Part shown: positions 1 to 64,000 of the stretch, in pieces
Layout of the letters: each line of letters begins with the position of its first letter
Position numbering within the stretch: position 1 is the first letter of the stretch
Assembly (NCBI RefSeq): GCF_003628535.1
Contig: NZ_RBCI01000014.1
Location: forward strand, 1-64,000
Direction of reading: 5' to 3'
Source of the DNA: Flavisolibacter nicotianae
GTDB lineage: Bacteria > Bacteroidota > Bacteroidia > Chitinophagales > Chitinophagaceae
Length of the DNA: 64,000 nucleotides
Position numbers and translations under genes: made by a program
Notes under the pieces: model-generated
What the model was told of the DNA's origin: nothing
The model's input: only the letters and a program-made list of their open reading frames with translations
Databases searched by the model: none

Positions 1-1696
1 TGTAGCTGATCGTTGAGACGCTGCCAGGCAAAAGACCCGTAAGGTTGATGGTGGCAGAGGAGTTCTCACAAACGGTTGCCGCCTGCGATGCCCCACTCAG
101 CGTTGGCGTAGGGTTGACCGTGATGGTTTGTGTTCCGGACAGGCTATTGCTGCAACCCGGCGCACCGTCCTGGTAGGCCACGCTAACCAAGGTATAGGTG
201 TAACTGCCCGAGGCCGTCGTTGGCTGGGCAACTGTTGCCGTTGCATTAGCCGGTACAGTGATCGTTTGTGTAGCGTTCGCCGGATCTTTATAGGTGACTA
301 TTACCGGTAAGCTTTGCGGATTTGAAAAGGTAATATTTGGTGAAGAGGCGTTTTGACATACTGTTACAGCTCCACTAAATGTTGCCGTCGGCGTGGTACG
401 AACCGTGACAGTCGTGGTATTATTCGCTGCTACGTTTGTAATACAGTTGGCTGAACTTTTAATTGACGTAATTGTCACTGTTGTCGTTCCCGTACTGGCA
501 AGTGAGGGGGTTGTGAAAGGCCCGGTTCCACCGGAAAATGTCATTGATGACGTGAGGCCTGTTGCTGCGTTTGGAGCCGAGAGATTATATGTTACCGTGT
601 ATGTTCCATTTGCCAGCGTAGAGGAATTAACGTTCAGTGTGGCAGAGCTTCCCACGCAGATCGTTGCAGAACCAATACTTAGGTTCGACAGATCGGGAGT
701 TTGATTTACTGTGACAGAAGCCGTATTGTTCGCAGATAAAGCATTGCTAATAATTCCTGAAGCAATATTGGTAACTGTGACTGTGGTTGCACCGGCATTT
801 GCTAAAACAGGCGTTGTGAAAGAGCCTGATCCTGCGGTTGTCACAACCATTGTTGCGGTGCCACTGCTAGAATTTGCACCACTTAAAGTATAACTGATTG
901 TGTACGTTCCGGTCGGCAAATTTGAAGAATTGGCCGTTACGGAAACCGTGGTCGAATTTCCCGAACAAATCGGACTGGAAGCAGTTGTTGAGTTGAGCGG
1001 TCCATAGTAAGAAATTATGACCTGTCCGTCCGCACCTTTACCACCATTCTTACTTCCATTTGCGCCACCTCCACCTCCGCCTGGTGAACTTCCAGCAGAC
1101 CCGTCTGAACCATTAGACGTTGAACCACTTCCACCTGATCCACCACCAGTTGGTGCAACTGCCCCTGTGACACCGCTGGCACTATTTCCATTTGCTGCAG
1201 TTCCTGCAGAGGAACCACCACCTCCACCTCCTGAGCCAGAACTTAAACCATTAGCGCCATTTCCTCCGTTGTAGGCAACATCGCCGATGCTTGCCAGTGC
1301 ACTTCCACCCAAAGCACCGATGTTAGTGGTCGAAGTGTTGCCGCCCTTTGCTAAAATCGTTGCATTTGTACTGAACCAAGTGTCGCCACCTGCTGCTGTA
1401 CTTGTACTTCCAAGTCCGACTGTTACAGTATATGTTTGACCAGGTATTACGCTAACCACTTTGCGTGCATATGCGCCTCCACCGCCACCGCCACCGTTAA
1501 CACCAGAAACAGAACTGCCCCTTCCACCACCGCCCCATGCCTGGACAGTAATGCTTGTGACGTTTGCAGGGCAAAGCCAACTTCCACTAGTTGAGAAAGG
1601 TACTACTGTCTGTCCGTAAATTGTGTTGACAGTGAGTAAACATGTTATTAAAGAAATGAACGAGGGGAATATAGACTTGCGTAAAAATGTCTTCAT
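1..1696 (-). CDS. Secreted glycine-rich, Ig-like repeat protein (C-terminus outside the window)
   Basis: About 565 codons are visible, and the reading frame stays open to the left edge. The chosen ATG starts a clear signal peptide (MKTFLRKSIF, a hydrophobic stretch, then IYGQ). Residues about 30 to 228 are extremely glycine-rich, with runs of five or six Gly and a GGDTWF segment, like the glycine-rich domain that opens many Bacteroidota secreted proteins. From about residue 230 there are Ig-like or PKD-like units of roughly 80 to 90 residues. Each opens with a phrase such as SPICSGNSTTVSVTA, ATICVGSSATLNV, TVCQNASS or TVCENSSATINL. The missing C-terminus probably carries a T9SS sorting domain, as in the neighbours, but this is inference. 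The protein should be a cell-surface or secreted structural protein. No catalytic motif is seen. Confidence 0.85.
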   Translation of the reverse strand, partial: MKTFLRKSIFPSFISLITCLLTVNTIYGQTVVPFSTSGSWLCPANVTSITVQAWGGGGRGSSVSGVNGGGGGGGAYARKVVSVIPGQTYTVTVGLGSTSTAAGGDTWFSTNATILAKGGNTSTTNIGALGGSALASIGDVAYNGGNGANGLSSGSGGGGGGSSAGTAANGNSASGVTGAVAPTGGGSGGSGSTSNGSDGSAGSSPGGGGGGANGSKNGGKGADGQVIISYYGPLNSTTASSPICSGNSTTVSVTANSSNLPTGTYTISYTLSGANSSSGTATMVVTTAGSGSFTTPVLANAGATTVTVTNIASGIISNALSANNTASVTVNQTPDLSNLSIGSATICVGSSATLNVNSSTLANGTYTVTYNLSAPNAATGLTSSMTFSGGTGPFTTPSLASTGTTTVTITSIKSSANCITNVAANNTTTVTVRTTPTATFSGAVTVCQNASSPNITFSNPQSLPVIVTYKDPANATQTITVPANATATVAQPTTASGSYTYTLVSVAYQDGAPGCSNSLSGTQTITVNPTPTLSGASQAATVCENSSATINLTGLLPGSVSTISY

Positions 1697-2255
1697 AAGG
1701 CGTCGTTTAAGGGTTGAGTTGAAAAACCGGAAACAGGCAAATGGCGTGAATGGAAACCGGATCGAACACCGGGACGCAATGAGCCCAGTGGACTCAAGAC
1801 GTTTACCGTCGCTGATACGAAGAAGGCGTGGGCTTTTTCCATAAAGCATTTTTGGCACTAGTGCTCGGTTTTCAAACGGGCGGTTCTACAGGGAAATGGA
1901 AATACAGGACCCCAAAAGCTGGTTTGTTCAAGCGGTTGGGGGATTATTTTCAATAAGGCTTTCGAGGAAGCTGGATGGATTTGGCTTTTGGACATGGACA
2001 CAAGCAGTTGTTTCGACAGGAATGGATTCCGGTCGCAAGATAGACATATAAGAAGAATTATACAAGCGCCCCGCAAAGATTTCGGGTATGGGAAAACAGG
2101 GTTTGAACCGGCGCCCTTCCGTGCGACGGCGAAACCCTTCCTCCAGCCACCTTCTAACCCTCTGGGGCAACCGAAAAGAGATGTATGAGCAGTTGGCGAT
2201 CAGCCATCAGTGGCCAGCGGTCAGCCATTGACAATTAGCCATTAAGAAAATTCTT
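1697..2255. other. Intergenic region without a convincing gene
   Basis: No open frame here has a credible start, composition or family resemblance. The part next to the giant gene (about 2196 to 2245) is a reiteration of short words such as CAGCCAT and CAATTAGCCATT. No terminator hairpin with a T-run is evident. Confidence 0.6.
2196..2245. repeat. Degenerate short-word reiteration (CAGCCAT family)
   Basis: The words CAGCCAT, CAGTGG, CAGCGG, CAGCCATTGACAATTAG and CCATTAAG follow one another with small changes. It lies just downstream of the stop codon of the minus-strand giant gene. It resembles in style the other short reiterations in this window. Confidence 0.5.
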
Positions 2256-5200
2256 CTACCTGATCCGTTCCAGCTTTTGGCGCAGAATCAACCCCTTGCC
2301 GCATCTCACTTCCAGCGTGTAGATTCCATCCGGAAGGCCCGGGGTCAAATCAAAATGCCAGGTTGCCGATCCACCGGCATGCGCTTTTGCCGCCTGCCAA
2401 ACCAATTGATCAGCCATGTTGTAAAGTGCCAGGCGGTAATCGCCACCGGCCTGCCCCCGAAGCAGGAGATCAAAGCCGTTGCTTTTTACCGGGTTTGGAA
2501 TGATGCCGGTGCCTGGAGCCAGGGATGCCGGAAGTGCTATCCTGATGATCTCTGAAAAGCTTACTTCTCCCCTTTGGTTCACCAGCCGCAGGCGGTAAAA
2601 ACCCACCGGGAGCGGGGTCGTATCCCGCTGCCCGTAAACTTCCACACCCGTGCCACCCCGTGCTGCTACTGTGAACAGCGCGGCGAAATCGCGGCCATCC
2701 GCCCCTCTTTCGACCACATAGTGATTTTCCTCCTGCTCCCCGTCTACTTCCCAACGGAGGTCTACACAGGTGGAAATTGCCCGGGCCGTAAAGCTGCGCA
2801 GCCGAACCGGCAGGGTATTCAATGGAAGGCTACGGAAGACCAGGTAAAAGCGCTCCGGATTCGTTGCAGCCGCGTTACCGGCGACGGCAAACGGGTAGGA
2901 CGCGGTGTCTTCCGGCAACGGCATTTCCGTTCCCAAATAGCGGTCAACCAGGACGGCCGTCAATCCCGACGAGGCAAAGCCAGTGGTTCTGAGCTCCAGC
3001 CGGTATTCTTTTTGCGACGCGTTCCACCATTTCAGGCGGACCGTATCGCCGGCATGGGGCAGAGCCTGTGCTGCCGCCACGACCAGTTCGTGGTTGTCTT
3101 TGCGGATCGCCAGATTTTCGTCGTTGTTGACGGCTTTTGTGATATCATCGCTCCCTGCAGGCCAACCAAATTCAGCCAAAACACCATCGAGTACGGTTTT
3201 CGTTCCGTTGAGGTCTGTTGTGAGGTTCACCGCCAGTTTTGCGGGGACAGCCTTGCCGTTACTGTTTTTTGCCTGTCGCAATACCGGGTGCATGGCCTCG
3301 CCGGTTGACTTGTGGGCCTGCCGAATGGTCAATGCTGTAGCCGACGGATTGCTAACCGGGACCACGAAAAAGCCTTCGCCGGACGCAATAACGGGGGAGA
3401 CTATGGGATTAGCAAGGTTTCCACCGGGTACCGCTTCGTAGGCACCCGACCCATCCGGCTTGATGAGGGTGTAACCCCCGGCCGTGCCCAGCGCCGACTG
3501 CCAGATCCAGAAGTAAGGCTTCACGGCACCGGCATTGGCCGGATCATCGCAGATCTTTTGCCAGTCGATGGGTGAAGCGAAGGGATTCCCGACCAAGGTA
3601 TGGCTTTGTGCCTGTATAACCGGGATGCTGTAACTATCCGATTCTTTCAAGCTTCCTCTTGCCCGAAGAACAACCGTATTTCCCGGTCCTGTGGATACAG
3701 AGCGATCGCCGCGCACAAAGAGCAGGTAAGCCTGGTGGTTGTCGAAGGCCCCGGAAATAGTTGTGGAGGAAAGCGGTTGCCAGGTTGCGTTGGCGTGGGA
3801 GACGGCGCCTTTGTACCACCGAACCGAGGCTGCAGCGGCGGCAATGGTCGACCAATAGTCGAACCCTTTTGCATTGGCGGCCGCCGCCGAACCCTGTTGC
3901 TGGCCTGTGACCAGGGTGCCGAATCCCGGCGAAAGATTGTCTGTCCCCGCACCGTTCCAGGTTCTCCCCTCCTGCCAGGCCGCATTGATGGAAGTGTTCA
4001 GGACCGGTGCCGTCAGCAGGCGCCAGCGCCGGTAGAGGTTTGCGATCGACCGTTCGACCGTGACGTTGGTTGCGCCAGCCAGGATCCCTTTGCGTTCGGC
4101 AACACGGGCTGTTTGCAGGTTGTTGGATTTCAGCACGAGGGATTGATTGGCCAGGTTCAGACTGCCGCCGGCAATGTTTAGCTCCCTGTAAATATTCAGC
4201 CTGGTCCCCAGGGTAACCGTGCCACCGTTGACAGTGAATGAACCCAAGGCATTCGAAACGCCATCCGTTGCCTGCGAAAAGTTGAATGTTGCATTGGCAC
4301 CATTGCTCACCAGCGAGGACAGGCTGCTGCCGATAAAGGTGCCGGTGCCCGTGCAATTGCCGTTGATCGTCAGCTCTTTCCCGTTCAGGTTCACCGACCC
4401 GGCGATCATCGCCAGCGTGCCGCTGACCGTCTTGTCTGTATTGAGCACAAGGGCGGGGCTGCCTCCGCCACTGAGGTTTATTGTGAAATGGGAAGGTGCG
4501 TTCAGCGAAGGCCATTCCAACCCAGCGGTATAGGTTCGGCCCGCACCGCCGTCGATGTAGGCCAGCGTGGCGCCGGGCGGGAAAACCGGGCTGCTGCCGG
4601 CAAGTGCAGCCGTTCCACCGCGAATAAAGGTTTGGGTTACGGTAAACGGGACGGCCGCCGTTTTTGTGCCGCTGCCGGCCACCCGGAGATTGCTGTACAC
4701 AAATCCCGGCGTGATCACCTGGTTTGCACCTTCGTATTCCACAGTAGACCCGGGGTTCAAAACCACTGCGGGATTGTTCGCACTTAAGACGGCAGCATTG
4801 ATGGTTCCGTACAATCCATTTACCGAGGTGGTTTTTAAACTGCCACCGTTTTTGACCTTCAGGGTTGTACCTGCCTGCATCATTATCCCACTTAACGGCG
4901 CCGAAACATTGCTACCTGAAATCTCCATGTTGGCATATTGAATGGCCGGACCTCCACCCTGCCGCATGATACAGGTGGTGGTATTGGAATTTGTGAATTC
5001 GATAGTGGTTGCCGGCGACAGTGTGTATGTGCCAGCCAGGTCGGGTTTTGTACCGGTACCGCCAACTAAAAAACGGCTGGTTCCGGTCATCACCAGGCCA
5101 TTTCCCAGGCCCCCGATGGAATGCAGGGACCCGTCGAGGATTACCGAACCGTCGATGGTGACTGCTCCTGCCAGCGCAATTGCGCTCGTGGGTGTTTTGG

Positions 5201-7340
5201 TTCCGGCGCCGCTAAAAACCAGGTTTTCATAGGCCAAGCTGGCCTGGACCGTTTGATCGCCCAGGCGGCCATAGTCGACGGTGCAACCCGGCACCAGGAC
5301 CGGGACTAGCGAGGGAAGGCAGGTTCCCGATCCGACGAAGCCCTGTTGGTCGCGGGTGATGAACCGACCGCTGACCGTGACAGTTGGTGTACCGCCCAGA
5401 AAGGTGACGGCACTTTCTCCGCCATTATCGAAGGTTGCACCCGGCTGGACCAGCAACTGCGCATTGTTGTTCAGGTAAAGATTTTCCGTAGCCAGGCCGG
5501 AAAGCGCCATGGTTGCACCGACTGCGACGGTGCACGATCCCTGCACAATTAGATTTCCCCCGCCCTGTGCGGTCTTTTTCCCGGTTCCGGATATGTTGAG
5601 GTTGTGGTAGGCCGGGCCAGTCGTCGTGATGAGCTGATCGCCGCCCGCGTTGTAATCGATAGCAGAACCTGCAGCAAGACTGATTGAGAAATTGCCGGTC
5701 TTCAACGTACCCGAAGCGTTCACGAATCCGGCAGCATTGGCCGTTTTTACCATGCCCGTTGCCGCAACGGAAAAAGACGCCGTACCCGATGCGGTTTGCA
5801 ATTGCGCGGTGCCGGCATCCAGTGTTCCGTTTATGACCATTTTGTTATTGGCAGAAAGCGTTTTGTTTGCTGTTAACGATGCCGCACAACCGCTTTCGAT
5901 AGCCAGGTCGCTGTTGAGCCTTCCGGCACCGCCGATTTCTGCGGTTGCGCCGGTGAGATGGATGGTTGTTGCTGCCACCAGATCGCCGCTGCCGGTGATG
6001 CCATTCCGGATCTCCAGCGTTCCGGTCACAGCTTTGAGGTTGAGAGTCCGGCCTGCCGATACATCCAGTTCTCCAAGGATCGTCGTCGCACCGGGACCGC
6101 CAAGATTGGACGTATTGGGCGAATTGTAGCGAAAGACAGGAATGGCCGCGGCATCCTGCGCCGGGAAAAATGTACCGGTCATCGCCGGTGTTCCCGTATT
6201 GGTATATTCAAACACGGCCCCATCGGCATACCTGTAAGAAGGCGTCTGATAATTCAACACAGTGGTGTTTCCACTCAGTGTGAGCACCGCACCGGAGCCG
6301 ACCCGGAAACTTGCGCCAGGGTTGAGTACCGGCGCAACCGCAGCCGCTATGTCGAAAACGCTTCCGGCGCCCTGCAGCACGATGTCATCGCCTGGCGAAT
6401 CGGTTACCACCAGGTTGCCACCTGCGTAAACAATTCTGCCTCCCGGTTTCACTGCCAGCTTACCAATAACCAGATCACGGCTAACTGTCACCACGTGCCC
6501 ACTTAAGATCGATATGCCTGCGGCAAGGCTGGAGGGAACGGTGTTGGTAGCAAGTGTCCACGTCAATCCATCCGGTGAGGATTCCCATGTATTCAGATCA
6601 TTCCAGTTGCCACTGGCTCTCGTTCTGAAATATGCGGAAGATGCGGGGACCAGGGAAAGGGAAAAATCGTCGATTCCCATTCCAGCAGACGATGTTGGCG
6701 TTGCATCGGTCCAACGGAATGTAACGGTTGTGCCATCCGGGATATTCAATCCCACAATGTTCACGGGTGCGATGACGGTGCGATTCGCGTTGCTGTTCCC
6801 ATCCACAGCCGCTGCGGCACCGGTGCCCGGCGTTGTAAATTCAAGTTCCGGTACAGCGGTCCATCCCGAAGCGGCATTCAGGGCCACATCGCCTAGCTGG
6901 TAGGAAAACGACAGCTTGTCCGCAACCCCGCTCAATCGCCATAGTTCACCAGTATACCCAACCGAAATTGTCGAAATCGTTTGCCCGGTGTTATTCGTAA
7001 ATTTCCACCCAATGAACGACTGTAAATTACCGGATTGAAAAAAGCCGAAGGCCCGGTCGGTTGCGGGATTGATCCCCGATACACCAAAGCTATACGTGTC
7101 GCCGGCTGCGTTGCTCCCGGTACCGGCGAGGTAAGTCCCATTTTGGTTGATACCGGTTTCCAAAAAGGACCAGCCTTCTGCAAAAATTCCTCCCGACTGA
7201 GTAGCGGAGCCACTCGATACCAAGGCGTCAAAATTTTGCAGGACCGGCGTGTTGACCGTTGCCAGGCTGACCTGAGCCCATGTGAAGGTTCCCGGAATAT
7301 TGATTGCCAGGAAAATGAAAACCCTGTATGGCTTTATCAT
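2256..7340 (-). CDS. Giant T9SS-secreted adhesin-like protein (about 1694 aa)
   Basis: The reading frame extends further upstream, but the start chosen opens a signal peptide (MIKPYRVFIFLAINIPG, cleavage after TWAQ). Residues about 25 to 235 form a conserved N-terminal domain of secreted Bacteroidota proteins, with GDTYSFG, DRAFG and YTGELWR phrases. Residues about 240 to 1040 are repetitive, rich in G, T, N and V, with beta-helix character (GTKT, LNLKAVTGTLEIRNG). From about 1040 onward comes a module shared with the giant gene at 8663-13411 (NVTVERSI, RRWRLLTAPV, GQQQG, FVRGDRS, HTLVGNPFASP). The last 85 residues are a T9SS type A sorting domain with an IIPNPVKSNG motif and a terminal LERIR. 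It is expected to be exported through the type IX system and attached to or released from the surface. No enzymatic motif was seen. Confidence 0.9.
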   Translation of the reverse strand: MIKPYRVFIFLAINIPGTFTWAQVSLATVNTPVLQNFDALVSSGSATQSGGIFAEGWSFLETGINQNGTYLAGTGSNAAGDTYSFGVSGINPATDRAFGFFQSGNLQSFIGWKFTNNTGQTISTISVGYTGELWRLSGVADKLSFSYQLGDVALNAASGWTAVPELEFTTPGTGAAAAVDGNSNANRTVIAPVNIVGLNIPDGTTVTFRWTDATPTSSAGMGIDDFSLSLVPASSAYFRTRASGNWNDLNTWESSPDGLTWTLATNTVPSSLAAGISILSGHVVTVSRDLVIGKLAVKPGGRIVYAGGNLVVTDSPGDDIVLQGAGSVFDIAAAVAPVLNPGASFRVGSGAVLTLSGNTTVLNYQTPSYRYADGAVFEYTNTGTPAMTGTFFPAQDAAAIPVFRYNSPNTSNLGGPGATTILGELDVSAGRTLNLKAVTGTLEIRNGITGSGDLVAATTIHLTGATAEIGGAGRLNSDLAIESGCAASLTANKTLSANNKMVINGTLDAGTAQLQTASGTASFSVAATGMVKTANAAGFVNASGTLKTGNFSISLAAGSAIDYNAGGDQLITTTGPAYHNLNISGTGKKTAQGGGNLIVQGSCTVAVGATMALSGLATENLYLNNNAQLLVQPGATFDNGGESAVTFLGGTPTVTVSGRFITRDQQGFVGSGTCLPSLVPVLVPGCTVDYGRLGDQTVQASLAYENLVFSGAGTKTPTSAIALAGAVTIDGSVILDGSLHSIGGLGNGLVMTGTSRFLVGGTGTKPDLAGTYTLSPATTIEFTNSNTTTCIMRQGGGPAIQYANMEISGSNVSAPLSGIMMQAGTTLKVKNGGSLKTTSVNGLYGTINAAVLSANNPAVVLNPGSTVEYEGANQVITPGFVYSNLRVAGSGTKTAAVPFTVTQTFIRGGTAALAGSSPVFPPGATLAYIDGGAGRTYTAGLEWPSLNAPSHFTINLSGGGSPALVLNTDKTVSGTLAMIAGSVNLNGKELTINGNCTGTGTFIGSSLSSLVSNGANATFNFSQATDGVSNALGSFTVNGGTVTLGTRLNIYRELNIAGGSLNLANQSLVLKSNNLQTARVAERKGILAGATNVTVERSIANLYRRWRLLTAPVLNTSINAAWQEGRTWNGAGTDNLSPGFGTLVTGQQQGSAAAANAKGFDYWSTIAAAAASVRWYKGAVSHANATWQPLSSTTISGAFDNHQAYLLFVRGDRSVSTGPGNTVVLRARGSLKESDSYSIPVIQAQSHTLVGNPFASPIDWQKICDDPANAGAVKPYFWIWQSALGTAGGYTLIKPDGSGAYEAVPGGNLANPIVSPVIASGEGFFVVPVSNPSATALTIRQAHKSTGEAMHPVLRQAKNSNGKAVPAKLAVNLTTDLNGTKTVLDGVLAEFGWPAGSDDITKAVNNDENLAIRKDNHELVVAAAQALPHAGDTVRLKWWNASQKEYRLELRTTGFASSGLTAVLVDRYLGTEMPLPEDTASYPFAVAGNAAATNPERFYLVFRSLPLNTLPVRLRSFTARAISTCVDLRWEVDGEQEENHYVVERGADGRDFAALFTVAARGGTGVEVYGQRDTTPLPVGFYRLRLVNQRGEVSFSEIIRIALPASLAPGTGIIPNPVKSNGFDLLLRGQAGGDYRLALYNMADQLVWQAAKAHAGGSATWHFDLTPGLPDGIYTLEVRCGKGLILRQKLERIR

Positions 7341-8255
7341 GATTGCAGGTTTGATCGATCGCAGGAACGATGAATACGGCAATGCATTCGCGGCATGGCA
7401 GTAACGTTCATACCAAACCGAAAGGAAGGGAGGGAGATGTTGGCAGTCAGACGTCAAAAGTGAAACAGGGAAAATCTTTCGCTTCGTCGAGGACGTCTTT
7501 CTCACCATTCCCTTTTCCGTTTCACCACCAGTTGTCTCCTTCTTGAGCGGTTGGGCATCAGTTCTGCTTTTCATGGAAAAACAATTACAGCTTCCCGAGA
7601 GAAACGAATTGGAAAGGTTTGATCAGACGATATTCAAACCAGTCCTGGGTTGTGGTTACCATCTTCGCTACTGGGCTGTAAGAAAATAAGGGAGAGAGAG
7701 TCATTTTTTACAGCTAGTTATCCTGGTTGCTTCAGGGCCATTCTGCAGCCAAACCCGGTTCATCATCGGGAATCAGGCGATTTCTGCAGAAAACCCGGAT
7801 AAATATAGTTAATATTTTATTTATATGTAATTTATCTTCAATTTATTTTTCGTGGGTTTCTCTTCTTATTTGTGATGAGGAGATGGTGGATGACGGATGA
7901 AAATAGGGCAATCGGCAATCAGACGTTGGTTGTAGGGGGAGTGTATAGCGACCCTATGGGGTCGGGCCAGGAAGTTCAAGCCGATTTCGTCCTTACAGGG
8001 CTTGCGAAATGTTTTTCGTTTGTCTGCCGGTTTACCGGCCGCTTGAGACATTTGTCCTTCGGGGTCAGCCCGAATCGCTGTCCTGGCAGCAGGTTGTTTC
8101 CTTCGGTCTGCCGGCGATTTAAAAATGTGCGTGATAACTTCTTTGTGAAGGAAAAAATATTGCCTGTGACAATTCCAGAATGTTACGTTGTTCTGAAACT
8201 GGATGCCCATCCCCTATTGCCAGGAAAGGTTGTGACGGAAGATGCATTGGATGAT
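7341..8255. other. Intergenic region, about 0.9 kb
   Basis: The first 230 bases could extend the upstream giant gene in frame, but they encode nothing like a signal peptide, so I leave them out. An AT-rich stretch lies near 7790 to 7860. Around 7905 there is a GGCAATCGGCAATC reiteration, and at 7949 to 7964 a small hairpin (CGACCC, loop, GGGTCG). Overlapping frames on both strands between 7866 and 8264 look like noise. No RNA gene was recognised. Confidence 0.5.
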
Positions 8256-8519
8256 TTAGCCTAGCGTGTCGTAACCGGCACTTTCTTTCTTCTGGCCGGT
8301 GCTGTATTTCCTTACGCCATAAACCGCTCCTGCTGCCAAAAGAAAAACAAGGCCGCCGTCGAGGGGGCAGTAAGGATCGGGTTGTGTATCCGGGTCGGGG
8401 CTGGGCGGACATTCGGTAGGAGGCGGTTCGTCAAGTCCCGTCTGCGCCATCAGCATTTTACTCATGCCGAAAACGGAAAAAAAGAAAATGAAGACGATCT
8501 TTTTCAGGGCTTTCCTCAT
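8256..8519 (-). CDS. Small secreted protein with a PID-CTERM-like C-terminal sorting tail (87 aa)
   Basis: The ATG chosen gives a lysine-rich N-terminus and a hydrophobic core ending at MLMAQ, a typical signal peptide. The next 25 residues are almost only P, E, D, T and C (EPPPTECPPSPDPDTQPD). The tail reads CPLDGGLVFLLAAGAVYG followed by a basic stretch. That order, a P-I/L-D-G-G motif, a short hydrophobic helix and basic residues, resembles the short C-terminal domain catalogued as PID-CTERM in Bacteroidota. The name comes from memory of that family and was not searched. A perfect TAnnTTTG box lies about 20 bases upstream. The gene sits alone between two giant T9SS genes on the same strand. 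Its function is unknown. It could be a small lipid-anchored or membrane-anchored surface peptide. Confidence 0.75.
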   Translation of the reverse strand: MRKALKKIVFIFFFSVFGMSKMLMAQTGLDEPPPTECPPSPDPDTQPDPYCPLDGGLVFLLAAGAVYGVRKYSTGQKKESAGYDTLG

Positions 8520-8537
8520 TACCGCTAGAATTGGGTT

Positions 8538-8545
8538 CAAATATA
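8538..8545 (-). promoter_or_regulatory. TAnnTTTG -7 element for the small PID-CTERM-like gene
   Basis: On the minus strand the sequence reads TATATTTG, a perfect match to the Bacteroidota -7 consensus. It ends about 18 bases before the ATG. No convincing TTTG -33 element stands at the right distance. Confidence 0.45.
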
Positions 8546-8662
8546 ACAGAAAATCCTGCGAGATGGAAGTGCCGTTTTCCGGTACCGCTGAATGATCGAC
8601 GAACTTTTGTGCCGGCAAGTCCAGCATGGCTTTTCCACTACAGGTAATCACCGGTTCCCGTG

Positions 8663-11600
8663 TTATTTTACCACCTGCAGGTTTTGCACTGTGCGCTGAC
8701 CGGAACCATCCTTCACTTCAAGGTGATAGACTCCCGCCCCGATGTTTTGCGGCAATGCCAGCTTTTCGGCAAGCGTGCCACCGGTGTACTGAACGGTTTT
8801 GCGTAAAACCGTTTGCCCGGCCATCGTATACAGGGAAAGCGAATAGGTTCCCGGTAGCCTGTTCTGCAGCAAAAGACTACACTCATTGCCAAGAACCGGG
8901 TTTGGATACACGGCCATTGTTTGATTTGCCTTTTGCAACTGCACCTTTACAATGGCTGAATATTTTATCTCGCCATTACTCCCGGAAATTTTGACCCGGT
9001 AATAGTTCATGGCTGCCGGCTGGCCGTCCAAATACGTATAGGTTTTTTCGCCTGCTCCAGGCGTTTTTTCGATTGTTGCCAAGGGCGTGAAGGTAGCCGC
9101 GTCGACCGATCGCTCAACCTGGTAATTTTTGCAGTCCGTTTCATCGGTAACTGACCATTGGACAGAGACTTCTTTTGTGCTTTTTGCCTCCGCTTTTATG
9201 CCGGTGATCGAAAGCGGTAATGCAATGGCGGCACGGAAGGCAAGATAAAAACGCGAGGGATCTTTTGACGCAGCATCGGACGTCACGTTGAAAGAATAGG
9301 TTGTGGTTGCATCATTGGGATCCAGCGGCGTTTCTTTTTTCAGGAAGCGATCCCCAAGCACCGGCGCAAGGCCTGTACCGGTAAAGTTGACTGTTTTTAG
9401 TTCCAGCTGGTAAGGCTTACTTGTTGTATTCCACAACCGGAATTTCAGCGTATCGCCCAGTTGCGGCTCAGCTCCTGAGGTCACGATGTAATCACCGCCT
9501 GTTTTTTGTATGGAAAGGTTTTCGGAACTGTTGATCGCCTTGACCATGTTGTCGCCGGCCGCCGACCTGTACGTATCGTTGTACTGGGTGAGGGCACCGT
9601 CTACCAATACCGGGTTAGCATTGTCTGTTGCGTCGTATAAATTGACGTAGAGTTTTGCATCTTCACTACCCAAAAGCCGGAAGACCGAAATGCCCGGGGT
9701 GGCTGATGATTTTTGCGATTCTTTGAGGGTGATGGCATTATCGGCAGTGGCCGTTGCTGTTGGCATAACAAAGAATCCTTCACCGGAATGGATGTAGCGG
9801 TTGGCCGGTGACTGGCTTCCGTTTCCAGGGATCGCTTCGTACTGGCTGCTGCCCGCCGTTACCGGTCGCATCAGCACATAGCCACCGGAGGAGCCCAGAG
9901 AAGCCTGCCAGATATAAAAGGAAGACTGAATTTTGGTATTGTTGGCGTCGTAAACCGCCTTGAAATCCAGGGGAGACGCATAGGGATTCCCGATCAGCGT
10001 GTGTGTGTTTGCTTTGGAAACAGGCACTGTGAACGTTCCTTTCTTCAGGGTTCCCGTGGGCCGTAAGGTTGTTGCACCCGCGGCAGTGCCGGAGTAGACA
10101 GAACGATCGCCGCGAACAAACAACAGGTAGGCCTGGTTGCTGTTGAAAGCCGTTGCCGTTACCGTCGAGGAAACGGGCTGCCAGGATGCCTGGGAGTTGG
10201 TCGTCGCCGGAGCATAATAGCGCAGTGAGGCAGCGCCATTGGCAATGGCCGTCCAAAAATCGAATCCTTTTGCATTGGCTGCCGCAGCGGTCCCCTGCTG
10301 CTGACCGGTGATCAGGGTACCTGTGCCGGTGGCCGGAATGGTCGTCGTACCGTTCCAGGTACTGCCTTCCTGCCAGGCTGCACTGATGGTTGTATTCGAC
10401 ACCGGAGCGGTGACAAGGCGCCAGCGACGGCTGCTCCAGGCCGGGATATACCGTTCGACCGTTACATTGGTTTCTCCTGCGAGGGTGCCCCTGATCTCTG
10501 CTACATAGGCGGTCTTACTTGCACCAGATTTCAGCACCAGGTTTTTGGCCGCCAGGTCGAAGGTTCCGCCGGCAATGTTCAGTGCCGTATAAATATTCAG
10601 CTTGCTGCCCAGGGTTGCCGTACCCGATGAAACGGACATCAATGCCAGTGCATTGGTTGTGCCATCGGTTGTCTGATCGAAATTCAGCGTGCCTGCCACA
10701 CCCGAAGCTGCAACGGTCAACGCCGACGCAGACGACCCGCGAAGTGAACCGGAGCCGGAGACCGTTCCGCCAAGTGTCAATGTTTTACCGTTCAATGCCA
10801 GGAAACCGGATTGCAGGGCCAGGGCCGTTGCTACGGTATAGTCGTCATTTATCGTCACGCCTGCCGCATTAGCGACTGTCAAATTTTTAATCGTTGCTGA
10901 AACGCTGCCGGCGGGTATGTTTTGTGCCGCCGAACCATTGAACACAAGGGATCCTGCTGCCGCGTTGATGGTGCCAGCGGACCGGTTGATGGTGCCTGAA
11001 ATGGTTTGGGTACTCGTGCCCGCATCATAAGTTCCACCCGTGAGTACCAGTGAATTGCTAATCGTGGTGTTGTCGGCCGTTGATACCCCCGCCGTGTTGT
11101 TGATGGTGAGGTCTTTTACGCTACCGGTGAAGGTGCCGGCCGGGACCGATTGTGCCGCGGTGCCGCTAAAGACAATGCCACCGGCATTTGCGCTAATGGC
11201 GCCGGCTGTTCTTGCCACATTACCATTAATCGTAACCGTATTGGTGCCAACAGCAAATGTTCCTGCAGTCAGCGACAGAGAATTGCCAACGGTAAGGTTT
11301 CCTGCGGTTGTCACGCCGGCTGCGTTGTTGATAGCCAGGTCTTTCACACCGCCCGTGAACGTGTTGGCCGGGATGGTTTGCGCTGTTGTGCCACTGAAAA
11401 CAACACCGCCTGCACCTGCGCCTATTACGCCGGCCGTTTTCGCCACATTACCATTAATCGTAACTGTATTGGAGCCAACAGCAAATGTTCCGGCAGTCAG
11501 CGACAAGGAATTGCCCACGGTGAGGTTTCCTGCGGTTGTTACGCCAGCTGCGTTGTTGATAGCCAGGTCTTTTACGCTACCGGTGAAGGTGCCGGCCGGA

Positions 11601-13411
11601 ATGGTTTGCGCAACTGACCCGTTAATGATGAAAGCGCCATTACTTGCGTTTACCGTTCCACTGGTTTTGGTAATCGTGCCTTTGATTGTTTGCGTGGATG
11701 TCCCGGTGTTATAGGTTCCGGCATTCAGAGCCAGCGTACCGGTCAGGGTCAGGTCGGCATTCACATTGACGCCCGCTTCATTGCTGACCGTGAGATTGTT
11801 GACCGTAGTGGTAAAGATGCCCGCGGCAACGGTTTGGGCACTTGTTCCATTGAATGCTACTGTTCCGGTTGCCGCATTGATGCTGCCGGCGGACCGGGTT
11901 ACGTTCCCACCCAGAGACAAAGTTGTCGTACCCAGCGCTAATGTTCCAGTCGCCAAATCCAGGGTATTGCTCACCGAGATATCGGACTGCGGTGTCAGCC
12001 CCATCGCGTTGTTGATGGTGAGGTCTTTTATGCTTCCGGTGAAGGTATTGGCCGGAATCGATTGTGCCGTTGTGCCACTGAAGACCATTGCACCGTTGCC
12101 GGCATTGATAGCCCCTGCGGACCTGGTAATGGACCCTTTTATCGTTTGGGTGCTTGAACCGGTATTGTAGGTTCCGGCAGTTAGCGCCAGGGTGCCTGTC
12201 AGGGTCAGATCTGCAGCTGTATTCACACCCAGTGAATTGTTTACCGTCAGGTTGTTGACGGTGCCGGCAAACACGCCTGCGGCAATGGTTTGAGCACTGC
12301 TTGTCCCATTAAATGCGATCGTTCCAGTTGCTGCGTTGATGGTGCCGGACGTACGAGTCATATTCCCACCAAGTGACAGGGTTGTCGTACCCAGGGCAAA
12401 TGTTCCTGCCGACAGATCAAGGGTATTGCTTACGGTCATATTTGCTGCCGTTGTTACACCCTGTATATTATTGATGGTCAGGTTTTTTACCGCCCCGCTA
12501 AAGACGCCGGAAGGAATTGACTGGGGGACCGTACCGCTGAACGCGACGGTACCGCTTCCGGCCGATATAACCCCACTGGTCCGGCTGATCGAGCCTTTCA
12601 CGGTCAGGGTTTTTGTGCCCGTTTCCAATGTACCCGAAGGCAGGCTTAACGTGCCCTGCAATGCCAGGTTGCCACCGAGAATGACCGTTGTTCCTATCCC
12701 GGTTACAGTCAGGTTATTATAGGTCGGTTCAAACGCCGTTCCGGACGTCAGCGACAAGCCCAGTGCGCTGTAATCCAGCAGCGTTTTGGATGTGTTAATG
12801 GTGGTCGCATTCAGCGTTACATTGTCAATCATCACTGCATTACTGACATTGTTGGCCGCGTTATAGGCATAAATCTTTAGAAAAAGGTAAGGCTGGTTTT
12901 CGGAGCCGGCAGGAAGGCTAAACTGCAGATTGGAAAAGGTTGTGGAAAGTGAAAGCGACCCTGTTGTCGACGCTACGTATGCTGATGAAGAGGGAGCCGT
13001 GGTCGATGTATTGGTTGCCCAAGCAATTGCAAGAAAGGTTCCCGTTGTCGATGCCATTGCATCCAGGCTCAGTGTCAAACCACTAAAACCGGACGTGTTC
13101 GTCATGAAACCAAAATAATCGCTTGTGCTGGCCCCGGGATTTGACCCAGGCCATTTGTTGCTGGAAAATGCGGTTCCGGCGGACGTTCCGTGGTTAAAAA
13201 TCCCGGCACCTGCTGCGGCGATATCGATCGGTGTTGGCGGACTGTAGGTCCGTACAATGGAGGTGCTGCCTGAATTAATCGCCTGTTCGGGTGTTTGTTC
13301 AAGTGTTGTCCGTGACGAATTGTTCTCAAAATCGTAGTATAAGACAGGGACCTGCGCCGAGGCAGAAGCAGAAAGCAAAAGGGAAAACAGTAGCAGTACT
13401 GTCGTTTTCAT
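8663..13411 (-). CDS. Giant T9SS-secreted repeat protein with 76-residue tandem repeats (1582 aa)
   Basis: The signal peptide is clear (MKTTVLLLFSLLLSASASAQ). Residues about 20 to 210 form a jelly-roll-like N-terminal domain (VLYYDFENNS, AINSGS). Residues about 230 to 835 contain about eight tandem 76-residue repeats. Each runs through a LxAGTxxxGxxT start, an ITRSAGxINA middle, an AQxIPAGxFTGxVKDL segment and an INNAAGVTT end. Such repeats would fold as a parallel beta-solenoid. Residues about 930 to 1582 match the C-terminal half of the giant protein at 2256-7340 (GETNVTVERYIP, RRWRLVTAPV, GTLITGQQQG, FVRGDRSVYSG). The end is a T9SS type A sorting domain (MAVYPNPVLGNECSLLLQ, final LQVVK). 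It probably forms a long surface stalk or adhesin. No catalytic site was seen. Confidence 0.92.
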   Translation of the reverse strand: MKTTVLLLFSLLLSASASAQVPVLYYDFENNSSRTTLEQTPEQAINSGSTSIVRTYSPPTPIDIAAAGAGIFNHGTSAGTAFSSNKWPGSNPGASTSDYFGFMTNTSGFSGLTLSLDAMASTTGTFLAIAWATNTSTTAPSSSAYVASTTGSLSLSTTFSNLQFSLPAGSENQPYLFLKIYAYNAANNVSNAVMIDNVTLNATTINTSKTLLDYSALGLSLTSGTAFEPTYNNLTVTGIGTTVILGGNLALQGTLSLPSGTLETGTKTLTVKGSISRTSGVISAGSGTVAFSGTVPQSIPSGVFSGAVKNLTINNIQGVTTAANMTVSNTLDLSAGTFALGTTTLSLGGNMTRTSGTINAATGTIAFNGTSSAQTIAAGVFAGTVNNLTVNNSLGVNTAADLTLTGTLALTAGTYNTGSSTQTIKGSITRSAGAINAGNGAMVFSGTTAQSIPANTFTGSIKDLTINNAMGLTPQSDISVSNTLDLATGTLALGTTTLSLGGNVTRSAGSINAATGTVAFNGTSAQTVAAGIFTTTVNNLTVSNEAGVNVNADLTLTGTLALNAGTYNTGTSTQTIKGTITKTSGTVNASNGAFIINGSVAQTIPAGTFTGSVKDLAINNAAGVTTAGNLTVGNSLSLTAGTFAVGSNTVTINGNVAKTAGVIGAGAGGVVFSGTTAQTIPANTFTGGVKDLAINNAAGVTTAGNLTVGNSLSLTAGTFAVGTNTVTINGNVARTAGAISANAGGIVFSGTAAQSVPAGTFTGSVKDLTINNTAGVSTADNTTISNSLVLTGGTYDAGTSTQTISGTINRSAGTINAAAGSLVFNGSAAQNIPAGSVSATIKNLTVANAAGVTINDDYTVATALALQSGFLALNGKTLTLGGTVSGSGSLRGSSASALTVAASGVAGTLNFDQTTDGTTNALALMSVSSGTATLGSKLNIYTALNIAGGTFDLAAKNLVLKSGASKTAYVAEIRGTLAGETNVTVERYIPAWSSRRWRLVTAPVSNTTISAAWQEGSTWNGTTTIPATGTGTLITGQQQGTAAAANAKGFDFWTAIANGAASLRYYAPATTNSQASWQPVSSTVTATAFNSNQAYLLFVRGDRSVYSGTAAGATTLRPTGTLKKGTFTVPVSKANTHTLIGNPYASPLDFKAVYDANNTKIQSSFYIWQASLGSSGGYVLMRPVTAGSSQYEAIPGNGSQSPANRYIHSGEGFFVMPTATATADNAITLKESQKSSATPGISVFRLLGSEDAKLYVNLYDATDNANPVLVDGALTQYNDTYRSAAGDNMVKAINSSENLSIQKTGGDYIVTSGAEPQLGDTLKFRLWNTTSKPYQLELKTVNFTGTGLAPVLGDRFLKKETPLDPNDATTTYSFNVTSDAASKDPSRFYLAFRAAIALPLSITGIKAEAKSTKEVSVQWSVTDETDCKNYQVERSVDAATFTPLATIEKTPGAGEKTYTYLDGQPAAMNYYRVKISGSNGEIKYSAIVKVQLQKANQTMAVYPNPVLGNECSLLLQNRLPGTYSLSLYTMAGQTVLRKTVQYTGGTLAEKLALPQNIGAGVYHLEVKDGSGQRTVQNLQVVK
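10900..12720 (-). repeat. Eight-fold 228-bp tandem coding repeat
   Basis: The unit length is 228 bases (76 codons), measured from the GCCACATTACCATTAATCG word at 11214, which recurs at 11442. Most units differ clearly, but the two adjacent units around 11214 to 11580 are nearly identical over long stretches. This suggests a recent duplication or gene conversion. Confidence 0.85.
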
Positions 13412-13429
13412 TCCGGTACGATTTTTTAA

Positions 13430-13449
13430 TAGAAACCCGTTCGTTTCTA
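13430..13449. promoter_or_regulatory. Small hairpin in the leader of the 1582-aa protein gene
   Basis: TAGAAAC and GTTTCTA form perfect 7-bp arms around a 6-base loop. The hairpin lies between the putative -7 box and the ATG, so it would be in the 5' leader of the mRNA. Confidence 0.35.
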
Positions 13450-13472
13450 AACAAGGATTTACGGATCGGGGA

Positions 13473-13480
13473 CAAACATA
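13473..13480 (-). promoter_or_regulatory. TAnnTTTG -7 element for the 1582-aa protein gene
   Basis: On the minus strand the sequence reads TATGTTTG, a full match to the Bacteroidota -7 consensus. It predicts a leader of about 55 to 60 bases. I do not see a good -33 TTTG at the usual 19 to 21 base distance. Confidence 0.35.
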
Positions 13481-13530
13481 GACTTTCCCCTCAAATTCTC
13501 CTAGTAGTTCTTACCGAGGAAACCTAAGTA

Positions 13531-13553
13531 ATTCCACCTAGATTAGGTGGAAT
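13531..13553. promoter_or_regulatory. Perfect inverted repeat, possible operator
   Basis: ATTCCACCTA and TAGGTGGAAT form 10-bp arms separated by three bases. It lies about 120 bases upstream of the 1582-aa protein gene. The half-site AATCCACCTAG recurs near 13854 at the 3' end of the next gene, which may be chance. Confidence 0.35.
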
Positions 13554-13599
13554 CCAATACAGGCAAGGGTTTCAGCGAAAATCGTTTGTTTGAAAAAAG

Positions 13600-13608
13600 T
13601 TATTCACA
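13600..13608 (+). other. DnaA-box-like 9-mer (TTATTCACA)
   Basis: The 9-mer matches the TTATNCACA consensus for DnaA binding exactly. A second box in the same orientation lies about 78 bases further on. Confidence 0.35.
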
Positions 13609-13677
13609 CCGGGTTCATGCGTCTTCTGATGCGTATTTTTTACACGATCCTGACTCTCTGACCTTCCAGATAAACGG

Positions 13678-13686
13678 TTATCCACA
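13678..13686 (+). other. DnaA-box-like 9-mer (TTATCCACA)
   Basis: The 9-mer TTATCCACA is the strongest form of the DnaA box. With the 9-mer at 13600 and an AT-rich tract near 13825 to 13852 it makes this gap of about 450 bases, which has no gene, worth checking as an origin or a DnaA-titrating site. No dnaA, dnaN or rpmH gene lies nearby. Confidence 0.4.
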
Positions 13687-13860
13687 AGCGATTCCGGGAA
13701 CTCCCCTCTTTGTTAGCGGTTGATGAAATCCGGACCGAACAAACCTTGCGAAAGTGCCGTCCGTCGCCTTCATTTGCATTTTTTCTGCCGGCTGCTGCAC
13801 CCGTTTTACCGATGCACATTTCGTTGTTAATGCAATTTTTAAAAAATTAAGGTAATCCAC

Positions 13861-14298
13861 CTAGCGCCAACCGGGAAAGGCTGTTGAAAGTTCGAGGCTG
13901 CTGCCTGCTTTTTTCCAGGCGACCGTTGAAACGCCGTTACAGATGACGAGGTATTCGACCGGAACAGAAAGGTGGTAGCGGAGTGCCTGCTGCAGAACAT
14001 CCTCGCTGAGCACCACGGCCGGGGCCTTGCATTCGACCAGCATCCAGGGCTGATGGCCGGCATCGTACACAAGAATATCGAACCGTTTTTTCAGCCCGTT
14101 GACAAAAATTTCCTTTTCGAGTGCAATGGCTTGTTTGGGATAGTGAAGGACAGTTGTAAAATAGGCCACCAGGTTTTGCCGCACCCATTCTTCTTCTGTT
14201 AACAGAAGCCAAGACTTGCGAATGGCATCGAAGATGTACTGCTTCTCCCCCTTTTTCTTGATCCGGAATTGCGGCGGCGGGAACGGCACCTGAATCAT
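13861..14298 (-). CDS. HsdR N-terminal-like (PD-(D/E)xK nuclease fold) protein, orphan
   Basis: The 145-residue protein matches the type I restriction enzyme R N-terminal domain family, common in Bacteroidota as a stand-alone protein. The nuclease core is visible: E62 in ALEKEIF, D74 in KRFDILVYD, and E89-C90-K91 in MLVECKAP. There is no helicase part, and no HsdM or HsdS gene nearby, so it is not a complete restriction system. The stand-alone proteins have no firmly known function; DNA or RNA processing is possible. The gene ends near the DnaA-box gap and is transcribed away from AMP nucleosidase. The start is supported by the family N-terminus (MIQVPFPPPQFRIK). Confidence 0.85.
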   Translation of the reverse strand: MIQVPFPPPQFRIKKKGEKQYIFDAIRKSWLLLTEEEWVRQNLVAYFTTVLHYPKQAIALEKEIFVNGLKKRFDILVYDAGHQPWMLVECKAPAVVLSEDVLQQALRYHLSVPVEYLVICNGVSTVAWKKAGSSLELSTAFPGWR

Positions 14299-14316
14299 GC
14301 GTCAAACCTAGGACAA

Positions 14317-14352
14317 AAACAGTTCACGAGTTCGCGAGTTCACAAGTTCACC
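14317..14352. repeat. Degenerate reiteration (GAGTTC / AAGTTCAC family)
   Basis: CAGTTCACGAGTTCGCGAG continues as a chain of near-copies of GTTCAC and GAGTTC. It lies between the divergent HsdR-N and AMP nucleosidase genes. Confidence 0.45.
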
Positions 14353-14427
14353 GTTTAGGCGCCAGGGTGGAGAGGGATTGCGCAAGTTCTCCGTAACCAA
14401 CAAGCGAAGTTTTCTAAATTCGTGGCC

Positions 14428-15198
14428 ATGAAGACGAAAGACGATATCGTACGGAACTGGCTGCCCCGGTATACCGGCCAGCCGTTGGAAAGCTTTGGGA
14501 AGTATATTTTATTGACGAATTTCAGCAATTACGTACGGCTTTTTGCCGAATGGCACCAGGTGGAGATCGGCGGCCCGGACAAACCGATGCAGTGCGCCAC
14601 GGCCGACGGCATCACCATTATCAATTTCGGGATGGGCAGCCCGACGGCTGCCACCGTAATGGACCTGCTTACCGCGATCAACCCCGAAGCCGTGCTTTTC
14701 CTGGGAAAATGCGGCGGACTGAAAAAACGCAACAAACTGGGTGACCTGATCCTGCCGATCGCCGCCATTCGCGGGGAGGGTACATCGAACGATTACCTGC
14801 CGGAGGAAGTGCCTGCCCTGCCGGCCTTCGCCCTGCAAAAAGCCATTTCCACCACCATCCGCGATCACAGCGTGGACTATTGGACCGGAACCGTTTACAC
14901 CACCAACCGCCGCGTGTGGGAGCACGATGAAGAGTTTAAAGCCTACCTGCAGAAAGTACGTGCCTATGCCATTGACATGGAAACGGCAACCATTTTCATG
15001 GTTGGATTTGCCAACCGCATTCCCACAGGGGCGCTACTGCTGGTGAGCGACCAGCCCATGACACCGGAAGGCGTGAAGACCGAGGAAAGCGATAAAAAAG
15101 TGACGGAGCAATACGTGGAGCGCCACCTCCGGATCGGGATCGATTCGCTGAAGCAACTGATCAATAACGGACTGACGGTACGGCACTTACGGTTTTGA
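14428..15198 (+). CDS. amn: AMP nucleosidase (short Bacteroidota form)
   Basis: The enzyme hydrolyses AMP to adenine and ribose 5-phosphate, in the cytoplasm, as part of purine salvage and adenylate balance. The 256-residue protein belongs to the nucleoside phosphorylase superfamily. Its N-terminus MKTKDDIVRNWLPRYTG and the segments INFGMGSPTAATVMDL, FLGKCGGLK and YAIDMETATIF are typical. The Glu in DMET is the expected purine-site residue. A GTG two codons upstream is possible, but the ATG fits the family start. It stands alone on the plus strand. A GGATATT reiteration begins right at its stop codon. It lacks the extra N-terminal domain of the enterobacterial enzyme. Confidence 0.9.
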   Translation: MKTKDDIVRNWLPRYTGQPLESFGKYILLTNFSNYVRLFAEWHQVEIGGPDKPMQCATADGITIINFGMGSPTAATVMDLLTAINPEAVLFLGKCGGLKKRNKLGDLILPIAAIRGEGTSNDYLPEEVPALPAFALQKAISTTIRDHSVDYWTGTVYTTNRRVWEHDEEFKAYLQKVRAYAIDMETATIFMVGFANRIPTGALLLVSDQPMTPEGVKTEESDKKVTEQYVERHLRIGIDSLKQLINNGLTVRHLRF

Positions 15199-15253
15199 TA
15201 TTGGATATTGGATATTTGATATTGGATATTCGTTATTTGTTATTGCGTTATTC
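15196..15253 (+). repeat. GGATATT reiteration downstream of amn
   Basis: The sequence after the stop codon repeats TTGATATTGGATATT and drifts into CGTTATTTGTTATTGCG. It is one of four such stretches in the window, each immediately after the stop of a plus-strand gene. Confidence 0.7.
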
Positions 15254-15301
15254 ATCTGACAGATGGGCATTGGCATTCTGCCTTGCCGTGACTATTTTTT
15301 T

Positions 15302-15682
15302 ATGAAAGTACTCTTCATCAGCATCCTGGCCGCAGTGGCGCTGGTTCAGCAGAAATGCAACCGGGAAAGTCTTCCTGCCCACTGTTACAAGGGGCGACTG
15401 GAGATCAAAGCCATCTGCGGCAATTACACGATCTCGGTTTTGGAAGGCGCCATCGATTCTTCGCAGGTTGAAAACTCCTGGACGGACGAGAACACGAAGA
15501 AAACCTACCGTAAGGTGTTTGCACTGGCAAATCCCTGCAGCTTCCCCGATTCGATCCGCGAAGGACAGGAATTTTATTTTACACCTGGTACAACAGTTCA
15601 AAACTGCATGGTGTGCCAGGCTTATTATCCCAAACCCGCCAAAGCGCTTGCCATCCGGGTGCTTGACAAACCCTGCCGCTAA
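15302..15682 (+). CDS. Hypothetical small exported protein (126 aa)
   Basis: I do not recognise the family. The chosen ATG gives a hydrophobic N-terminus (MKVLFISILAAVALVQQ) followed by KCN, possibly a signal peptide. Several Cys residues follow (in PAHCYKG, KAICGNY, NPCSFPD, NCMVCQ, DKPC), which suggests disulphides in the periplasm. The stop codon lies only two bases before the ATG of the ABC ATPase gene, so the two are probably co-transcribed. A start 13 codons upstream is possible but would bury the hydrophobic segment. Similar short proteins are often found in Chitinophagaceae, but I cannot give a function. Confidence 0.7.
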   Translation: MKVLFISILAAVALVQQKCNRESLPAHCYKGRLEIKAICGNYTISVLEGAIDSSQVENSWTDENTKKTYRKVFALANPCSFPDSIREGQEFYFTPGTTVQNCMVCQAYYPKPAKALAIRVLDKPCR

Positions 15683-15684
15683 CC

Positions 15685-17385
15685 ATGGAGCCACTTCTCC
15701 GGATCGAAAACCTGTGCATTGATTTTGTGTCGGAAGGCCGAACCAACCGCGCCGTTGATTCTGTTTCCTTTGCTGTTGAAAGAGGGGAGATCGTTGCGCT
15801 GGTGGGTGAAAGCGGCTCGGGCAAGTCCGTCACGTCTCTTTCCATCCTGCAGCTTCTGCCCCAGCCGCCGGCGCGGTATGCGGCCGGCCGTATCCTGTTC
15901 AGCGAGGCAAACAACGAACCGGTTGACCTCCTGCAGCTTTCGCCACAGGCCATCCGCACCATCCGCGGCCACAAGATCGCCATGATCTTCCAGGAGCCCA
16001 TGACCTCGTTAAACCCCGTCATGACCTGCGGCCAGCAGGTAAAGGAAGCCCTGCTTGTGCACAAAAAAATTTCCGGCGCCGAAGCCCGGCGACGAACCAT
16101 CGACTGGTTTGAAAAGGTAAAGCTCCCCGAGCCGGAACGGCTGTTTGACCGTTATCCTCACCAATTGAGCGGCGGCCAGAAACAACGGGTGATGATTGCC
16201 ATGGCCATGTGTTGCGAACCGTCGCTGCTGATCTGCGACGAGCCCACTACCGCACTGGATGTGACGGTGCAAAAAACCGTGCTGGAGCTGATCCGCCAGT
16301 TGCAGCAGGAACAGAACATGGGGGTCATTTTCATCACGCACGACCTGGGCGTGGTTGCAGAAATTGCCGACCGCGTGGCCATCCTTTACAAAGGCGCCAT
16401 CGTGGAGGAAGGTGCAGTACAGGACATTTTCCGTGGGGCCAAACATCCCTACACCCAGGCCCTGATCCAGTGCCGGCCGGCCCTGCATTCCAAAGGAGAA
16501 CGGCTGCCAACGGTGAGCGACTACCTGGAGAAAGAAAAGCCCGGCCCGGCCCTGCCAAAGCCGGCCGCTGCCCCGGCAAGAGGGGAAAGGGAAAGCCTGC
16601 TCCGGGTGGAAAACCTTTCGGTGAAATTTCCCGGAAAGACCAACCTGTTTGGCAAGCCAAAGGGATTTTTCACAGCGGTAGACGATGTGTGTTTTTCTCT
16701 CTTTAAAAACGAAACACTGGGACTGGTGGGAGAATCGGGCTGCGGGAAAACAACGCTTGGGCGCACCCTGCTCCGGCTCATCGAACCGACATCGGGCCAA
16801 ATCGTTTACAACGGCCAGGATATCACCCGCCTTTCGAAACCGGCGGTAAAAGAACTGCGGAAAGAGGTGCAGCTGATCTTCCAGGATCCCTATTCTTCTC
16901 TCAATCCGCGCCTGACCATCGGCGATGCCATTGCCGAACCCATGCTGGTGGCCGGCATCGAACCCTCGCTGCGGGAGCGAAGGAAAAAAGTGGCTGCCCT
17001 GCTGGAACGGGTGAACCTGTCGGAGGCGATGATGAACCGGTATCCCCACGAATTCTCCGGCGGACAGCGGCAGCGCATCGTGATCGCCAGGGCACTGGCC
17101 CTCGATCCGGGTTTCGTGGTTTGTGATGAATCGGTATCGGCGCTGGATGTCAGCATACAGGCGCAGGTGCTGAACCTGCTGAACGATTTAAAAAGGGACC
17201 TCGGTCTGAGCCTGCTGTTTATTTCGCACGACCTGTCGGTTGTGCGGTATATGTGCGACAGTATCCTGGTGATGCGGGCCGGCAAAATCGTGGAAAGCGG
17301 GAACGCGGAAGAGGTGTACAACCATCCCCAACAGGCCTATACCCAAACGCTGATTGATGCTGTGCCGAAAATCCAGGTTTCGTAA
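15685..17385 (+). CDS. Fused oligopeptide/dipeptide ABC transporter ATP-binding protein
   Basis: The 566-residue protein carries two complete ABC ATPase domains, like DppD-DppF fused or GsiA/YejF. The first has Walker A GESGSGKS at residues 41 to 48, a signature LSGGQKQR and Walker B LLICDEPTTALD. The second has Walker A GESGCGKT near residue 350, FSGGQRQR and FVVCDESVSALD. The second Walker B has ES where most have EP; both are known in this family. Each half ends with the oligopeptide-binding C-terminal extension (HPYTQALIQ and QAYTQTLID). It would energise import of peptides or similar solutes at the inner membrane. The permease and binding-protein genes are not in the window. Confidence 0.93.
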   Translation: MEPLLRIENLCIDFVSEGRTNRAVDSVSFAVERGEIVALVGESGSGKSVTSLSILQLLPQPPARYAAGRILFSEANNEPVDLLQLSPQAIRTIRGHKIAMIFQEPMTSLNPVMTCGQQVKEALLVHKKISGAEARRRTIDWFEKVKLPEPERLFDRYPHQLSGGQKQRVMIAMAMCCEPSLLICDEPTTALDVTVQKTVLELIRQLQQEQNMGVIFITHDLGVVAEIADRVAILYKGAIVEEGAVQDIFRGAKHPYTQALIQCRPALHSKGERLPTVSDYLEKEKPGPALPKPAAAPARGERESLLRVENLSVKFPGKTNLFGKPKGFFTAVDDVCFSLFKNETLGLVGESGCGKTTLGRTLLRLIEPTSGQIVYNGQDITRLSKPAVKELRKEVQLIFQDPYSSLNPRLTIGDAIAEPMLVAGIEPSLRERRKKVAALLERVNLSEAMMNRYPHEFSGGQRQRIVIARALALDPGFVVCDESVSALDVSIQAQVLNLLNDLKRDLGLSLLFISHDLSVVRYMCDSILVMRAGKIVESGNAEEVYNHPQQAYTQTLIDAVPKIQVS

Positions 17386-17391
17386 ACAGCA

Positions 17392-20300
17392 CTACCGGTC
17401 GGTTCGCTCCCGAAAAGCGATGCCCTCTCCTGAAGACTCGTCTTCTTCGTAAAATTTTGCCGCGCTTTTTCGCCGGCTGTACAATCGCTTTTTCAGCAGC
17501 TTTTGAACCTGCTCTTCTTCGGATGTCCCCACAGCCAGCTTTGTACCGGTGAGTTGGGTGAACCCATAATCAATGTCCTTCTCTCCTGCTTCCACGACAC
17601 TCGAAAATGTGAACTGCGTGCTGTCGGAAGGCAGGAGTCCAACGGTTGCCAGTTTCCAGGCATTCTCGCTCTTTTTTTCCTTGTATTTGAACACGTACAC
17701 CTCTCCTTCCTGCTCACTGGCACAGATATGTTTTTTGGTGAGGAAGACCAGTGTGTCCGGACGATTGTATGCTTCCAGGTTCAATAAGAGGCTGCGGGAA
17801 AGGTCCAACTGATTTTTATATCTAGCCGGGAACAAAGCGGGCTTGTCCAGCTCCTGCAAGGCTTCCAGCAGCAAATAGCGGTATTGATCGAGGGCAGCAA
17901 ATTCGTTGAGCACAGAACCGGGCACGGGCCTGTTGTTGCGAAGCAACAGCATCGCGATTTCAAACCGCAACTGCACGTCATTGCTTTTGCCCAACTGGCC
18001 AAGCATGGTGGCCACCTGCGGCTCGGCATCCCAAAACGGGAGGAGCAGCGCGGCATAGCGAACCAGTTCGGGGTTGCCGGGATCCAGCTGCGGCCGGGAA
18101 TCGTCGTCGCTGTCGCCCTCTTTTTCATCCTGCCGGGCTTTTTCAATGGCCCTGGTTTTTTCCTGGATGGCCTGCTTTTTCAGTGCCTGTTTTGCTTCGA
18201 GCAAAAACCGCGGCAGGTAGGAAGCGTAAGCCTGCGGTGCCAGGAGGTTACTGTCCACCAGAAGCCCCATGAGGCGCAGCACCGGTTGCTCGTAGTCGTC
18301 GAGATTGAGCAGGGGCAGCAGGTCTTTGATAATACCTGCGGACAGGGAAAGACTATCGGACAAGCGATCAAAGAAAAAATTGTCACCGGGATCGCTGCTG
18401 CTATTCCGGTTGGTGCCGAGAACCGGCGGGTCGCCCTGTACCAGTTGGGCAAAGGTTGCAAAGGAATAGGCCGTTTTCTGCGCCAGCAGGGCGTCCAGCG
18501 CAGCGTATTGCAGTTCCAACGTATCACCAGCGGCGACATAGACCTCTTTCAAAAAATCCGACGCGTCTTTGATGGCAATGCCGGATAGGCCGTTGATAAA
18601 ATCCTTTTTTACATCGAGGTAATTTTTTTCCTTCCATGAAAGGTTGCGGATGCCTTGCCGGAGTGCGGGGAAATCGGTGGAGTCGAAGACCACCGAACTG
18701 ATATTTTTGATGGCTTTTTTGTGCAGCGAACTGTCGGGGCTAAACAACTGCGAAAAGAAGAAACCGCTCTTTTTCTTTTTCAGGTCCGCATCCTGCAGCA
18801 AGTCTTCCGGTTGAAAGGTCCGGAAAAAATCTGCGATAAACGAACTGCGGGCAGACAGGGTGTCCAGTTCCGTTTGCAGGCGGTAACCGCTGCCGCCACG
18901 GGCAAAGATTTTTCCTTTCAGCATGCGGCTGCTGTTGCGACCGCCCAATTCGTATTCGTACACCACCATCCCGCCGGACAGGGTGTCTCTTTTTTGCCAG
19001 CGCATCACCCACTGTTTCCGGAAGGCGGCCGAATCCTGCCGGTCTTTTTTCTCCGGCCGGGACACGTAGGCCGAGGGCTTGTACAGCGAAACGGCAATCT
19101 TCTCCCCCGTGGAGTCGCCTGCCACGAGGAGGCTGTTATAGGTTCCGTTGTCGACGAGGCTGTCGTCATCGTCGCTGCTTCCGAAGTAGGCTTCTTCGGG
19201 ATACATCCGGAGCTTGTTTTTCTTTTCCAGCAAAACGGGAGTCTTCACCGAAAAACGCAAAAGTGTGTCGTGTTCCAGTTTCGATTCGCCGTATACAAAA
19301 GGCCGGATGGCAAAGGAGTTGAAAAACCGTTGCATCAGCCGGTTTTCCTTTTTTGCATTGCTGACCAGCGTGTAGTAGTGCGGCCCCTGGATAAGGAACC
19401 GGGCCACCGTGACGGTGCTGTCTTTGCAACGGTATCTGGCTTCCAGTGCCGGGTAGCCGTTTACGCTGATCCGTTGCCGCGAAAGATTCCTGCCGATGTT
19501 TTCCGAGGCGGCAAAGCTTTCTTCCATCAGGTCCAGGTCGAACGAATCTTCTTCCAAAAAATCGTGGTTGTGAATGTCGGTGCGAATGACCTCGACGGCG
19601 GTTTTGGACTCCGCATCATAGCCCGCACAGAGCCAGTCGCCTCCCTTATAGACCAGTGGTGCCTGTGGCATGTCGACTTCAAATCCACCCGAAGCCGGTT
19701 GCCATTTTTTCCAGGCGGTTTTTGTCTCGTTGAGCTGGATAGAACCGAAAAACCGTTCGGCTTCGGTGCCGCGGCTGACATAGTTGCCGTTGCCGCTCAT
19801 TTTGAACACCAGCAGTTCAAAGGGCGTGATAAAAATGTTGTAGCGCTGAACATCGCCGCGACGGGTGCGGTTCAGAATGTCGAACCCGCGATAGCCGTTT
19901 TTCACCACCGGCCGTTTCGATAAAATTTTGCCGGGAATATTTTCGTAAAGCACACTGTCCAATTTGCGCAGCACGTCTGCTTCCGACTGGCCCATGATGG
20001 CGGCGTTGGTCATCACCCGCGTCACGAGATAGTAACTGCCGTTGACCATGTCGGCGTGCTGTTTCATATCGAAGCCGCTGCTGCCGCGGCCAAAACTGAA
20101 AAGCTTACCCGGCACCGCCACCGAATAAAAACCATCTTCTGCCGTTTGCCGGGAAAACTGCACCGGCACTTTCAGGCTTTCGAGGCTTTCCTTGTGACGG
20201 CTGTCCTGCTCCTGCATCCGGATGGGCCGCAGGAGGTAGCCTTTCTTTCGCAGCAGTTCGATCACGCCGCGGCTACCCGGCAGGTGGGCCGCTCCCACAC

Positions 20301-21117
20301 CAACAAACAGCGGTGTTCCCGACCGGAGGATGGAGTCGATGGAGGCCGCCTGGATCTCGTTGCGGCGATACAGGAACTTCTCGTCGAAAGCGGCCGACTG
20401 GCTATTGACCTTGTTGATGGTATCGAGCAGGTCGAGGTTACCGGTGCGGTAAGCTTCTTCCATGCGTGCATAGGAAAAGTTGTCGTCGTAATCGTAGCTG
20501 CGGCTCTTTTTTTTCTCTTTGGCCGCGTCGGCATAGGCTTCTTTGACGAGCTGCATGCTTCCATCGAAATCCTCCACACCACAGACCTTTTTACCCAGTT
20601 TGCGGCCGGTCTGAAAAATGTGCAGGTCGAGATAGGTATCTTCTTCAAAATCGCCGGACGATTCGGAGTTGCTCCGGTAAAGAAAACTGTTCAACAGGGA
20701 AGGGCTGCTGTACAGCGCCGCTTCCACCGCTTTTTCAAATGATGCCAGTTTGAGGGAATTGATCGTGAGATAATCGCGGGGCGTGGTTTCGCCGCCTGCT
20801 GCACTGCGGTAGCGGCCCATCATCGCGTTCAGTCCTTCGCCTTCGAGGTCGTAACGGGAAAAATTTTCCTGCCAGGTTCCGGGATTGGTTTCAAGAGCTA
20901 CCACATCTGCATGTCGGATGGCGTAATAAAACGAATCGGAAAGGTGGAAGACCATCTTGCTGCTCACGTGCATGGTACCAAAGAGGTAGGACGGTTTTTG
21001 TCCCTTGCCGGAGATCTCCCACAGAAGGCTGGGGTATTTCTCCGCTTTGATTTTTGTTTGGGAAAAAGACGGCGTCAATCCTAGGAAAACGGCACAGGCA
21101 CAAAGCAGGCATTTCAT
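17392..21117 (-). CDS. Giant TraB/GumN-family exported protein (1241 aa)
   Basis: A signal peptide (MKCLLCACAVFLGLTPSFSQ) is followed by a TraB/GumN domain over residues about 28 to 300. It shows the opening LLWEISGKG, the FGTMHVSS motif and the closing VGVGAAHLPGSRGVIELL. These His-containing motifs are conserved in the family, thought to resemble metalloproteases such as Tiki. Typical members have about 300 residues; this one has some 940 more. That extension holds about three repeats of 150 to 170 residues, ending in RFFGSIQL, RFFNSFAI and DFFRTFQP, and then a helical, charged region with HEAT-like look. It is probably periplasmic or outer-membrane-associated. It converges on the ABC ATPase gene with only six bases between. 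Confidence 0.85.
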   Translation of the reverse strand: MKCLLCACAVFLGLTPSFSQTKIKAEKYPSLLWEISGKGQKPSYLFGTMHVSSKMVFHLSDSFYYAIRHADVVALETNPGTWQENFSRYDLEGEGLNAMMGRYRSAAGGETTPRDYLTINSLKLASFEKAVEAALYSSPSLLNSFLYRSNSESSGDFEEDTYLDLHIFQTGRKLGKKVCGVEDFDGSMQLVKEAYADAAKEKKKSRSYDYDDNFSYARMEEAYRTGNLDLLDTINKVNSQSAAFDEKFLYRRNEIQAASIDSILRSGTPLFVGVGAAHLPGSRGVIELLRKKGYLLRPIRMQEQDSRHKESLESLKVPVQFSRQTAEDGFYSVAVPGKLFSFGRGSSGFDMKQHADMVNGSYYLVTRVMTNAAIMGQSEADVLRKLDSVLYENIPGKILSKRPVVKNGYRGFDILNRTRRGDVQRYNIFITPFELLVFKMSGNGNYVSRGTEAERFFGSIQLNETKTAWKKWQPASGGFEVDMPQAPLVYKGGDWLCAGYDAESKTAVEVIRTDIHNHDFLEEDSFDLDLMEESFAASENIGRNLSRQRISVNGYPALEARYRCKDSTVTVARFLIQGPHYYTLVSNAKKENRLMQRFFNSFAIRPFVYGESKLEHDTLLRFSVKTPVLLEKKNKLRMYPEEAYFGSSDDDDSLVDNGTYNSLLVAGDSTGEKIAVSLYKPSAYVSRPEKKDRQDSAAFRKQWVMRWQKRDTLSGGMVVYEYELGGRNSSRMLKGKIFARGGSGYRLQTELDTLSARSSFIADFFRTFQPEDLLQDADLKKKKSGFFFSQLFSPDSSLHKKAIKNISSVVFDSTDFPALRQGIRNLSWKEKNYLDVKKDFINGLSGIAIKDASDFLKEVYVAAGDTLELQYAALDALLAQKTAYSFATFAQLVQGDPPVLGTNRNSSSDPGDNFFFDRLSDSLSLSAGIIKDLLPLLNLDDYEQPVLRLMGLLVDSNLLAPQAYASYLPRFLLEAKQALKKQAIQEKTRAIEKARQDEKEGDSDDDSRPQLDPGNPELVRYAALLLPFWDAEPQVATMLGQLGKSNDVQLRFEIAMLLLRNNRPVPGSVLNEFAALDQYRYLLLEALQELDKPALFPARYKNQLDLSRSLLLNLEAYNRPDTLVFLTKKHICASEQEGEVYVFKYKEKKSENAWKLATVGLLPSDSTQFTFSSVVEAGEKDIDYGFTQLTGTKLAVGTSEEEQVQKLLKKRLYSRRKSAAKFYEEDESSGEGIAFRERTDR

Positions 21118-21224
21118 GAAACGAAGCGATTGAATGGATAGAATGAGGACCCTGAAGGTAAGACAAAGGAAGGGGGTAAAATGTGGCCTGCGGAAAAAAA
21201 TATCGACCGCACGTTGAAATCCCC

Positions 21225-21232
21225 TACTTTTG
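21225..21232 (+). promoter_or_regulatory. TAnnTTTG -7 element for queA
   Basis: TACTTTTG matches the Bacteroidota -7 consensus fully. It lies about 115 bases before the queA ATG. No clear -33 TTTG stands at the normal distance. Confidence 0.4.
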
Positions 21233-21348
21233 CGGCCTTTATATGCTAAATGACCAACCTCGGTGCCGTAAGACCGGGATTGGAAGAAACCCCTCTCCTT
21301 CGCACGCTGGTTTGTGTCAGTTGGCCTAAAATTTTTGAACTTAAGCCC

Positions 21349-22398
21349 ATGAAGCTTTCACAATTCAAGTTTGACTTACCGCTCAATCTCATTGCCCAAC
21401 ATCCTGCTAAAAAACGTGAAGATGCCCGCATGATGGTCGTGAACCGCAAGACCGGAGAAATGGAGAACCGCCATTTCCGCGACATCCTCGACTACTTCGA
21501 CGACAAGGATGTTTTCGTGGTGAACAACACCCGGGTATTCTCGGCCCGCATGTATGGCCGCAAAGAAAAAACCGGCGCCAAGATCGAAGTGTTCCTGCTC
21601 CGCGAACTGAACAAAGAACACCGCCTCTGGGATGTGATTGTTGATCCCGCAAGAAAGATCCGCGTGGGCAACAAGCTTTATTTCGGCGACACCGAAGAAC
21701 TGGTGGCCGAAGTGATCGACAACACCACCAGCCGTGGCCGCACCATCAAATTCCTGTTTGAAGGCACCGACGACGAGTTTCGCCAAGTGCTGGACAAATA
21801 CGGAGAAACGCCGCTTCCCAAATACATTAAGCGCAAGCCCGACGAAGAGGACCGCGAACGCTACCAGACGGTCTATGCCAAGCACGAAGGTGCCGTGGCT
21901 GCACCGACGGCCGGTTTGCACTTCAGCCGCGAACTGATCAAGCGTTGCGAGATCAAAGGGATTCGATTTGCGGAAGTCACCCTGCATACCGGGCTTGGTA
22001 CGTTCCGCCCCATCGAAGTGGAAGACCTGAGCAAGCATAAAATGGACGCGGAATATTACCGCATCGAAGAAGCTGCATCCAAAGTGGTCAACAAGGCCAA
22101 GGAAGGCAGCCGCCGCATCTGCTCGATCGGCACCACGACCATGCGTGCCCTGGAAAGCTCGGTAACGGCACAGGGATATCTGAAACCGACGGAAGGCTGG
22201 ACGAATATCTTTATCCACCCGCCCTACGATTTCAACATTGCCGATTCGCTGGTTACGAATTTCCATCTTCCCAAAACCAGTTTGCTCATTATGACCTGCG
22301 CCTTTGCCGGCTACGAGCTGACGATGGAAGCGTACAAAAAAGCCATCAAGGATAAATACCGTTTCTTCAGCTACGGTGATGCGCTGCTGGTGATTTAA
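21349..22398 (+). CDS. queA: S-adenosylmethionine:tRNA ribosyltransferase-isomerase
   Basis: QueA transfers and isomerises the ribose part of AdoMet to preQ1 in tRNA, forming epoxyqueuosine at wobble position 34. The 349-residue length is normal. Family motifs are visible: [19 protein letters not shown] at the start, [42 protein letters not shown], and [13 protein letters not shown] near the end. An in-frame start 33 codons upstream exists, but it adds residues foreign to the family. Other queuosine genes are not in the window. A GGATATT reiteration and a bidirectional terminator follow the stop. Confidence 0.95.
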
Positions 22399-22401
22399 GT
22401 G

Positions 22402-22443
22402 CGGATATTGGGATATTGAGATATTGAGATATCGAGATATTTT
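22402..22443 (+). repeat. GGATATT reiteration downstream of queA
   Basis: GCGGATATTGGGATATTGAG is followed by further GATATT copies ending at a poly-T. It starts three bases after the queA stop codon. Confidence 0.7.
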
Positions 22444-22452
22444 TCCCGGAAA

Positions 22453-22490
22453 TAAAAAAAACGTCCTGTCAAAAGCAGGACGTTTTTTTA
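22453..22490. terminator. Bidirectional rho-independent terminator
   Basis: ACGTCCTG and CAGGACGT form a stem with the loop TCAAAAG, flanked by an A-run on the left and a T-run on the right. It can end both queA and the convergent membrane-protein gene, whose stop codon lies in the T-run. Confidence 0.85.
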
Positions 22491-23306
22491 TGCCCCGATG
22501 ATAAAGAGGCAGATGGCACTCGTGCCCAGGCCATACAACAGTGTGAACAGCAGGATGGAAAAAATATAGAAGAACAGCTTGCGGACAACCGACAACCGGT
22601 TGAGACGGGCAAAATTGACCGACCACCAGGTTACCAGGCAAAAGCTGGTCAAAAAACAAAAGGTCATGATGCCGCTTTCCGTTGACGTGCCCTGGATCTG
22701 GTCGTATTGCATCCCGCAGCGGAAGACAAAGGCCAGCAGGGCGGCGATGCTAAAAAAGGCGTTGTTCAGGTAACAAAACAGCACATCGGATTCCCGCCTG
22801 GTTACCGGTACGCTAAACAGGAACCGGAGCAACCTGCCTGCCAGCACGGACAGAAGAATCTGTGCAAAATAAGCGAGGGCAAAAATGACGAAGATGATCA
22901 GCTCGAAAAACAGCTGGAAGATATCGTTGCCATATTTCTCCTGCAGGTCGTTGTTCACCGGGATCCAGCTTTGCTTGATCATAAAGATCAGCGCGGCCGT
23001 AAAGATCAGGGCCAGTTCGAAGGATTGCATCGCGTTTTCCTTGAAATCGTTTTTTTCGAACGGTGCTACCTTGAGCGAGGGCCGTTTAAAGAACCGGAAC
23101 GACTCGCCGTAGTGACGAAAGTAGCGGCGAAAAAAGCCGAAGATCCCCCCAATAAAATCCTTTGGACCTTCGATAAAAATGGACCGAAAAACAGTCCCCA
23201 GTACGGAAGGCTGTTTTTCGGTCAGTTCTGTTTCAGCAACAAATTCGGCGTTTGTAACGATGTCGTTTCCAGGTACGGCTGGTGCAGTCAGATTTTCCAT
23301 TTGCAT
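22488..23306 (-). CDS. Integral membrane protein of unknown function (272 aa)
   Basis: I do not recognise a named family. The first 110 residues are soluble and probably cytoplasmic (GPKDFIGGIFGFFRRYFRHY). About five hydrophobic segments follow, including LALIFTAALIFMI, LIIFVIFALAYFAQILLSV, FFSIAALLAFVF, FCFLTSFCLVTWW and LFFYIFSILLFTLLYGLG. The layout resembles the Yip1-like or DUF3667-type membrane proteins of Bacteroidota, but I see no decisive motif. It follows lysC on the minus strand with a 19-base gap, so it may share the lysC transcript. An alternative ATG two codons later is equally possible. Confidence 0.75.
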   Translation of the reverse strand: MQMENLTAPAVPGNDIVTNAEFVAETELTEKQPSVLGTVFRSIFIEGPKDFIGGIFGFFRRYFRHYGESFRFFKRPSLKVAPFEKNDFKENAMQSFELALIFTAALIFMIKQSWIPVNNDLQEKYGNDIFQLFFELIIFVIFALAYFAQILLSVLAGRLLRFLFSVPVTRRESDVLFCYLNNAFFSIAALLAFVFRCGMQYDQIQGTSTESGIMTFCFLTSFCLVTWWSVNFARLNRLSVVRKLFFYIFSILLFTLLYGLGTSAICLFIIGA

Positions 23307-23325
23307 GGGCAGATTGGTTGTGCGG

Positions 23326-24648
23326 CTAATTTAAGCCAAACAAGCCGGAATTCAGCCCTTTCAGCACGTCGGTTTTTTGTGCCGAGTCGACCAGCAGGGA
23401 AATGTTGTGGGCACTGCCGCCATAGGACACCATGCGCACATCCACGTTCTGCAGGCTTTCAAACACTTTTTTCAGCGTGTCGGGATGCGCGGCGATCTCG
23501 TTGCCCACAATGCAAATGATGGTTTGTCCTTTGTCGACACCGACCGTGCTAAAGCTTTCCAATTCCCGCACGATTTCCGTAAGCGAAGCGTCGTTGTCGA
23601 TCGTTACCGACACGGCCACTTCGGAGGTGGTGATCATGTCGATGGGCGTGCGGTATTTTTCGAAAATCTCGAACACGCGGCGCAGGAAACCGTAGGCCAG
23701 CAGCATGCGGCTGCTCCTGATGTTGACGGCGGTGATGCTGTCTTTGGCTGCCACCGCTTTCACACCCACGGACGCCGCTTTTTCCACGATGATCGTCCCT
23801 TTTGCTTCGGGCTCCATGGTGTTGAGAAGCTTGACGGGAATGTTGTATTGCTGGGCGGGCCAGATGGATGCGGGGTGCAGGATCTTCGCGCCGAAGTAGG
23901 CCAGTTCCGCTGCTTCGTCAAAGCTCAATTGCTCGATGGGAATGGTTTTGTTGACCACGCGGGGGTCGTTGTTGTGCATGCCGCTGATATCGGTCCAGAT
24001 CTCGCAAACAGATGCTTTGATAGCGGCCGCGATCAGCGAGGCGCTGTAGTCGCTGCCACCGCGTTTGAGGTTGTCCACCTCTCCTTTTGCATTGCGGCAG
24101 ATATAGCCCTGCGTGATGAAAAGTTTTTTACCGGGGTGTTGCGCCAGCGCGGTTTTGATCTTTTCGCGGATCGCTTCCACCTGGGGTTCGTCGTTCGCAT
24201 CGATGCTCATAAAGTCGAGCGCCGGCAGCAAGGCATGGTCGATGCCTTTTTCGCCGAGGTAAATGCTGAACAGTTTCGTGGACAGCAGTTCGCCCTGTGC
24301 AAGGATGTCCTTGTTGAGGGCTTCGTTATAGGAAATGCGGAGAATGATGTTGAGAAATTCAAAATGTTCTTTCAATACGTCTTCCGCCTTTTGCAGCGCT
24401 TCCGGTGTGGCCACCAGTTCTTTGATAAAAGACCTGTATTGCGCTTCCAGTGCGTCGATCTTTGTTTTGGCTTCGGCTTTGTTGTTGGCAGAAAGAAAAT
24501 TACCGATTTCCACAAGGCTGTTGGTGGTACCGGAAACGGCACTCAGCACGACGATCTTGTCTTCGTTGTCTTTTGTAATCAGGTTGGCAACTTCGTGCAT
24601 CCGGTGCGGCTTTCCCACAGAGGTGCCGCCAAATTTCATGACTTTCAT
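23326..24648 (-). CDS. lysC: Aspartate kinase
   Basis: The enzyme phosphorylates L-aspartate, the first step towards lysine, methionine, threonine and diaminopimelate. The 440-residue protein is monofunctional. The catalytic domain starts with MKVMKFGGTSVGKP, contains NLKRGGSDYSASLIAAA and the IWTDISGM segment, and ends near residue 290. Two ACT-type regulatory domains follow (ITAVNIRSSRM and TIICIVGNEIA), suggesting feedback control by an amino acid end product. It is not fused to homoserine dehydrogenase. dapD, a later step of the lysine branch, lies 30 kb away in the same window. Confidence 0.95.
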   Translation of the reverse strand: MKVMKFGGTSVGKPHRMHEVANLITKDNEDKIVVLSAVSGTTNSLVEIGNFLSANNKAEAKTKIDALEAQYRSFIKELVATPEALQKAEDVLKEHFEFLNIILRISYNEALNKDILAQGELLSTKLFSIYLGEKGIDHALLPALDFMSIDANDEPQVEAIREKIKTALAQHPGKKLFITQGYICRNAKGEVDNLKRGGSDYSASLIAAAIKASVCEIWTDISGMHNNDPRVVNKTIPIEQLSFDEAAELAYFGAKILHPASIWPAQQYNIPVKLLNTMEPEAKGTIIVEKAASVGVKAVAAKDSITAVNIRSSRMLLAYGFLRRVFEIFEKYRTPIDMITTSEVAVSVTIDNDASLTEIVRELESFSTVGVDKGQTIICIVGNEIAAHPDTLKKVFESLQNVDVRMVSYGGSAHNISLLVDSAQKTDVLKGLNSGLFGLN

Positions 24649-24709
24649 TTTCGGAGAGCTGGTTTTTTAATGAGGCGTAAAGATAACCGCGGGATTTTTT
24701 AATCGATCG

Positions 24710-25789
24710 TCATACCAGGGGCAGGTCAAACTTTTCTCCCAGCGTTTTTAAATCGTCGACCACGGCCTGCAGGACCGGGATGCCAGCGTGTTTCCGCTCC
24801 GCTTCCATTTCCCGTTCCGGGTCGCCGGGGATGAGCACTTTTTCAAAGCCACCGGCTGTTTTGGCCGAACGGAAACGACGGATCCAGTTGTCCATGTGCT
24901 CCCTGAACTCCGATGCAGGACGGAAGGCATCCACCCGCATGGCGCCAAAAAAATGGCCGATGCCTTTGCCGGGCATGCCGGTCGGCATGGGCACATAGGC
25001 CGGGAAGGGCGGCACCCAGGGACCGTAATTGGCGCCGCTCAAAACGGCCGAAAAAATATCCACCACGGCACCCAATGCATAGCCTTTGTGGCTGCCGTGT
25101 TCACGGTCGCCGCCAAGCGGAAGCAGGGCACCGCCGTTTTTCAGTTCATGGGGATTCGTTGAGGGATGGCCGTCCTTGTCCTGTATCCAGCCCAAGGGCG
25201 CTTCTGCATTTTTACGCTGCAGGATCTCCAGCTTGCCGTTGGCTGCCGTGGTGGTGGCCAGGTCGGCAACAAAGGGCGGCTCTTCGCCTGCCGGGATCGA
25301 AACACAAATCGGGTTGGTGCCCAGCAGCCTCTCCACCGAAAATGTGGGTGAAACCAGGGGGCTTGCATTGGTCATGCAAATGCCGATCATGTCGTGCTCG
25401 AGGGCCATCATGGCGTGGTAGCCGGCGATTCCAAAATGATTGCTGTTTTGAACACTCACCCATCCCGTACCTACATTATTGGCCTTGTCGATGGCGATCT
25501 GCATGGCTTTGGGTGCCACTACCAGACCAAGACCGCTGTCGCCGTCGACCGTTGCGGTAGACGGTGTTTCGTGAAGAATTTTTATTACAGGTGTTGCATT
25601 GACACGCTTTGCTTCCCACAAACGCACATAGCCGCTCAGGCGGGCAATGCCGTGGGAGTCCACACCACGTATATCGGCTGAAAGTAAAACGTTGGTGGCC
25701 AGGGTGGCATCCTCTTCGGGACAGCCGATTTTCAGGAAGACGGATTTTGTAAAATCGAAAAGCTGTTGAAAAGAAAATACTGTAGACAT
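24710..25789 (-). CDS. Ldh-family (malate/L-lactate/ureidoglycolate-type) dehydrogenase
   Basis: The protein has about 359 residues and matches the NAD(P)-dependent Ldh_2 family, unrelated to classical malate dehydrogenase. Typical motifs include LSADIRGVDSHGIARL near the start, VQNSNHFGIAGYHAM, MTNASPLVSPTFS and HKGYALGAVVDIFSAVLSG. The His in SNHFG and the His in DSHGI are conserved in the family. The substrate cannot be told from sequence; malate, lactate, ureidoglycolate or a sugar acid are all possible. A TTG two codons upstream is possible, but the ATG was preferred. It precedes lysC on the same strand with a 60-base gap. Confidence 0.88.
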   Translation of the reverse strand: MSTVFSFQQLFDFTKSVFLKIGCPEEDATLATNVLLSADIRGVDSHGIARLSGYVRLWEAKRVNATPVIKILHETPSTATVDGDSGLGLVVAPKAMQIAIDKANNVGTGWVSVQNSNHFGIAGYHAMMALEHDMIGICMTNASPLVSPTFSVERLLGTNPICVSIPAGEEPPFVADLATTTAANGKLEILQRKNAEAPLGWIQDKDGHPSTNPHELKNGGALLPLGGDREHGSHKGYALGAVVDIFSAVLSGANYGPWVPPFPAYVPMPTGMPGKGIGHFFGAMRVDAFRPASEFREHMDNWIRRFRSAKTAGGFEKVLIPGDPEREMEAERKHAGIPVLQAVVDDLKTLGEKFDLPLV

Positions 25790-26044
25790 GCGCAAAGAAA
25801 CGAAAAAGTGTGTTTTAGGTTTGGCAGTTGGGGTTTAAGGCCATCATTCCAGGTCGCCCCTTCGCCTGGCTGTCTATTCCTAATTGCATTTGTTTTCGCT
25901 ACCAACGACCCGTTTAAAACCGCCAGGTACTTCTGTAAACATCCAACTACCCATCGGCTGTAAGAATGTCCCTGCAAAAGAAATAGTTTCGAAAACCGGA
26001 GAAATGCTAACAGATGTTGTAACTTAATATTGAAACTTTTCATT

Positions 26045-28171
26045 ATGTGGAGTTTCGTTTGCCACCGCCAGTCTAAGAGCTTCTGCGCATTTTTCTTTGC
26101 AGCCATCTTTTTTCTATCCTTCAACTGCCCCGCCCAAACCGAAAAGGAAGACAGCTTAAAAAATCGTTTGAAGCGATTGAAGGGCATCGCAAGAATTGAT
26201 TGTTTACTGGAGCTTAGCCAGCAATACTTTGGTACACCCAAAAAAGATTCCATCTTCTACTACGCAGACAAGGCTGCTGAAGAAGCCCAAAAAATCAATT
26301 ACAACCATGGGCTGGCGGTAGCGTGCCTGCGCAAATCAGGGTTCGCTGTTTGTTATCAAAACGACTTGCTCCAGGCAGAAAAACTGGCCCGGGAAGCGAT
26401 CAGTTGGTTTAGCCGCACCGCTAACAAAAAAGAAATCACCCTCGCTTACCAGATCCTGGGCCGTGCACAAACCGATCAAAGCCTTTACGACGAAGCCCTG
26501 ACGAACCTGAATCTTTTCCTGAAATGGGCGCAAATCACCAGCGACAGCGACTGGGTAGGGTTCAATCTTGAAACGATGACCGATATCTACCGGGAGCGCG
26601 GCGAATATGTGAAGCTCCTGGAAACACAACAGAAATTGATCCAGATGGATCGTGCGTCCGGCAATAACAACTATTATTCCTTTCACGAGTTATGGGTACT
26701 GGGCCTGATGTACCGGCTGTTGGAAGAATATGCCACAGCACTGCCCTTCTGGCGGAAGCTTTTCGTGGAAAGTCTGGGTGATCCTATCTCCTGCTGGAAT
26801 CAGATGGAATATGCCGAATTGCTGACCCAGGCAGGCCAGGCCGACTCAGCCCTTTATTATTACAACAAATTTGATTCAGCCGGAGCAGCGCAAAAAGACC
26901 TGCGCTTTTTTCTACTCAGCAAAGGTGAATACTACCTGTATTTAAAACAATACAGTACCGCCCTGCCTTATTTCCGGAAAGCCCTTCTGCTTCACCAGCA
27001 ACTGAACGACCGCCGGCAAACGAACCGGGCATTTCTTGATCTTGCCAAAACCTATGACGCATTACACAGGAATGATTCTGCCATTGCTTATGCGAGACAA
27101 GGATTAGCAATGGCTTTGCAAACAAAAGCAAAGCCCCTGATCCGTGACGGTTATAAAATTCTTTCCACGGTTTACGACCGCTTGCAGCAAAAGGATAGTG
27201 CCTATTTCTATTACCGGAATTATATCACCTTAAAAGACGCGGTAATGAACGATCAAACCAGGGGTAAAATGGCTGCTTATGATTACGAACATCGAATCGA
27301 AAACCTGGCGAATGAAAGGCAGTTGCAGCAACAGCAAATCGCACAAGCTTCCCTGCAAAAGAAATTGCTTCTTTTCGGCATAGCAGGACTCCTGCTGCTT
27401 GGCATTATCGTTTTGCGGAACATTCTGTTGAAACGAAAAAATGAAATCAATCGCCGAAAGCTTGCCGAAAGCCAACTTCAGCTCGAAAAACTGGAAGCAG
27501 AGCGAACGAAGGCCGAACTCCAGCAGCGAGCCACAGAACTCGAAATGCAGGCCCTTCGTGCCCAGATGAACCCGCACTTCATCTTCAATTCGCTGAATTC
27601 CATCAACCGGTTCATCCTGCAAAACAACCGGCAGGAAGCTTCCGAATACCTTACGAAATTCTCAAGACTAACGCGGTTGATCCTGCAAAACTCGCAATCG
27701 GCGCTCATTCCACTGGAAAGCGAACTGGAAGCCCTGCGGCTTTATTTGGAACTGGAAGCACTTCGTTTTGATCACCATTTTGTTTATACAATAAAGGTTG
27801 ACGATGATCTCGACGTTTCGGCCCTCAGCGTTCCGCCGCTGACCATTCAGCCTTTTGTGGAAAACGCCATCTGGCATGGGTTGATGCACAAAGAAGAAAG
27901 GGGCCATTTGGAAATTGCCGTGTTTGAAAAGGAAGATCAGCTGTGTTTCCAAATCACCGACGATGGTATCGGCCGAAAAAAAGCGGCGGAGTTCAAAAGC
28001 AAATCAGCGGCTACGCACAAGGCAATGGGCATGCGCATAACCACTGACCGCATCGCCATGCTGCAGCAAAACAGTCTACAGAAACCTTTTTTCATCATCC
28101 ACGACCTAGTGTTGCCCGACGGCAGCCCCGGCGGCACGGAAGTATGGCTACGCATTCCGGCAACCCTATAA
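26045..28171 (+). CDS. TPR-containing LytS-type sensor histidine kinase
   Basis: The ATG chosen starts a signal peptide (MWSFVCHRQ, hydrophobic core, NCPAQ). Residues about 35 to 400 form a periplasmic array of tetratricopeptide-like helices (ALTNLNLFLKWAQ, ALPYFRKALLLHQQL, AIAYARQGLAMALQ). A single membrane helix is at about 440 to 462 (FGIAGLLLLGIIVL), followed by a coiled coil. The catalytic half is of the His_kinase (PF06580) type: QMNPHFIFNSLNSIN with phospho-acceptor H511, the N-box PFVENAIWHGL and the G-box DDGIGRKKA. No response regulator is adjacent; the nearest lies beyond SusC, SusD and a second kinase on the same strand. The catalytic half is a near-copy of that second kinase. The stop lies 41 bases before the susC-like gene. 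Confidence 0.92.
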   Translation: MWSFVCHRQSKSFCAFFFAAIFFLSFNCPAQTEKEDSLKNRLKRLKGIARIDCLLELSQQYFGTPKKDSIFYYADKAAEEAQKINYNHGLAVACLRKSGFAVCYQNDLLQAEKLAREAISWFSRTANKKEITLAYQILGRAQTDQSLYDEALTNLNLFLKWAQITSDSDWVGFNLETMTDIYRERGEYVKLLETQQKLIQMDRASGNNNYYSFHELWVLGLMYRLLEEYATALPFWRKLFVESLGDPISCWNQMEYAELLTQAGQADSALYYYNKFDSAGAAQKDLRFFLLSKGEYYLYLKQYSTALPYFRKALLLHQQLNDRRQTNRAFLDLAKTYDALHRNDSAIAYARQGLAMALQTKAKPLIRDGYKILSTVYDRLQQKDSAYFYYRNYITLKDAVMNDQTRGKMAAYDYEHRIENLANERQLQQQQIAQASLQKKLLLFGIAGLLLLGIIVLRNILLKRKNEINRRKLAESQLQLEKLEAERTKAELQQRATELEMQALRAQMNPHFIFNSLNSINRFILQNNRQEASEYLTKFSRLTRLILQNSQSALIPLESELEALRLYLELEALRFDHHFVYTIKVDDDLDVSALSVPPLTIQPFVENAIWHGLMHKEERGHLEIAVFEKEDQLCFQITDDGIGRKKAAEFKSKSAATHKAMGMRITTDRIAMLQQNSLQKPFFIIHDLVLPDGSPGGTEVWLRIPATL

Positions 28172-28212
28172 ATGAAAAACGTACGCCCTTTTGATAATCG
28201 CAAACAACGGTT

Positions 28213-31176
28213 ATGAAAAAGAAGTACGCACCATGCAAAGGATTGCTCCCGTTAACGATGCTGTTGTTCACGGGCATCGTGGTCATTGCCCAGCCAAAAA
28301 TTTCCGGAATCGTCCGCGGCGCGGAAGGCCTACCGCTGGCAGGTGTTACCATCGCGATCCAGGGCACACCAGTTGCCACGTCCAGTGCGGCAGATGGCAG
28401 CTTTTCCATTCTTGCCAAAAAGGGCGACGTCTTGATTTTTTCAACGGTTGGAAGAGAAAAGGCAATGGTCAAACTACTTGACCAGGTCTTTCTCAACATC
28501 AGTTTGCCATTCAACAGCAAAAGCCTGGAAGACGTGGTGATCATCGGGTATGGAACAAGTCAGAAGAGAGACCTAACAGGTGCCGTCGCGAAAATAACTG
28601 CCGGCGATTTCAATAAAGGCAACGTTACCGACCCGCTTCAACTGGTGCAGGGCAAGATCGCCGGCCTGTTGATCACTAAGCCGGGAGGCGATCCAAATGG
28701 CGAACTCACTGTTCGCATCCGTGGCGCCACTTCTCTGGAAGGGCAACCCCCGCTGGTTGTCATTGACGGTATGGCTATCGATGATTTCTATAAAGCCATT
28801 TCCACGCTCAATCCGGCCGACGTGGAATCGTTCACAGTTTTAAAGGATGCTTCTTCCGCCGCCATTTACGGCTCCAGGGGAGCGAACGGTGTATTGCTGA
28901 TCACAACAAAAACCAGCCGGATTGCCAAACCGGTTGTGGCCTACGACGGATGGTGCGGGGTCGAACAAATTTCCCGCCGGTTTCAGGTATTAAATGCCTC
29001 GCAATGGAGAGCCGCTACGGCTGCACTCGGCGGTGCCAGCCTTGATCAGGGTGCTGACATGGACTGGCAAAGCGCTATCTCTCAACGGGCTTTTTCACAC
29101 AGTCACACCATCAGTATTCGGGGCGGCACAGACGCCATGAATTATCGCGGCTCGATGGGATATATCAATCAGGAGGGAGTGATCATCAATACCGGGAAGG
29201 AAGTGATGACCGGCCGTTTGAACATTCACCAAAAAAGCCTGAATGAAAAACTGGCAGTCGACTACAACATCAATGCATCTGTTACCAATCGCACTCTGCT
29301 TTTCGACCAGTGGTCCACCGGTCTGACACGCACCGGTGGCAGTTTTACCTTTGACGTTGCCTCAGGCTATCTTCCCGTATGGCCGTCTTACAACCCTGAC
29401 GGCTCTTATTTCAATATTGCCAACAACAGCTATTTAAACCCTCTTTTCCTGTTGAAGGAGATTGACAGGAAACAGCGGGAAAATTTTTTCCAGACCTCCG
29501 TCAAAGCAGATTATACGCTTCTAAAAGGACTGAATGCAGGAATATTGGGGGCGCTTTCAAGAGCCAACACCGTTCACGACTATTTCTATCCTGGTGTGAG
29601 GGAAAGAAATGACAAAGCAGAAGCCTCCAAATTCAACAACAACAAACAAAACTTCTCCGGCGACATTCATGTTCACTACCAGAAAAGCTTTCGAAAACAA
29701 ACCGCAGAGATCACCGGTGTGTACGAATACAATCGATTTATCAATGATGGTTTTGGTGTAACAGCAAGAGGTTTCTTAGTTCCGCAACTCCTGAATAACA
29801 ACCTGGGAACGGCGACCAATGTACAAACCGGCGATCTTTCTTCGTATAAGAATGAAGTGAAACTGATTTCGTTTTTAGGCCGGCTGGTTTATACGTATGA
29901 CAACCGCATCATTTTTACAGCCAACTTCCGGCGAGACGGCTCTTCCAAATTTGGCAGCAACAACCGGTGGGGTAACTTTCCTTCTTTTGCTTTTGCCTGG
30001 CGGCTTGACCGTGCCGGTTTTCTCAAAAACAGCAAATGGCTGAATGATTTGAAATTGCGTGTGAGTTATGGATTTACCGGCAACCAGGAAAATTTGCCTC
30101 CTTATGCCTACCAGCAGCTTTATGGTCCCACCGGCCCTTACCTGTATAACGGGCAGGTGCTTCAAAGCTATGCGGTGGTTCAGGAGCCGAATCCGGACCT
30201 GAAATGGGAAGTCAGAAGATCGCTGAACATAGGCGCCGACTTCACCCTCTTCAACGATCGCCTTCATGGCACCATTGACGTATTTCACGATAAGACCAGC
30301 GACATGCTGTTTCTGTATGATCTTCCGCAGCCCCCTTTTTTATCGGATAAAGTCTCGGCCAATGCCGCAACTGCAACTAATAAAGGCACCGAAGTTACCC
30401 TAGATGCAACGCCACTCCTTACTAAAAACTGGAAATGGGATCTTCACTTCAATATCGGTACGCTCAAGAACAGGATCACGAATCTTTCCGGCCAGTTCAA
30501 CGGAACTTCTCTTTCGATTACTAACCGTCACTACGGTTATGCGGAAGGAGCTGGTTTCAGCGGCACCTATGTTTCCGAATTAAAGCCCGGTTATCCTGCC
30601 GGTGTTTTTTGGTTGCCGCAATTTGCCGGTTTGGATGCTGACGGACATGCACTGTATAACAACTATGATGGGAACGGAAAGCTGTCCGGCACTTCGATGT
30701 TTTATACCGATAAGGACCGGGTTTTTATTGATCCGACGCCTAGATTTTCCTGGGGTTTTACAACGAACCTTACCTACAAGCGTTTTGATCTTTCATTTTT
30801 CCTCAGAGGCGTACAAGGGCAGAAAATATTTGCCAATTCCTTGTTGAATTTAGGCACCTCCGTCTTTCTGCCGGCCAGGAATGTGGGTGTTGATGCACTC
30901 ACCAACGGTTTTGCCGATCAACCGCAACCTTCCTCGTACTGGGTCAAAGACGGATCCTTTGTGCGGCTTGACAATGTAACGGCAGGTTACCGTTTCAAAG
31001 GGACAAAAGACCTTGCGATTTTACGGCTCTATGTTACCGCATCCAACCTGCTCCTCCTGACGAAGTACAAAGGCATTGACCCAGAAATAAGGACCGAAGG
31101 CGCACAACGCTATATCGACAACCAGTATTACCCGAAAACAAAAGGTTTCCTGCTCGGTGTGAACATGGCGTTCTGA
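28213..31176 (+). CDS. SusC/RagA-family TonB-dependent outer-membrane receptor
   Basis: SusC-type proteins import glycans, peptides or other large ligands across the outer membrane using TonB energy, with a SusD lipoprotein as lid. The 987-residue protein has a signal peptide ending at VIAQ and a carboxypeptidase-like regulatory domain (ISGIVRGAEGLPLAGVTIAI). The family signature LEDVVIIGYGTSQKRDLTGA follows, then a plug domain with VESFTVLKDASSAAIYGSRG. The beta-barrel runs to a C-terminal aromatic residue (LLGVNMAF). It is followed by susD-like and flanked by two sensor kinases. No glycoside hydrolase or peptidase gene accompanies it, so the ligand is not indicated. An anti-sigma (FecR) gene is absent. 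Confidence 0.95.
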   Translation: MKKKYAPCKGLLPLTMLLFTGIVVIAQPKISGIVRGAEGLPLAGVTIAIQGTPVATSSAADGSFSILAKKGDVLIFSTVGREKAMVKLLDQVFLNISLPFNSKSLEDVVIIGYGTSQKRDLTGAVAKITAGDFNKGNVTDPLQLVQGKIAGLLITKPGGDPNGELTVRIRGATSLEGQPPLVVIDGMAIDDFYKAISTLNPADVESFTVLKDASSAAIYGSRGANGVLLITTKTSRIAKPVVAYDGWCGVEQISRRFQVLNASQWRAATAALGGASLDQGADMDWQSAISQRAFSHSHTISIRGGTDAMNYRGSMGYINQEGVIINTGKEVMTGRLNIHQKSLNEKLAVDYNINASVTNRTLLFDQWSTGLTRTGGSFTFDVASGYLPVWPSYNPDGSYFNIANNSYLNPLFLLKEIDRKQRENFFQTSVKADYTLLKGLNAGILGALSRANTVHDYFYPGVRERNDKAEASKFNNNKQNFSGDIHVHYQKSFRKQTAEITGVYEYNRFINDGFGVTARGFLVPQLLNNNLGTATNVQTGDLSSYKNEVKLISFLGRLVYTYDNRIIFTANFRRDGSSKFGSNNRWGNFPSFAFAWRLDRAGFLKNSKWLNDLKLRVSYGFTGNQENLPPYAYQQLYGPTGPYLYNGQVLQSYAVVQEPNPDLKWEVRRSLNIGADFTLFNDRLHGTIDVFHDKTSDMLFLYDLPQPPFLSDKVSANAATATNKGTEVTLDATPLLTKNWKWDLHFNIGTLKNRITNLSGQFNGTSLSITNRHYGYAEGAGFSGTYVSELKPGYPAGVFWLPQFAGLDADGHALYNNYDGNGKLSGTSMFYTDKDRVFIDPTPRFSWGFTTNLTYKRFDLSFFLRGVQGQKIFANSLLNLGTSVFLPARNVGVDALTNGFADQPQPSSYWVKDGSFVRLDNVTAGYRFKGTKDLAILRLYVTASNLLLLTKYKGIDPEIRTEGAQRYIDNQYYPKTKGFLLGVNMAF

Positions 31177-31225
31177 TGGGACTTCCGGCCTTGTGACATA
31201 TTCCTGGAAACAAAAAGAATGACAC

Positions 31226-32755
31226 ATGAAAAAAATCATTCAAATACCATCGGCCATCGGCCTTTTTATCCTGCTCCACTCCTGCACCAAACTGGAGACG
31301 AACGTATACGATAAAGTGACCCGTTTTTGGCAAACGCCGGAACAGGTAGCGGCAGGTGTTGCTCCTGCATACACCAAACTAAGAGATATCATGGCTCCCG
31401 ATGGCATGTACGCCTTGCTGGAAATATCCTCGGATGAAATCATTGTTCCTACCCGTGGCGGCGACTGGGCTGACAACGGCATCTGGAGAGATCTATGGAT
31501 GCATACCTGGACACCCGGCAGTTCCCCGGTTGAAAACGGATGGCAATTCCTTTACAGTGCCATTGCCCGGGTGAATACGATCTTAAAAACTGTGGAAGCA
31601 TTGAATCCGAAACCTGCCACTTTCACTTCTATACAAGCCGAATTGAAGATCATACGGGCTTTTTACTACCTGCAGGCACTCGACCTGTTTGGCAATGTGC
31701 CCATTGTATATGAAAATGCCGATGTTTCCTGTCTCAAAAACACACCCCGTGCCGACGTATTTGCCTTTGTCGAAAAAGAGATCAAAGACAACCTGCCCCA
31801 GCTAACCACTGAGGTAAATTCGTACACCTATGGCCGGGCCACACAATGGTTTGCGTATGCCATGCTGGCCAAGCTGTATTTGAATGCGATGGTGTATACC
31901 GGGAGACCGCGTTGGGCAGATTGTATTGCCGCCTGTGATGCGATCCTGAACAGTAAGCATTACCTGTTGGAGACGGATTTCTTTGCCAATTTTTCCATTG
32001 CGAATGAAAGCTCCAAAGAAAACATTTTCGTGATTCCGTTCGACCGCGAAAAAGGCCTTGATTTTTTCGGCATCCAGCTTTTTACCCTGAACTATGTAAG
32101 CAATGCCAGTTTCGGGCTCGAAGCCGGAGGCGTGAATGGCTTATGCAGCCCGGCAGCCATCTATCAACAGTTTGACTCCCGGGACAGAAGACGGAAAATG
32201 TTCCTGGTTGGCCAGCAATACATCAACCAGGTAGAGGACCCGGCGCATTTGCAATACGACAGGTTGGGCCATCCGCTCATTTTTGACCCGGTCATCACCA
32301 CGTTCAGAATCCCCTTTCCACAGGCAGAAGGTGCGGGTGCACGCTGTGCCAAATGGGAATTCAACAAACAGGGCTTTGGGAATATGAGCAATGATTTTGC
32401 TATTTACCGGCTTGCGGACATTATCCTGATGAAAGCCGAAGCGCAATTCCGGAACGGCGATGTTGCCGCTGCTCTCACCACCATTAACCAAAAGATTGGC
32501 GGTGTTTCCATCCGGAGCCGTGCAGGAATGCCGGACTTTTCCGCCGGCGAAATGAATCTCGACGGCTTGCAGGCGGAACGGGAAAGAGAGCTTTCCTGGG
32601 AGGGACACCGCCGCACGGACCTGATCCGCTTTGGCCACTTTACGGATGCAAGAACCCCGGAAAAGGGCGTGTCGGAAAACTATCGAACCATGTTCCCGAT
32701 CCCTGAACCCGAATTGGCGAAAAATCCCTGCCTGGTGCAAAATCCGGGCTATTGA
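31226..32755 (+). CDS. SusD/RagB-family nutrient-binding outer-membrane lipoprotein
   Basis: The 509-residue protein begins with a lipoprotein signal (MKKIIQIPSAIG, then LLHSC with lipidated C20). The SusD helical core is visible in the TPR-like segments (NGWQFLYSAIARVNTIL, IRAFYYLQALDLFGNVPIV, YAMLAKLYLNA). The C-terminal RagB motif LQAERERELSWEGHRRTDLIRFG is characteristic, as is the end PIPEPELAKNPCLVQNPGY. It sits 49 bases after the SusC-like gene and should cover its barrel. The binding-site composition cannot be read from sequence. The gene is followed directly by the second sensor kinase. Confidence 0.95.
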   Translation: MKKIIQIPSAIGLFILLHSCTKLETNVYDKVTRFWQTPEQVAAGVAPAYTKLRDIMAPDGMYALLEISSDEIIVPTRGGDWADNGIWRDLWMHTWTPGSSPVENGWQFLYSAIARVNTILKTVEALNPKPATFTSIQAELKIIRAFYYLQALDLFGNVPIVYENADVSCLKNTPRADVFAFVEKEIKDNLPQLTTEVNSYTYGRATQWFAYAMLAKLYLNAMVYTGRPRWADCIAACDAILNSKHYLLETDFFANFSIANESSKENIFVIPFDREKGLDFFGIQLFTLNYVSNASFGLEAGGVNGLCSPAAIYQQFDSRDRRRKMFLVGQQYINQVEDPAHLQYDRLGHPLIFDPVITTFRIPFPQAEGAGARCAKWEFNKQGFGNMSNDFAIYRLADIILMKAEAQFRNGDVAAALTTINQKIGGVSIRSRAGMPDFSAGEMNLDGLQAERERELSWEGHRRTDLIRFGHFTDARTPEKGVSENYRTMFPIPEPELAKNPCLVQNPGY

Positions 32756-32832
32756 ATCCGTGAAAGGTGAAACGTAAGATGTGAAAACGCAAAATGGCTC
32801 CCATGCTTTTGTTGGAGCGAAAATTTTACCAT

Positions 32833-35800
32833 ATGCTGCCCAAAAAGAGTGTTTACATCATCGCCACTAGTTTTTTGTTTTGGGTTTGTGTATCCGCGCA
32901 AGAACAATACCGGGCCATCCCCTGGGATGTAGAGCAGGGGCTTTCGCTTGGCATCGTCCATTGTATGCTGAAAGATGGCAATAAGTTTTTGTGGGTAGGT
33001 TCTGCCTTCGGTCTGAACCGGTTTGACGGCAGTCATTTCAAAAATTACTTCGGGGATAAAAACAATAACAGAACACTCAGCGGAGGTGTCATCCTCTCCC
33101 TTGTCGAAGACAGCCTGCACAATATCTGGATCGGAACTAATAAAGAGTTAGCCCGCTACGACAGCAAAGCAGATACCTTTTCCAATTTCTCGGCCTATGT
33201 TGATACCACCATAGCCGCCCCTTATACGATACCCTTCTGGGCTACCCGCAATGAAGTGTTTTGTATCGAAATGAAAGCAAGGATTTCGGCCTATGATATA
33301 CACTCGTTTAAAAGAAGAACTGTTGTTGCGCATTTCCAGAACGACTGGGACTTTCAGCTGCTCAGGCCAGCTTGTTCCATTTTGGATGAAAGGACCCATG
33401 AGGTTTGGATGCTGGCTAAAGCCGGATTGCTGCAGGTTTCATTGGCTACCGGGAAACAAACCCCATACACTTTCCCCTGCCGCAGAAAGTTAAAGTTCCC
33501 AGGCTACGTTCATACCTCACAAGCCATGTGTTTTGACTCCAAAAGAAGGTTGATCTGGTTAAACACATCCGATGGACTCGTTCAGTTTAGCCTCAACGAC
33601 AGGAGATTCGTTTCCATCGAAGAATTCGATCCAATTGTGAATACAAAGCCACAGCCGCATGAAGGCGCTTATTATGCCACCGATCGCATTGGCCTTGATT
33701 TGAAAGGCAGGGTTTGGACAGGAACTGTACCCAGGGGAATTCTCATTTATGATCCGGCAAACCGTTCGATCACACAACCCCGGATCGATAACGTCCAGGC
33801 AACTGTTTCCAATGCCCTCTCTCCTGCTTATTTTGACCGTGACGGACTCATTTGGGTCGTGGGTGGCGGAAAAGCATTCTATCAATTAAATCCAATCCGG
33901 CCTGCTGTTACACATTTCACGGCTGATCCGGCAAAGCCGTTTGCACTCAGCGATAACCATGTTGCTACCATTGTTCAGGGTCCCCATAAAAAGTTATGGA
34001 TCGGCACGTGGAATGGCATCGACATTTTTGATCCGGTCACAGGTTCATTCCAGTTGCTAAGAGAGAAAGATTTGCCCGGCTTTAAAGGAAAGAACATTAT
34101 GCCTTTGGCAATGGATTCCTCCCTTCAAACAACCTGGTTAAAAGCCTGGCCCCCGGACGCCTTGTTTGAAATGGATGTGGCATCCAGGAAGTGCAGGCTC
34201 ATTCAAGTGAATGATACGGCCTGGAACCATCGAGTGAATTTGGGCGACATGGAAGCGGAAAGAGCGTTGCCGTTTCATAACGGATTTATCTTCCTGATGC
34301 AGGGCATCGGTATTTTTCGTGTTGAAAAAGAAAGTTTACTGGCAGAACCGATGCTTTCATTTTCCCAGGCGATTATCCAGATGGTTCCCCTGGGAGATCA
34401 TTTCATTTTTCTGAACACACCGAATGCCGCCCATAACCTCACTTTTATCAAAAAATCGGGAAAGTGGATACTCAGCCCAAGCCCTCTGGACTCCATACGA
34501 TGGTCCGTTATTTTTTTTAACAAAGAAGATCAATCTTTTTGGGTAGGAGAGCCAAGAGACATCCTCCACCTGGACAAGGACCTCCATCTCCTTCGTCGTT
34601 ACTCCGAGGGATTTCCCGGTGTGCTTGTTTCTTCCTTGCTGGCAGATAATGACGGCAATATCTGGTTTGTAAATGGTCAAAATCAGATTTCGAAGCTCAA
34701 CACAAGAAACGGCAAGTTTCTTTCTTTATCGGAGAGAGATGGCATGCCAAAACAAAAATTTTATTGGGAGCATGCACATCTAAAGGATGTTTATGGCAAC
34801 CTGTATTTTGGCTCCCAGGAAGGATTCATTCAAATTCGTCCAGCTGAATTCGCGGACATCTATCCACCCTCCTTCGTCTATCTGAAGGCGATTAATATCA
34901 ATCAAAAACCCGCTTTGCATTCGACTGGCGCCAACTATGTGGAGGAACTGTCTTTAAAGCACAATGAAAATAATCTCAACATCGAAACCGGCATCATCGA
35001 TTATTATTCGGAAGGGAATAGCCGCCTACGCTACCAATTAGAAAACGTCAACAAAACCTGGCAATACGGTACCAACCCGTTTACCATCAATCTGGACGGT
35101 TTGCAGCCGGGACGATACCGGCTGGTGATGCAGGCTTCCAACGCTGTGGATGAATTCAATGGACCGGAGAAGATTTTGTGGATTACCATCCAACCACCCT
35201 GGTGGGGTACCTGGTGGTTCCGCGGATTAGCCGTTCTCTGCCTGGCTCTCATCTTCTATAGCCTGATCCGCTGGCGTCTTCACCAGAAATTCCGTATGCA
35301 ACTGGAACGTACCAAAAAAGAAAAACAACTGGCCGAACTACAGCAACAAAAAACCGAACTGGAAATGCAAGCCTTACGGGCTCAGATGAACCCGCATTTC
35401 ATTTTCAACTCTCTTAACTCAATTAACCATTTTATCTTGCAAAACAACAAACTGAAAGCTTCGGAATACCTGACGAAGTTTTCCCGTTTGGTACGTTTAA
35501 TCCTGCAAAACTCCCAGGCACCATTGATCCCATTGGAAAGCGAATTGGAGGCTTTACAACTCTATTTGGAATTGGAGTCTATACGGTTTGATCACCATTT
35601 TGATTATGTCATTACCGTTCAGGATGATATTGATTCTTCGACAGTAATGGTCCCACCGCTTATCATTCAACCCTATGTAGAAAACGCCATCTGGCATGGG
35701 CTGATGCACAAAGAAGAAAAAGGTCATTTGCAGATCGGGATTGTGCAGCACGATGATACCTTGTATTGCACGATCACCGACGATGGTGTTGGGAGACAAA

Positions 35801-35994
35801 AAGCCGCCGAGCTAAAAAGCAAATCCGCCTCCAGCCACAAATCCATGGGCATGCGCATTACAGCGGATCGCATTGCCATGCTCAGGCAGAAAAAACAGCC
35901 CGGATTCTATGTTCGCATCACCGACCTTGCACTCCCTGATGGACGTGCCGGTGGAACGGAAGTCACACTACAAATACCGGTTCAATATGATTAA
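32833..35994 (+). CDS. Two-propeller (Reg_prop/Y_Y_Y) LytS-type sensor histidine kinase
   Basis: The chosen ATG opens a signal peptide (MLPKKSVYIIATSFLFWV, then SAQ). Residues about 25 to 690 carry beta-propeller repeats of the two-component regulator propeller type (FLWVGSAFGLNRFDGSHFKN, NIWIGTNKELARYD, KLWIGTWNGIDIFDP). Residues about 700 to 785 form a Y_Y_Y-like domain. One membrane helix at about 795 to 815 precedes a coiled coil and a PF06580 kinase with H855 in QMNPHFIFNSLNSIN, N-box PYVENAIWHGL and G-box DDGVGRQKA. Unlike the hybrid two-component sensors of polysaccharide loci it lacks receiver and AraC domains. The signal should go to the adjacent LytTR regulator, whose ATG overlaps this gene by eight bases. 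Confidence 0.93.
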   Translation: MLPKKSVYIIATSFLFWVCVSAQEQYRAIPWDVEQGLSLGIVHCMLKDGNKFLWVGSAFGLNRFDGSHFKNYFGDKNNNRTLSGGVILSLVEDSLHNIWIGTNKELARYDSKADTFSNFSAYVDTTIAAPYTIPFWATRNEVFCIEMKARISAYDIHSFKRRTVVAHFQNDWDFQLLRPACSILDERTHEVWMLAKAGLLQVSLATGKQTPYTFPCRRKLKFPGYVHTSQAMCFDSKRRLIWLNTSDGLVQFSLNDRRFVSIEEFDPIVNTKPQPHEGAYYATDRIGLDLKGRVWTGTVPRGILIYDPANRSITQPRIDNVQATVSNALSPAYFDRDGLIWVVGGGKAFYQLNPIRPAVTHFTADPAKPFALSDNHVATIVQGPHKKLWIGTWNGIDIFDPVTGSFQLLREKDLPGFKGKNIMPLAMDSSLQTTWLKAWPPDALFEMDVASRKCRLIQVNDTAWNHRVNLGDMEAERALPFHNGFIFLMQGIGIFRVEKESLLAEPMLSFSQAIIQMVPLGDHFIFLNTPNAAHNLTFIKKSGKWILSPSPLDSIRWSVIFFNKEDQSFWVGEPRDILHLDKDLHLLRRYSEGFPGVLVSSLLADNDGNIWFVNGQNQISKLNTRNGKFLSLSERDGMPKQKFYWEHAHLKDVYGNLYFGSQEGFIQIRPAEFADIYPPSFVYLKAININQKPALHSTGANYVEELSLKHNENNLNIETGIIDYYSEGNSRLRYQLENVNKTWQYGTNPFTINLDGLQPGRYRLVMQASNAVDEFNGPEKILWITIQPPWWGTWWFRGLAVLCLALIFYSLIRWRLHQKFRMQLERTKKEKQLAELQQQKTELEMQALRAQMNPHFIFNSLNSINHFILQNNKLKASEYLTKFSRLVRLILQNSQAPLIPLESELEALQLYLELESIRFDHHFDYVITVQDDIDSSTVMVPPLIIQPYVENAIWHGLMHKEEKGHLQIGIVQHDDTLYCTITDDGVGRQKAAELKSKSASSHKSMGMRITADRIAMLRQKKQPGFYVRITDLALPDGRAGGTEVTLQIPVQYD

Positions 35995-36727
35995 AGCGAT
36001 TTTAATTGATGATGAAGCGCATTGCCTGGATACCCTCAGTATATTACTGCATGAATATTGCCCTGATGTGCAAATTATAGCCCGGTGCCGCTCCGGTAAC
36101 GAAGGTTTGCAAGCCATCAAAAAAAGTAAACCCGATTTAATTTTTCTCGACATCGAAATGCCCGGCATGAACGGCTTTGAACTGCTGGAACAGTTTACCG
36201 AAATTCCGTTTGCCATCATCTTCACCACCAGTTATGATCAATATGCTATCAAAGCCATCCGTTTCAGTGCGCTGGATTATTTGCTCAAGCCCGTTGATCC
36301 CAACGAGCTGACCGGCGCCATCAAAAAAGTGCGGGAACAGCGTCATTTACCAATAGCCGAGCAATTCCAGATGCTGCTGAAGCAAATTCAAAACAAAGAC
36401 CACCAGTTCAACAAGATTGCAGTGCCGACGGTAGAAGGCTTTGAATTGATCCCGGCCGATGAGGTCATCCGTTGCGAGGCAGATGACAACTACACTCATC
36501 TTTTCCTTAAGAACAAAAGCAAGATCACTGCCTGCCGCACCCTGAAAGAAATGGAGGAACAGCTTCGCGACTTTCCCTTTTTCATCCGGGTGCACCACTC
36601 CTATCTTGTCAACCTGAATGAAGTTACCAAATACATTCGCGGCGAGGGTGGCTACCTTGTGATGAGCGATGGCAGCACGGTGAACGTTTCGCGAAGCCGG
36701 AAAGAAGAACTATTAAAACGCTTCTGA
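35987..36727 (+). CDS. LytTR-family DNA-binding response regulator
   Basis: The 246-residue protein has a receiver domain (residues 1 to about 120) with acidic residues D8-D9, phospho-acceptor D55 in LIFLDIEMPG, and the conserved TSYDQYAIKAI and LKPVDP segments. A LytTR domain follows from about residue 140 (VIRCEADDNYTHLFLKN, FIRVHHSYLVNLNEVTKY). Such proteins bind paired 9-base sites about 21 bases apart. The start overlaps the stop region of the second kinase, indicating translational coupling. It is the only regulator for both kinases in this locus. A 21-bp-spaced direct repeat just downstream is a candidate binding site. Confidence 0.95.
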   Translation: MIKAILIDDEAHCLDTLSILLHEYCPDVQIIARCRSGNEGLQAIKKSKPDLIFLDIEMPGMNGFELLEQFTEIPFAIIFTTSYDQYAIKAIRFSALDYLLKPVDPNELTGAIKKVREQRHLPIAEQFQMLLKQIQNKDHQFNKIAVPTVEGFELIPADEVIRCEADDNYTHLFLKNKSKITACRTLKEMEEQLRDFPFFIRVHHSYLVNLNEVTKYIRGEGGYLVMSDGSTVNVSRSRKEELLKRF

Positions 36728-36834
36728 ACATTCAACCTTCAACAGAATTTTCTTAGGTCCTGCTCCTCTTCATTCATCCCTGATTTTTCCTGTCATCGGT
36801 CAAACCCGCAAGCAGCTTGCAAAGCCCGTTAATT

Positions 36835-36876
36835 ACTCACCGTCTTTGACCATTCACTCACCGCCGTTAACGATGC
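36835..36876 (+). promoter_or_regulatory. 21-bp-spaced direct repeat, candidate LytTR binding site
   Basis: ACTCACCG occurs twice with starts exactly 21 bases apart, once followed by TCTTTGACC and once by CCGTTAACG. LytTR regulators typically bind two direct repeats with this spacing. It lies about 60 to 100 bases upstream of the small secreted protein gene and just after the LytTR regulator gene. The match to the published LytTR consensus is only partial. Confidence 0.45.
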
Positions 36877-36894
36877 GCCTTTTGACGTAGTAGC

Positions 36895-36912
36895 TTTCAA
36901 TTGCAATTGAAA
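36895..36912. promoter_or_regulatory. Perfect 18-bp palindrome upstream of a secreted-protein gene
   Basis: TTTCAATTGCAATTGAAA is its own reverse complement. It lies 25 bases before the ATG of the small secreted protein gene, where an operator or a leader hairpin could act. Confidence 0.4.
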
Positions 36913-36937
36913 ACATTCACCATAAAAACTTTGTTAT

Positions 36938-37426
36938 ATGAAAAAGCACTTCTTCCTGCTGGCAATTGTTCTGTCTACCGCGTTCTTTGCTTCATGGGGC
37001 CAGTTCAGGCCAACCGTTTTGACCGAACCTTCCACTGAACATTATGCGAAAGCCAACATACCGCTGATGGTGCAGGGAGAGTTCCGGCACGCGTATCCCA
37101 ATGCAACTGATGATGCATGGGCAAAGCTCAAGACTGGATACTTTGTCAATTTCTCTTCTCAGGACGGCATCCACTGCAATGCCTGGCTGAACAAAAAGGG
37201 CAAGGTGATCGACCAGATTCGCTACCTGACCGAAGCCTACCTACCTGATCGCGTTCTCCGGCAGATCCACAACCTGGGTAGCTGCATTTCCATTGGATTG
37301 GTGAAGGAAGTTACAACAGAACTTGGCACTGCGTACCTGGTGACCATCGATGAAGGAGCTACCTGGAAAGTTCTACGCATCTCGGGCGAAGAAATGGAAG
37401 TTTATGAAGATCATAAGAAGGGATAA
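36938..37426 (+). CDS. PepSY-like secreted protein (162 aa)
   Basis: The signal peptide is clear (MKKHFFLLAIVLSTAFFASWGQ). The mature part resembles the PepSY-like (formerly DUF2874) fold found in small periplasmic proteins of Bacteroidota: VQGEFRHAYPNATDDAWAKL, then FVNFSSQDGIHCNAWLNKKG and IDQIRYLTEAYLPDRVL. The pattern is an alpha helix that ends near a D-A-x-W motif, followed by beta strands. Related domains inhibit proteases or bind peptides, but the function here is unknown. It follows the LytTR gene with a 210-base gap that holds a candidate regulator site and an 18-bp palindrome, so it may be a target of the neighbouring system. A terminator follows. Confidence 0.75.
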   Translation: MKKHFFLLAIVLSTAFFASWGQFRPTVLTEPSTEHYAKANIPLMVQGEFRHAYPNATDDAWAKLKTGYFVNFSSQDGIHCNAWLNKKGKVIDQIRYLTEAYLPDRVLRQIHNLGSCISIGLVKEVTTELGTAYLVTIDEGATWKVLRISGEEMEVYEDHKKG

Positions 37427-37458
37427 GCTTACTCATTCTGTCGCATAACAACTGCAAC

Positions 37459-37485
37459 AACGCTCCTTTTCCCGGGAGCGTTTTT
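37459..37485 (+). terminator. Rho-independent terminator
   Basis: AACGCTCC and GGGAGCGTT form a stem with a TTTTCC loop, followed by a T-run. It closes the transcript of the PepSY-like gene. Confidence 0.8.
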
Positions 37486-37595
37486 CTTTCATATTCACAC
37501 ATGCTTTAGCGTCAATTCTATCGGTGGTAAGGCTTTTTGCAAAATGGTTCCTAAAAGAAAAACCTTCTTATTTTCCAAGCGCCAAACAACCAATT

Positions 37596-38252
37596 ATGCC
37601 GCACTCCAATGCAAAAAAATTGAAGATCAAAGAAGGTTATACATTGCTCACCATCAATGCACCAAAAGATTTCAAGACTGAGATCAGCGATTTGCCCGAG
37701 GATGTCAAAATTTCGGATAAATCAAAAACCTGCAATCAAATCCACTGGTTTGTCAAAGACAAAGCACAATTGGATGAAGAAGTGGAACAGGTCATCGCCC
37801 TGCTGAAAGATGATGTAACCTGCTGGATTTATTATCCCAAAGGCTCTTCGAAAATTCAAACCGATCTCACAAGAGACAAAGGCTGGGACAACCTTGGAAA
37901 ACATCAGGACCTGCAGTGGTTAGGTTTAATTTCATTCAACGAAACCTGGTCGGCTTTTGCCCTGCGCTTGCAAACAGCCGGTGACCGGAAGAAAGAAGCG
38001 GCCCCAAAGGAACGTCCCATCCGGCATTATATCGATACCGCAAAAAAACAGGTATTGCTGCCCGATGACTTTTCGCATGCACTGAAAAACGCTGCGAAAG
38101 AAAACGCATTTTTTGATACGCTTTCCTTTACCAACAAAAAAGAATACGTGGAATGGATCGTGTCGGCCAAACGGGAAGAAACAAGAAAAACACGGGTGAG
38201 GGAATCCGTTGAACGCCTTGCCAAAGGCTGGAAGAACCCGTCTAACCGGTAG
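37596..38252 (+). CDS. YdeI/OmpD-associated-family protein (218 aa)
   Basis: The last 75 residues match the OmdA/YdeI bacteriocin-protection-type domain (YIDTAKKQVLLPDDF, FFDTLSFTNKKEYVEWI, AKREETRKTR). The first 120 residues (LKIKEGYTLLTINAPKDF, VTCWIYYPKGSSKIQTDL, RDKGWDNLGK) resemble the DUF3052 domain often linked to it. The start MPHSNAKK was chosen because the upstream in-frame extension looks non-family. The E. coli relative YdeI is linked to resistance to antimicrobial peptides, but a molecular activity is not established. It stands alone between a terminator and a convergent M14 peptidase gene. Confidence 0.8.
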   Translation: MPHSNAKKLKIKEGYTLLTINAPKDFKTEISDLPEDVKISDKSKTCNQIHWFVKDKAQLDEEVEQVIALLKDDVTCWIYYPKGSSKIQTDLTRDKGWDNLGKHQDLQWLGLISFNETWSAFALRLQTAGDRKKEAAPKERPIRHYIDTAKKQVLLPDDFSHALKNAAKENAFFDTLSFTNKKEYVEWIVSAKREETRKTRVRESVERLAKGWKNPSNR

Positions 38253-38253
38253 G

Positions 38254-39381
38254 TCAGTTTTCGGCGACAACCTCGTCGCCGGCCGAAGCCTCCACGAAAT
38301 ACGAACGCAAAAAATAGTGGCGCACTGCCGATGCATAAGCTTCCATGCTGGTGATTGCCCTTTCCCTCTCTGCGGCTGTTTTGTATTCCTGCGTTCGCTG
38401 ATAACCGGGAAACTCCAGGGTGAACGTGCGAATGGCAGGACGGCTCAGCGAGACGTTTTCGGCACAGACAGCGGTACTGCACCAGGTACCCAGCGTAACG
38501 CCGCGGGTCGCCGGTTCACCGTCGGCCTGCTGAAAACTGCGCACCTGTTTTTTGCCTTTCGCTGCTGCGGGCGGATCGAGATGATAAAGAGCAGTGGGGT
38601 TTGCATCCAGCCGGTTGCCGGGGCAATCGCCGCCAAAAACCCGGATGTGCTCTGCCATCAGCAGGGCCAGTTCCCTGTCCGTCCCAAAACCCTGTGCATT
38701 TCCCCTGCAATCTGTCCGCGGATCGGCAAACACACCGGCTTTGCTTTCGTCGCGGATGCTGTGAAGGCTGAGCACACGGTGGGGTTGCCAGGTTTGAAGG
38801 AGTTGCAAGAGTGCCCTGTTTTCGTTTTCAATTTTGCGATGGAATGCATCCACGCTTTTTTCCTGTAAAAACGGCATTCCGGGCAAAGGCATCTGGCGAT
38901 TCGGATCGGCTGTTCGACCGGATGTCTGTCGTCCCGTGTTTTTCTTCACCCGGTCCGTTTTGTCCAGCAGGGCCGCCTCGGCGTTATCGGGAAAGAGGGA
39001 GGGAATGATGATGACACTGTAATAAGGCCTGCGGTCTTCGGAGAGCTGGCTGATAAGTGTTGTGGCCAGTTCGATGGAAGACAATTCGGAGCCATGCATG
39101 CCGCCAATGACGAGAGCTTTTTTCCCGCTCAACCCCGGGAAGAAAAAAAGTTCCACCGGCTTTTTCTTCGCGGTGTACAAAAGCACGGCTTTTTGCGGCC
39201 TGCCGGACTGCACCAGTTCCACGATACTCACCGTCGGTTTACCTGAAGGTCCGGAAACCACCGTGGTCTCCTGTGTGTCGCCGGCCAGCCTGGTGCCATA
39301 GAGATAAACCAGTTCCGGTTCCTGCGCCAGCGTGACACAGAATGAATGGAAAAGCAGGACAAAAAGGAAAATGCTTTTCAT
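38254..39381 (-). CDS. Exported M14-family zinc carboxypeptidase-like protein
   Basis: A signal peptide (MKSIFLFVLLFHSFCVTLAQ) is followed by a metallocarboxypeptidase-like domain. The zinc ligands of M14 are visible: H96 and E99 in GGMHGSELSS, and H207 in VLSLHSIRD. D159-P160-N161-R162 matches the substrate-binding NR motif. E323 in TFTLEFPG matches the catalytic Glu. At 375 residues it is a single domain. It probably trims peptide or cell-wall substrates in the periplasm; peptidoglycan amidase or amidohydrolase activity is a possible alternative. It converges on the YdeI-like gene with one base between. Confidence 0.82.
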   Translation of the reverse strand: MKSIFLFVLLFHSFCVTLAQEPELVYLYGTRLAGDTQETTVVSGPSGKPTVSIVELVQSGRPQKAVLLYTAKKKPVELFFFPGLSGKKALVIGGMHGSELSSIELATTLISQLSEDRRPYYSVIIIPSLFPDNAEAALLDKTDRVKKNTGRQTSGRTADPNRQMPLPGMPFLQEKSVDAFHRKIENENRALLQLLQTWQPHRVLSLHSIRDESKAGVFADPRTDCRGNAQGFGTDRELALLMAEHIRVFGGDCPGNRLDANPTALYHLDPPAAAKGKKQVRSFQQADGEPATRGVTLGTWCSTAVCAENVSLSRPAIRTFTLEFPGYQRTQEYKTAAERERAITSMEAYASAVRHYFLRSYFVEASAGDEVVAEN

Positions 39382-39439
39382 ACGCGGCTTTGGACAGTTA
39401 AAGCTAAAAAATTAAGCCGGTTTGTCGCGGATGCCTCAT

Positions 39440-39453
39440 CGGCCCCGGGGCCG
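39440..39453. other. Perfect GC-rich 14-bp palindrome in a divergent gap
   Basis: CGGCCCCGGGGCCG reads the same on both strands. It lies between the divergent M14 peptidase and DUF4403 genes and might be an operator. No second copy was seen. Confidence 0.25.
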
Positions 39454-39527
39454 CTGTAAAAAGTTTAACGCCGGGGCTTATATTGCTTTCCTGTTTGCCG
39501 ACGTTATACCGGCAGAATGACCAGGAC

Positions 39528-40934
39528 ATGCTGATTCAAAAAACATTCTTTTTTGTACTTATTCTGTTTGCCGAGACGGCTGTCTTTGCACAAACAAACC
39601 ATCCGGAAGCTTTGCCGCTGTCGCAGATCGATATCCCGATCCAGATCAACCTGAAACCCTTTTATGCTCTGGCCGAGCGGAATGTGGACACGGTTTTCAC
39701 ATCGCCCAATTATCCCGAAGACTGGGTGCAGGCCGATTGCGCCACACGGTACAAATACCGCTTTCGCCGGTCGCCGCTGCGCATGAGCGTGAAAGGCACT
39801 ACACTGGACCTGTCCTTTACCGGCTTTTACCAGATCAGCGGATCCACCCGGTTTTGCACCGGTGGCGGTACGGTGCTTTCACCCTGGACGCCTTCCTGCA
39901 ACTGTGGCTTTGCCGAAGGCGAACGCAAGGTTGCCATCGGGTTTACCAGCACGTTCAACCTGCAGCCGAATTATGTACTGCAAACAAAGATCGTCCGCAA
40001 AGAACCCGTGGCCCAGGACAAATGCGAGGTGTGCTTCTGGGGACAGGATGTAACCAAAGACGTTCTCGACGGACTGAAGAAAGAACTGGATGCGTCCAAA
40101 AAAGCAATGGAGGATTCGTTCAGCGTGATTAATTTGAAGCCGTATCTGCAGCAGGCCTGGAACCTGCTGAATGATGCCTATACCATTCCCGGTATCGGTA
40201 CCTTTCGCCTCAACCCAAAAAACATCCGCATGCAAAACCTTTCCGCCAGCAACGACCTTCTGAACATGAGCATCGGCATCACGGCTTCGCCTGTGGTTAG
40301 TTTTATAAAAGCTGCTCCCGCAAGTACGCCTCTGCCGGATCTGACCGCCGCCAACAGCCCCGGCGGCTTTTCGATCTTTCTGGAAGCGGCCCTGCAGTAC
40401 GACTCGCTGAGTCGCGTGGTGAATGGCTACATGGCCGGTAAACGATTCGATCTTTCCGAGGGATTGTTTGCCCGGCATATCGTGGTAGACAACGTAACCC
40501 TGGCCGGCAACAGCGAAGGCAACCTGCTGATCAAGCTGGACTTCTCGGGCTCGTTCAACGGCAGTGCATTTTTCAACGGCAGGCCCACCTATAACGCCGC
40601 CACGCAAACCATCGAGGTTCAAAACCTGGACTACGACCTGCAAACAAAAAATCTTTTGCTCAAGACGGCGAAATGGCTGTTCAACGGGAAGATTGAATCA
40701 GAATTGAAAAAAGCGGCCAGCATCCCGCTCGGTACCTATTTCGCATCGGCGCAAAAAAGCCTGAATGGCTATCTCAACCGCGAGTGGGCAAAGGGAATAA
40801 AAGGGTCGGGTACTGTAAAGGATTTGCACCTGGTAAGTGCGGAAGCGCTGCCCCAGCACCTGCTGATCAAAACCGCCTGTGCCGGCGACCTGCGTGTGCA
40901 GGTTTCCGAAATCAATTTAAACTTCAATCGTTGA
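39528..40934 (+). CDS. DUF4403-family exported protein (468 aa)
   Basis: The ATG chosen starts a signal peptide (MLIQKTFFFVLILF, then TAVFAQ). The mature protein matches DUF4403, a family of periplasmic or outer-membrane-associated proteins with lipid-transfer-like (TULIP) repeats. Typical segments are IDIPIQINLKPFYALAE at the start, YKYRFRRSPLRMSVKG, and CNCGFAEGERKVAIGF. A cysteine pair (CEVCFWG) is visible near residue 165. Its biological role is unknown. The last 18 bases overlap the convergent GtrA gene. Confidence 0.82.
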   Translation: MLIQKTFFFVLILFAETAVFAQTNHPEALPLSQIDIPIQINLKPFYALAERNVDTVFTSPNYPEDWVQADCATRYKYRFRRSPLRMSVKGTTLDLSFTGFYQISGSTRFCTGGGTVLSPWTPSCNCGFAEGERKVAIGFTSTFNLQPNYVLQTKIVRKEPVAQDKCEVCFWGQDVTKDVLDGLKKELDASKKAMEDSFSVINLKPYLQQAWNLLNDAYTIPGIGTFRLNPKNIRMQNLSASNDLLNMSIGITASPVVSFIKAAPASTPLPDLTAANSPGGFSIFLEAALQYDSLSRVVNGYMAGKRFDLSEGLFARHIVVDNVTLAGNSEGNLLIKLDFSGSFNGSAFFNGRPTYNAATQTIEVQNLDYDLQTKNLLLKTAKWLFNGKIESELKKAASIPLGTYFASAQKSLNGYLNREWAKGIKGSGTVKDLHLVSAEALPQHLLIKTACAGDLRVQVSEINLNFNR

Positions 40935-41471
40935 GGGCTCCAGCCGCTCCTGGGCGAGCGCCGTCTTTGCGGCATTGCCTGTTCGGAAGGAAAAGAAGCG
41001 CTGCGAAAAATAACTAAACAGAACCACGATCACCGCCGTTGCCATCAGGGAAAGGGTCGGGTGCTCGTTCCAGCCCAATGTTTCGATAAAGAATTTTAGG
41101 AGAATATAGTTCAGTCCCACGCAGGCCATGGCCACCATAAAATAACGCACCAATTGGATGCGGCGGCGCAGGTAAGAGCCCTGGAAAACAACGTACATGC
41201 TAAGGTAAAAGCCGATGGGAAAGGTGATGAAAAACGCCATGATAAAAGCCGCTACGTGCGGTTTGAAAGCCAGCGTTCCCAGGTGTAACACGTCTTTGTG
41301 CAACACGTAATTGTAAAACATGTGGTACAGGAAAATGTTGAACAGCGTGTTGCTGCCGCCGCAGGCTGCGTAGTGATAGGTTTGCAAGGGCATAAACCGT
41401 TTGAACAGCGGATAAAAAATATCCAGCATGGCAAAAATGGTTTCCCTGACCTTGTTGTGCACCTTTCGCAT
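40917..41471 (-). CDS. GtrA-family membrane protein
   Basis: The protein has four predicted membrane helices. They include YAACGGSNTLFNIFLYHM, HVAAFIMAFFITFPIGFYL, YFMVAMACVGLNYILL and LMATAVIVVLFSYFSQRFF. The FxxxGxxN start and the SYFSQRFFSF end are classic for GtrA proteins, which help flip or transfer undecaprenyl-linked sugars for surface polysaccharides. A GTG six codons upstream is an alternative start. There is no glycosyltransferase of the matching pathway next to it. The 3' end overlaps the end of the DUF4403 gene by 18 bases. Confidence 0.85.
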   Translation of the reverse strand: MRKVHNKVRETIFAMLDIFYPLFKRFMPLQTYHYAACGGSNTLFNIFLYHMFYNYVLHKDVLHLGTLAFKPHVAAFIMAFFITFPIGFYLSMYVVFQGSYLRRRIQLVRYFMVAMACVGLNYILLKFFIETLGWNEHPTLSLMATAVIVVLFSYFSQRFFSFRTGNAAKTALAQERLEPSTIEV

Positions 41472-41552
41472 AAGGAGCGAATTTACCACCCTTTCTTTTT
41501 CCGGCCGGTAGAGAAATCGTTAAGAGTGGACAAAAAGCCGTCCGCCCTGAAC

Positions 41553-41597
41553 ACGCCCAGACCCCGGAGGTTTTTGATACCTCCGGGGTCTGGGCGT
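41553..41597. repeat. Perfect 19-bp inverted repeat (hairpin) upstream of argS
   Basis: ACGCCCAGACCCCGGAGGT pairs perfectly with its copy across a 7-base loop. Neither side is followed by a T-run, so it is not a standard terminator. The AGACCCCGGAGGT-type arms resemble short palindromic elements scattered in many Bacteroidota genomes. It starts 70 bases before the argS ATG and may lie in its leader. Confidence 0.65.
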
Positions 41598-41622
41598 AAA
41601 TTGCGCCCAAAATACAAAGAGA

Positions 41623-43533
41623 ATGAGCCTTGTTGCGACGATTAAAGATGCGGCGGTAAAAGCGATCGGAGAAAAATTTAGCGTTGTAGTCACACCTGAA
41701 GAAATCACCATCAACCAAACCAAGCCCGAGTTTGAGGGCGACTATACCATTGTCCTTTTTACGCTGGTAAAGCAATTGCGGAAAGCGCCGGAACAACTCG
41801 GTGCTGAACTTGGCGAATACCTCGTCAGCCAGCAGCCCGATCTTTTCACCGCCTTTAACGTCATCAAGGGCTTTTTGAACCTGACCGTTGCAGACAACCT
41901 TTTTGTTCAGTTCCTGCAGGGGAATTACCGCAGCGAATCGATTGGTGCCGGCGCTGCCACCGGTCAAAAAGTGATGATCGAATACTCCTCTCCCAATACC
42001 AACAAACCACTGCACCTGGGCCACCTGCGCAACAATTTCCTGGGATGGAGCGTGGCCGAGATCCTGAAAAAGACCGGCAACGAGGTGATGAAGTCCTGCA
42101 TCGTCAACGACCGCGGCATTCATATCTGCAAAAGCATGATCGCCTGGCAGCTCTATGGCAACGGCGCAACGCCGCAGTCGACGGGGACCAAAGGCGACCA
42201 TTTTGTGGGCGACTATTACGTCAAATGCGAGAACGGCATCAAGCAGGAAGCCGAAGTGCTTTCCGCCAAAGTGCAAGCCGGCAACTATGAAGATTTTTCG
42301 GACCGCGATAAACAGCGGCTGCTCGAACTGGACGCAGCCACCAGTGCTGTGACCGGCACCACTGACAAAGACAAGGATAAACTAAAAAAGATTGCCGACG
42401 ACCGCAAGGAGATCATCCGCGCCAACACGCCCATCATGAAAAAAGCGCAGGAAATGCTGCGCGACTGGGAGGCCGGCAAGCCGGAAGTGATCGACCTGTG
42501 GCGCAGGATGAATGGCTGGGTGTACGAAGGATTCGACGCCACGTACCAGCGCATCGGCAGCGACTTTGATAAAATTTATTACGAAAGCGAAACCTACCTG
42601 CTGGGAAAAAAATTCGTGGAGGAAGGCCTCGCCAAGGGTGTCTTTTACCGCAAGGACGACGGCAGCGTGTGGGTTGACCTGACGAAGGAAGGCCTGGATG
42701 AAAAGCTGGTGCTTCGCAAAGACGGCACGTCGGTGTACATCACGCAGGACCTTGGCCTGGCGCAGGAGAAATACGAGGACTTTCCGTACAACGAAAGCCT
42801 TTACGTGATCGCCGACGAGCAGAATTACCATATGACCGTGCTGGAGCTGACCCTGAAAAAACTGGGCGCACCTTATGCAGACGGCATTCACCACCTGAGC
42901 TACGGCATGGTGGAGCTGCCCAGCGGCCGTATGAAAAGCCGCGAGGGAACCGTGGTGGACGCCGACGACCTGGTGGATGAAATGGTGAAACAGGCAGAAC
43001 GAGTCACCGCCGAAAAAAGCAACATTTCCGATTTCAGCCAGCAGGAACTTAAAGAGTTATATGAAACGATCGCCCTGGGTGCGCTGAAGTTTTTCCTGCT
43101 GAAAGTGGACCCCAAAAAGAAGATGGTCTTTAACCCCGAAGAGTCGATCGACTTCCAGGGCTTTACCGGGCCGTTCATTCAATACACCCACACACGGCTG
43201 AAGTCTATTTTGCGGAAGGAAGCACCGGCGGACAATGGACAATCGGCAATCGGCAACGGGCCACTACTGCCGCTGGAAAAACACCTCCTGCTCCTCCTGG
43301 AACAGTTCCCGGATGTGGTGCAGCAGGCAGGCACCGAACACAATCCTTCGGCCATTGCCAACTACGTGTATGCGGTAGCGAAAAGCTATAATTCGTTTTA
43401 CACCGTGCACAGTGTGCTGAAGGCGGAAAGCGAGGAAAAGAAACAACTGCGCCTGCAGCTTTGCCAGCTGACGGCCGGCGTGATTAAAGAAGGCATGCAG
43501 TTGCTGGGAATCCGGGTGCCGGAGAGGATGTAG
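41623..43533 (+). CDS. argS: Arginyl-tRNA synthetase
   Basis: The enzyme attaches arginine to tRNA-Arg. The 636-residue protein has the additional N-terminal domain, the HIGH-type motif LHLGHLRNN at H131 to H134, and the KMSK-type position MKSREG at about 437. The C-terminal anticodon-binding domain includes IQYTHTRLKSILRKE and ends in LLGIRVPERM. An internal charged segment near residues 210 to 260 (DKDKDKLKKIADDRKE) is longer than in enterobacterial ArgS and common in Bacteroidota. Near residue 540 the frame reads through a GACAATGGACAATCGGC-type short-word run that encodes DNGQSAIGNG, probably acquired. A GGATATT reiteration follows the stop. Confidence 0.95.
   Translation: MSLVATIKDAAVKAIGEKFSVVVTPEEITINQTKPEFEGDYTIVLFTLVKQLRKAPEQLGAELGEYLVSQQPDLFTAFNVIKGFLNLTVADNLFVQFLQGNYRSESIGAGAATGQKVMIEYSSPNTNKPLHLGHLRNNFLGWSVAEILKKTGNEVMKSCIVNDRGIHICKSMIAWQLYGNGATPQSTGTKGDHFVGDYYVKCENGIKQEAEVLSAKVQAGNYEDFSDRDKQRLLELDAATSAVTGTTDKDKDKLKKIADDRKEIIRANTPIMKKAQEMLRDWEAGKPEVIDLWRRMNGWVYEGFDATYQRIGSDFDKIYYESETYLLGKKFVEEGLAKGVFYRKDDGSVWVDLTKEGLDEKLVLRKDGTSVYITQDLGLAQEKYEDFPYNESLYVIADEQNYHMTVLELTLKKLGAPYADGIHHLSYGMVELPSGRMKSREGTVVDADDLVDEMVKQAERVTAEKSNISDFSQQELKELYETIALGALKFFLLKVDPKKKMVFNPEESIDFQGFTGPFIQYTHTRLKSILRKEAPADNGQSAIGNGPLLPLEKHLLLLLEQFPDVVQQAGTEHNPSAIANYVYAVAKSYNSFYTVHSVLKAESEEKKQLRLQLCQLTAGVIKEGMQLLGIRVPERM
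43231..43258 (+). repeat. Short-word reiteration inside argS
   Basis: GACAATGGACAATCGGCAAT is followed by CGGCAAC. It resembles GGCAATCGGCAATC in the intergenic region near 7905. Its 28 bases stay within the reading frame. Confidence 0.5.
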
Positions 43534-43540
43534 TGCGATG

Positions 43541-43588
43541 GTGGATATTAGATATTAGATATTGGATATTGAGATATTGGGATATTAT
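43541..43588 (+). repeat. GGATATT reiteration downstream of argS
   Basis: GGTGGATATTAGATATTAG is followed by more GATATT copies. It begins eight bases after the argS stop and ends shortly before the next gene. Confidence 0.7.
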
Positions 43589-43610
43589 TTTTTTAAACCA
43601 CGTTTTTATT

Positions 43611-43988
43611 ATGGCGGTTGTGAAACCTGTTTTGCGCATTTTTGATTACCAGCGGGCTGTTGAACACTACGTACACTGGTTGGGGTTCCAGATTGACTGG
43701 GAGCACCGGTTTGAAGGGAATTCTCCGGTATACCTGCAGGTTTCGCGGGGGGATGTTGTGCTGCATCTTTCCGAACACAGCGGCGACGGCACACCAGGCT
43801 CCCGGGTTTTTATTGACAACTTTGACGACCTGGCAGCATACCATGCCGCTTTGCTGCAAAAGCAATACAAATACAACCGGCCGGGCATCCACGTTCCGTT
43901 CTATGATGAAAAGGCACTGGAAGTTACGGTCATCGATCCGTTCCATAACCAGTTGATTTTGGTAGAGCGGAATGTGGCAAAATCATAG
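43611..43988 (+). CDS. Glyoxalase/bleomycin-resistance (VOC) superfamily protein
   Basis: The 125-residue protein has one vicinal-oxygen-chelate fold: VKPVLRIFDYQRAVEHY, WLGFQIDWEH, QVSRGDVVLHLSEH, and the closing VIDPFHNQLILVER. This closely resembles the small glyoxalase-superfamily proteins that include bleomycin-binding resistance proteins. The ligand cannot be deduced. The upstream in-frame extension to the argS stop encodes the GATATT repeat and is excluded. The following lipoprotein gene begins 31 bases after the stop, so they may share a transcript. Confidence 0.82.
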   Translation: MAVVKPVLRIFDYQRAVEHYVHWLGFQIDWEHRFEGNSPVYLQVSRGDVVLHLSEHSGDGTPGSRVFIDNFDDLAAYHAALLQKQYKYNRPGIHVPFYDEKALEVTVIDPFHNQLILVERNVAKS

Positions 43989-44019
43989 ACCTTTTTTTTC
44001 AACGATTGAATCCAACAGC

Positions 44020-44535
44020 ATGAAAAGAGTTTTTCTTCTCGCTCTGCCTGTTTTGCTCTGGGCCTGCGGCAACAAAGCCGATAAAACCGCTGCCAACGAC
44101 TCCAGCAAAACAGTTGTGGGAGAACAGGACACAACGGATGTACCGGAGTCGGAACTGCCGCCCACCGACCGGCAGAGTTATTACATCTGGATGGCCGACA
44201 CGGAAGCGAAGACAAAAAAACAAAACCCCGTTGTGCATCCCTCCTTTTACAATGTGGACACGCTGATCACCGGCCTCAATGAAATGTACCCGCAGATCCG
44301 GCTGGAGAAAAGTCGTATCGGCCATGATACACTCTACACGAAGATTGCAAACGCCACCTATTTGACGGAACAAATGGGAAGTGCCGGGTCGGAGCAATAC
44401 ATTGCACAGGCGGTGCTGAACCTCACGGCTGTTCAGGGAATCAATTTTGTGCGTATTGATTTTGAAGAAGGCAGCCATGCGTCGCCGGACGTGTGGAGCA
44501 AAAACAGTTTCAGCGATTACAAGGAAGTAAAGTAA
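44020..44535 (+). CDS. Hypothetical lipoprotein (171 aa)
   Basis: The N-terminus is a lipoprotein signal (MKRVFLLALPVLLWACGNKA) with lipidation at C16. The next 40 residues are polar and disordered in look. The remainder (VDTLITGLNEMYPQIRLEK, GHDTLYTKIANATYLTEQMG, GINFVRIDFEEGSHASPDVW) looks folded but is not a family I can name. It probably faces the periplasm or cell surface. It follows the VOC gene by 31 bases. No regulatory site is evident. Confidence 0.8.
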   Translation: MKRVFLLALPVLLWACGNKADKTAANDSSKTVVGEQDTTDVPESELPPTDRQSYYIWMADTEAKTKKQNPVVHPSFYNVDTLITGLNEMYPQIRLEKSRIGHDTLYTKIANATYLTEQMGSAGSEQYIAQAVLNLTAVQGINFVRIDFEEGSHASPDVWSKNSFSDYKEVK

Positions 44536-44687
44536 GGGTGGGTTGTGAAGGGTGCATGCAGAAGCGCATTAAATCAACCTGCTAATTTCTTGTGCAACCC
44601 CGTCATCCTGGCTCCATTGGGCCTTTTCAGGGCTTTGGTATCGTTACAGATCCCGCCTCCGCCGGTTCTCACCGCCGGCTGCGAACA

Positions 44688-44710
44688 GAAAAGCCCTTCG
44701 GGCTTTTCCT
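44688..44710. terminator. Hairpin with A/T flanks between convergent genes
   Basis: GAAAAGCCC and GGGCTTTTC form a 9-bp stem with a three-base loop. The T-run is short. It lies between the lipoprotein gene and the convergent DUF486 gene and may terminate either. Confidence 0.5.
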
Positions 44711-44739
44711 GAAATAAAACATTTCCTATTACTGTATCC

Positions 44740-44790
44740 GTTCTTATCACACTACATCACTCACTATTCACCATTGACAATTTACCATTC
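44740..44790. repeat. Degenerate reiteration (CACT / CCATT family)
   Basis: The stretch runs through CACTACATCACTCACTATTC and then CACCATTGACAATTTACCATTC. It lies between convergent gene ends. Confidence 0.4.
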
Positions 44791-44815
44791 ACGCCACAGA
44801 TTTGTGTGCCGGTTT

Positions 44816-45181
44816 TTAGCGAAAGGCAAAGAACACGGCCCCGACCAGCAACAGGGCGGCAATGCCGTGGTTATAGGTCAGGTGTTCGCCGCTAAAAAAG
44901 ACCCGGGCAAACAGGACAAAGATGGTGAGTGTAATGACTTCCTGGATCACCTTGAGTTGAAAGAGCGAGAAGGGTCCGCCGTTTTCCCTGAAGCCATACC
45001 GGTTGGCCGGTACCTGGAAGCAATACTCGAAAAAAGCCAGCCCCCAGCTTACCAATACAAACGTGATCAACCCTGCTTTTTGCAGCCAGCCCCATTCCTT
45101 AAATTTCAGGTGTCCGTACCAGGCGAGGGTCATGAAGATGTTGGAAACGATGAGTAAGCCAATCGTGAGAAGACCTTTCAT
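44816..45181 (-). CDS. DUF486/DMT-superfamily small membrane protein
   Basis: The 121-residue protein has four membrane helices, beginning MKGLLTIGLLIVSNIFMTL and ending in GIAALLLVGAVFFAFR. The segments WYGHLKF, WGLAFFEYCFQVPANRYG and FSLFQLKVIQEVITL are hallmarks of DUF486. The family has a four-helix design like small multidrug transporters, but no substrate is known. Upstream in-frame sequence does not resemble the family, so the ATG was chosen. Confidence 0.88.
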   Translation of the reverse strand: MKGLLTIGLLIVSNIFMTLAWYGHLKFKEWGWLQKAGLITFVLVSWGLAFFEYCFQVPANRYGFRENGGPFSLFQLKVIQEVITLTIFVLFARVFFSGEHLTYNHGIAALLLVGAVFFAFR

Positions 45182-45531
45182 AGGCGGCAAATATACACCT
45201 CGCCCCGCCCCCCCAACCAAACGGATTTCTGTTTTCCTTCTCCTTTTGGAGAACGTGGCCAAAGGCCGGATGAGGCCGAGCGGAAAACACAATGCACGAA
45301 GGCCAGCGTCGCCCCAATGCTTTTTACCTGCGTAAGAACACCATCTCTTGAAGAGATGGCGTTTTCTGTTGTCCAGATGTGTTCAGAACGCTGAAGTGTA
45401 CCGTTCGTCGGGATAAACCGTGCAAGAGACGCTCAATGTCTATTCTTTCGCCGGCGACAAAAAAACCTTCATCAATAAAGATGAAGGTTTTCCTATTTCG
45501 AAACAACGCAAGAAGCGGTGGCCGAAGCGGT
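45182..45531. other. Intergenic region with hairpins only
   Basis: No gene is supported here. A small hairpin (CCATCTCT and AGAGATGG) lies at about 45341 to 45359, and a strong minus-strand terminator at 45459 to 45492. Confidence 0.6.
45459..45492 (-). terminator. Rho-independent terminator of the peroxiredoxin-like gene
   Basis: Read on the minus strand, AAAACCTTCATC pairs with GATGAAGGTTTT around a six-base loop and is followed by a T-run. It lies 40 bases after the stop codon. Confidence 0.85.
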
Positions 45532-46116
45532 TCAATTGATGTTCTTCAAAATCTCTTTTACCGATACACGGTTGCGGTAATTCTCGTCGAAGTAGCGGAA
45601 GGTAACCGAGCCTTCCCTATTGATGACATAAACAGCCGGTACGGGCAGCATGGCCACTTTTTGCGCATTTTGTTTGAGCAGGTCAATACCACCAACCTTG
45701 TAGCGGTTCAGAGTCCGGTCGTCTACCTGGAAAGCCACCTGGTAGTTCGACGCCACCTTCATGTCTTCGTCGCGGAGGATAGGAAAAATAGCCCCTGTTT
45801 TTTTAACGGTCGAATCAATTCCTTCTTCCGTTTCGGGAGTGATGGCCACCACCTGCGCTCCTTTCGCCTGGATGAGCGCCAGGGAATCCTGGAAGGCTTT
45901 CAGCTCGCGGTTGCAGAAGGGACACCAGTTGCCGCGGTAAAACAGCAGCACCACGGGTCCTTTCTTGCGCAGCTCTTTCAGGGAGACGTCTACCCCCCTC
46001 TGGTCTTTGAGTTTGAATTCAGGAGCTTTGGAGTTGATGAAAAGCCCTTCGGGTTTTTGGGCCTGTGCCGCCAAAACAACTAGGGCAGCAAAAAGGGAGA
46101 CGAATGCTTTTTTCAT
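45532..46116 (-). CDS. Exported peroxiredoxin-like (AhpC/TSA, thioredoxin-fold) protein
   Basis: A signal peptide (MKKAFVSLFAALVVLAAQAQ) places the protein in the periplasm. The thioredoxin fold with active site NWCPFCNRELKAF (C65 and C68) matches the peroxiredoxin-like family with a CxxC centre. Downstream VVAITPETEEG, FPILRDEDMKVAS and VPAVYVINREG are normal for the fold. It could reduce peroxides or act in disulphide exchange; the partner is not given. Length is 194 residues. It is monocistronic, with its own terminator. Confidence 0.88.
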   Translation of the reverse strand: MKKAFVSLFAALVVLAAQAQKPEGLFINSKAPEFKLKDQRGVDVSLKELRKKGPVVLLFYRGNWCPFCNRELKAFQDSLALIQAKGAQVVAITPETEEGIDSTVKKTGAIFPILRDEDMKVASNYQVAFQVDDRTLNRYKVGGIDLLKQNAQKVAMLPVPAVYVINREGSVTFRYFDENYRNRVSVKEILKNIN

Positions 46117-46178
46117 AAAAACGCTTGTCTCCCAAAAATAGTTGCTGGCCGTTTTCCACGACGGGGATTAACAGTTTC

Positions 46179-47336
46179 TTACGCCAGCGAGGTACCATCG
46201 TCCGGCAGGGCGATATAAGAGGTCAGTTGCAGGCCCATCGCTTCTTCGTACCGCTTACTGAGTTCAGCCACCAATGGCTCGATGGCATCTTCCCGGACAA
46301 TGTTGATGGTACAGCCGCCAAAGCCGCCCCCCATCATACGGGACCCGACAACCGCTTCGTTACCACGAACCGCATCCACCAAAAAGTCAAGCTCCCTGCA
46401 GCTTACTTCGTATTCGTGCTGCAGGCCGTCGTGCGAGCCGTACATTTTTTTGCCCAGTGTCGCCAGGTCGCCGGCTTTCAGCGCCTCGCAGGCCGTGAGC
46501 AGCCGCTTGTTCTCTTCTACAATAAACTTGCAGCGGCGGTAAACGGTTTCGTTCACGGGCTTTACATGCCGGTCGAGCATTTCCAGGTTGGCGTCGCGTA
46601 GGCTTTCCACCTTTTCGCCGCCTTCCTGCAACAGCCGCACGCCTTCGGCGCACTCCTGCCGGCGGGTGTTGTATTCAGATGAAGAAAGCGAGTGCTTCAC
46701 ATTGGTGTTCAGGAGAAGAATTTTATGGCCCTTCAGGTCGAGGGGAACATATTCATAATCGAGGATGCGGCAGTCGAGGCGAAGGGCATGGCCCGCCTTT
46801 CCGAACGTGGAGGCAAACATGTCCATGATGCCGCACATCACACCGGCAAAAGTGTGCTCGGCCTTCTGGGCAATTTTTGTCTGCTCCATTTTGTCGAAGT
46901 CCAGGCCAAAGCATTGCTTCAGCGCAAAAGCCGTGGCACATTCCACCGCGGCGGAAGATGACAGGCCGGCGCCGACCGGCACATCGCCATCAATATTCAG
47001 GTTGAAACCCCCAAGCTTGTGCCCCCGTTTGTTCAACTGGTCCACCACGCCCAGGATGTAATTGGCCCAGTGCTTGTCGCTGATGGCTACTCCCAGTACG
47101 GTGCTTTGCTCTTCTTCCCTGAATTCTTCGGAGTACAAAACGATCCGGTCGTCGTCGCGTTTGGCAATGCCGATGTAGATGGCTTTATCGATGGCAGCCG
47201 GCAACACAAAGCCGTTGTTGTAGTCGGTATGCTCGCCGATCACGTTTACCCGTCCCGGTGACCGCACCACAATAGGTTCTGCGCCAAAGCGCTGTTGAAA
47301 CCGTTCCCTGACGCTGCTGCTTAACTGATGGTTCAT
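46179..47336 (-). CDS. galK: Galactokinase
   Basis: GalK phosphorylates galactose to galactose 1-phosphate in the Leloir pathway. The 385-residue protein has the signature GRVNVIGEHTDYNNGFVLP, the ATP-binding GAGLSSSAAVECATA, the catalytic-Asp region around CGIMDMFAS, and MMGGGFGGCTINIV. No other Leloir gene is in the window. It is divergent from a GH5-like glycosidase gene with a 210-base gap that holds a 12-bp palindrome inside a promoter-like arrangement. The link to a possible sugar-releasing enzyme is suggestive only. Confidence 0.95.
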   Translation of the reverse strand: MNHQLSSSVRERFQQRFGAEPIVVRSPGRVNVIGEHTDYNNGFVLPAAIDKAIYIGIAKRDDDRIVLYSEEFREEEQSTVLGVAISDKHWANYILGVVDQLNKRGHKLGGFNLNIDGDVPVGAGLSSSAAVECATAFALKQCFGLDFDKMEQTKIAQKAEHTFAGVMCGIMDMFASTFGKAGHALRLDCRILDYEYVPLDLKGHKILLLNTNVKHSLSSSEYNTRRQECAEGVRLLQEGGEKVESLRDANLEMLDRHVKPVNETVYRRCKFIVEENKRLLTACEALKAGDLATLGKKMYGSHDGLQHEYEVSCRELDFLVDAVRGNEAVVGSRMMGGGFGGCTINIVREDAIEPLVAELSKRYEEAMGLQLTSYIALPDDGTSLA

Positions 47337-47465
47337 ATCCCTAAAAATTATGTGAAAAACCGTCGCAAATAACGGCCAGTTTGGGCGATTAAAAAAGGGC
47401 TTTTTTCATTCGACCTATCTTTCTCCCGCTTCACCGATAAAATGCAGAGAAAACCCGAAAATGGC

Positions 47466-47496
47466 TTGACAAGGTTAACCTTTTCGAACAATTTTG
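47466..47496 (+). promoter_or_regulatory. Putative promoter (TTG N20 CAnnTTTG) upstream of the GH5-like gene
   Basis: TTG and CAATTTTG, a one-mismatch -7 element, are separated by 20 bases, the spacing expected for Bacteroidota promoters. The palindrome AAGGTTAACCTT lies between the two elements, where a repressor could block transcription. Confidence 0.45.
47471..47482. promoter_or_regulatory. 12-bp palindrome, candidate operator
   Basis: AAGGTTAACCTT is a perfect palindrome located between the putative -33 and -7 elements, in the gap between divergent galK and glycosidase genes. Confidence 0.4.
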
Positions 47497-47547
47497 GGTC
47501 CTAATCACCACGAAAAAAATCCAAACACTTTTTAATCCTTTGAACAT

Positions 47548-48672
47548 ATGATTGCCACCCAAAACACCGTGCCTTTTGCCGCCCATGATTCCGAACTTGC
47601 CTACCGCTGGACCGCTGAGAAAGCCCAGGAATGGATGGAGAAAAACGGCTGGCTTGTCGGCTGCAACTACATCCCCAGCAACGCCATCAACCAGCTGGAA
47701 ATGTGGCAGGCCGAAACCTTTTCACCGGAACTGATCGACAAAGAGCTGGGCTGGGCTGCCAGCCTGGGTTTCAATACCGTTCGGGTGTTCCTGCACAACC
47801 TCCTTTGGGACCAGGACAGCCAGGGTTTTCTCAACCGCATTAATACCTTCCTGGACATCGCTTACAAATACAAGATCCGGACGATGCTGGTGCTGTTCGA
47901 CGCCGTTTGGGACCCTTTCCCGAAACTGGGCGTACAACCGCAACCCAAGCACAACGTGCACAACTCCGGCTGGGTACAAAGTCCGGGGTATGATGTGCTG
48001 AACAACCCTGCCCGCTACGACAGCCTGCACGCCTATGTGCACGGTGTTGTTTCCCATTTTAAAAACGACGAGCGGGTGCTGATCTGGGACCTGTACAACG
48101 AGCCGGATAACATGAACCTGACCTCGTACAAGGACGACGATTACATTGTGCACAAGGCCGAACTGTCAATGGCCCTGCTGAAAAAGACCATCAACTGGGT
48201 GCGGGTGATCAATCCCACGCAGCCCATCACCATGGCGCCCTGGCAAAACGAGTGGGGTTGCGATAGCCGCATCACGGCCCTGGACAACTACATGTTCAGC
48301 CATTCCGACATTGTGAGCTTTCATTGCTACGAGAACCGCGAAGGCATGGAAAGACGAATCCGGGACATCCAGCGCTACGGCCGCCCGATGCTCTGCACCG
48401 AGTACATGGCCCGGATGTTCAACAGCACCTTCCAGGAAATCCTGCCCCTGTTCAAGCAATACGGCATCGGCGCTTACAACTGGGGATTTGTGGCCGGTAA
48501 GTCGCAGACGCACTGCCCCTGGGACAGCTGGCAGATTCGCTACGAAAACGAGCCGGAACTTTGGTTCCATGACATCTTCCGCGAGAACGGTGAGCCCTAC
48601 ATCCGGGAGGAAGTGGAATTCTTAAAGGGCATGTTGAAGAAGCAACAGGAGAAGGCGTTGCAGGTGGCGTAG
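47548..48672 (+). CDS. GH5-like glycoside hydrolase, cytoplasmic type (374 aa)
   Basis: The protein has a TIM-barrel glycosidase pattern of the cellulase/clan GH-A type. The acid/base Glu is at E185 in IWDLYNEPDN and the likely nucleophile at E285 in MLCTEYMAR. Other core segments are WLVGCNYIPSNAINQLEMW, LGFNTVRVFLHNLLWD and YNWGFVAGKSQTHCPWDSW. No signal peptide is present, so it probably acts in the cytoplasm on imported sugars, or exits by another route. Similar proteins are often annotated as 1,4-beta-xylanase, but the substrate is not assured. It is divergent from galK. A GGATATT reiteration and a terminator follow. Confidence 0.82.
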   Translation: MIATQNTVPFAAHDSELAYRWTAEKAQEWMEKNGWLVGCNYIPSNAINQLEMWQAETFSPELIDKELGWAASLGFNTVRVFLHNLLWDQDSQGFLNRINTFLDIAYKYKIRTMLVLFDAVWDPFPKLGVQPQPKHNVHNSGWVQSPGYDVLNNPARYDSLHAYVHGVVSHFKNDERVLIWDLYNEPDNMNLTSYKDDDYIVHKAELSMALLKKTINWVRVINPTQPITMAPWQNEWGCDSRITALDNYMFSHSDIVSFHCYENREGMERRIRDIQRYGRPMLCTEYMARMFNSTFQEILPLFKQYGIGAYNWGFVAGKSQTHCPWDSWQIRYENEPELWFHDIFRENGEPYIREEVEFLKGMLKKQQEKALQVA

Positions 48673-48679
48673 GGAAGCA

Positions 48680-48716
48680 GATATTGGGATATTAGTTATT
48701 GGATATTAGGAATTGG
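48680..48716 (+). repeat. GGATATT reiteration downstream of the GH5-like gene
   Basis: GATATTGGGATATTAGTTAT continues with GGATATTAGG. It begins seven bases after the stop codon and is the fourth such element in this window. Confidence 0.65.
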
Positions 48717-48748
48717 GGTGAAGGAAGGTTGCGTGAAATCCGAATATT

Positions 48749-48781
48749 TTAAAAAAGGCTGTCTTAGGATAGCCTTTTTTA
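48749..48781. terminator. Bidirectional rho-independent terminator
   Basis: AAAAAAGGCTGTC pairs with GATAGCCTTTTTT, one G-T wobble, around TTAG. It separates the glycosidase gene from the convergent miaA gene. Confidence 0.8.
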
Positions 48782-49678
48782 ATGGGGTAAGGCGTTGATA
48801 ACAGTGGTTGCATCGGGCGGGAACCATTGGTATTCCCTGTCTTTACGGAACCAGGTAAGCTGTCGCTTGGCGTAACGGCGGGTATTTAACCTGATCGCTT
48901 CCACGGCGTCGTGCAGGGTGGTTTCACCATTGAAAAAATCAAAGAGTTCGCGGTAGCCAACCGTCTGCAGGGCATTCAGGTGCTGGTATGGCAGCAGGGC
49001 TCTCACCTCTTCCTGCAGGCCGTGTTCCATCATCAGGTCAACGCGGTGATTAATCCGTTGGTACAATTGCTCTCTTGGCAGATCCAGGGCGATCCTGACA
49101 GTCTCAAAGTCCCGCCTCTTTTTTTCGCCTGTGCGAAAGGAAAGAATGGATTGCCCGGTAGCTTTCACGATCTCAAGGGCCCGCATCATGCGCTGGGGAT
49201 TGTGTATTTCTCCTTTTTCGTAAAACAGCGGGTCGAGAAGTTTGACCTGGTGCTGCAACCATTCCAGGCCGTTTTCACGGTAGGCGTCCACCACTTCAGC
49301 GTGTAACACTTCGGGCACATCCGGGATCGTATCCATGCCCTCTGTAAACGCTTTAATGTACAAACCTGTGCCTCCAACCATCACCACGTGATCGTGCTTT
49401 TTGAACAACTCCGTCGCTTTCGCCAAAGCGAAGGCTTCAAACGTAGCGGCCGTGACCTTTTGGTGAATCGAATGCGAGGCGATAAAATGGTGCTGGACTT
49501 CGGCCAGTTCTTCTGCGGACGGACGTGCCACGCCGATATTCAGTTCTTTAAAACACTGGCGGCTGTCGGCAGAGATGATCTCCGTTTGCAGGTGTTTGGC
49601 AACGGCAATGCCAATGGCTGTTTTTCCGACGGCAGTGGGCCCGGCAATGATGATGACCGTTTTGTTTTTCTGCGACAC
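48779..49678 (-). CDS. miaA: tRNA dimethylallyltransferase
   Basis: MiaA adds the dimethylallyl group to A37 of tRNAs that read codons starting with U. The 299-residue protein has the P-loop IIAGPTAVGKTAIGIAVA, the DSRQ motif in IISADSRQCF, and GGTGLYIKAF. The RYAKRQLTWFRKD segment near the C-terminus is also typical. The length is normal for Bacteroidota. It is transcribed alone; the stop lies in the shared terminator with the glycosidase gene. Confidence 0.95.
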   Translation of the reverse strand: MSQKNKTVIIIAGPTAVGKTAIGIAVAKHLQTEIISADSRQCFKELNIGVARPSAEELAEVQHHFIASHSIHQKVTAATFEAFALAKATELFKKHDHVVMVGGTGLYIKAFTEGMDTIPDVPEVLHAEVVDAYRENGLEWLQHQVKLLDPLFYEKGEIHNPQRMMRALEIVKATGQSILSFRTGEKKRRDFETVRIALDLPREQLYQRINHRVDLMMEHGLQEEVRALLPYQHLNALQTVGYRELFDFFNGETTLHDAVEAIRLNTRRYAKRQLTWFRKDREYQWFPPDATTVINALPH

Positions 49679-49984
49679 AGGATGAAAAATAAAGGCTCAA
49701 AGAAATGAATTTATTTGAGAGCGGGGAAAGAGCACCGGCGGATCGCATAGATTGGCTTTTACTATTTCACATCAATTCCCGCCCGGAGGAAAAAGTCGAA
49801 GCGACCATTAGCAGGCCGGCCGCACGGTTGGTGTTCTTGAAATGGTTAGCCCGAAGCCCCGGGCCTGTTTCCCGGCTTGTTCCGCAGTATTATTTTTTTT
49901 AATTTAACATGCCTTCCCTTCTGATTACACCGCTCTCCGGTGAAAGCTGCAAACCAATTATTCATCACTTCAAAAATCAGAATC

Positions 49985-50410
49985 ATGAATCCACGCAATG
50001 CAGAATTATCAGCCATTACCCAGGTCGTTAACAAGTATGCCGAAGGCTGTCACAAAGGTGATGTCGCGCTGCTTCGCGAAGCATTTCATCCAAATGCAAT
50101 GATGTACGGAAGCAGCGGCGAACAAACCATTGTAACACCGATAGAAGGTCTTTATGCCTTCATTGAGGCCAATGAACCACCTGCCAAAACCGGTGAGCCG
50201 CACCAATGCTTTATTTCTTCCATCCATTACGAAGGCGGTGCGGCAAATGTCGAAATGGTACAGGAGTCAGGTTATGGGCATGACTATATCAACTATTTTC
50301 AGCTCGTGAAGGTAGAAGGGAAATGGCTGATCGTTAGCAAGACCTACAATGCCACTCCGACAAAAAAGGAAAAAATTGAAGAAGAGAAACTGGCATTTCA
50401 TACATCGTAA
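49985..50410 (+). CDS. NTF2-like (lumazine-binding/SnoaL-type) protein
   Basis: The 141-residue protein has the cone-shaped alpha+beta barrel pattern of the NTF2-like superfamily: an N-terminal helix ELSAITQVVNKYAEGCHKGD, then LREAFHPNAMMYG, and strands ending in KVEGKWLIVSKTYNATP. It resembles the putative lumazine-binding family that is common in Bacteroidota. No catalytic set stands out, so ligand or enzyme activity cannot be assigned. The ATG follows an in-frame upstream stretch that is not conserved in look. A terminator follows the gene. Confidence 0.8.
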   Translation: MNPRNAELSAITQVVNKYAEGCHKGDVALLREAFHPNAMMYGSSGEQTIVTPIEGLYAFIEANEPPAKTGEPHQCFISSIHYEGGAANVEMVQESGYGHDYINYFQLVKVEGKWLIVSKTYNATPTKKEKIEEEKLAFHTS

Positions 50411-50445
50411 TACCAGCCCTTGTTTTGATTAATGTATACAAAAAG

Positions 50446-50470
50446 AAAAGAGCCGATGATGGCTCTTTTC
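50446..50470 (+). terminator. Rho-independent terminator
   Basis: AAAAGAGCC and GGCTCTTTT form a 9-bp stem with a GATGAT loop, flanked by A- and T-rich bases. It closes the NTF2-like gene. Confidence 0.75.
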
Positions 50471-50627
50471 CTGTTAATCATATCACGGTTGCAGCCTGGT
50501 TTCTGCCGTGAGCGGCAAGAGAAATACCGCAGCTTCAAGTATTGATTCGACAGTACTCTTAGCGAAACAGTTTAAGACATCGTTCTCCTAGCGTTTACAA
50601 ATTCTTATGTGAGACATTCGGTCCAGC

Positions 50628-51200
50628 TTAAAACTCCTCTTCGCTGCTGCCGCTTTCCTCACTGCCAAATTCATCGTTGCCGGTGTTGCCCTCCTCGCCT
50701 TCTTCGCCAAAGCCTTCGGCGCCTTTGGTGAGGTCGTATTTTTCTTCCACGTCGGCAAAGCGTTCGCCCAGCAGGCTCTTGGTGCCGTACTGGCTTGGTG
50801 GAATGCCTTCCTTGCGCACAATGGACGGGTAGGTCACCTTTGGATTTTCCTCCTTGGTTACATTGATCAATTCGACCAAAAAGGTCCAGCCCTTGACAAA
50901 ATCGTAGAGGTAAATGAATTTCTGGTTGGGGTCCTTGATCTCGGAACCGATGGTGGTGTCCTTCATCAGCAACGGCGGCGCTTTGTAGGTCCGGTTGGGG
51001 TACTGTTCCAGCGAGATTTCTCTTCCCCGCTGCCAGTTGTCGTTGCTGCGGAAAAACGTGGCGCCGTGTTTGGTATCGAACTCAAATGCCTTTAAAATCG
51101 TTTCGTGCAGTTCAAAAAAACTTTGCTTGTGCCGGATGGCAATATCACGGTACACGCTGTCATCTTCTTCAAAATAGATCCTGAATTTCAGTATGGCCAT
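50628..51200 (-). CDS. pRiA4b ORF-3-like family protein
   Basis: The N-terminal 130 residues match the plasmid pRiA4b ORF-3 (IS1096 TnpR-like) family: LKFRIYFEEDDSVYRDIAI, SFFELHETILKAFEF, and FLVELINV. The name is historic and the molecular role is unknown. The final 35 residues are an acidic, glycine-rich tail (EGEEGNTGNDEFGSEESG) with low complexity. It stands alone on the minus strand. No transposon ends are visible around it, so it is likely a chromosomal gene. Confidence 0.82.
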   Translation of the reverse strand: MAILKFRIYFEEDDSVYRDIAIRHKQSFFELHETILKAFEFDTKHGATFFRSNDNWQRGREISLEQYPNRTYKAPPLLMKDTTIGSEIKDPNQKFIYLYDFVKGWTFLVELINVTKEENPKVTYPSIVRKEGIPPSQYGTKSLLGERFADVEEKYDLTKGAEGFGEEGEEGNTGNDEFGSEESGSSEEEF

Positions 51201-51239
51201 AGCTCAGTTTAAACAAACGTAAACCTCAAATATAAGAAA

Positions 51240-51275
51240 AAGCGAGTAGTGAGTAGCAAGTGGCGAGTGGCCTTT
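51240..51275. repeat. Degenerate reiteration (GAGTAGTGAGTAG family)
   Basis: AGCGAGTAGTGAGTAGCAAG continues with TGGCGAGTGG. It lies between the pRiA4b-like gene and the CCA transferase gene. Confidence 0.45.
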
Positions 51276-51358
51276 TCGCTCTTTCTTTTCTGTCTTTAAC
51301 AATCAGCCTTTCAACAAACCGAAATCGTGGAGAACAGACCGAACAAAATGGCTAAATA

Positions 51359-52789
51359 CTACTCGCTGCTTGCTATTGGCTTTAGTCCGCATTCCCGCCC
51401 TTTTTGTAACATAAACGCAAAGGCCGCATCGTAATTATTGTCGATAACGCCATCGAGGATCGCATCTTTAATGGCATCCTTGATAACCCCCACCGGTTTA
51501 GAAGGCGGAATGCCAAAGGTCTGCATGATCATTTCCCCGGTGATCGGCGGCTGCCAGGAGCGGATACGGTCCTTCTCTTCGACCTCCCTGCAACGCTGCC
51601 GCACCAATTCAAAATTTTCCAGAAAGCGCCGCACCTTGAATTTGTTTTTCGAAGTAATGTCCGATTCGCAGAGGATCATCAGGTCGTCGAAATCCTCGCC
51701 GGCATCAAAGAGAAGGCGGCGAATGGCCGAGTTGGTGATCTCTTCTTTTGTAAGGGAAATCGGCCGGAGGTGCAGTTCCACCAGTTTGCGAACATATTTC
51801 ATTTGGTCACCCAGGGGCAATTTCAGGTGCTTGAAAATTTTGGGCACCATGCGGCCGCCTACGACTTCGTGTCCATGAAAGGTCCAGCCGTGGCCGTCTT
51901 CGAAACGCTTGGTTGGGGGTTTGCCGATGTCGTGGAGGATGGCCGCCCAGCGCAGCCAGAGGTTTTTCGACCGGTCGGCTGCATTGTCGAGCACCTGCAG
52001 GGTATGATAAAAATTGTCCTTGTGGCCCATGCCATCGATATACTCCGCACCGGCCAGGTCGACCATTTGCGGAAAGATCAGTTGCAGCAGCCCCGTATCG
52101 TAAAGCAGTTTAAACCCGATGGACGGTTTTGCGCTCAGGATGATCTTGTTGAGTTCATCCGAGATGCGCTCCTGCGAAATGATCCGTATTCGGTCTTTCT
52201 GTTCCCTGATGGCACGAAGCGTGGCGGGGTAAATGGAGAAATCCAACTGCGCGGCAAAGCGGATGGCCCGCATCATGCGCAGGGGATCGTCGCTGAAGGT
52301 TTGCGCCGGCTCCAGCGGCGTGCGGATAATGCCGTTCTTCAGGTCTTCGATGCCGTTGAACGGATCGACCAGGGTGCCAAAATCTTCCTTGTTTAGCGAC
52401 ACTGCCAGGGCATTGATGGTAAAATCCCTTCGCCACTGGTCGTCTTCGATGGTGCCGGGCTCCACGTCGGGCTTGCGGGAATGGCGCTTGTAGCTTTCCT
52501 TGCGTGCCCCTACAAATTCCAGGTCAAAACCATCGGCCAGCCGGAAATGGGCGGTTCCAAAATTCTTGAACAGGCTCACTTTCGGATGCGGCACAAAACG
52601 CCGGGATGCCATCGAGGCCAGTTGCAACGCATCGCCCACGCAGACAAAATCGGCATCCTTGGTCGGCCGCCCCAGCAGCTTGTCCCGCACAAAACCGCCG
52701 ACCAGGTAACAGGGCAATCCCAACTCCCCGGCGGCCTCCCCAACCTTGTGAAATATCCGGAGTTCCTTTTCGCTACACGTAATTTCCAT
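51359..52789 (-). CDS. CCA-adding tRNA nucleotidyltransferase / poly(A) polymerase family with HD domain
   Basis: The 476-residue protein has the nucleotidyltransferase head with GG motif LVGGFVRDKLLGRPT and catalytic D45 and D47 in KDADFVCVGD. The RNA-binding neck follows (FSDDPLRMMRAIRFAAQL). An HD phosphohydrolase domain is visible in RWAAILHDIGKPPTKRF with a downstream HGHEVVGG. It probably adds or repairs the 3' CCA of tRNA. This fits the tRNA-Leu in this window, whose CCA is not encoded. An A-adding-only role cannot be excluded. Confidence 0.9.
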   Translation of the reverse strand: MEITCSEKELRIFHKVGEAAGELGLPCYLVGGFVRDKLLGRPTKDADFVCVGDALQLASMASRRFVPHPKVSLFKNFGTAHFRLADGFDLEFVGARKESYKRHSRKPDVEPGTIEDDQWRRDFTINALAVSLNKEDFGTLVDPFNGIEDLKNGIIRTPLEPAQTFSDDPLRMMRAIRFAAQLDFSIYPATLRAIREQKDRIRIISQERISDELNKIILSAKPSIGFKLLYDTGLLQLIFPQMVDLAGAEYIDGMGHKDNFYHTLQVLDNAADRSKNLWLRWAAILHDIGKPPTKRFEDGHGWTFHGHEVVGGRMVPKIFKHLKLPLGDQMKYVRKLVELHLRPISLTKEEITNSAIRRLLFDAGEDFDDLMILCESDITSKNKFKVRRFLENFELVRQRCREVEEKDRIRSWQPPITGEMIMQTFGIPPSKPVGVIKDAIKDAILDGVIDNNYDAAFAFMLQKGRECGLKPIASSE

Positions 52790-52808
52790 CAGGCGGCAAA
52801 GCTAAGAG

Positions 52809-52862
52809 AGTTTGGGGTTTGGTGTTGGGAGTTTGGGGTTGGGTGTTCGAGGTTCGATGTTC
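52809..52862. repeat. Degenerate G-rich reiteration (GTTTGGGG family)
   Basis: AGTTTGGGGTTTGGTGTTGG continues with GAGTTTGGGGTTGGG and a GGTTCGATGTTC tail. It lies between the TsaC-like and CCA transferase genes. The G-runs on the plus strand could form a weak quadruplex. Confidence 0.5.
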
Positions 52863-52903
52863 AATCTTGCGGGGCCGTCTTTTCTTATGCTTTTTGGACT
52901 TGC

Positions 52904-53479
52904 CTATTTCCGGATGTAGTCAAATTCGCCGTTGCCCTTCCAGCGGATGATCTGCGATGGCTGCGACGGCGTTTTATCGTCCTGGCGCCATTTCGCGATG
53001 TAATCAACCTGGGCTTTGACCGCTTCGCTGATCTCGTCGTAAAAACGTGGTGAGGGCTGGCCGCTGATGTTGGCCGAGGTGGATACAAGGGGTTTGCGCA
53101 GACGGCGCACCAGGTGGCGACAAAACTCGTCCTGCACAATGCGGATGGCAATGGAACCGTCTTCGGCCACCAGTGCGTCGGGAAGGTTGATGGCGCCATC
53201 GAAAATGACGGTCGTGGGTTTTGTCTGTCCTTCGATAAAATCGAAAACGGCCGGGTCGGGCGCTGCAACGTATTGCAGGATGTCGCGTTCGTCGGCCACG
53301 AGGATGATAAGGCTTTTGCTGTCGTCGCGTTGCTTGATGCGGTAAATTTCCCGGATGGCCGCTTCGTTAGTTGCATCGCAACCCAGGCCCCAGATCGTGT
53401 CTGTCGGGTACAGGATTACCTGCCCGTTTCGCAGGGCCAGCAGGGCCGCTTCCACTTCGCGGCTAAAATCAATTTCCAT
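52904..53479 (-). CDS. L-threonylcarbamoyladenylate synthase (Sua5/YciO/YrdC family)
   Basis: TsaC-type enzymes make threonylcarbamoyl-AMP for t6A37 of tRNA. The 191-residue protein is a single YrdC domain: LILYPTDTIWGLGCDA-like opening at about residue 20, IYRIKQRDDSKSLIILV with the K-x-R core, and the closing PLVSTSANISGQP. There is no C-terminal Sua5 domain. The start MEIDFSREVE was chosen because AAGAAGAG stands a few bases before it; an ATG five codons upstream is possible. Its start overlaps the end of the GT9 gene by 11 bases, so they are co-transcribed. YciO-type function cannot be excluded. Confidence 0.88.
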   Translation of the reverse strand: MEIDFSREVEAALLALRNGQVILYPTDTIWGLGCDATNEAAIREIYRIKQRDDSKSLIILVADERDILQYVAAPDPAVFDFIEGQTKPTTVIFDGAINLPDALVAEDGSIAIRIVQDEFCRHLVRRLRKPLVSTSANISGQPSPRFYDEISEAVKAQVDYIAKWRQDDKTPSQPSQIIRWKGNGEFDYIRK

Positions 53480-54461
53480 ATTCTCTTCTTTCATTAACGG
53501 TTTGAATGATCGTGGCCGTTTCCAGCCGTTCGAGGCATTGTGGTGTAGCAAAACGCACACAGACATTTTTGGTGCAGGGCTCGCAGGAAAGTTGTCCCAG
53601 GCGAGTCACCCTCACAGCCGTTTTGTTGTACGGCGCCGTGTTGGCCTCGTTGCCGGCCCCGAACAGCACGACGGTCTGGGTACCGAGGGCATTGGCCAGG
53701 TGTGCCGGGCCGGAGTCGGTCGTCAGCACAACACGGGCTGTAGCAAGAACCTGCGCCAGCTCACCCAGCGAGGTTTTACCGGCAAGCGACTCAATGCCTT
53801 CCTTGTTTTGCAGGCCCGCGAAGACCTGTTCCACAAAGGCTTTTTCGGCCGGCCCACCGACCAGGAAGATTTTTCCGGGCAGGGCTTTCCGCGCCGCATC
53901 GATCACTTCAACAGCCTTGGACACCGTGAGCCTGCGGGAAGAGGCTTCCGAATTCACGTTAATCACCGTGGCATTTTCCTTTGCGAATGCATGGTGGAGC
54001 GAAACGGAAACTGCCCTGGCTTTTTTGCCGGTAAACTGTTCCAGCAGGTTCACGTATTCTTCTACGCGGTGAAGCCCTTTGGGTTTGACGAAGGCGTTTG
54101 TCAGCAAAATTTCGCGTCCTTCTTTTTTGAAGCCAATGCGCTTTTTTGCGCCGGTAGCAAAACCCATCAGGGCAGAGGAAAACGAATCCGGGAACGAAAT
54201 GTACAGGTCAAATGGTCCTTGTTGTTTGATCATCCGGCCAAAGCGCCAAAGCCCTTTGGGACCCGGGTAGCCGGCTTTGCTGAAAACAAACTGCTGCTCT
54301 GTTGGCGGGAAAAAAGGCAGGAGGTCCTGCAGGCCTTTTTTGACAATCACGCTAACCGTGGCGCCGGGAAAGAAATGTTGTACCTGCTGCAGGGCTCCCG
54401 CCGCCATCACCATGTCGCCCAACCAATTTGGCAACCGAACCAGAATTCTCGTCTTCTCCAT
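53469..54461 (-). CDS. Glycosyltransferase family 9 (heptosyltransferase-like) protein
   Basis: The 330-residue protein opens with ILVRLPNWLGDMVMAAGAL, typical of ADP-heptose:LPS heptosyltransferases. The C-terminal nucleotide-sugar site reads VLTTDSGPAHLANALGTQTVVLFG. It has the two Rossmann-like domains of GT-B enzymes. It should transfer a heptose or similar sugar in lipopolysaccharide core synthesis at the inner membrane. It is followed by the TsaC-like gene with an overlap, and it is divergent from dapD. No other LPS genes lie nearby. Confidence 0.9.
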   Translation of the reverse strand: MEKTRILVRLPNWLGDMVMAAGALQQVQHFFPGATVSVIVKKGLQDLLPFFPPTEQQFVFSKAGYPGPKGLWRFGRMIKQQGPFDLYISFPDSFSSALMGFATGAKKRIGFKKEGREILLTNAFVKPKGLHRVEEYVNLLEQFTGKKARAVSVSLHHAFAKENATVINVNSEASSRRLTVSKAVEVIDAARKALPGKIFLVGGPAEKAFVEQVFAGLQNKEGIESLAGKTSLGELAQVLATARVVLTTDSGPAHLANALGTQTVVLFGAGNEANTAPYNKTAVRVTRLGQLSCEPCTKNVCVRFATPQCLERLETATIIQTVNERREYGN

Positions 54462-54462
54462 T

Positions 54463-54470
54463 TAAGTTTG
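54463..54470 (+). promoter_or_regulatory. TAnnTTTG -7 element for dapD
   Basis: TAAGTTTG is a full match to the -7 consensus. It ends 19 bases before the dapD ATG and lies just upstream of the divergent GT9 gene start. Confidence 0.45.
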
Positions 54471-54489
54471 CAAAAATAATTTTTGACCC

Positions 54490-55302
54490 ATGAATTTGAG
54501 AGAAACTATCGAGCAAGCCTGGCAGAACCGAGAAATGATGTCCTACCAGGCATTCCAGGAATCGGTGCGCAAGGTAATTGAAGAGGTAGATAAAGGTCGT
54601 TTGCGGGTAGCCGAACCCACGGCAAATGGCTGGCAGGTCAACGAGTGGGTAAAGCAGGCCATCCTTCTTTATTTCGGCATCCAGCCGATGCAAACCTGGA
54701 GCGTCGAACCGTTCGAGTTTTACGATAAAATGCTGCTGAAAAAAAATTATAAAGATTTGGGGGTTCGTGCCGTTCCCCATGCGGTTGCCCGTTATGGTGC
54801 CTACATTGCCAAAAACGTTGTGCTGATGCCGTCGTATGTCAACATCGGCGCTTACGTGGATGAAGGCACCATGGTCGATACCTGGGCCACGGTTGGCAGT
54901 TGCGCACAGATTGGAAAAGGCGTGCACCTAAGCGGCGGCGTAGGCATTGGCGGTGTACTGGAGCCCCTGCAGGCATCACCGGTGATCATCGAGGATGGTG
55001 TGTTCGTCGGCTCCCGCTGTATCGTTGTAGAAGGTGTGCGGGTGGAAAAAGAAGCGGTGCTTGGCGCGAACGTGGCTCTTACGCAATCGACTAAGATCAT
55101 CGATGTCAGCGGCAGCGAACCGGTGGAATACCGCGGCCGTGTGCCGGCCCGCAGCGTGGTGATCCCGGGCAGTTACCAGAAGAAATTCCCGGCCGGTGAC
55201 TACAGCGTGAGTTGCGCCCTGATCATCGGGCAGCGCAAAGCCAGCACCGACCTGAAAACAAGCCTGAACGACGCCCTGCGTGATTTTAATGTTGCCGTAT
55301 AA
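54490..55302 (+). CDS. dapD: 2,3,4,5-tetrahydropyridine-2,6-dicarboxylate N-succinyltransferase
   Basis: DapD adds a succinyl group in the diaminopimelate/lysine pathway. The 270-residue protein has an N-terminal helical part (LRETIEQAWQNREMM) and a left-handed hexapeptide-repeat beta-helix. Characteristic segments are RAVPHAVARYGAYIAKNVVL, VDTWATVGSCAQIGKGVHLS and GGVGIGGVLEPLQA. The length is normal. It stands alone with its own promoter-like box and a strong terminator. lysC, the first enzyme of the pathway, lies about 30 kb away in this window. Confidence 0.95.
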   Translation: MNLRETIEQAWQNREMMSYQAFQESVRKVIEEVDKGRLRVAEPTANGWQVNEWVKQAILLYFGIQPMQTWSVEPFEFYDKMLLKKNYKDLGVRAVPHAVARYGAYIAKNVVLMPSYVNIGAYVDEGTMVDTWATVGSCAQIGKGVHLSGGVGIGGVLEPLQASPVIIEDGVFVGSRCIVVEGVRVEKEAVLGANVALTQSTKIIDVSGSEPVEYRGRVPARSVVIPGSYQKKFPAGDYSVSCALIIGQRKASTDLKTSLNDALRDFNVAV

Positions 55303-55308
55303 TACCAG

Positions 55309-55331
55309 GCCTCCTGCGGGAGGCTTTTTTT
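55309..55331 (+). terminator. Rho-independent terminator of dapD
   Basis: GCCTCC and GGAGGC pair around TGCG and are followed by seven T residues. Confidence 0.9.
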
Positions 55332-55413
55332 GAACCACGAAGGCACAACCAACCAACGAAAGATTCCCGTAAATGACCTCGTTGCCCGCGACCGTCGTGG
55401 TTTTGCATTAGAG

Positions 55414-56349
55414 ATGAACAAATCCACACAAAAGGCTCCCTTACCACTTGCGGGTTTTCTGTTTACACTGCTGGGGGCCATCCTGTTTTCCACCAAAGCC
55501 ATTTTTGTCAAGAAAGCTTTTTTTGCAACCGGTGTCGATGCCGTGACACTGCTTGCATTGCGCATGCTGTTCTCTCTGCCGTTTTACCTTTTCGCCGCTG
55601 TCCTGGTCAGCCGGCAGGCGGCCAATGTGCCGATGACAAAAAGAGAATGGGCAGCGACCATCTTCCTTGGACTTTTTGGCTATTATCTCAGCAGCCTGTT
55701 TGATTTTATCGGCCTGCAATACATCTCCGCCGGCCTGGAACGGCTGATCCTTTTTCTCTATCCAACATTCGCCGTGTTGATCAACTTTTTAGTTTTCCGG
55801 CAACCTGTCTTGCGCAATCAATGGCTGGCCCTCGTACTGACTTATCTCGGGATCGGCATCGCCTTCGTGGGTGAAGTAAGGCTCGATTCGGGCAGCAGCG
55901 GATTTTGGTGGGGAAGTTTCTGTGTCGCCGTTTGCGCCGTCACCTACGCCATTTACCTGGCCGGGAGCGGCAGGGTCATTCCGCGGACCGGGTCGAACAA
56001 GTTTACTGCCTATGCCATGCTTGCCGCGACGGCCGGTGTGCTGCTACATTATGTCGTTACCAGAAAATCCGTCGACGGTTTGCTGAACAGCGCCCTTATT
56101 CCGTACGGGATTTTGCTGGCCGTTATTGCAACGGTCATTCCCACCTTTTTCCTGGCACAAGGCATGAAACGGATTGGCGCCAACAACGTGGCCATTCTCT
56201 CGAGTATCGGGCCGGTATCGACCATCGTACAGGCCCATTATGTGCTGGGTGAAAAAATCTTTGGCGAGCAAATCATCGGCACCTTGTTGGTCATTGCCGG
56301 GATTTTGCTGCTTAGCTGGAAACCGCAAAAAAAGTTGTTGGAAGTTTGA
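55414..56349 (+). CDS. EamA-family (DMT superfamily) transporter
   Basis: The 311-residue protein has about ten membrane helices in two EamA repeats. The first half includes LPLAGFLFTLLGAILFSTKA, LALRMLFSLPFYLFAA and YYLSSLFDFIGLQYISAGLE. The second half closes with NNVAILSSIGPVSTIVQAH and LLVIAGILLLSWKP. Family members export amino acids or metabolites, but the substrate cannot be predicted. The upstream in-frame extension lacks family character, so the ATG MNKSTQKAP was chosen. Confidence 0.9.
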   Translation: MNKSTQKAPLPLAGFLFTLLGAILFSTKAIFVKKAFFATGVDAVTLLALRMLFSLPFYLFAAVLVSRQAANVPMTKREWAATIFLGLFGYYLSSLFDFIGLQYISAGLERLILFLYPTFAVLINFLVFRQPVLRNQWLALVLTYLGIGIAFVGEVRLDSGSSGFWWGSFCVAVCAVTYAIYLAGSGRVIPRTGSNKFTAYAMLAATAGVLLHYVVTRKSVDGLLNSALIPYGILLAVIATVIPTFFLAQGMKRIGANNVAILSSIGPVSTIVQAHYVLGEKIFGEQIIGTLLVIAGILLLSWKPQKKLLEV

Positions 56350-56369
56350 AACAGTTTCCTCTATATTTG
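56338..56369 (+). promoter_or_regulatory. Promoter of tRNA-Leu
   Basis: TTG at the left and TATATTTG at the right are separated by 21 bases, matching the Bacteroidota -33/-7 promoter form. The -7 box ends 26 bases before the tRNA gene. Confidence 0.55.
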
Positions 56370-56395
56370 CAACCCCAAGTACGAAGTACGCGGAT

Positions 56396-56477
56396 GCCCA
56401 GGTGGCGAAATTGGTAGACGCACCGTCTTCAGGTGGCGGCGCCGCGAGGTGTGCTGGTTCGAATCCAGTCCTGGGCA
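56396..56477 (+). tRNA. tRNA-Leu (anticodon CAG)
   Basis: The acceptor stem pairs GCCCAGG with CCTGGGC, with discriminator base A. The anticodon arm is CCGTC-TTCAGGT-GGCGG with CAG at the centre, which reads CUG. A long variable arm (CGCC and GGTG) and a T arm (GCTGG-TTCGAAT-CCAGT) complete a class II tRNA. The CCA end is not encoded. The 3' strand of the acceptor is also part of a large perfect palindrome with the following terminator. Confidence 0.95.
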
Positions 56478-56478
56478 C

Positions 56479-56508
56479 AAAAAAGCTCCGAATTTTCGGA
56501 GCTTTTTT
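56479..56508 (+). terminator. Terminator of tRNA-Leu within a 23-bp perfect inverted repeat
   Basis: AAAAAAGCTCCGAA pairs with TTCGGAGCTTTTTT. The symmetry continues outward so that CCTGGGCAC of the tRNA end matches GTGCCCAGG to the right, giving arms of 23 bp (56470 to 56517). Confidence 0.85.
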
Positions 56509-56591
56509 GTGCCCAGGATCGCCATAAAAAATCACGTTGCCTTGTGATGCCGGTCATGACAAAACAAACAGTGAGCTGGCAAATTTGCCTG

Positions 56592-57123
56592 ATGAAAATT
56601 GCCACCTTGGTCGTTAGTCTTTTCCTGGGCGCTACTTGCTTTGCGCAACCTTCCAAAAAAAAATTGTCGGTCGGGATTGAGCAGGATGATCTCCCCTACC
56701 TGACAGGGGTTATTTTGCCGGTGCCTGGGCCGGGAAAGACCATTGGCGTGGCCGTGTACTGACGGCCTGCGTTACCAAACCTGATTTCATCCAGAAAAAA
56801 GGATTCACGAACAACGTACTGGCCTATGCGCTGCTGGCGGATTATTTTTTGAAAAAAACAGGGATGGTTGGTGGGCCGGCGGCGGCCCTGTGTTTTGGAA
56901 GAGCAGCATTCAGACAATGCAAAAAACCAGCGCTGCCCACCACCAAAACAGGTTGCTCAACAGCAGCTTCGGGTATACTATTCCACCTGGCTACCGACTT
57001 TATAAGGACGGTATATCCGTATCCCGGTTTTCGAATTCGGAATTCAAAAAGTTCGATTATACATGTATAAGTAATACCAATCAGCAATTGGAGAAATGCA
57101 GCTTTTACAAGGTATTGCTCTAA
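56592..57123 (+). pseudogene. Decayed exported-protein gene (two apparent frameshifts)
   Basis: A signal peptide opens the gene (MKIATLVVSLFLGATCFAQ), but the frame stops after 56 residues. Plausible protein continues in a second frame (KPDFIQKKGFTNNVLAYALL, DYFLKKTGMVGG) and then in a third (LLNSSFGYTIPPGYRLYKDG, FKKFDYTCISNTN) to a stop near the right end. Both changes move the frame the same way. The product is not recognised. It could alternatively be a short real gene with an unrelated downstream region; sequencing error in the G-rich run near 56875 is also possible. Confidence 0.5.
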
Positions 57124-57658
57124 AGGCAAACCCAGGTAAACAAACGGAAACTGCATAACGCATTGGTTCCGGCCAAGCAACCGTTTCTGCCTGCCTGTTC
57201 GTTTTAAAAATTGTTCTGCAAAAATGACGAGTCGTTGCCTGCACGGATAAAAATTGTGCAGCCATCGACCCGTCAGCAGTCGGACAACAAGCGGCCTGTT
57301 TACATGGTCAGTTTGTAAAGAACGACGAGCAGTGTGATTAAGCAGCCAAAGAAAATGAAGGCTCCGGTCCTTTCGGAAATGTTTCTGAACAGATTCATAA
57401 AGTAGGTTTTAAAAATGGTGGAAGTTCAGAGGAAGGGATACGGAAATTCAGAGGAGGAAGTGGAGCAAAAATAATGGCTGCCGGATAAATTACAAAACAT
57501 CTCTCCAGATTTTAATCGCACTCTTATCTCCGGCGATTGCCGCAGTCAAATTGCTTTTCCAGCGCGAAGGAATTACCCGGTGACAGATGAAGGCTGAAAG
57601 ATGTCCGCAGACAGAAAAGCAGTGGGAAAATTTTTCGTCGTTGGTCGTGCAGGAAAGA
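57124..57658. other. Intergenic region holding one tiny ORF
   Basis: Apart from the small minus-strand frame at 57300 to 57398, nothing in this stretch of about 535 bases resembles a gene or RNA. No strong hairpin with a T-run was seen. Confidence 0.5.
57300..57398 (-). CDS. Putative 32-residue single-pass membrane peptide
   Basis: The frame encodes MNLFRNISERTGAFIFF followed by GCLITLLVVLYKLTM. A polar N-terminus with Arg and Glu precedes a single hydrophobic helix of about 18 residues and a short basic end, the design of small regulatory or toxin-like membrane peptides. No Shine-Dalgarno site is visible, which is normal in this phylum. The family is unknown, and chance cannot be excluded. 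Confidence 0.4.
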   Translation of the reverse strand: MNLFRNISERTGAFIFFGCLITLLVVLYKLTM

Positions 57659-58585
57659 TCATTGCATTTGCCCACTGCATATTTTTTCGGTAGCAACGGA
57701 ATTCAGTGTTGCTGCAACTCCCTGTGCTTTCGAACGTAATTCCCTGACCGTTTTGCTGCTGCCATCGTGGCTCCAGCCGGGCGGTTTGATCAAATAGGCA
57801 AAACCCTTCTGAATGGATCCGGACCTGCGTGCTTCCTGCAGCAATTCTTTCCATGTTTTGAATGCAACGATGAAGGGGTTAAACGAACCAATATTATTGG
57901 TGAGGCCGTAGGTGGGCTTTTCTTCTTCGGGCTGAAACGTACCAAACAGGCGGTCCCAGATAATCAGGATTCCCCCGTGGTTTTTGTCGAGGTATTTGAG
58001 GTTGGTGCCATGATGTACGCGGTGATGCGACGGCGTGTTCAACACGTATTCCAACGGCGCAGGCAATTTGTCCACCACTTCGGTGTGTATCCAGAACTGG
58101 TAGATCAAACTGATTTGCTGCATAAAGAGAATCCAAACCGGATGAAAACCCAGCAGCGGCATCCAAGCCCAGAAGAGAAAGGCACCGGTGGCATTGCCCT
58201 TCCATGTTTGCCGCAACGCGGCCGCCAGGTTATAGTGCTGCGAGGAATGGTGCACCACGTGCGAAGCCCAAAACCAGTTTACGTTGTGTGCCGTGCGGTG
58301 AAACCAATAGTAGGAAAAATCATCGGCAAAAAACAGGAGCACCCAGTACCACCCCACATGAAAATCAAGATCGAAAAACCGGTACCGATAGAGAAATGTA
58401 AACAGTCCCCAGATCATGGCCCTGGTGGCAAAGCCGATGACCACATTGCCGATGCCAAGCGACAAACTGCTCCAGGTATCTTTTGTTTCATAAAGATGCC
58501 TGTTCTCCCTGTATGAAAACCAGGCTTCCAGTGAGAGCAACAAAAGAAAGCCGGGAATAGCATAGTAAAGAATGGCGGGAGGCAT
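57659..58585 (-). CDS. Sterol desaturase / fatty acid hydroxylase superfamily protein
   Basis: The 308-residue membrane protein carries the histidine clusters of the di-iron superfamily: WFHRTAHNVNWFWASHVVHH-type box with HRTAH and HVVHH, and the later SHHRVHHG. Four or five hydrophobic helices are visible (AILYYAIPGFLLLLSLEAWF, VGWYWVLLFFADDFSYYW). It should hydroxylate or desaturate a lipid at the inner membrane; the substrate is not indicated. A TTG six codons upstream is possible; the ATG was preferred. A C-terminal 50-residue extension is basic and not conserved in look. The gene is divergent from the 1439-aa protein gene. Confidence 0.88.
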   Translation of the reverse strand: MPPAILYYAIPGFLLLLSLEAWFSYRENRHLYETKDTWSSLSLGIGNVVIGFATRAMIWGLFTFLYRYRFFDLDFHVGWYWVLLFFADDFSYYWFHRTAHNVNWFWASHVVHHSSQHYNLAAALRQTWKGNATGAFLFWAWMPLLGFHPVWILFMQQISLIYQFWIHTEVVDKLPAPLEYVLNTPSHHRVHHGTNLKYLDKNHGGILIIWDRLFGTFQPEEEKPTYGLTNNIGSFNPFIVAFKTWKELLQEARRSGSIQKGFAYLIKPPGWSHDGSSKTVRELRSKAQGVAATLNSVATEKICSGQMQ

Positions 58586-58907
58586 GGATCTAAGGTAAGA
58601 CAATAGCGCAAAACCAATCTTGCTGACGTAAAGGGTAGCTCTGCCTTGTCAGTGACGCTGGTGATGACCATCAGTTTACCCGTTGATGGCTATCATTCAA
58701 GGCAATTCCTATTGCCGGTATTTTAGCTTTTTGGAATTTCTGAAAGCTTTTTTACGCTTTGAAAAGAAAGCGGCAAACATTCTGGGTGTTGAAATTTTTT
58801 TTATCACTACGCAGGCTCTTCAGTAATTATTTATACCCTGAATGTTTCCCACTCCAATCAGTCTCCACTTAGATTTCTGCCATTCATACACAACAAAACT
58901 TATTGTT
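58586..58907. other. Divergent intergenic region
   Basis: The 322-base gap holds a small hairpin (GGCAAT and ATTGCC at 58701 to 58716) and an AT-rich tract around 58790 to 58830. No perfect promoter box was found. Confidence 0.5.
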
Positions 58908-61900
58908 ATGAAAATTCTACTTCTGTCCTGCATTCTCCTTTTCATGCCCCATAGCAGCAAGGAACAAGTTACCGGACGGGACCCGCTCAAATGGCCCTTT
59001 GCAAAGACGTCTATCTGGAACATGCCTATTCATAAAAATGCAGTATATACTAAAGCGCACATTGTGGTTAATGATACAACCTCCTTGTCAGCTGAAGAAG
59101 ATATTGTAATCCAAACACCAAATGAACCCATGATGCCCGTCTACAAAAACTGGTCTGGATGGGATTCTCGTTATAATCGCTGTCGGGGTCCTGTCTATAT
59201 CGACGTTGGCGAGAATGGAAAAGACACCGTCCTAGCGGATGGTACAATTTACTTTTATGCACCAATCCCACGGAACTGGATTTATGCGCCAGAAACATGG
59301 AATGTGCACCGCCCAGATGCCTGTACGGCTATTCTGCTTCCGAATGGCAGTTTTGAGCAAACTAACCCAATTGCCAAATGCTATCCCGACACCATTACAT
59401 CAGCAACACACAATTACCCTCCGGATTCCTGTGTGCTAAAGGGAGAATGTATAAGGGGCGAACATGGGGGAAGTGGTTTATCATCTATTGGAGGTACAAT
59501 TCGCTACGATGAAATTTCAGCCGGAATCATTCCACATGCCTTGAAATTTTTAATGTGGGGAGCTCTGAATTATTACAAGGGTGATGTTGCACTAGCGAGC
59601 GATGGACACAGATGGCCTGCAACTAAAGAAGATCATGGTTATAAAAATATTAAAGATAGTTTTTCTTATTATGGCAGTACAGACACAGCAATGCGCATAG
59701 GTGCACTCTTGGCCATTCACCGAAATATCAATCTTGTGAAAATACCCGAGGGAAGTAAAATTTCAACCAGTGCTGCCGACACCTGCCTCAATTGCACAGG
59801 TAACCTACTGCAACTTGAATCTTTGCCAGGGATGATCATCGCCAAGGCGTTACAGGATTATGGTGCCTATGCGGTGGATAATTCAGCAAGAGATGAATTT
59901 TATATTTCAGTCGAAAGGAATGCCAATGGCCGAAGGGTAATAGACGAATTCACAAGATTGTTTAGTGATACATTGGAGATTGGCCCCGGAAGAACATCAA
60001 AACTCCTTGGAGATACTCCATGGGGTCGCGATATCAAGCGTATTTTCAAAAACCTTTTTGTCATCAGCAATAACACTGGTCCTGATAATATTGGTGGTGG
60101 CCCAACGGCGGACACAGTCAATAGAAGAGCACCCATGGCTCCGGAATTCTACCCTTTTCTTGCCCCTGGTCAAAGCTTCACGCATACAGCATTTACACCG
60201 GATGGAAAAATCATCGGCCTTATACAACAAGCTGGCTTGAACCGGATTTACCGCTACAACCTTGACAAAACCTTGGATCTTTCATTTGGCAATGCCGGAA
60301 TGATAGATATCGACTCGGCCGTGTTCAATATTAATCCCGTATTTAGCGATTCGAATTTGCCTGCTGGTATAACCGTTGACAAAAGCGAAAGGATCATCGT
60401 AGCAGAAAAATTTACCTATCACATTGGCAGCACGCCGGTCACCGATTATTTTCTGCGCCGTTACAACAGTAACGGAACCGTCGATGTCTCTTTTGCCAAG
60501 AACGGGAAAACCGATGCTATTGCACAGGACAACCCTTTTTATCCAGTGTGGTTTGGTCCGCTGGCTGTACAAAATGATAACAAGATCGTGATGACGTCAG
60601 CTCACTACGCAAGAAGCGGGTATTCACACTATATATCGCTAATACGGTTGAATTCGAATGGAAGCATAGATTTCACCACTCATTCAGATCCTTTAATTCA
60701 ATCAAACGGAGATGATTTCGTACCCATGTCTCTCCTGATTAAACATGATGGGAAAATTGTGCTTCAAGCGCAAAAGTATTCTTATTCTTATGTGCTCAAT
60801 GATTACGTGGACTCCATGCTGCTGCTCCGTTTGCAAAGCGACGGGTCGTTTGATCCTACTTTTGGCAAAGGCGGTGCGGCAATTTATGACCTGCGTGTTG
60901 ACCGATTTGACAGGCAACGAATGGCCGAGCAAAGTGATGGAAAAATTGTTGTTGCTACGCACGACAATAAACTTGTTCGTTTCAGAAACGATGGTACAAT
61001 TGACGCAAGTTTTGGACTGAATGGAGTTGTGCAGGGATTGATGTCACCCGCCAACAAGTTGCTTATTCACTATAACGATAAAACGCTCATTCCTGATGAC
61101 AAAATACTCGTTGGGGGTGGATCAGGCGGAAACTTTGCAATTGCCCGCCTCAACAAGAATGGCTCAGTTGACCGGAGATTTGGAACTGAAGGAATGATTA
61201 CAACCGATTTTGGTGGAACTGAGGCCATAGAAAATATGGCGTTAATAGACGATCAGATATATGTCTATGGTAATGGCCTTTTTACTACTTACGAAAACAC
61301 GCCTGACTTTATCAAAACTGCTTTTCAAAAGGATGGCAAGTTAATAGCAATAATCGAACAGGATCGATTGAATAAGCTTTACCGTTTCAACACTAACGGC
61401 ACACCGGATGCCTCTTTTGGAAACGGTGGGGTAATGATAATTGACTCTGCAGAAATGCAAAACAAGGTCATATCCTTACCTGGTTTTGTCAGCTTAAATA
61501 TTCTCCATGACCTTGCTCTCGATAGCAACGGAAGAATTATTGTCGCCGAGATTTTTAAAAATTGGATCAATGTAGGCGCTTACTCGAAATCGTACCGTCT
61601 AACCCGGTTTGACAGCAACGGCAATCCTGACAACAGCTTTGGCTCCAATGGCAGCGCTGAGGAAATTTATTCGCATCGGGTGGATGATCCCACCAAACCC
61701 ATTTTCCAATTTGGACAACTGGCCATTCAAAGCGATAACAAGCCTGTGCTTACCTACGGTTATTGGCTACGAACCAACAATACCAATTATACTATTCTGC
61801 TTCGGTTGAATGAAGACGGTACAGCTGATTTACCATTCAATACCAACCCAACCGTTCCAGGTGTTTTAACAGGTTACTTACCCGCGGCCCTTGTTATCCA

Positions 61901-63227
61901 GCACAACGGCCGTATAGTGGTACAGGTCAGGAACACTGAAAACAATTCCGTTGTTCTTGCTGGCCTTACAACCGACGGATCAATCGACCTTTCTTTTGGA
62001 GGACATGGCACAGGCATCAGCAGCGGGTTTGGTGCAGGGCTGGTTGCTGTTCTCGCAAGGGATGCCATTCTTGTTGCCAGAAATGATTTCGGCACGATGA
62101 TCAAAACAACTCCTGATGGCTTTTTTGACCCGCAGTTTAGCATTGTAAATCTTCCTTTCCCAGTATCAAAGGTCGTTGCCGCCAATTCGGGTCAATTCTA
62201 TCTTGGAGGCACGCTAAACGGCGATTTTGCCCTGGCACGGTATAATGACAGCCAGAAGGATCCAACCTTTGGCAACGACGGCATCATTACTTCTGACTTT
62301 GGCGGCACCGAAGGCATCGAGAACATGGCACTTGTTGGTAAAATCATGTACGCTTACGGCAATGGAATTCTTACCTCCTATCCAACCAGTCCCTGCGTGC
62401 CTCCTGTTCTTCGCAATGACCTGACGATCGTCCTTGATGCTTCCTGCACCGGCAATGACGGGCAGGTTTCCCTTCTTCCTTTATCCGGCACGCCACCATT
62501 CCTGTACTCTCTCAATGGCGGAACGAGCTATGTGGAAGGACCCAATAGTGGCTACTCCTTCCAAAATCTTGCAGCCGGCATCTACCAGCTTCGAATCAAA
62601 GATGCTGACGGCTGCGAGAGTGACATTGTCACAAGAGAAATCAGAAAAATCTATGGCGGTCCGCTGTTCCGGAACGACGGTACGATTGTCCTGGATGCCA
62701 GTTGCGGCGCCAATGATGGCAACATCTCCATTATTCCCACCTGCGGGGCCGCACCGTTTATGTACTCCATTGACGGCGGGACAAACTATGTGGAAGGACC
62801 GGCGACAGGCTATACGTTCCAAAACCTCGCCCCGGGTCGCTACCAGCTGCGGCTGAAAGACAACTATGGCAACGAGTCCGCGATTGTCACAAGAAATGTC
62901 AGACCCAACATGTACGGACCCTGTGCTTTTGTCTCAACCGTTCGTACACCGGCAGGTGTCGGACAAGAAGTTCAGCCTGCAAGTGTGCAGGTATATCCGA
63001 ACCCAGGCAAAGGATTGTTTCGGTTATCTACCCGGCACTTTGTTTCAACGGTTGCACAAATGACCGTTTTGGATGCCCAGGGAAACGTCGTGCAGCAAAA
63101 GCAGGTGAATACACATGATGGAAATAGTTACGGCCTAGACCTTCGCGGCAAAGCCAAAGGAGTTTACCTGGTAAGATTCGTCGGAAGCAAGGGTGAGGCA
63201 TTGAGCACCCGGATCATCATCCAGTAA
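58908..63227 (+). CDS. T9SS-secreted protein with unknown N-terminal domain and two delta-60 propellers (1439 aa)
   Basis: The signal peptide is MKILLLSCILLFMPHSS. Residues about 25 to 410 form an unrecognised domain with GEHGGSGLSSIGGTIR, IPHALKF and QDYGAYAVDNSARDEF phrases. Residues about 420 to 797 and 800 to 1160 are two delta-60 (DUF5122) beta-propeller sets, with NGTPDASFGNGG-type units; each ends in DFGGTEAIENMAL or DFGGTEGIENMAL, so the second is an internal copy. Residues about 1164 to 1334 are two SprB-like repeats (FLYSLNGGTSYVEGPNSGY and FMYSIDGGTNYVEGPATGY). The end is a T9SS type A domain (VQVYPNPGKGLFRLSTRH, RIIIQ). The protein should be at the cell surface or released. The start was chosen to give the signal peptide. 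Confidence 0.92.
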   Translation: MKILLLSCILLFMPHSSKEQVTGRDPLKWPFAKTSIWNMPIHKNAVYTKAHIVVNDTTSLSAEEDIVIQTPNEPMMPVYKNWSGWDSRYNRCRGPVYIDVGENGKDTVLADGTIYFYAPIPRNWIYAPETWNVHRPDACTAILLPNGSFEQTNPIAKCYPDTITSATHNYPPDSCVLKGECIRGEHGGSGLSSIGGTIRYDEISAGIIPHALKFLMWGALNYYKGDVALASDGHRWPATKEDHGYKNIKDSFSYYGSTDTAMRIGALLAIHRNINLVKIPEGSKISTSAADTCLNCTGNLLQLESLPGMIIAKALQDYGAYAVDNSARDEFYISVERNANGRRVIDEFTRLFSDTLEIGPGRTSKLLGDTPWGRDIKRIFKNLFVISNNTGPDNIGGGPTADTVNRRAPMAPEFYPFLAPGQSFTHTAFTPDGKIIGLIQQAGLNRIYRYNLDKTLDLSFGNAGMIDIDSAVFNINPVFSDSNLPAGITVDKSERIIVAEKFTYHIGSTPVTDYFLRRYNSNGTVDVSFAKNGKTDAIAQDNPFYPVWFGPLAVQNDNKIVMTSAHYARSGYSHYISLIRLNSNGSIDFTTHSDPLIQSNGDDFVPMSLLIKHDGKIVLQAQKYSYSYVLNDYVDSMLLLRLQSDGSFDPTFGKGGAAIYDLRVDRFDRQRMAEQSDGKIVVATHDNKLVRFRNDGTIDASFGLNGVVQGLMSPANKLLIHYNDKTLIPDDKILVGGGSGGNFAIARLNKNGSVDRRFGTEGMITTDFGGTEAIENMALIDDQIYVYGNGLFTTYENTPDFIKTAFQKDGKLIAIIEQDRLNKLYRFNTNGTPDASFGNGGVMIIDSAEMQNKVISLPGFVSLNILHDLALDSNGRIIVAEIFKNWINVGAYSKSYRLTRFDSNGNPDNSFGSNGSAEEIYSHRVDDPTKPIFQFGQLAIQSDNKPVLTYGYWLRTNNTNYTILLRLNEDGTADLPFNTNPTVPGVLTGYLPAALVIQHNGRIVVQVRNTENNSVVLAGLTTDGSIDLSFGGHGTGISSGFGAGLVAVLARDAILVARNDFGTMIKTTPDGFFDPQFSIVNLPFPVSKVVAANSGQFYLGGTLNGDFALARYNDSQKDPTFGNDGIITSDFGGTEGIENMALVGKIMYAYGNGILTSYPTSPCVPPVLRNDLTIVLDASCTGNDGQVSLLPLSGTPPFLYSLNGGTSYVEGPNSGYSFQNLAAGIYQLRIKDADGCESDIVTREIRKIYGGPLFRNDGTIVLDASCGANDGNISIIPTCGAAPFMYSIDGGTNYVEGPATGYTFQNLAPGRYQLRLKDNYGNESAIVTRNVRPNMYGPCAFVSTVRTPAGVGQEVQPASVQVYPNPGKGLFRLSTRHFVSTVAQMTVLDAQGNVVQQKQVNTHDGNSYGLDLRGKAKGVYLVRFVGSKGEALSTRIIIQ

Positions 63228-63242
63228 CGCATCGCAAAACAC

Positions 63243-63275
63243 AAAGCTTCCGGCTTCTATTGCCGGAAGCTTTTT
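63243..63275 (+). terminator. Rho-independent terminator
   Basis: AAAGCTTCCGGC pairs with GCCGGAAGCTTT around TTCTATT, followed by T residues. It closes the 1439-aa protein gene. Confidence 0.9.
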
Positions 63276-63362
63276 CCGCGGTAACCCGTACCCCCTTTAC
63301 CCTGAAAGTTTTGTACACACTTCGAGAAAGACGATTCTTTTTCAACCTCGAAATTTTACAAC

Positions 63363-64000
63363 ATGAAACAATCTCTATTCGCACTATTCTTTTCTCTTTT
63401 CGGTCATTTCACTTTAGTGGCCCAACCTTACCTGTATGGTACCACCCCGAAGGGTGGCCTCAAGGACTCAGGATTGTTATTTGTATTCAATGTAGTCACC
63501 AATCAAATTTTCCCCTTGTATTCCTTTACAAGGGCCGCCGGCTATTCGCCTGTAGGCAGTCTGCTCAAGGCCGCCGGTGACAAGTTGTATGGAACAACCT
63601 TACAAGGCGGCAGCTTTGACCAGGGCGTTCTTTTTTCCTATGACCCGTCTACGGGCACCTATTGCAAGCTGAAAGAATTTACAGGTACCGATGGCCGCCT
63701 TCCCAGTGGCAGCCTGGCACAGGATGCATCCGGCAAGGTCTACGGTACAACAGGCGTTGGAAACAATGACTATAACGGTACGATCTATTCCTATGATCCC
63801 GCAACAAAGACTTTTGCCAATTTGTATGATTTTACCGGACCGGAAGGTGCCTACCCTGTTGGAGGCCTTGTGCTGGCCTCCAATGGAAAACTTTATGGAA
63901 CAACCCTGCACGACGGATCGCCGGATTTTGGCGTGGCGTTTTGCTTTGATCCGTCAACAAAGGTCTATACCAGGATCCGCACGTTTGATGGTGCGGATGG
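63363..64000 (+). CDS. Secreted GloVer-type tandem-repeat protein (C-terminus outside the window)
   Basis: The visible 212 codons begin with a signal peptide (MKQSLFALFFSLFGHFTLVAQ). Tandem units of about 55 residues follow: KLYGTTLQGGSFDQGVLFSYD, KVYGTTGVGNNDYNGTIYSYD, KLYGTTLHDGSPDFGVAFCFD. LYGTT...GG...G..F..DP is the hallmark of the choice-of-anchor tandem repeat GloVer family, likely a beta-propeller at the cell surface. The C-terminal anchor, probably T9SS, lies beyond the edge. It is adjacent to another propeller-type T9SS protein. Confidence 0.9.
   Translation, partial: MKQSLFALFFSLFGHFTLVAQPYLYGTTPKGGLKDSGLLFVFNVVTNQIFPLYSFTRAAGYSPVGSLLKAAGDKLYGTTLQGGSFDQGVLFSYDPSTGTYCKLKEFTGTDGRLPSGSLAQDASGKVYGTTGVGNNDYNGTIYSYDPATKTFANLYDFTGPEGAYPVGGLVLASNGKLYGTTLHDGSPDFGVAFCFDPSTKVYTRIRTFDGAD

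Follow-up and report, generated by a model that had tools for sequence, protein, structure and literature searches.

A candidate autoregulated LytS/LytTR circuit with two sensor kinases in a SusC/SusD operon of Flavisolibacter nicotianae

Introduction

In the first 64,000 nucleotides of contig NZ_RBCI01000014.1 of Flavisolibacter nicotianae (hereafter the window), a SusC/SusD pair lies between two LytS-type sensor kinases, K1 and K2, and is followed by a single LytTR response regulator, RR. The hybrid two-component systems (HTCS) of Bacteroidota polysaccharide loci adjoin SusCD, and combine a Reg_prop and Y_Y_Y periplasmic sensor with a kinase to which the receiver and the AraC-type domain are fused. 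The window presents a different arrangement, which raises the question of whether two sensors feed one regulator, whether this regulator controls the pump, and how the catalytic halves of the two kinases came to be alike. A search of the open literature returned no report of SusCD being controlled by LytTR, and none of histidine kinase catalytic halves undergoing conversion; this does not prove that none exists. If the circuit proposed here is true, LytTR control joins the known modes of SusCD pump regulation, and the locus provides a ready system for studying the integration of two sensors by a single response regulator.

Gene organization of the operon

The five genes that the original prediction had placed together on one strand were all found on the + strand at that location.

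26030–28171, + strand: K1, LytS-type sensor kinase (TTG start; alternative ATG start at 26045)
28213–31176, + strand: SusC, SusC/RagA TonB-linked outer membrane protein (Pfam, NCBIfam)
31226–32755, + strand: SusD (Pfam PF07980 and PF14322)
32794–35994, + strand: K2, LytS-type sensor kinase with a propeller (Reg_prop) and Y_Y_Y-like sensor
35987–36727, + strand: RR, receiver and LytTR response regulator (reading frame counted from 35987)

The intergenic gaps were 41 nt (K1/SusC), 49 nt (SusC/SusD), and 38 nt (SusD/K2), and the RR reading frame overlapped the K2 stop by 8 nt. The five genes are presumably co-transcribed. K1 was composed of an N-terminal signal, a TPR sensor, and one apparent transmembrane segment (the signal and the segment were judged by eye), with the PF06580 catalytic half beginning at about 27458; the Pfam matches were TPR_12 and His_kinase PF06580 (82.8 bits, cut-off 25.2). 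K2 matched Reg_prop (PF07494) and PF06580 (81.0 bits, cut-off 25.2), with a catalytic half from about 35281 and a Y_Y_Y match under its cut-off. An NCBIfam search of K1 and K2 returned no specific name. RR matched PF00072 (77.5 bits) and PF04397 (62.8 bits). The locus has the features of a LytS/LytTR system, namely PF06580 kinases with an H-box and an N-box, and a receiver–LytTR regulator adjoining a kinase.

SusC contained the plug and the barrel, with a CarboxypepD_reg-like match under its cut-off, and scored 687.5 bits against TIGR04056 (cut-off 368.25). SusD scored 94.8 bits against PF07980 (cut-off 23.1), and the two were classed as a SusC/SusD pair. The nearest PDB chains were 8aa4_A, a 'SusC homolog', for SusC and 3jys_A for SusD, and neither settled the cargo. 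The earlier statement that no degradative enzyme is present held true inside 26–36.7 kb, but not for the rest of the window. A scan of 18 further window proteins gave an M14-like carboxypeptidase outside the operon (38254–39381, − strand) and a GH5-like enzyme 11 kb downstream (47548–48672, + strand). With no carbohydrate-active enzyme inside 26–36.7 kb, the locus was not classed as a polysaccharide utilisation locus.

Two kinases and one regulator

K1 and K2 very likely both feed the operon RR, because they were the only two of the 22 PF06580 kinases of the genome that belonged to the kinase subfamily of this RR, and the genome held a single close RR. A search of the 6.1-Mb, 100%-complete assembly found no second RR of the subfamily, and the next best RRs were about 36–40% identical to the operon RR. 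Among 142 loci compared, 7 had two or three kinases ahead of a single RR. At least one stretch is duplicated in the total of 142, as L066 and L200 represent one contig, and loci truncated at the end of a contig (e.g., L170) were not scored as tandem. These results support the original proposal that two inputs converge on one regulator. K1 could also serve a regulator other than the operon RR, a point against a shared circuit.

Catalytic halves of K1 and K2

The catalytic halves had been described as near-copies. The quoted H-box and N-box peptides were present in both kinases, and the similarity was beyond chance, with 71% amino acid identity in a local alignment, 70% in a global alignment, and 73% nucleotide identity over 567 nt. 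The 20 remaining PF06580 kinases of the genome were 23–36% identical to the K1 or K2 catalytic half, and the paralogue at L222 was 26% and 29% identical to the two operon kinases. Nevertheless, "near-copy" was too strong, because each half was 72–74% identical to kinases from other genomes, the synonymous sites were saturated (pS 0.77), and a sister clade of the two halves was rejected (p-AU 0.019). The K2 half was located inside a nine-row clade (support 97/98) that excludes K1. These identities, the tree, and the saturated sites indicate an old, subfamily-wide feature and not a local peculiarity. Many inner branches of the trees lacked resolution. The groups in the one-clade tests were set by sensor similarity, yet the tests were run after the catalytic tree was known, and the very small p of the group holding L210, which includes a long branch, is not to be taken at face value.

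A recent local duplication or gene conversion could also have made the two halves alike, and such events do happen in relatives. In Aquimarina atlantica (L142), the sensors were 46% and the catalytic halves 96% identical, with dS values of 1.19 and 0.25, respectively; at L186 of G187, the values were 34% and 84%, with saturated synonymous sites in the sensors and a dS of 0.66 in the catalytic halves. Across 236 pairs of propeller and short-sensor kinases of the same subfamily from different genomes, catalytic identity averaged 62.1 (sd 5.3) and peaked at 76.6; 19 pairs reached 70, which places the window pair in the upper part of the range. For the window, the saturation, the rejected joint clade, and the separate clade of the K2 half make a recent local event very improbable, and the idea that the catalytic half was recently duplicated was rejected on the tree and the synonymous sites.

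A two-box motif upstream of K1 and of a BLIP-like gene

Two CCAAYTACYC boxes, 20–21 bp apart, were found upstream of K1 and of a gene downstream of RR, and this motif was common to the RR clade. The paired boxes are a candidate binding site of RR.

25902–25952, + strand: three direct-repeat boxes (25902–25911, 25923–25932, 25943–25952; set 21 and 20 bp apart), putative RR site ahead of K1
36829–36859, + strand: two direct-repeat boxes (36829–36838, 36850–36859), putative RR site ahead of the BLIP-like gene
36938–37426, + strand: small secreted protein with a BLIP-like/PepSY-like fold (predicted structure, Foldseek)

A two-box matrix was built from 38 upstream regions in relatives, the window excluded. 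When it was used to rank sites on both strands of the 64-kb window, the box pairs at 25923 (21.2 bits) and 25902 (16.0 bits) were first and second. The site of the BLIP-like gene was third with 15.6 bits, under the 16-bit line, and was marginal on score alone because the best unrelated site reached 15.2 bits. Its position at −109 fits that in the relatives, as 11 of the 16 best sites before BLIP-like genes started 107–116 nt ahead of the gene. The log-likelihood was 264 at lags 20/21, compared with 29.7–32.4 for three shuffles and 67.6–105.4 for four other lag pairs, values that are not pure noise because those lag pairs also picked up single boxes. A score of at least 16 bits was obtained for 31 of 40 target upstreams (not out of sample, as 38 of the 40 had trained the matrix), for 6 of the 249 remaining upstreams in those loci, and for 1 of 30 kinase upstreams adjoining more distant RRs. 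A good site was absent in nine of the 40 targets, including SusC of L188 (8.0) and the kinases of L033 and L192.

LytTR sites are described in PMC4847170 as repeats of 9–11 nt with spacers of 11–13. The window boxes, defined by sequence comparison alone, were 10 nt long with a spacer of 10–11 nt, and their length and spacing fit LytTR sites.

The BLIP-like protein was predicted by AlphaFold2 with a pLDDT of 85.5. All eight Foldseek matches at E ≤ 0.001 came from five Bacteroidales periplasmic entries, including 4fr9 (BLIP-like) and 4k61 and 4ipb (DUF2874). PF11396 was detected in 4 of 24 homologues and was absent from the window copy. The gene was a recurrent neighbour of this RR, and is likely a second target of RR.

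Proposed circuit and its alternatives

The operon probably encodes an autoregulated LytS/LytTR two-component circuit in which two sensors control SusCD and the BLIP-like gene. Signals would be received in the periplasm, by the TPR sensor of K1 or the propeller sensor of K2, and the two catalytic halves, which belong to one subfamily, would both phosphorylate the same receiver. Phosphorylated RR would then bind the paired boxes upstream of K1, and may either raise or lower expression of the K1–SusC–SusD–K2–RR operon and of the BLIP-like gene. SusCD uptake and sensing would thus form one positive or negative loop. The gene order, the domains, the exclusivity of the subfamily, the recurrence of SusCD–kinase–RR and kinase–kinase–RR, and the shared box pairs were observed directly. 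With the predicted box pair in hand, both the regulon and the circuit are open to direct testing.

The genes could instead represent two neighbouring systems, in which the regulator of K1 was lost or lies elsewhere and K2–RR is the sole working pair controlling SusCD. In G167, the same kinase types formed two full tandem pairs, SusC–SusD–kinase–RR (L168) and kinase–RR (second RR match at G167:C498:3354-4091), and the window may therefore have lost one RR; L069 and L047 also contained two kinase–RR pairs in tandem. This explanation is nevertheless unlikely, given the single subfamily RR of the complete assembly, the conserved catalytic motifs retained in K1, and the K1 orthologue of G324 (sensor 68%, catalytic half 68% identical), which lies in a kinase–kinase–RR operon with one RR. 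A still less likely alternative takes SusCD as a chance passenger, inserted between the kinase and RR and unrelated to the circuit. The window SusC and SusD were 41–44% and 45–47% identical, respectively, to a family beside FG-GAP/UnbV proteins without kinases, and only 31–32% and 26–29% identical to the pairs beside other K2-type sensors, which were 48–58% (SusC) and 54–62% (SusD) identical among themselves; the window pair is not orthologous to them. However, wherever upstream DNA was visible for a K2-type sensor joined to a catalytic half (five loci, the window and L167–L170), SusC–SusD immediately preceded the kinase, and the slot is therefore conserved even if its occupant changed. Among the kinases listed, SusD directly preceded 6 of 12 propeller kinases and none of 20 short-sensor kinases.

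Recurrence and exchange of parts in relatives

The exact kinase–SusC–SusD–kinase–RR order was unique to the window among the 142 loci, so that the predicted neighbourhood did not recur as a whole, although its parts recurred in other combinations. The order SusC–SusD–propeller kinase–RR was found in other genera (L167, L168, L169, L188) and at L170 joined with L183 across a contig break. The RRs of these loci were 70–76% identical to that of the window, and a site was present before SusC in three of the four tested. The loci differed from the window in having no TPR kinase before SusC and a SusCD of another subfamily. This recurrence, together with the common two-box site before the operons, supports the proposed LytTR control of SusCD. 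In the K–K–RR operon of G324 (L172), the first kinase was the K1 orthologue, RR was 83% identical, and a BLIP-like gene had a site upstream; this operon differed in its TPR sensor on the second kinase and had no SusCD. Within the SusC–SusD–kinase–RR group of related genera, G102 also differed from the window in having a 7TMR-DISM kinase as second kinase and an extra receiver–cyclase protein. In G003, G005, and G006, close RRs were present with no SusCD beside them, and the ancestral role of RR therefore need not be SusCD control.

In the family sample, 5 of the 293 genomes besides this one had a K2-type sensor, in one case without a catalytic half (G087, L171), and a wider search of 396 genomes of the order gave no match beyond the window. 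The sensor trees and catalytic trees conflicted. Comparison of the sequences suggests that sensors and pumps were exchanged around a constant switch core in related bacteria. As a tentative model, which we hold to be somewhat less than an even bet, the kinase catalytic half and the LytTR regulator would be a fixed docking core, and homologous recombination acting through the conserved half would swap sensor halves, alone or with SusCD. Occasional gene conversion would keep tandem kinases on one regulator catalytically compatible, and a cell could therefore gain a second input and a new pump without a new regulator or target sites. The window would be such an assembly, with K1 from a K–K–RR operon, the K2 sensor from a SusCD-linked lineage, its catalytic half from another clade, and SusCD from a third source. 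If this model holds, natural chimeras that share the catalytic half and carry a TPR, propeller, or 7TMR-DISM sensor reveal working sensor joints, which bear on the evolution of signalling specificity and on sensor engineering.

Comparison with known systems

The nutrient-sensing BtsS/BtsR and YpdA/YpdB systems of E. coli likewise pair a PF06580-type kinase with a LytTR regulator, and a transporter gene is their target (PMC10653868, PMC5552118). Direct-repeat boxes are a further common feature (PMC4847170). In E. coli, every kinase works with a regulator of its own and BtsS is a 7TM receptor, whereas in the window a TPR and a propeller kinase, both sensing in the periplasm, stand beside one regulator, whose probable target is the SusCD of that operon. 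The best NCBIfam model of RR was BtsR (NF008677) with 139.2 bits, below the equivalog cut-off of 246; RR would work like BtsR and is not a member. Like HTCS, K2 has a Reg_prop and Y_Y_Y-like periplasmic sensor and lies beside SusCD; the window differs in its PF06580 kinase, its separate LytTR regulator with no fused receiver or AraC-type domain, and the lack of a glycan-degrading gene inside the operon. New here are the two-box LytTR-like site across the RR clade, the apparent exchange of parts, and the groups of two or three kinases that precede a single RR.

Two other modes of control were considered and rejected. K2 stopped after the ATPase part, with no receiver or AraC-type Pfam match at E 0.01, which excludes an HTCS architecture. 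At E 0.01, SusC gave no match to STN, and the operon contained no sigma or anti-sigma gene, which excludes ECF sigma/anti-sigma control.

The flank of the operon carried the following gene.

24710–25795, − strand: Ldh_2 malate/lactate dehydrogenase (Pfam)

An Ldh_2 gene also adjoined the kinase–RR pair in three other loci (L067, L174, and L176).

Organization of the SusCD–kinase cluster

The arrangement claimed in the original prediction was confirmed: five genes lay on the forward strand, and their expected domains were found by Pfam.

26030–28171, +, K1, LytS-type kinase with a TPR sensor and PF06580
28213–31176, +, SusC
31226–32755, +, SusD
32794–35994, +, K2, LytS-type kinase with a Reg_prop propeller, a weak Y_Y_Y match and PF06580
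35987–36727, +, RR, receiver–LytTR regulator, whose frame shares 8 nt with the end of K2

The intergenic gaps of 41 nt (K1–SusC), 49 nt (SusC–SusD), and 38 nt (SusD–K2) make a single operon from K1 to RR likely. An apparent N-terminal signal and a membrane span, read by eye, preceded the catalytic half of both kinases, so that both sensors are probably periplasmic.

Relationship of the two kinases

The catalytic halves of K1 and K2 shared 71% amino acid and 73% nucleotide identity in local alignment, and 70% amino acid identity in global alignment. Inside the F. nicotianae genome these two kinases stand apart as a pair, because its other 20 PF06580 kinases were just 23–36% identical to these halves. 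Only one member of the RR subfamily was found in the genome, the next best regulators being about 36–40% identical. The exclusive pair and the single RR found support the main inference of the original prediction, in which two inputs converge on one regulator. Its stress on near-copy catalytic halves was not borne out: K1 was 72% identical to a kinase of the relative G167 and K2 was 74% identical to one of G005. Across genomes, the catalytic halves of propeller kinases, compared with those of short-sensor kinases, were on average 62.1% identical (s.d. 5.3, maximum 76.6), with at least 70% in 19 of 236 pairs. Synonymous sites between K1 and K2 were saturated (pS 0.77), the catalytic tree placed K2 inside a nine-row clade (97/98) without K1, and a sister relationship of the two halves was rejected (p 0.019). 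Therefore, the likeness is an old trait of the kinase subfamily, moderately above the mean here, and not a recent copy.

Gene neighbourhoods of related regulators

RR matches at E 1e-88 or better were found in 43 of the 394 family genomes searched. Within the genus, the RRs of G003 (86% identical) and G006 (72%) were beside a single TPR kinase, and two loci of G005 (RRs 80% and 74%) each had a single propeller kinase, all without SusCD. Among 142 loci, the exact kinase–SusC–SusD–kinase–RR order sought by the original prediction was seen in the window only, while its parts recurred. The order SusC–SusD–propeller kinase–RR was present in four loci of other genera (L167, L168, L169, and L188), and two or three kinases preceded one RR in 7 of 142 loci (the window, L093, L097, L101, L142, L172, and L186). 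Three additional loci of the 142 had two kinase–RR pairs, or one pair and an extra kinase. At L093:1–4795, three tandem kinase genes were followed by one LytTR regulator. In 27 loci, a number of them truncated where a contig ends, SusD directly preceded 6 of 12 propeller kinases versus 0 of 20 short-sensor kinases.

The order in G102 was SusC–SusD–propeller kinase–7TMR-DISM kinase–receiver/cyclase–RR, pieced together from L170 and L183, contig ends with 168 nt in common at 100%. A second regulator with a receiver and a class III nucleotidyl cyclase (PF00072 and PF00211) lay between the kinase, or the contig end, and the LytTR RR in four loci.

L183:5146–6207, −, receiver–cyclase regulator, PF00072 and PF00211
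L167:5778–6797, −, same kind as the L183 protein
L177:3003–4073, −, same kind as the L183 protein
L182:474–1511, +, same kind as the L183 protein

Through such a regulator, a single kinase might control a cyclic nucleotide as well as transcription.

An Ldh_2 gene, which flanks K1 in the window (24710–25795, −), adjoined kinase–RR pairs with differing sensors in L067, L174, and L176. This pattern suggests that the sensors vary at a single chromosomal site.

Mosaic history of sensors and SusCD

In the sensor tree, the K2 sensor clustered at 100/100 with sensors of five genomes of other genera (G258, G167, G190, G102, and G381). A single clade for the catalytic halves of these six kinases was rejected (p 0.0003), as was the catalytic clade of K2 imposed on the sensor data (p 1.7e-11). 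The K1 sensor clustered at 100/100 with those of G324, G307, and G216. In the G307 kinase (L210:10286–13175), a K1-like sensor (56–57%) was joined to a catalytic half sharing just 44% identity with the K1 half, and the RR there was also more distant (51%). L210 suggests a sensor transfer between kinase subfamilies.

The strongest contrasts within an operon were in Aquimarina atlantica L142 and G187 L186. The tandem TPR kinases before one RR at L142:5533–10000 had sensors 46% and catalytic halves 96% identical (dS 1.19 and 0.25, respectively). Their catalytic ends matched at 93% nucleotide identity along 917 nt, whereas the sensors had diverged; L142 reads as a clean case of gene conversion. 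The corresponding identities in L186 were 34 and 84%, with saturated sensor sites and a catalytic dS of 0.66. Loci L178 and L180, from different genomes, had sensors 41% and catalytic halves 83% identical, and the TPR and propeller kinases of adjacent G167 operons shared 80% catalytic identity. Weaker contrasts were seen in the tandem pairs of L172 (41/66%) and L097 (27/59%); the L170 pair had 55% catalytic identity, and the L101 pair (66/89%) was a plain duplicate. These contrasts argue that exchange or conversion was real in some relatives; for the window, a recent event was not shown.

The SusCD pair of the window appears to have been likewise exchanged, because it was closer to the family followed by FG-GAP/UnbV proteins in L144 and L150 (SusC 41–44%, SusD 45–47%) than to the pairs of L167–L170 (31–32 and 26–29%), which were 48–58 and 54–62% identical among themselves. 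The nearest SusC relatives (L144:6657–10498, L145, L146, and L147) had a conserved gene of ~243–245 aa upstream, NUDIX-regulator-like by eye, and two FG-GAP/UnbV-like proteins downstream, the Pfam scan covering the first of the two in L144 and L150. The putative repeated sensor exchange around a constant core is of more interest than near-identical catalytic halves.

Candidate RR site

LytTR sites are described as two 9–11-nt repeats with 11–13-nt spacers (PMC4847170). In 27 RR-clade loci, 40 regions upstream of a kinase operon, a SusC gene, or a BLIP-like gene were enriched in direct repeats with lags of 20 and 21 (14 matches each versus 2.9 and 1.85 in shuffles; remaining lags, 0–7). The two-box model, with the consensus CCAAYTACYC, reached a log-likelihood of 264 versus 67.6–105.4 for four alternative lag pairs and 29.7–32.4 for three shuffles. 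When a matrix trained on the 38 non-window upstreams was scanned over both strands of the whole window, the boxes at 25923 (21.2 bits) and 25902 (16.0), upstream of K1, and at 36829 (15.6), upstream of the BLIP-like gene, ranked first to third; the best unrelated site scored 15.2 bits. Scores of at least 16 bits occurred in 31 of 40 target upstreams, the other nine lacking a good two-box site, versus 6 of 249 other upstreams of the same loci, several of which adjoin an RR or a kinase. Beside more distant RRs, 1 of 30 kinase upstreams reached this score. The candidate site was upstream of SusC in three of the four loci with SusC first, and the best site of 11 of 16 BLIP-like genes started 107–116 nt upstream.

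Proposed uptake circuit

The 162-aa secreted protein downstream of RR (36938–37426, +) was a recurrent neighbour of related RRs (24 homologues aligned). Its predicted model (pLDDT 85.5) matched Bacteroidales BLIP-like/DUF2874 periplasmic proteins (eight chains, five entries, E ≤0.001, TM ~0.55–0.58). As a guess, it could act with the sensors in the periplasm to provide feedback.

Two periplasmic inputs, sensed by K1 and K2, would feed one cytoplasmic RR, which would control one operon holding the pump, the sensors, and RR itself, plus the secreted BLIP-like protein. We consider such a self-adjusting uptake circuit quite probable. Comparable logic is described for E. coli BtsSR/BtsT (PMC10653868, PMC5552118), whereas the window has two kinases on one RR and a SusCD pump.

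Elsewhere in the window, the very long reading frames at 2256–7574 (−, 1772 aa) and 8663–13411 (−, 1582 aa) had no Pfam match at E 1e-5, and the 1461-aa protein at 58842–63227 (+) combined DUF5122 propeller repeats with a PF18962 type IX secretion tail.
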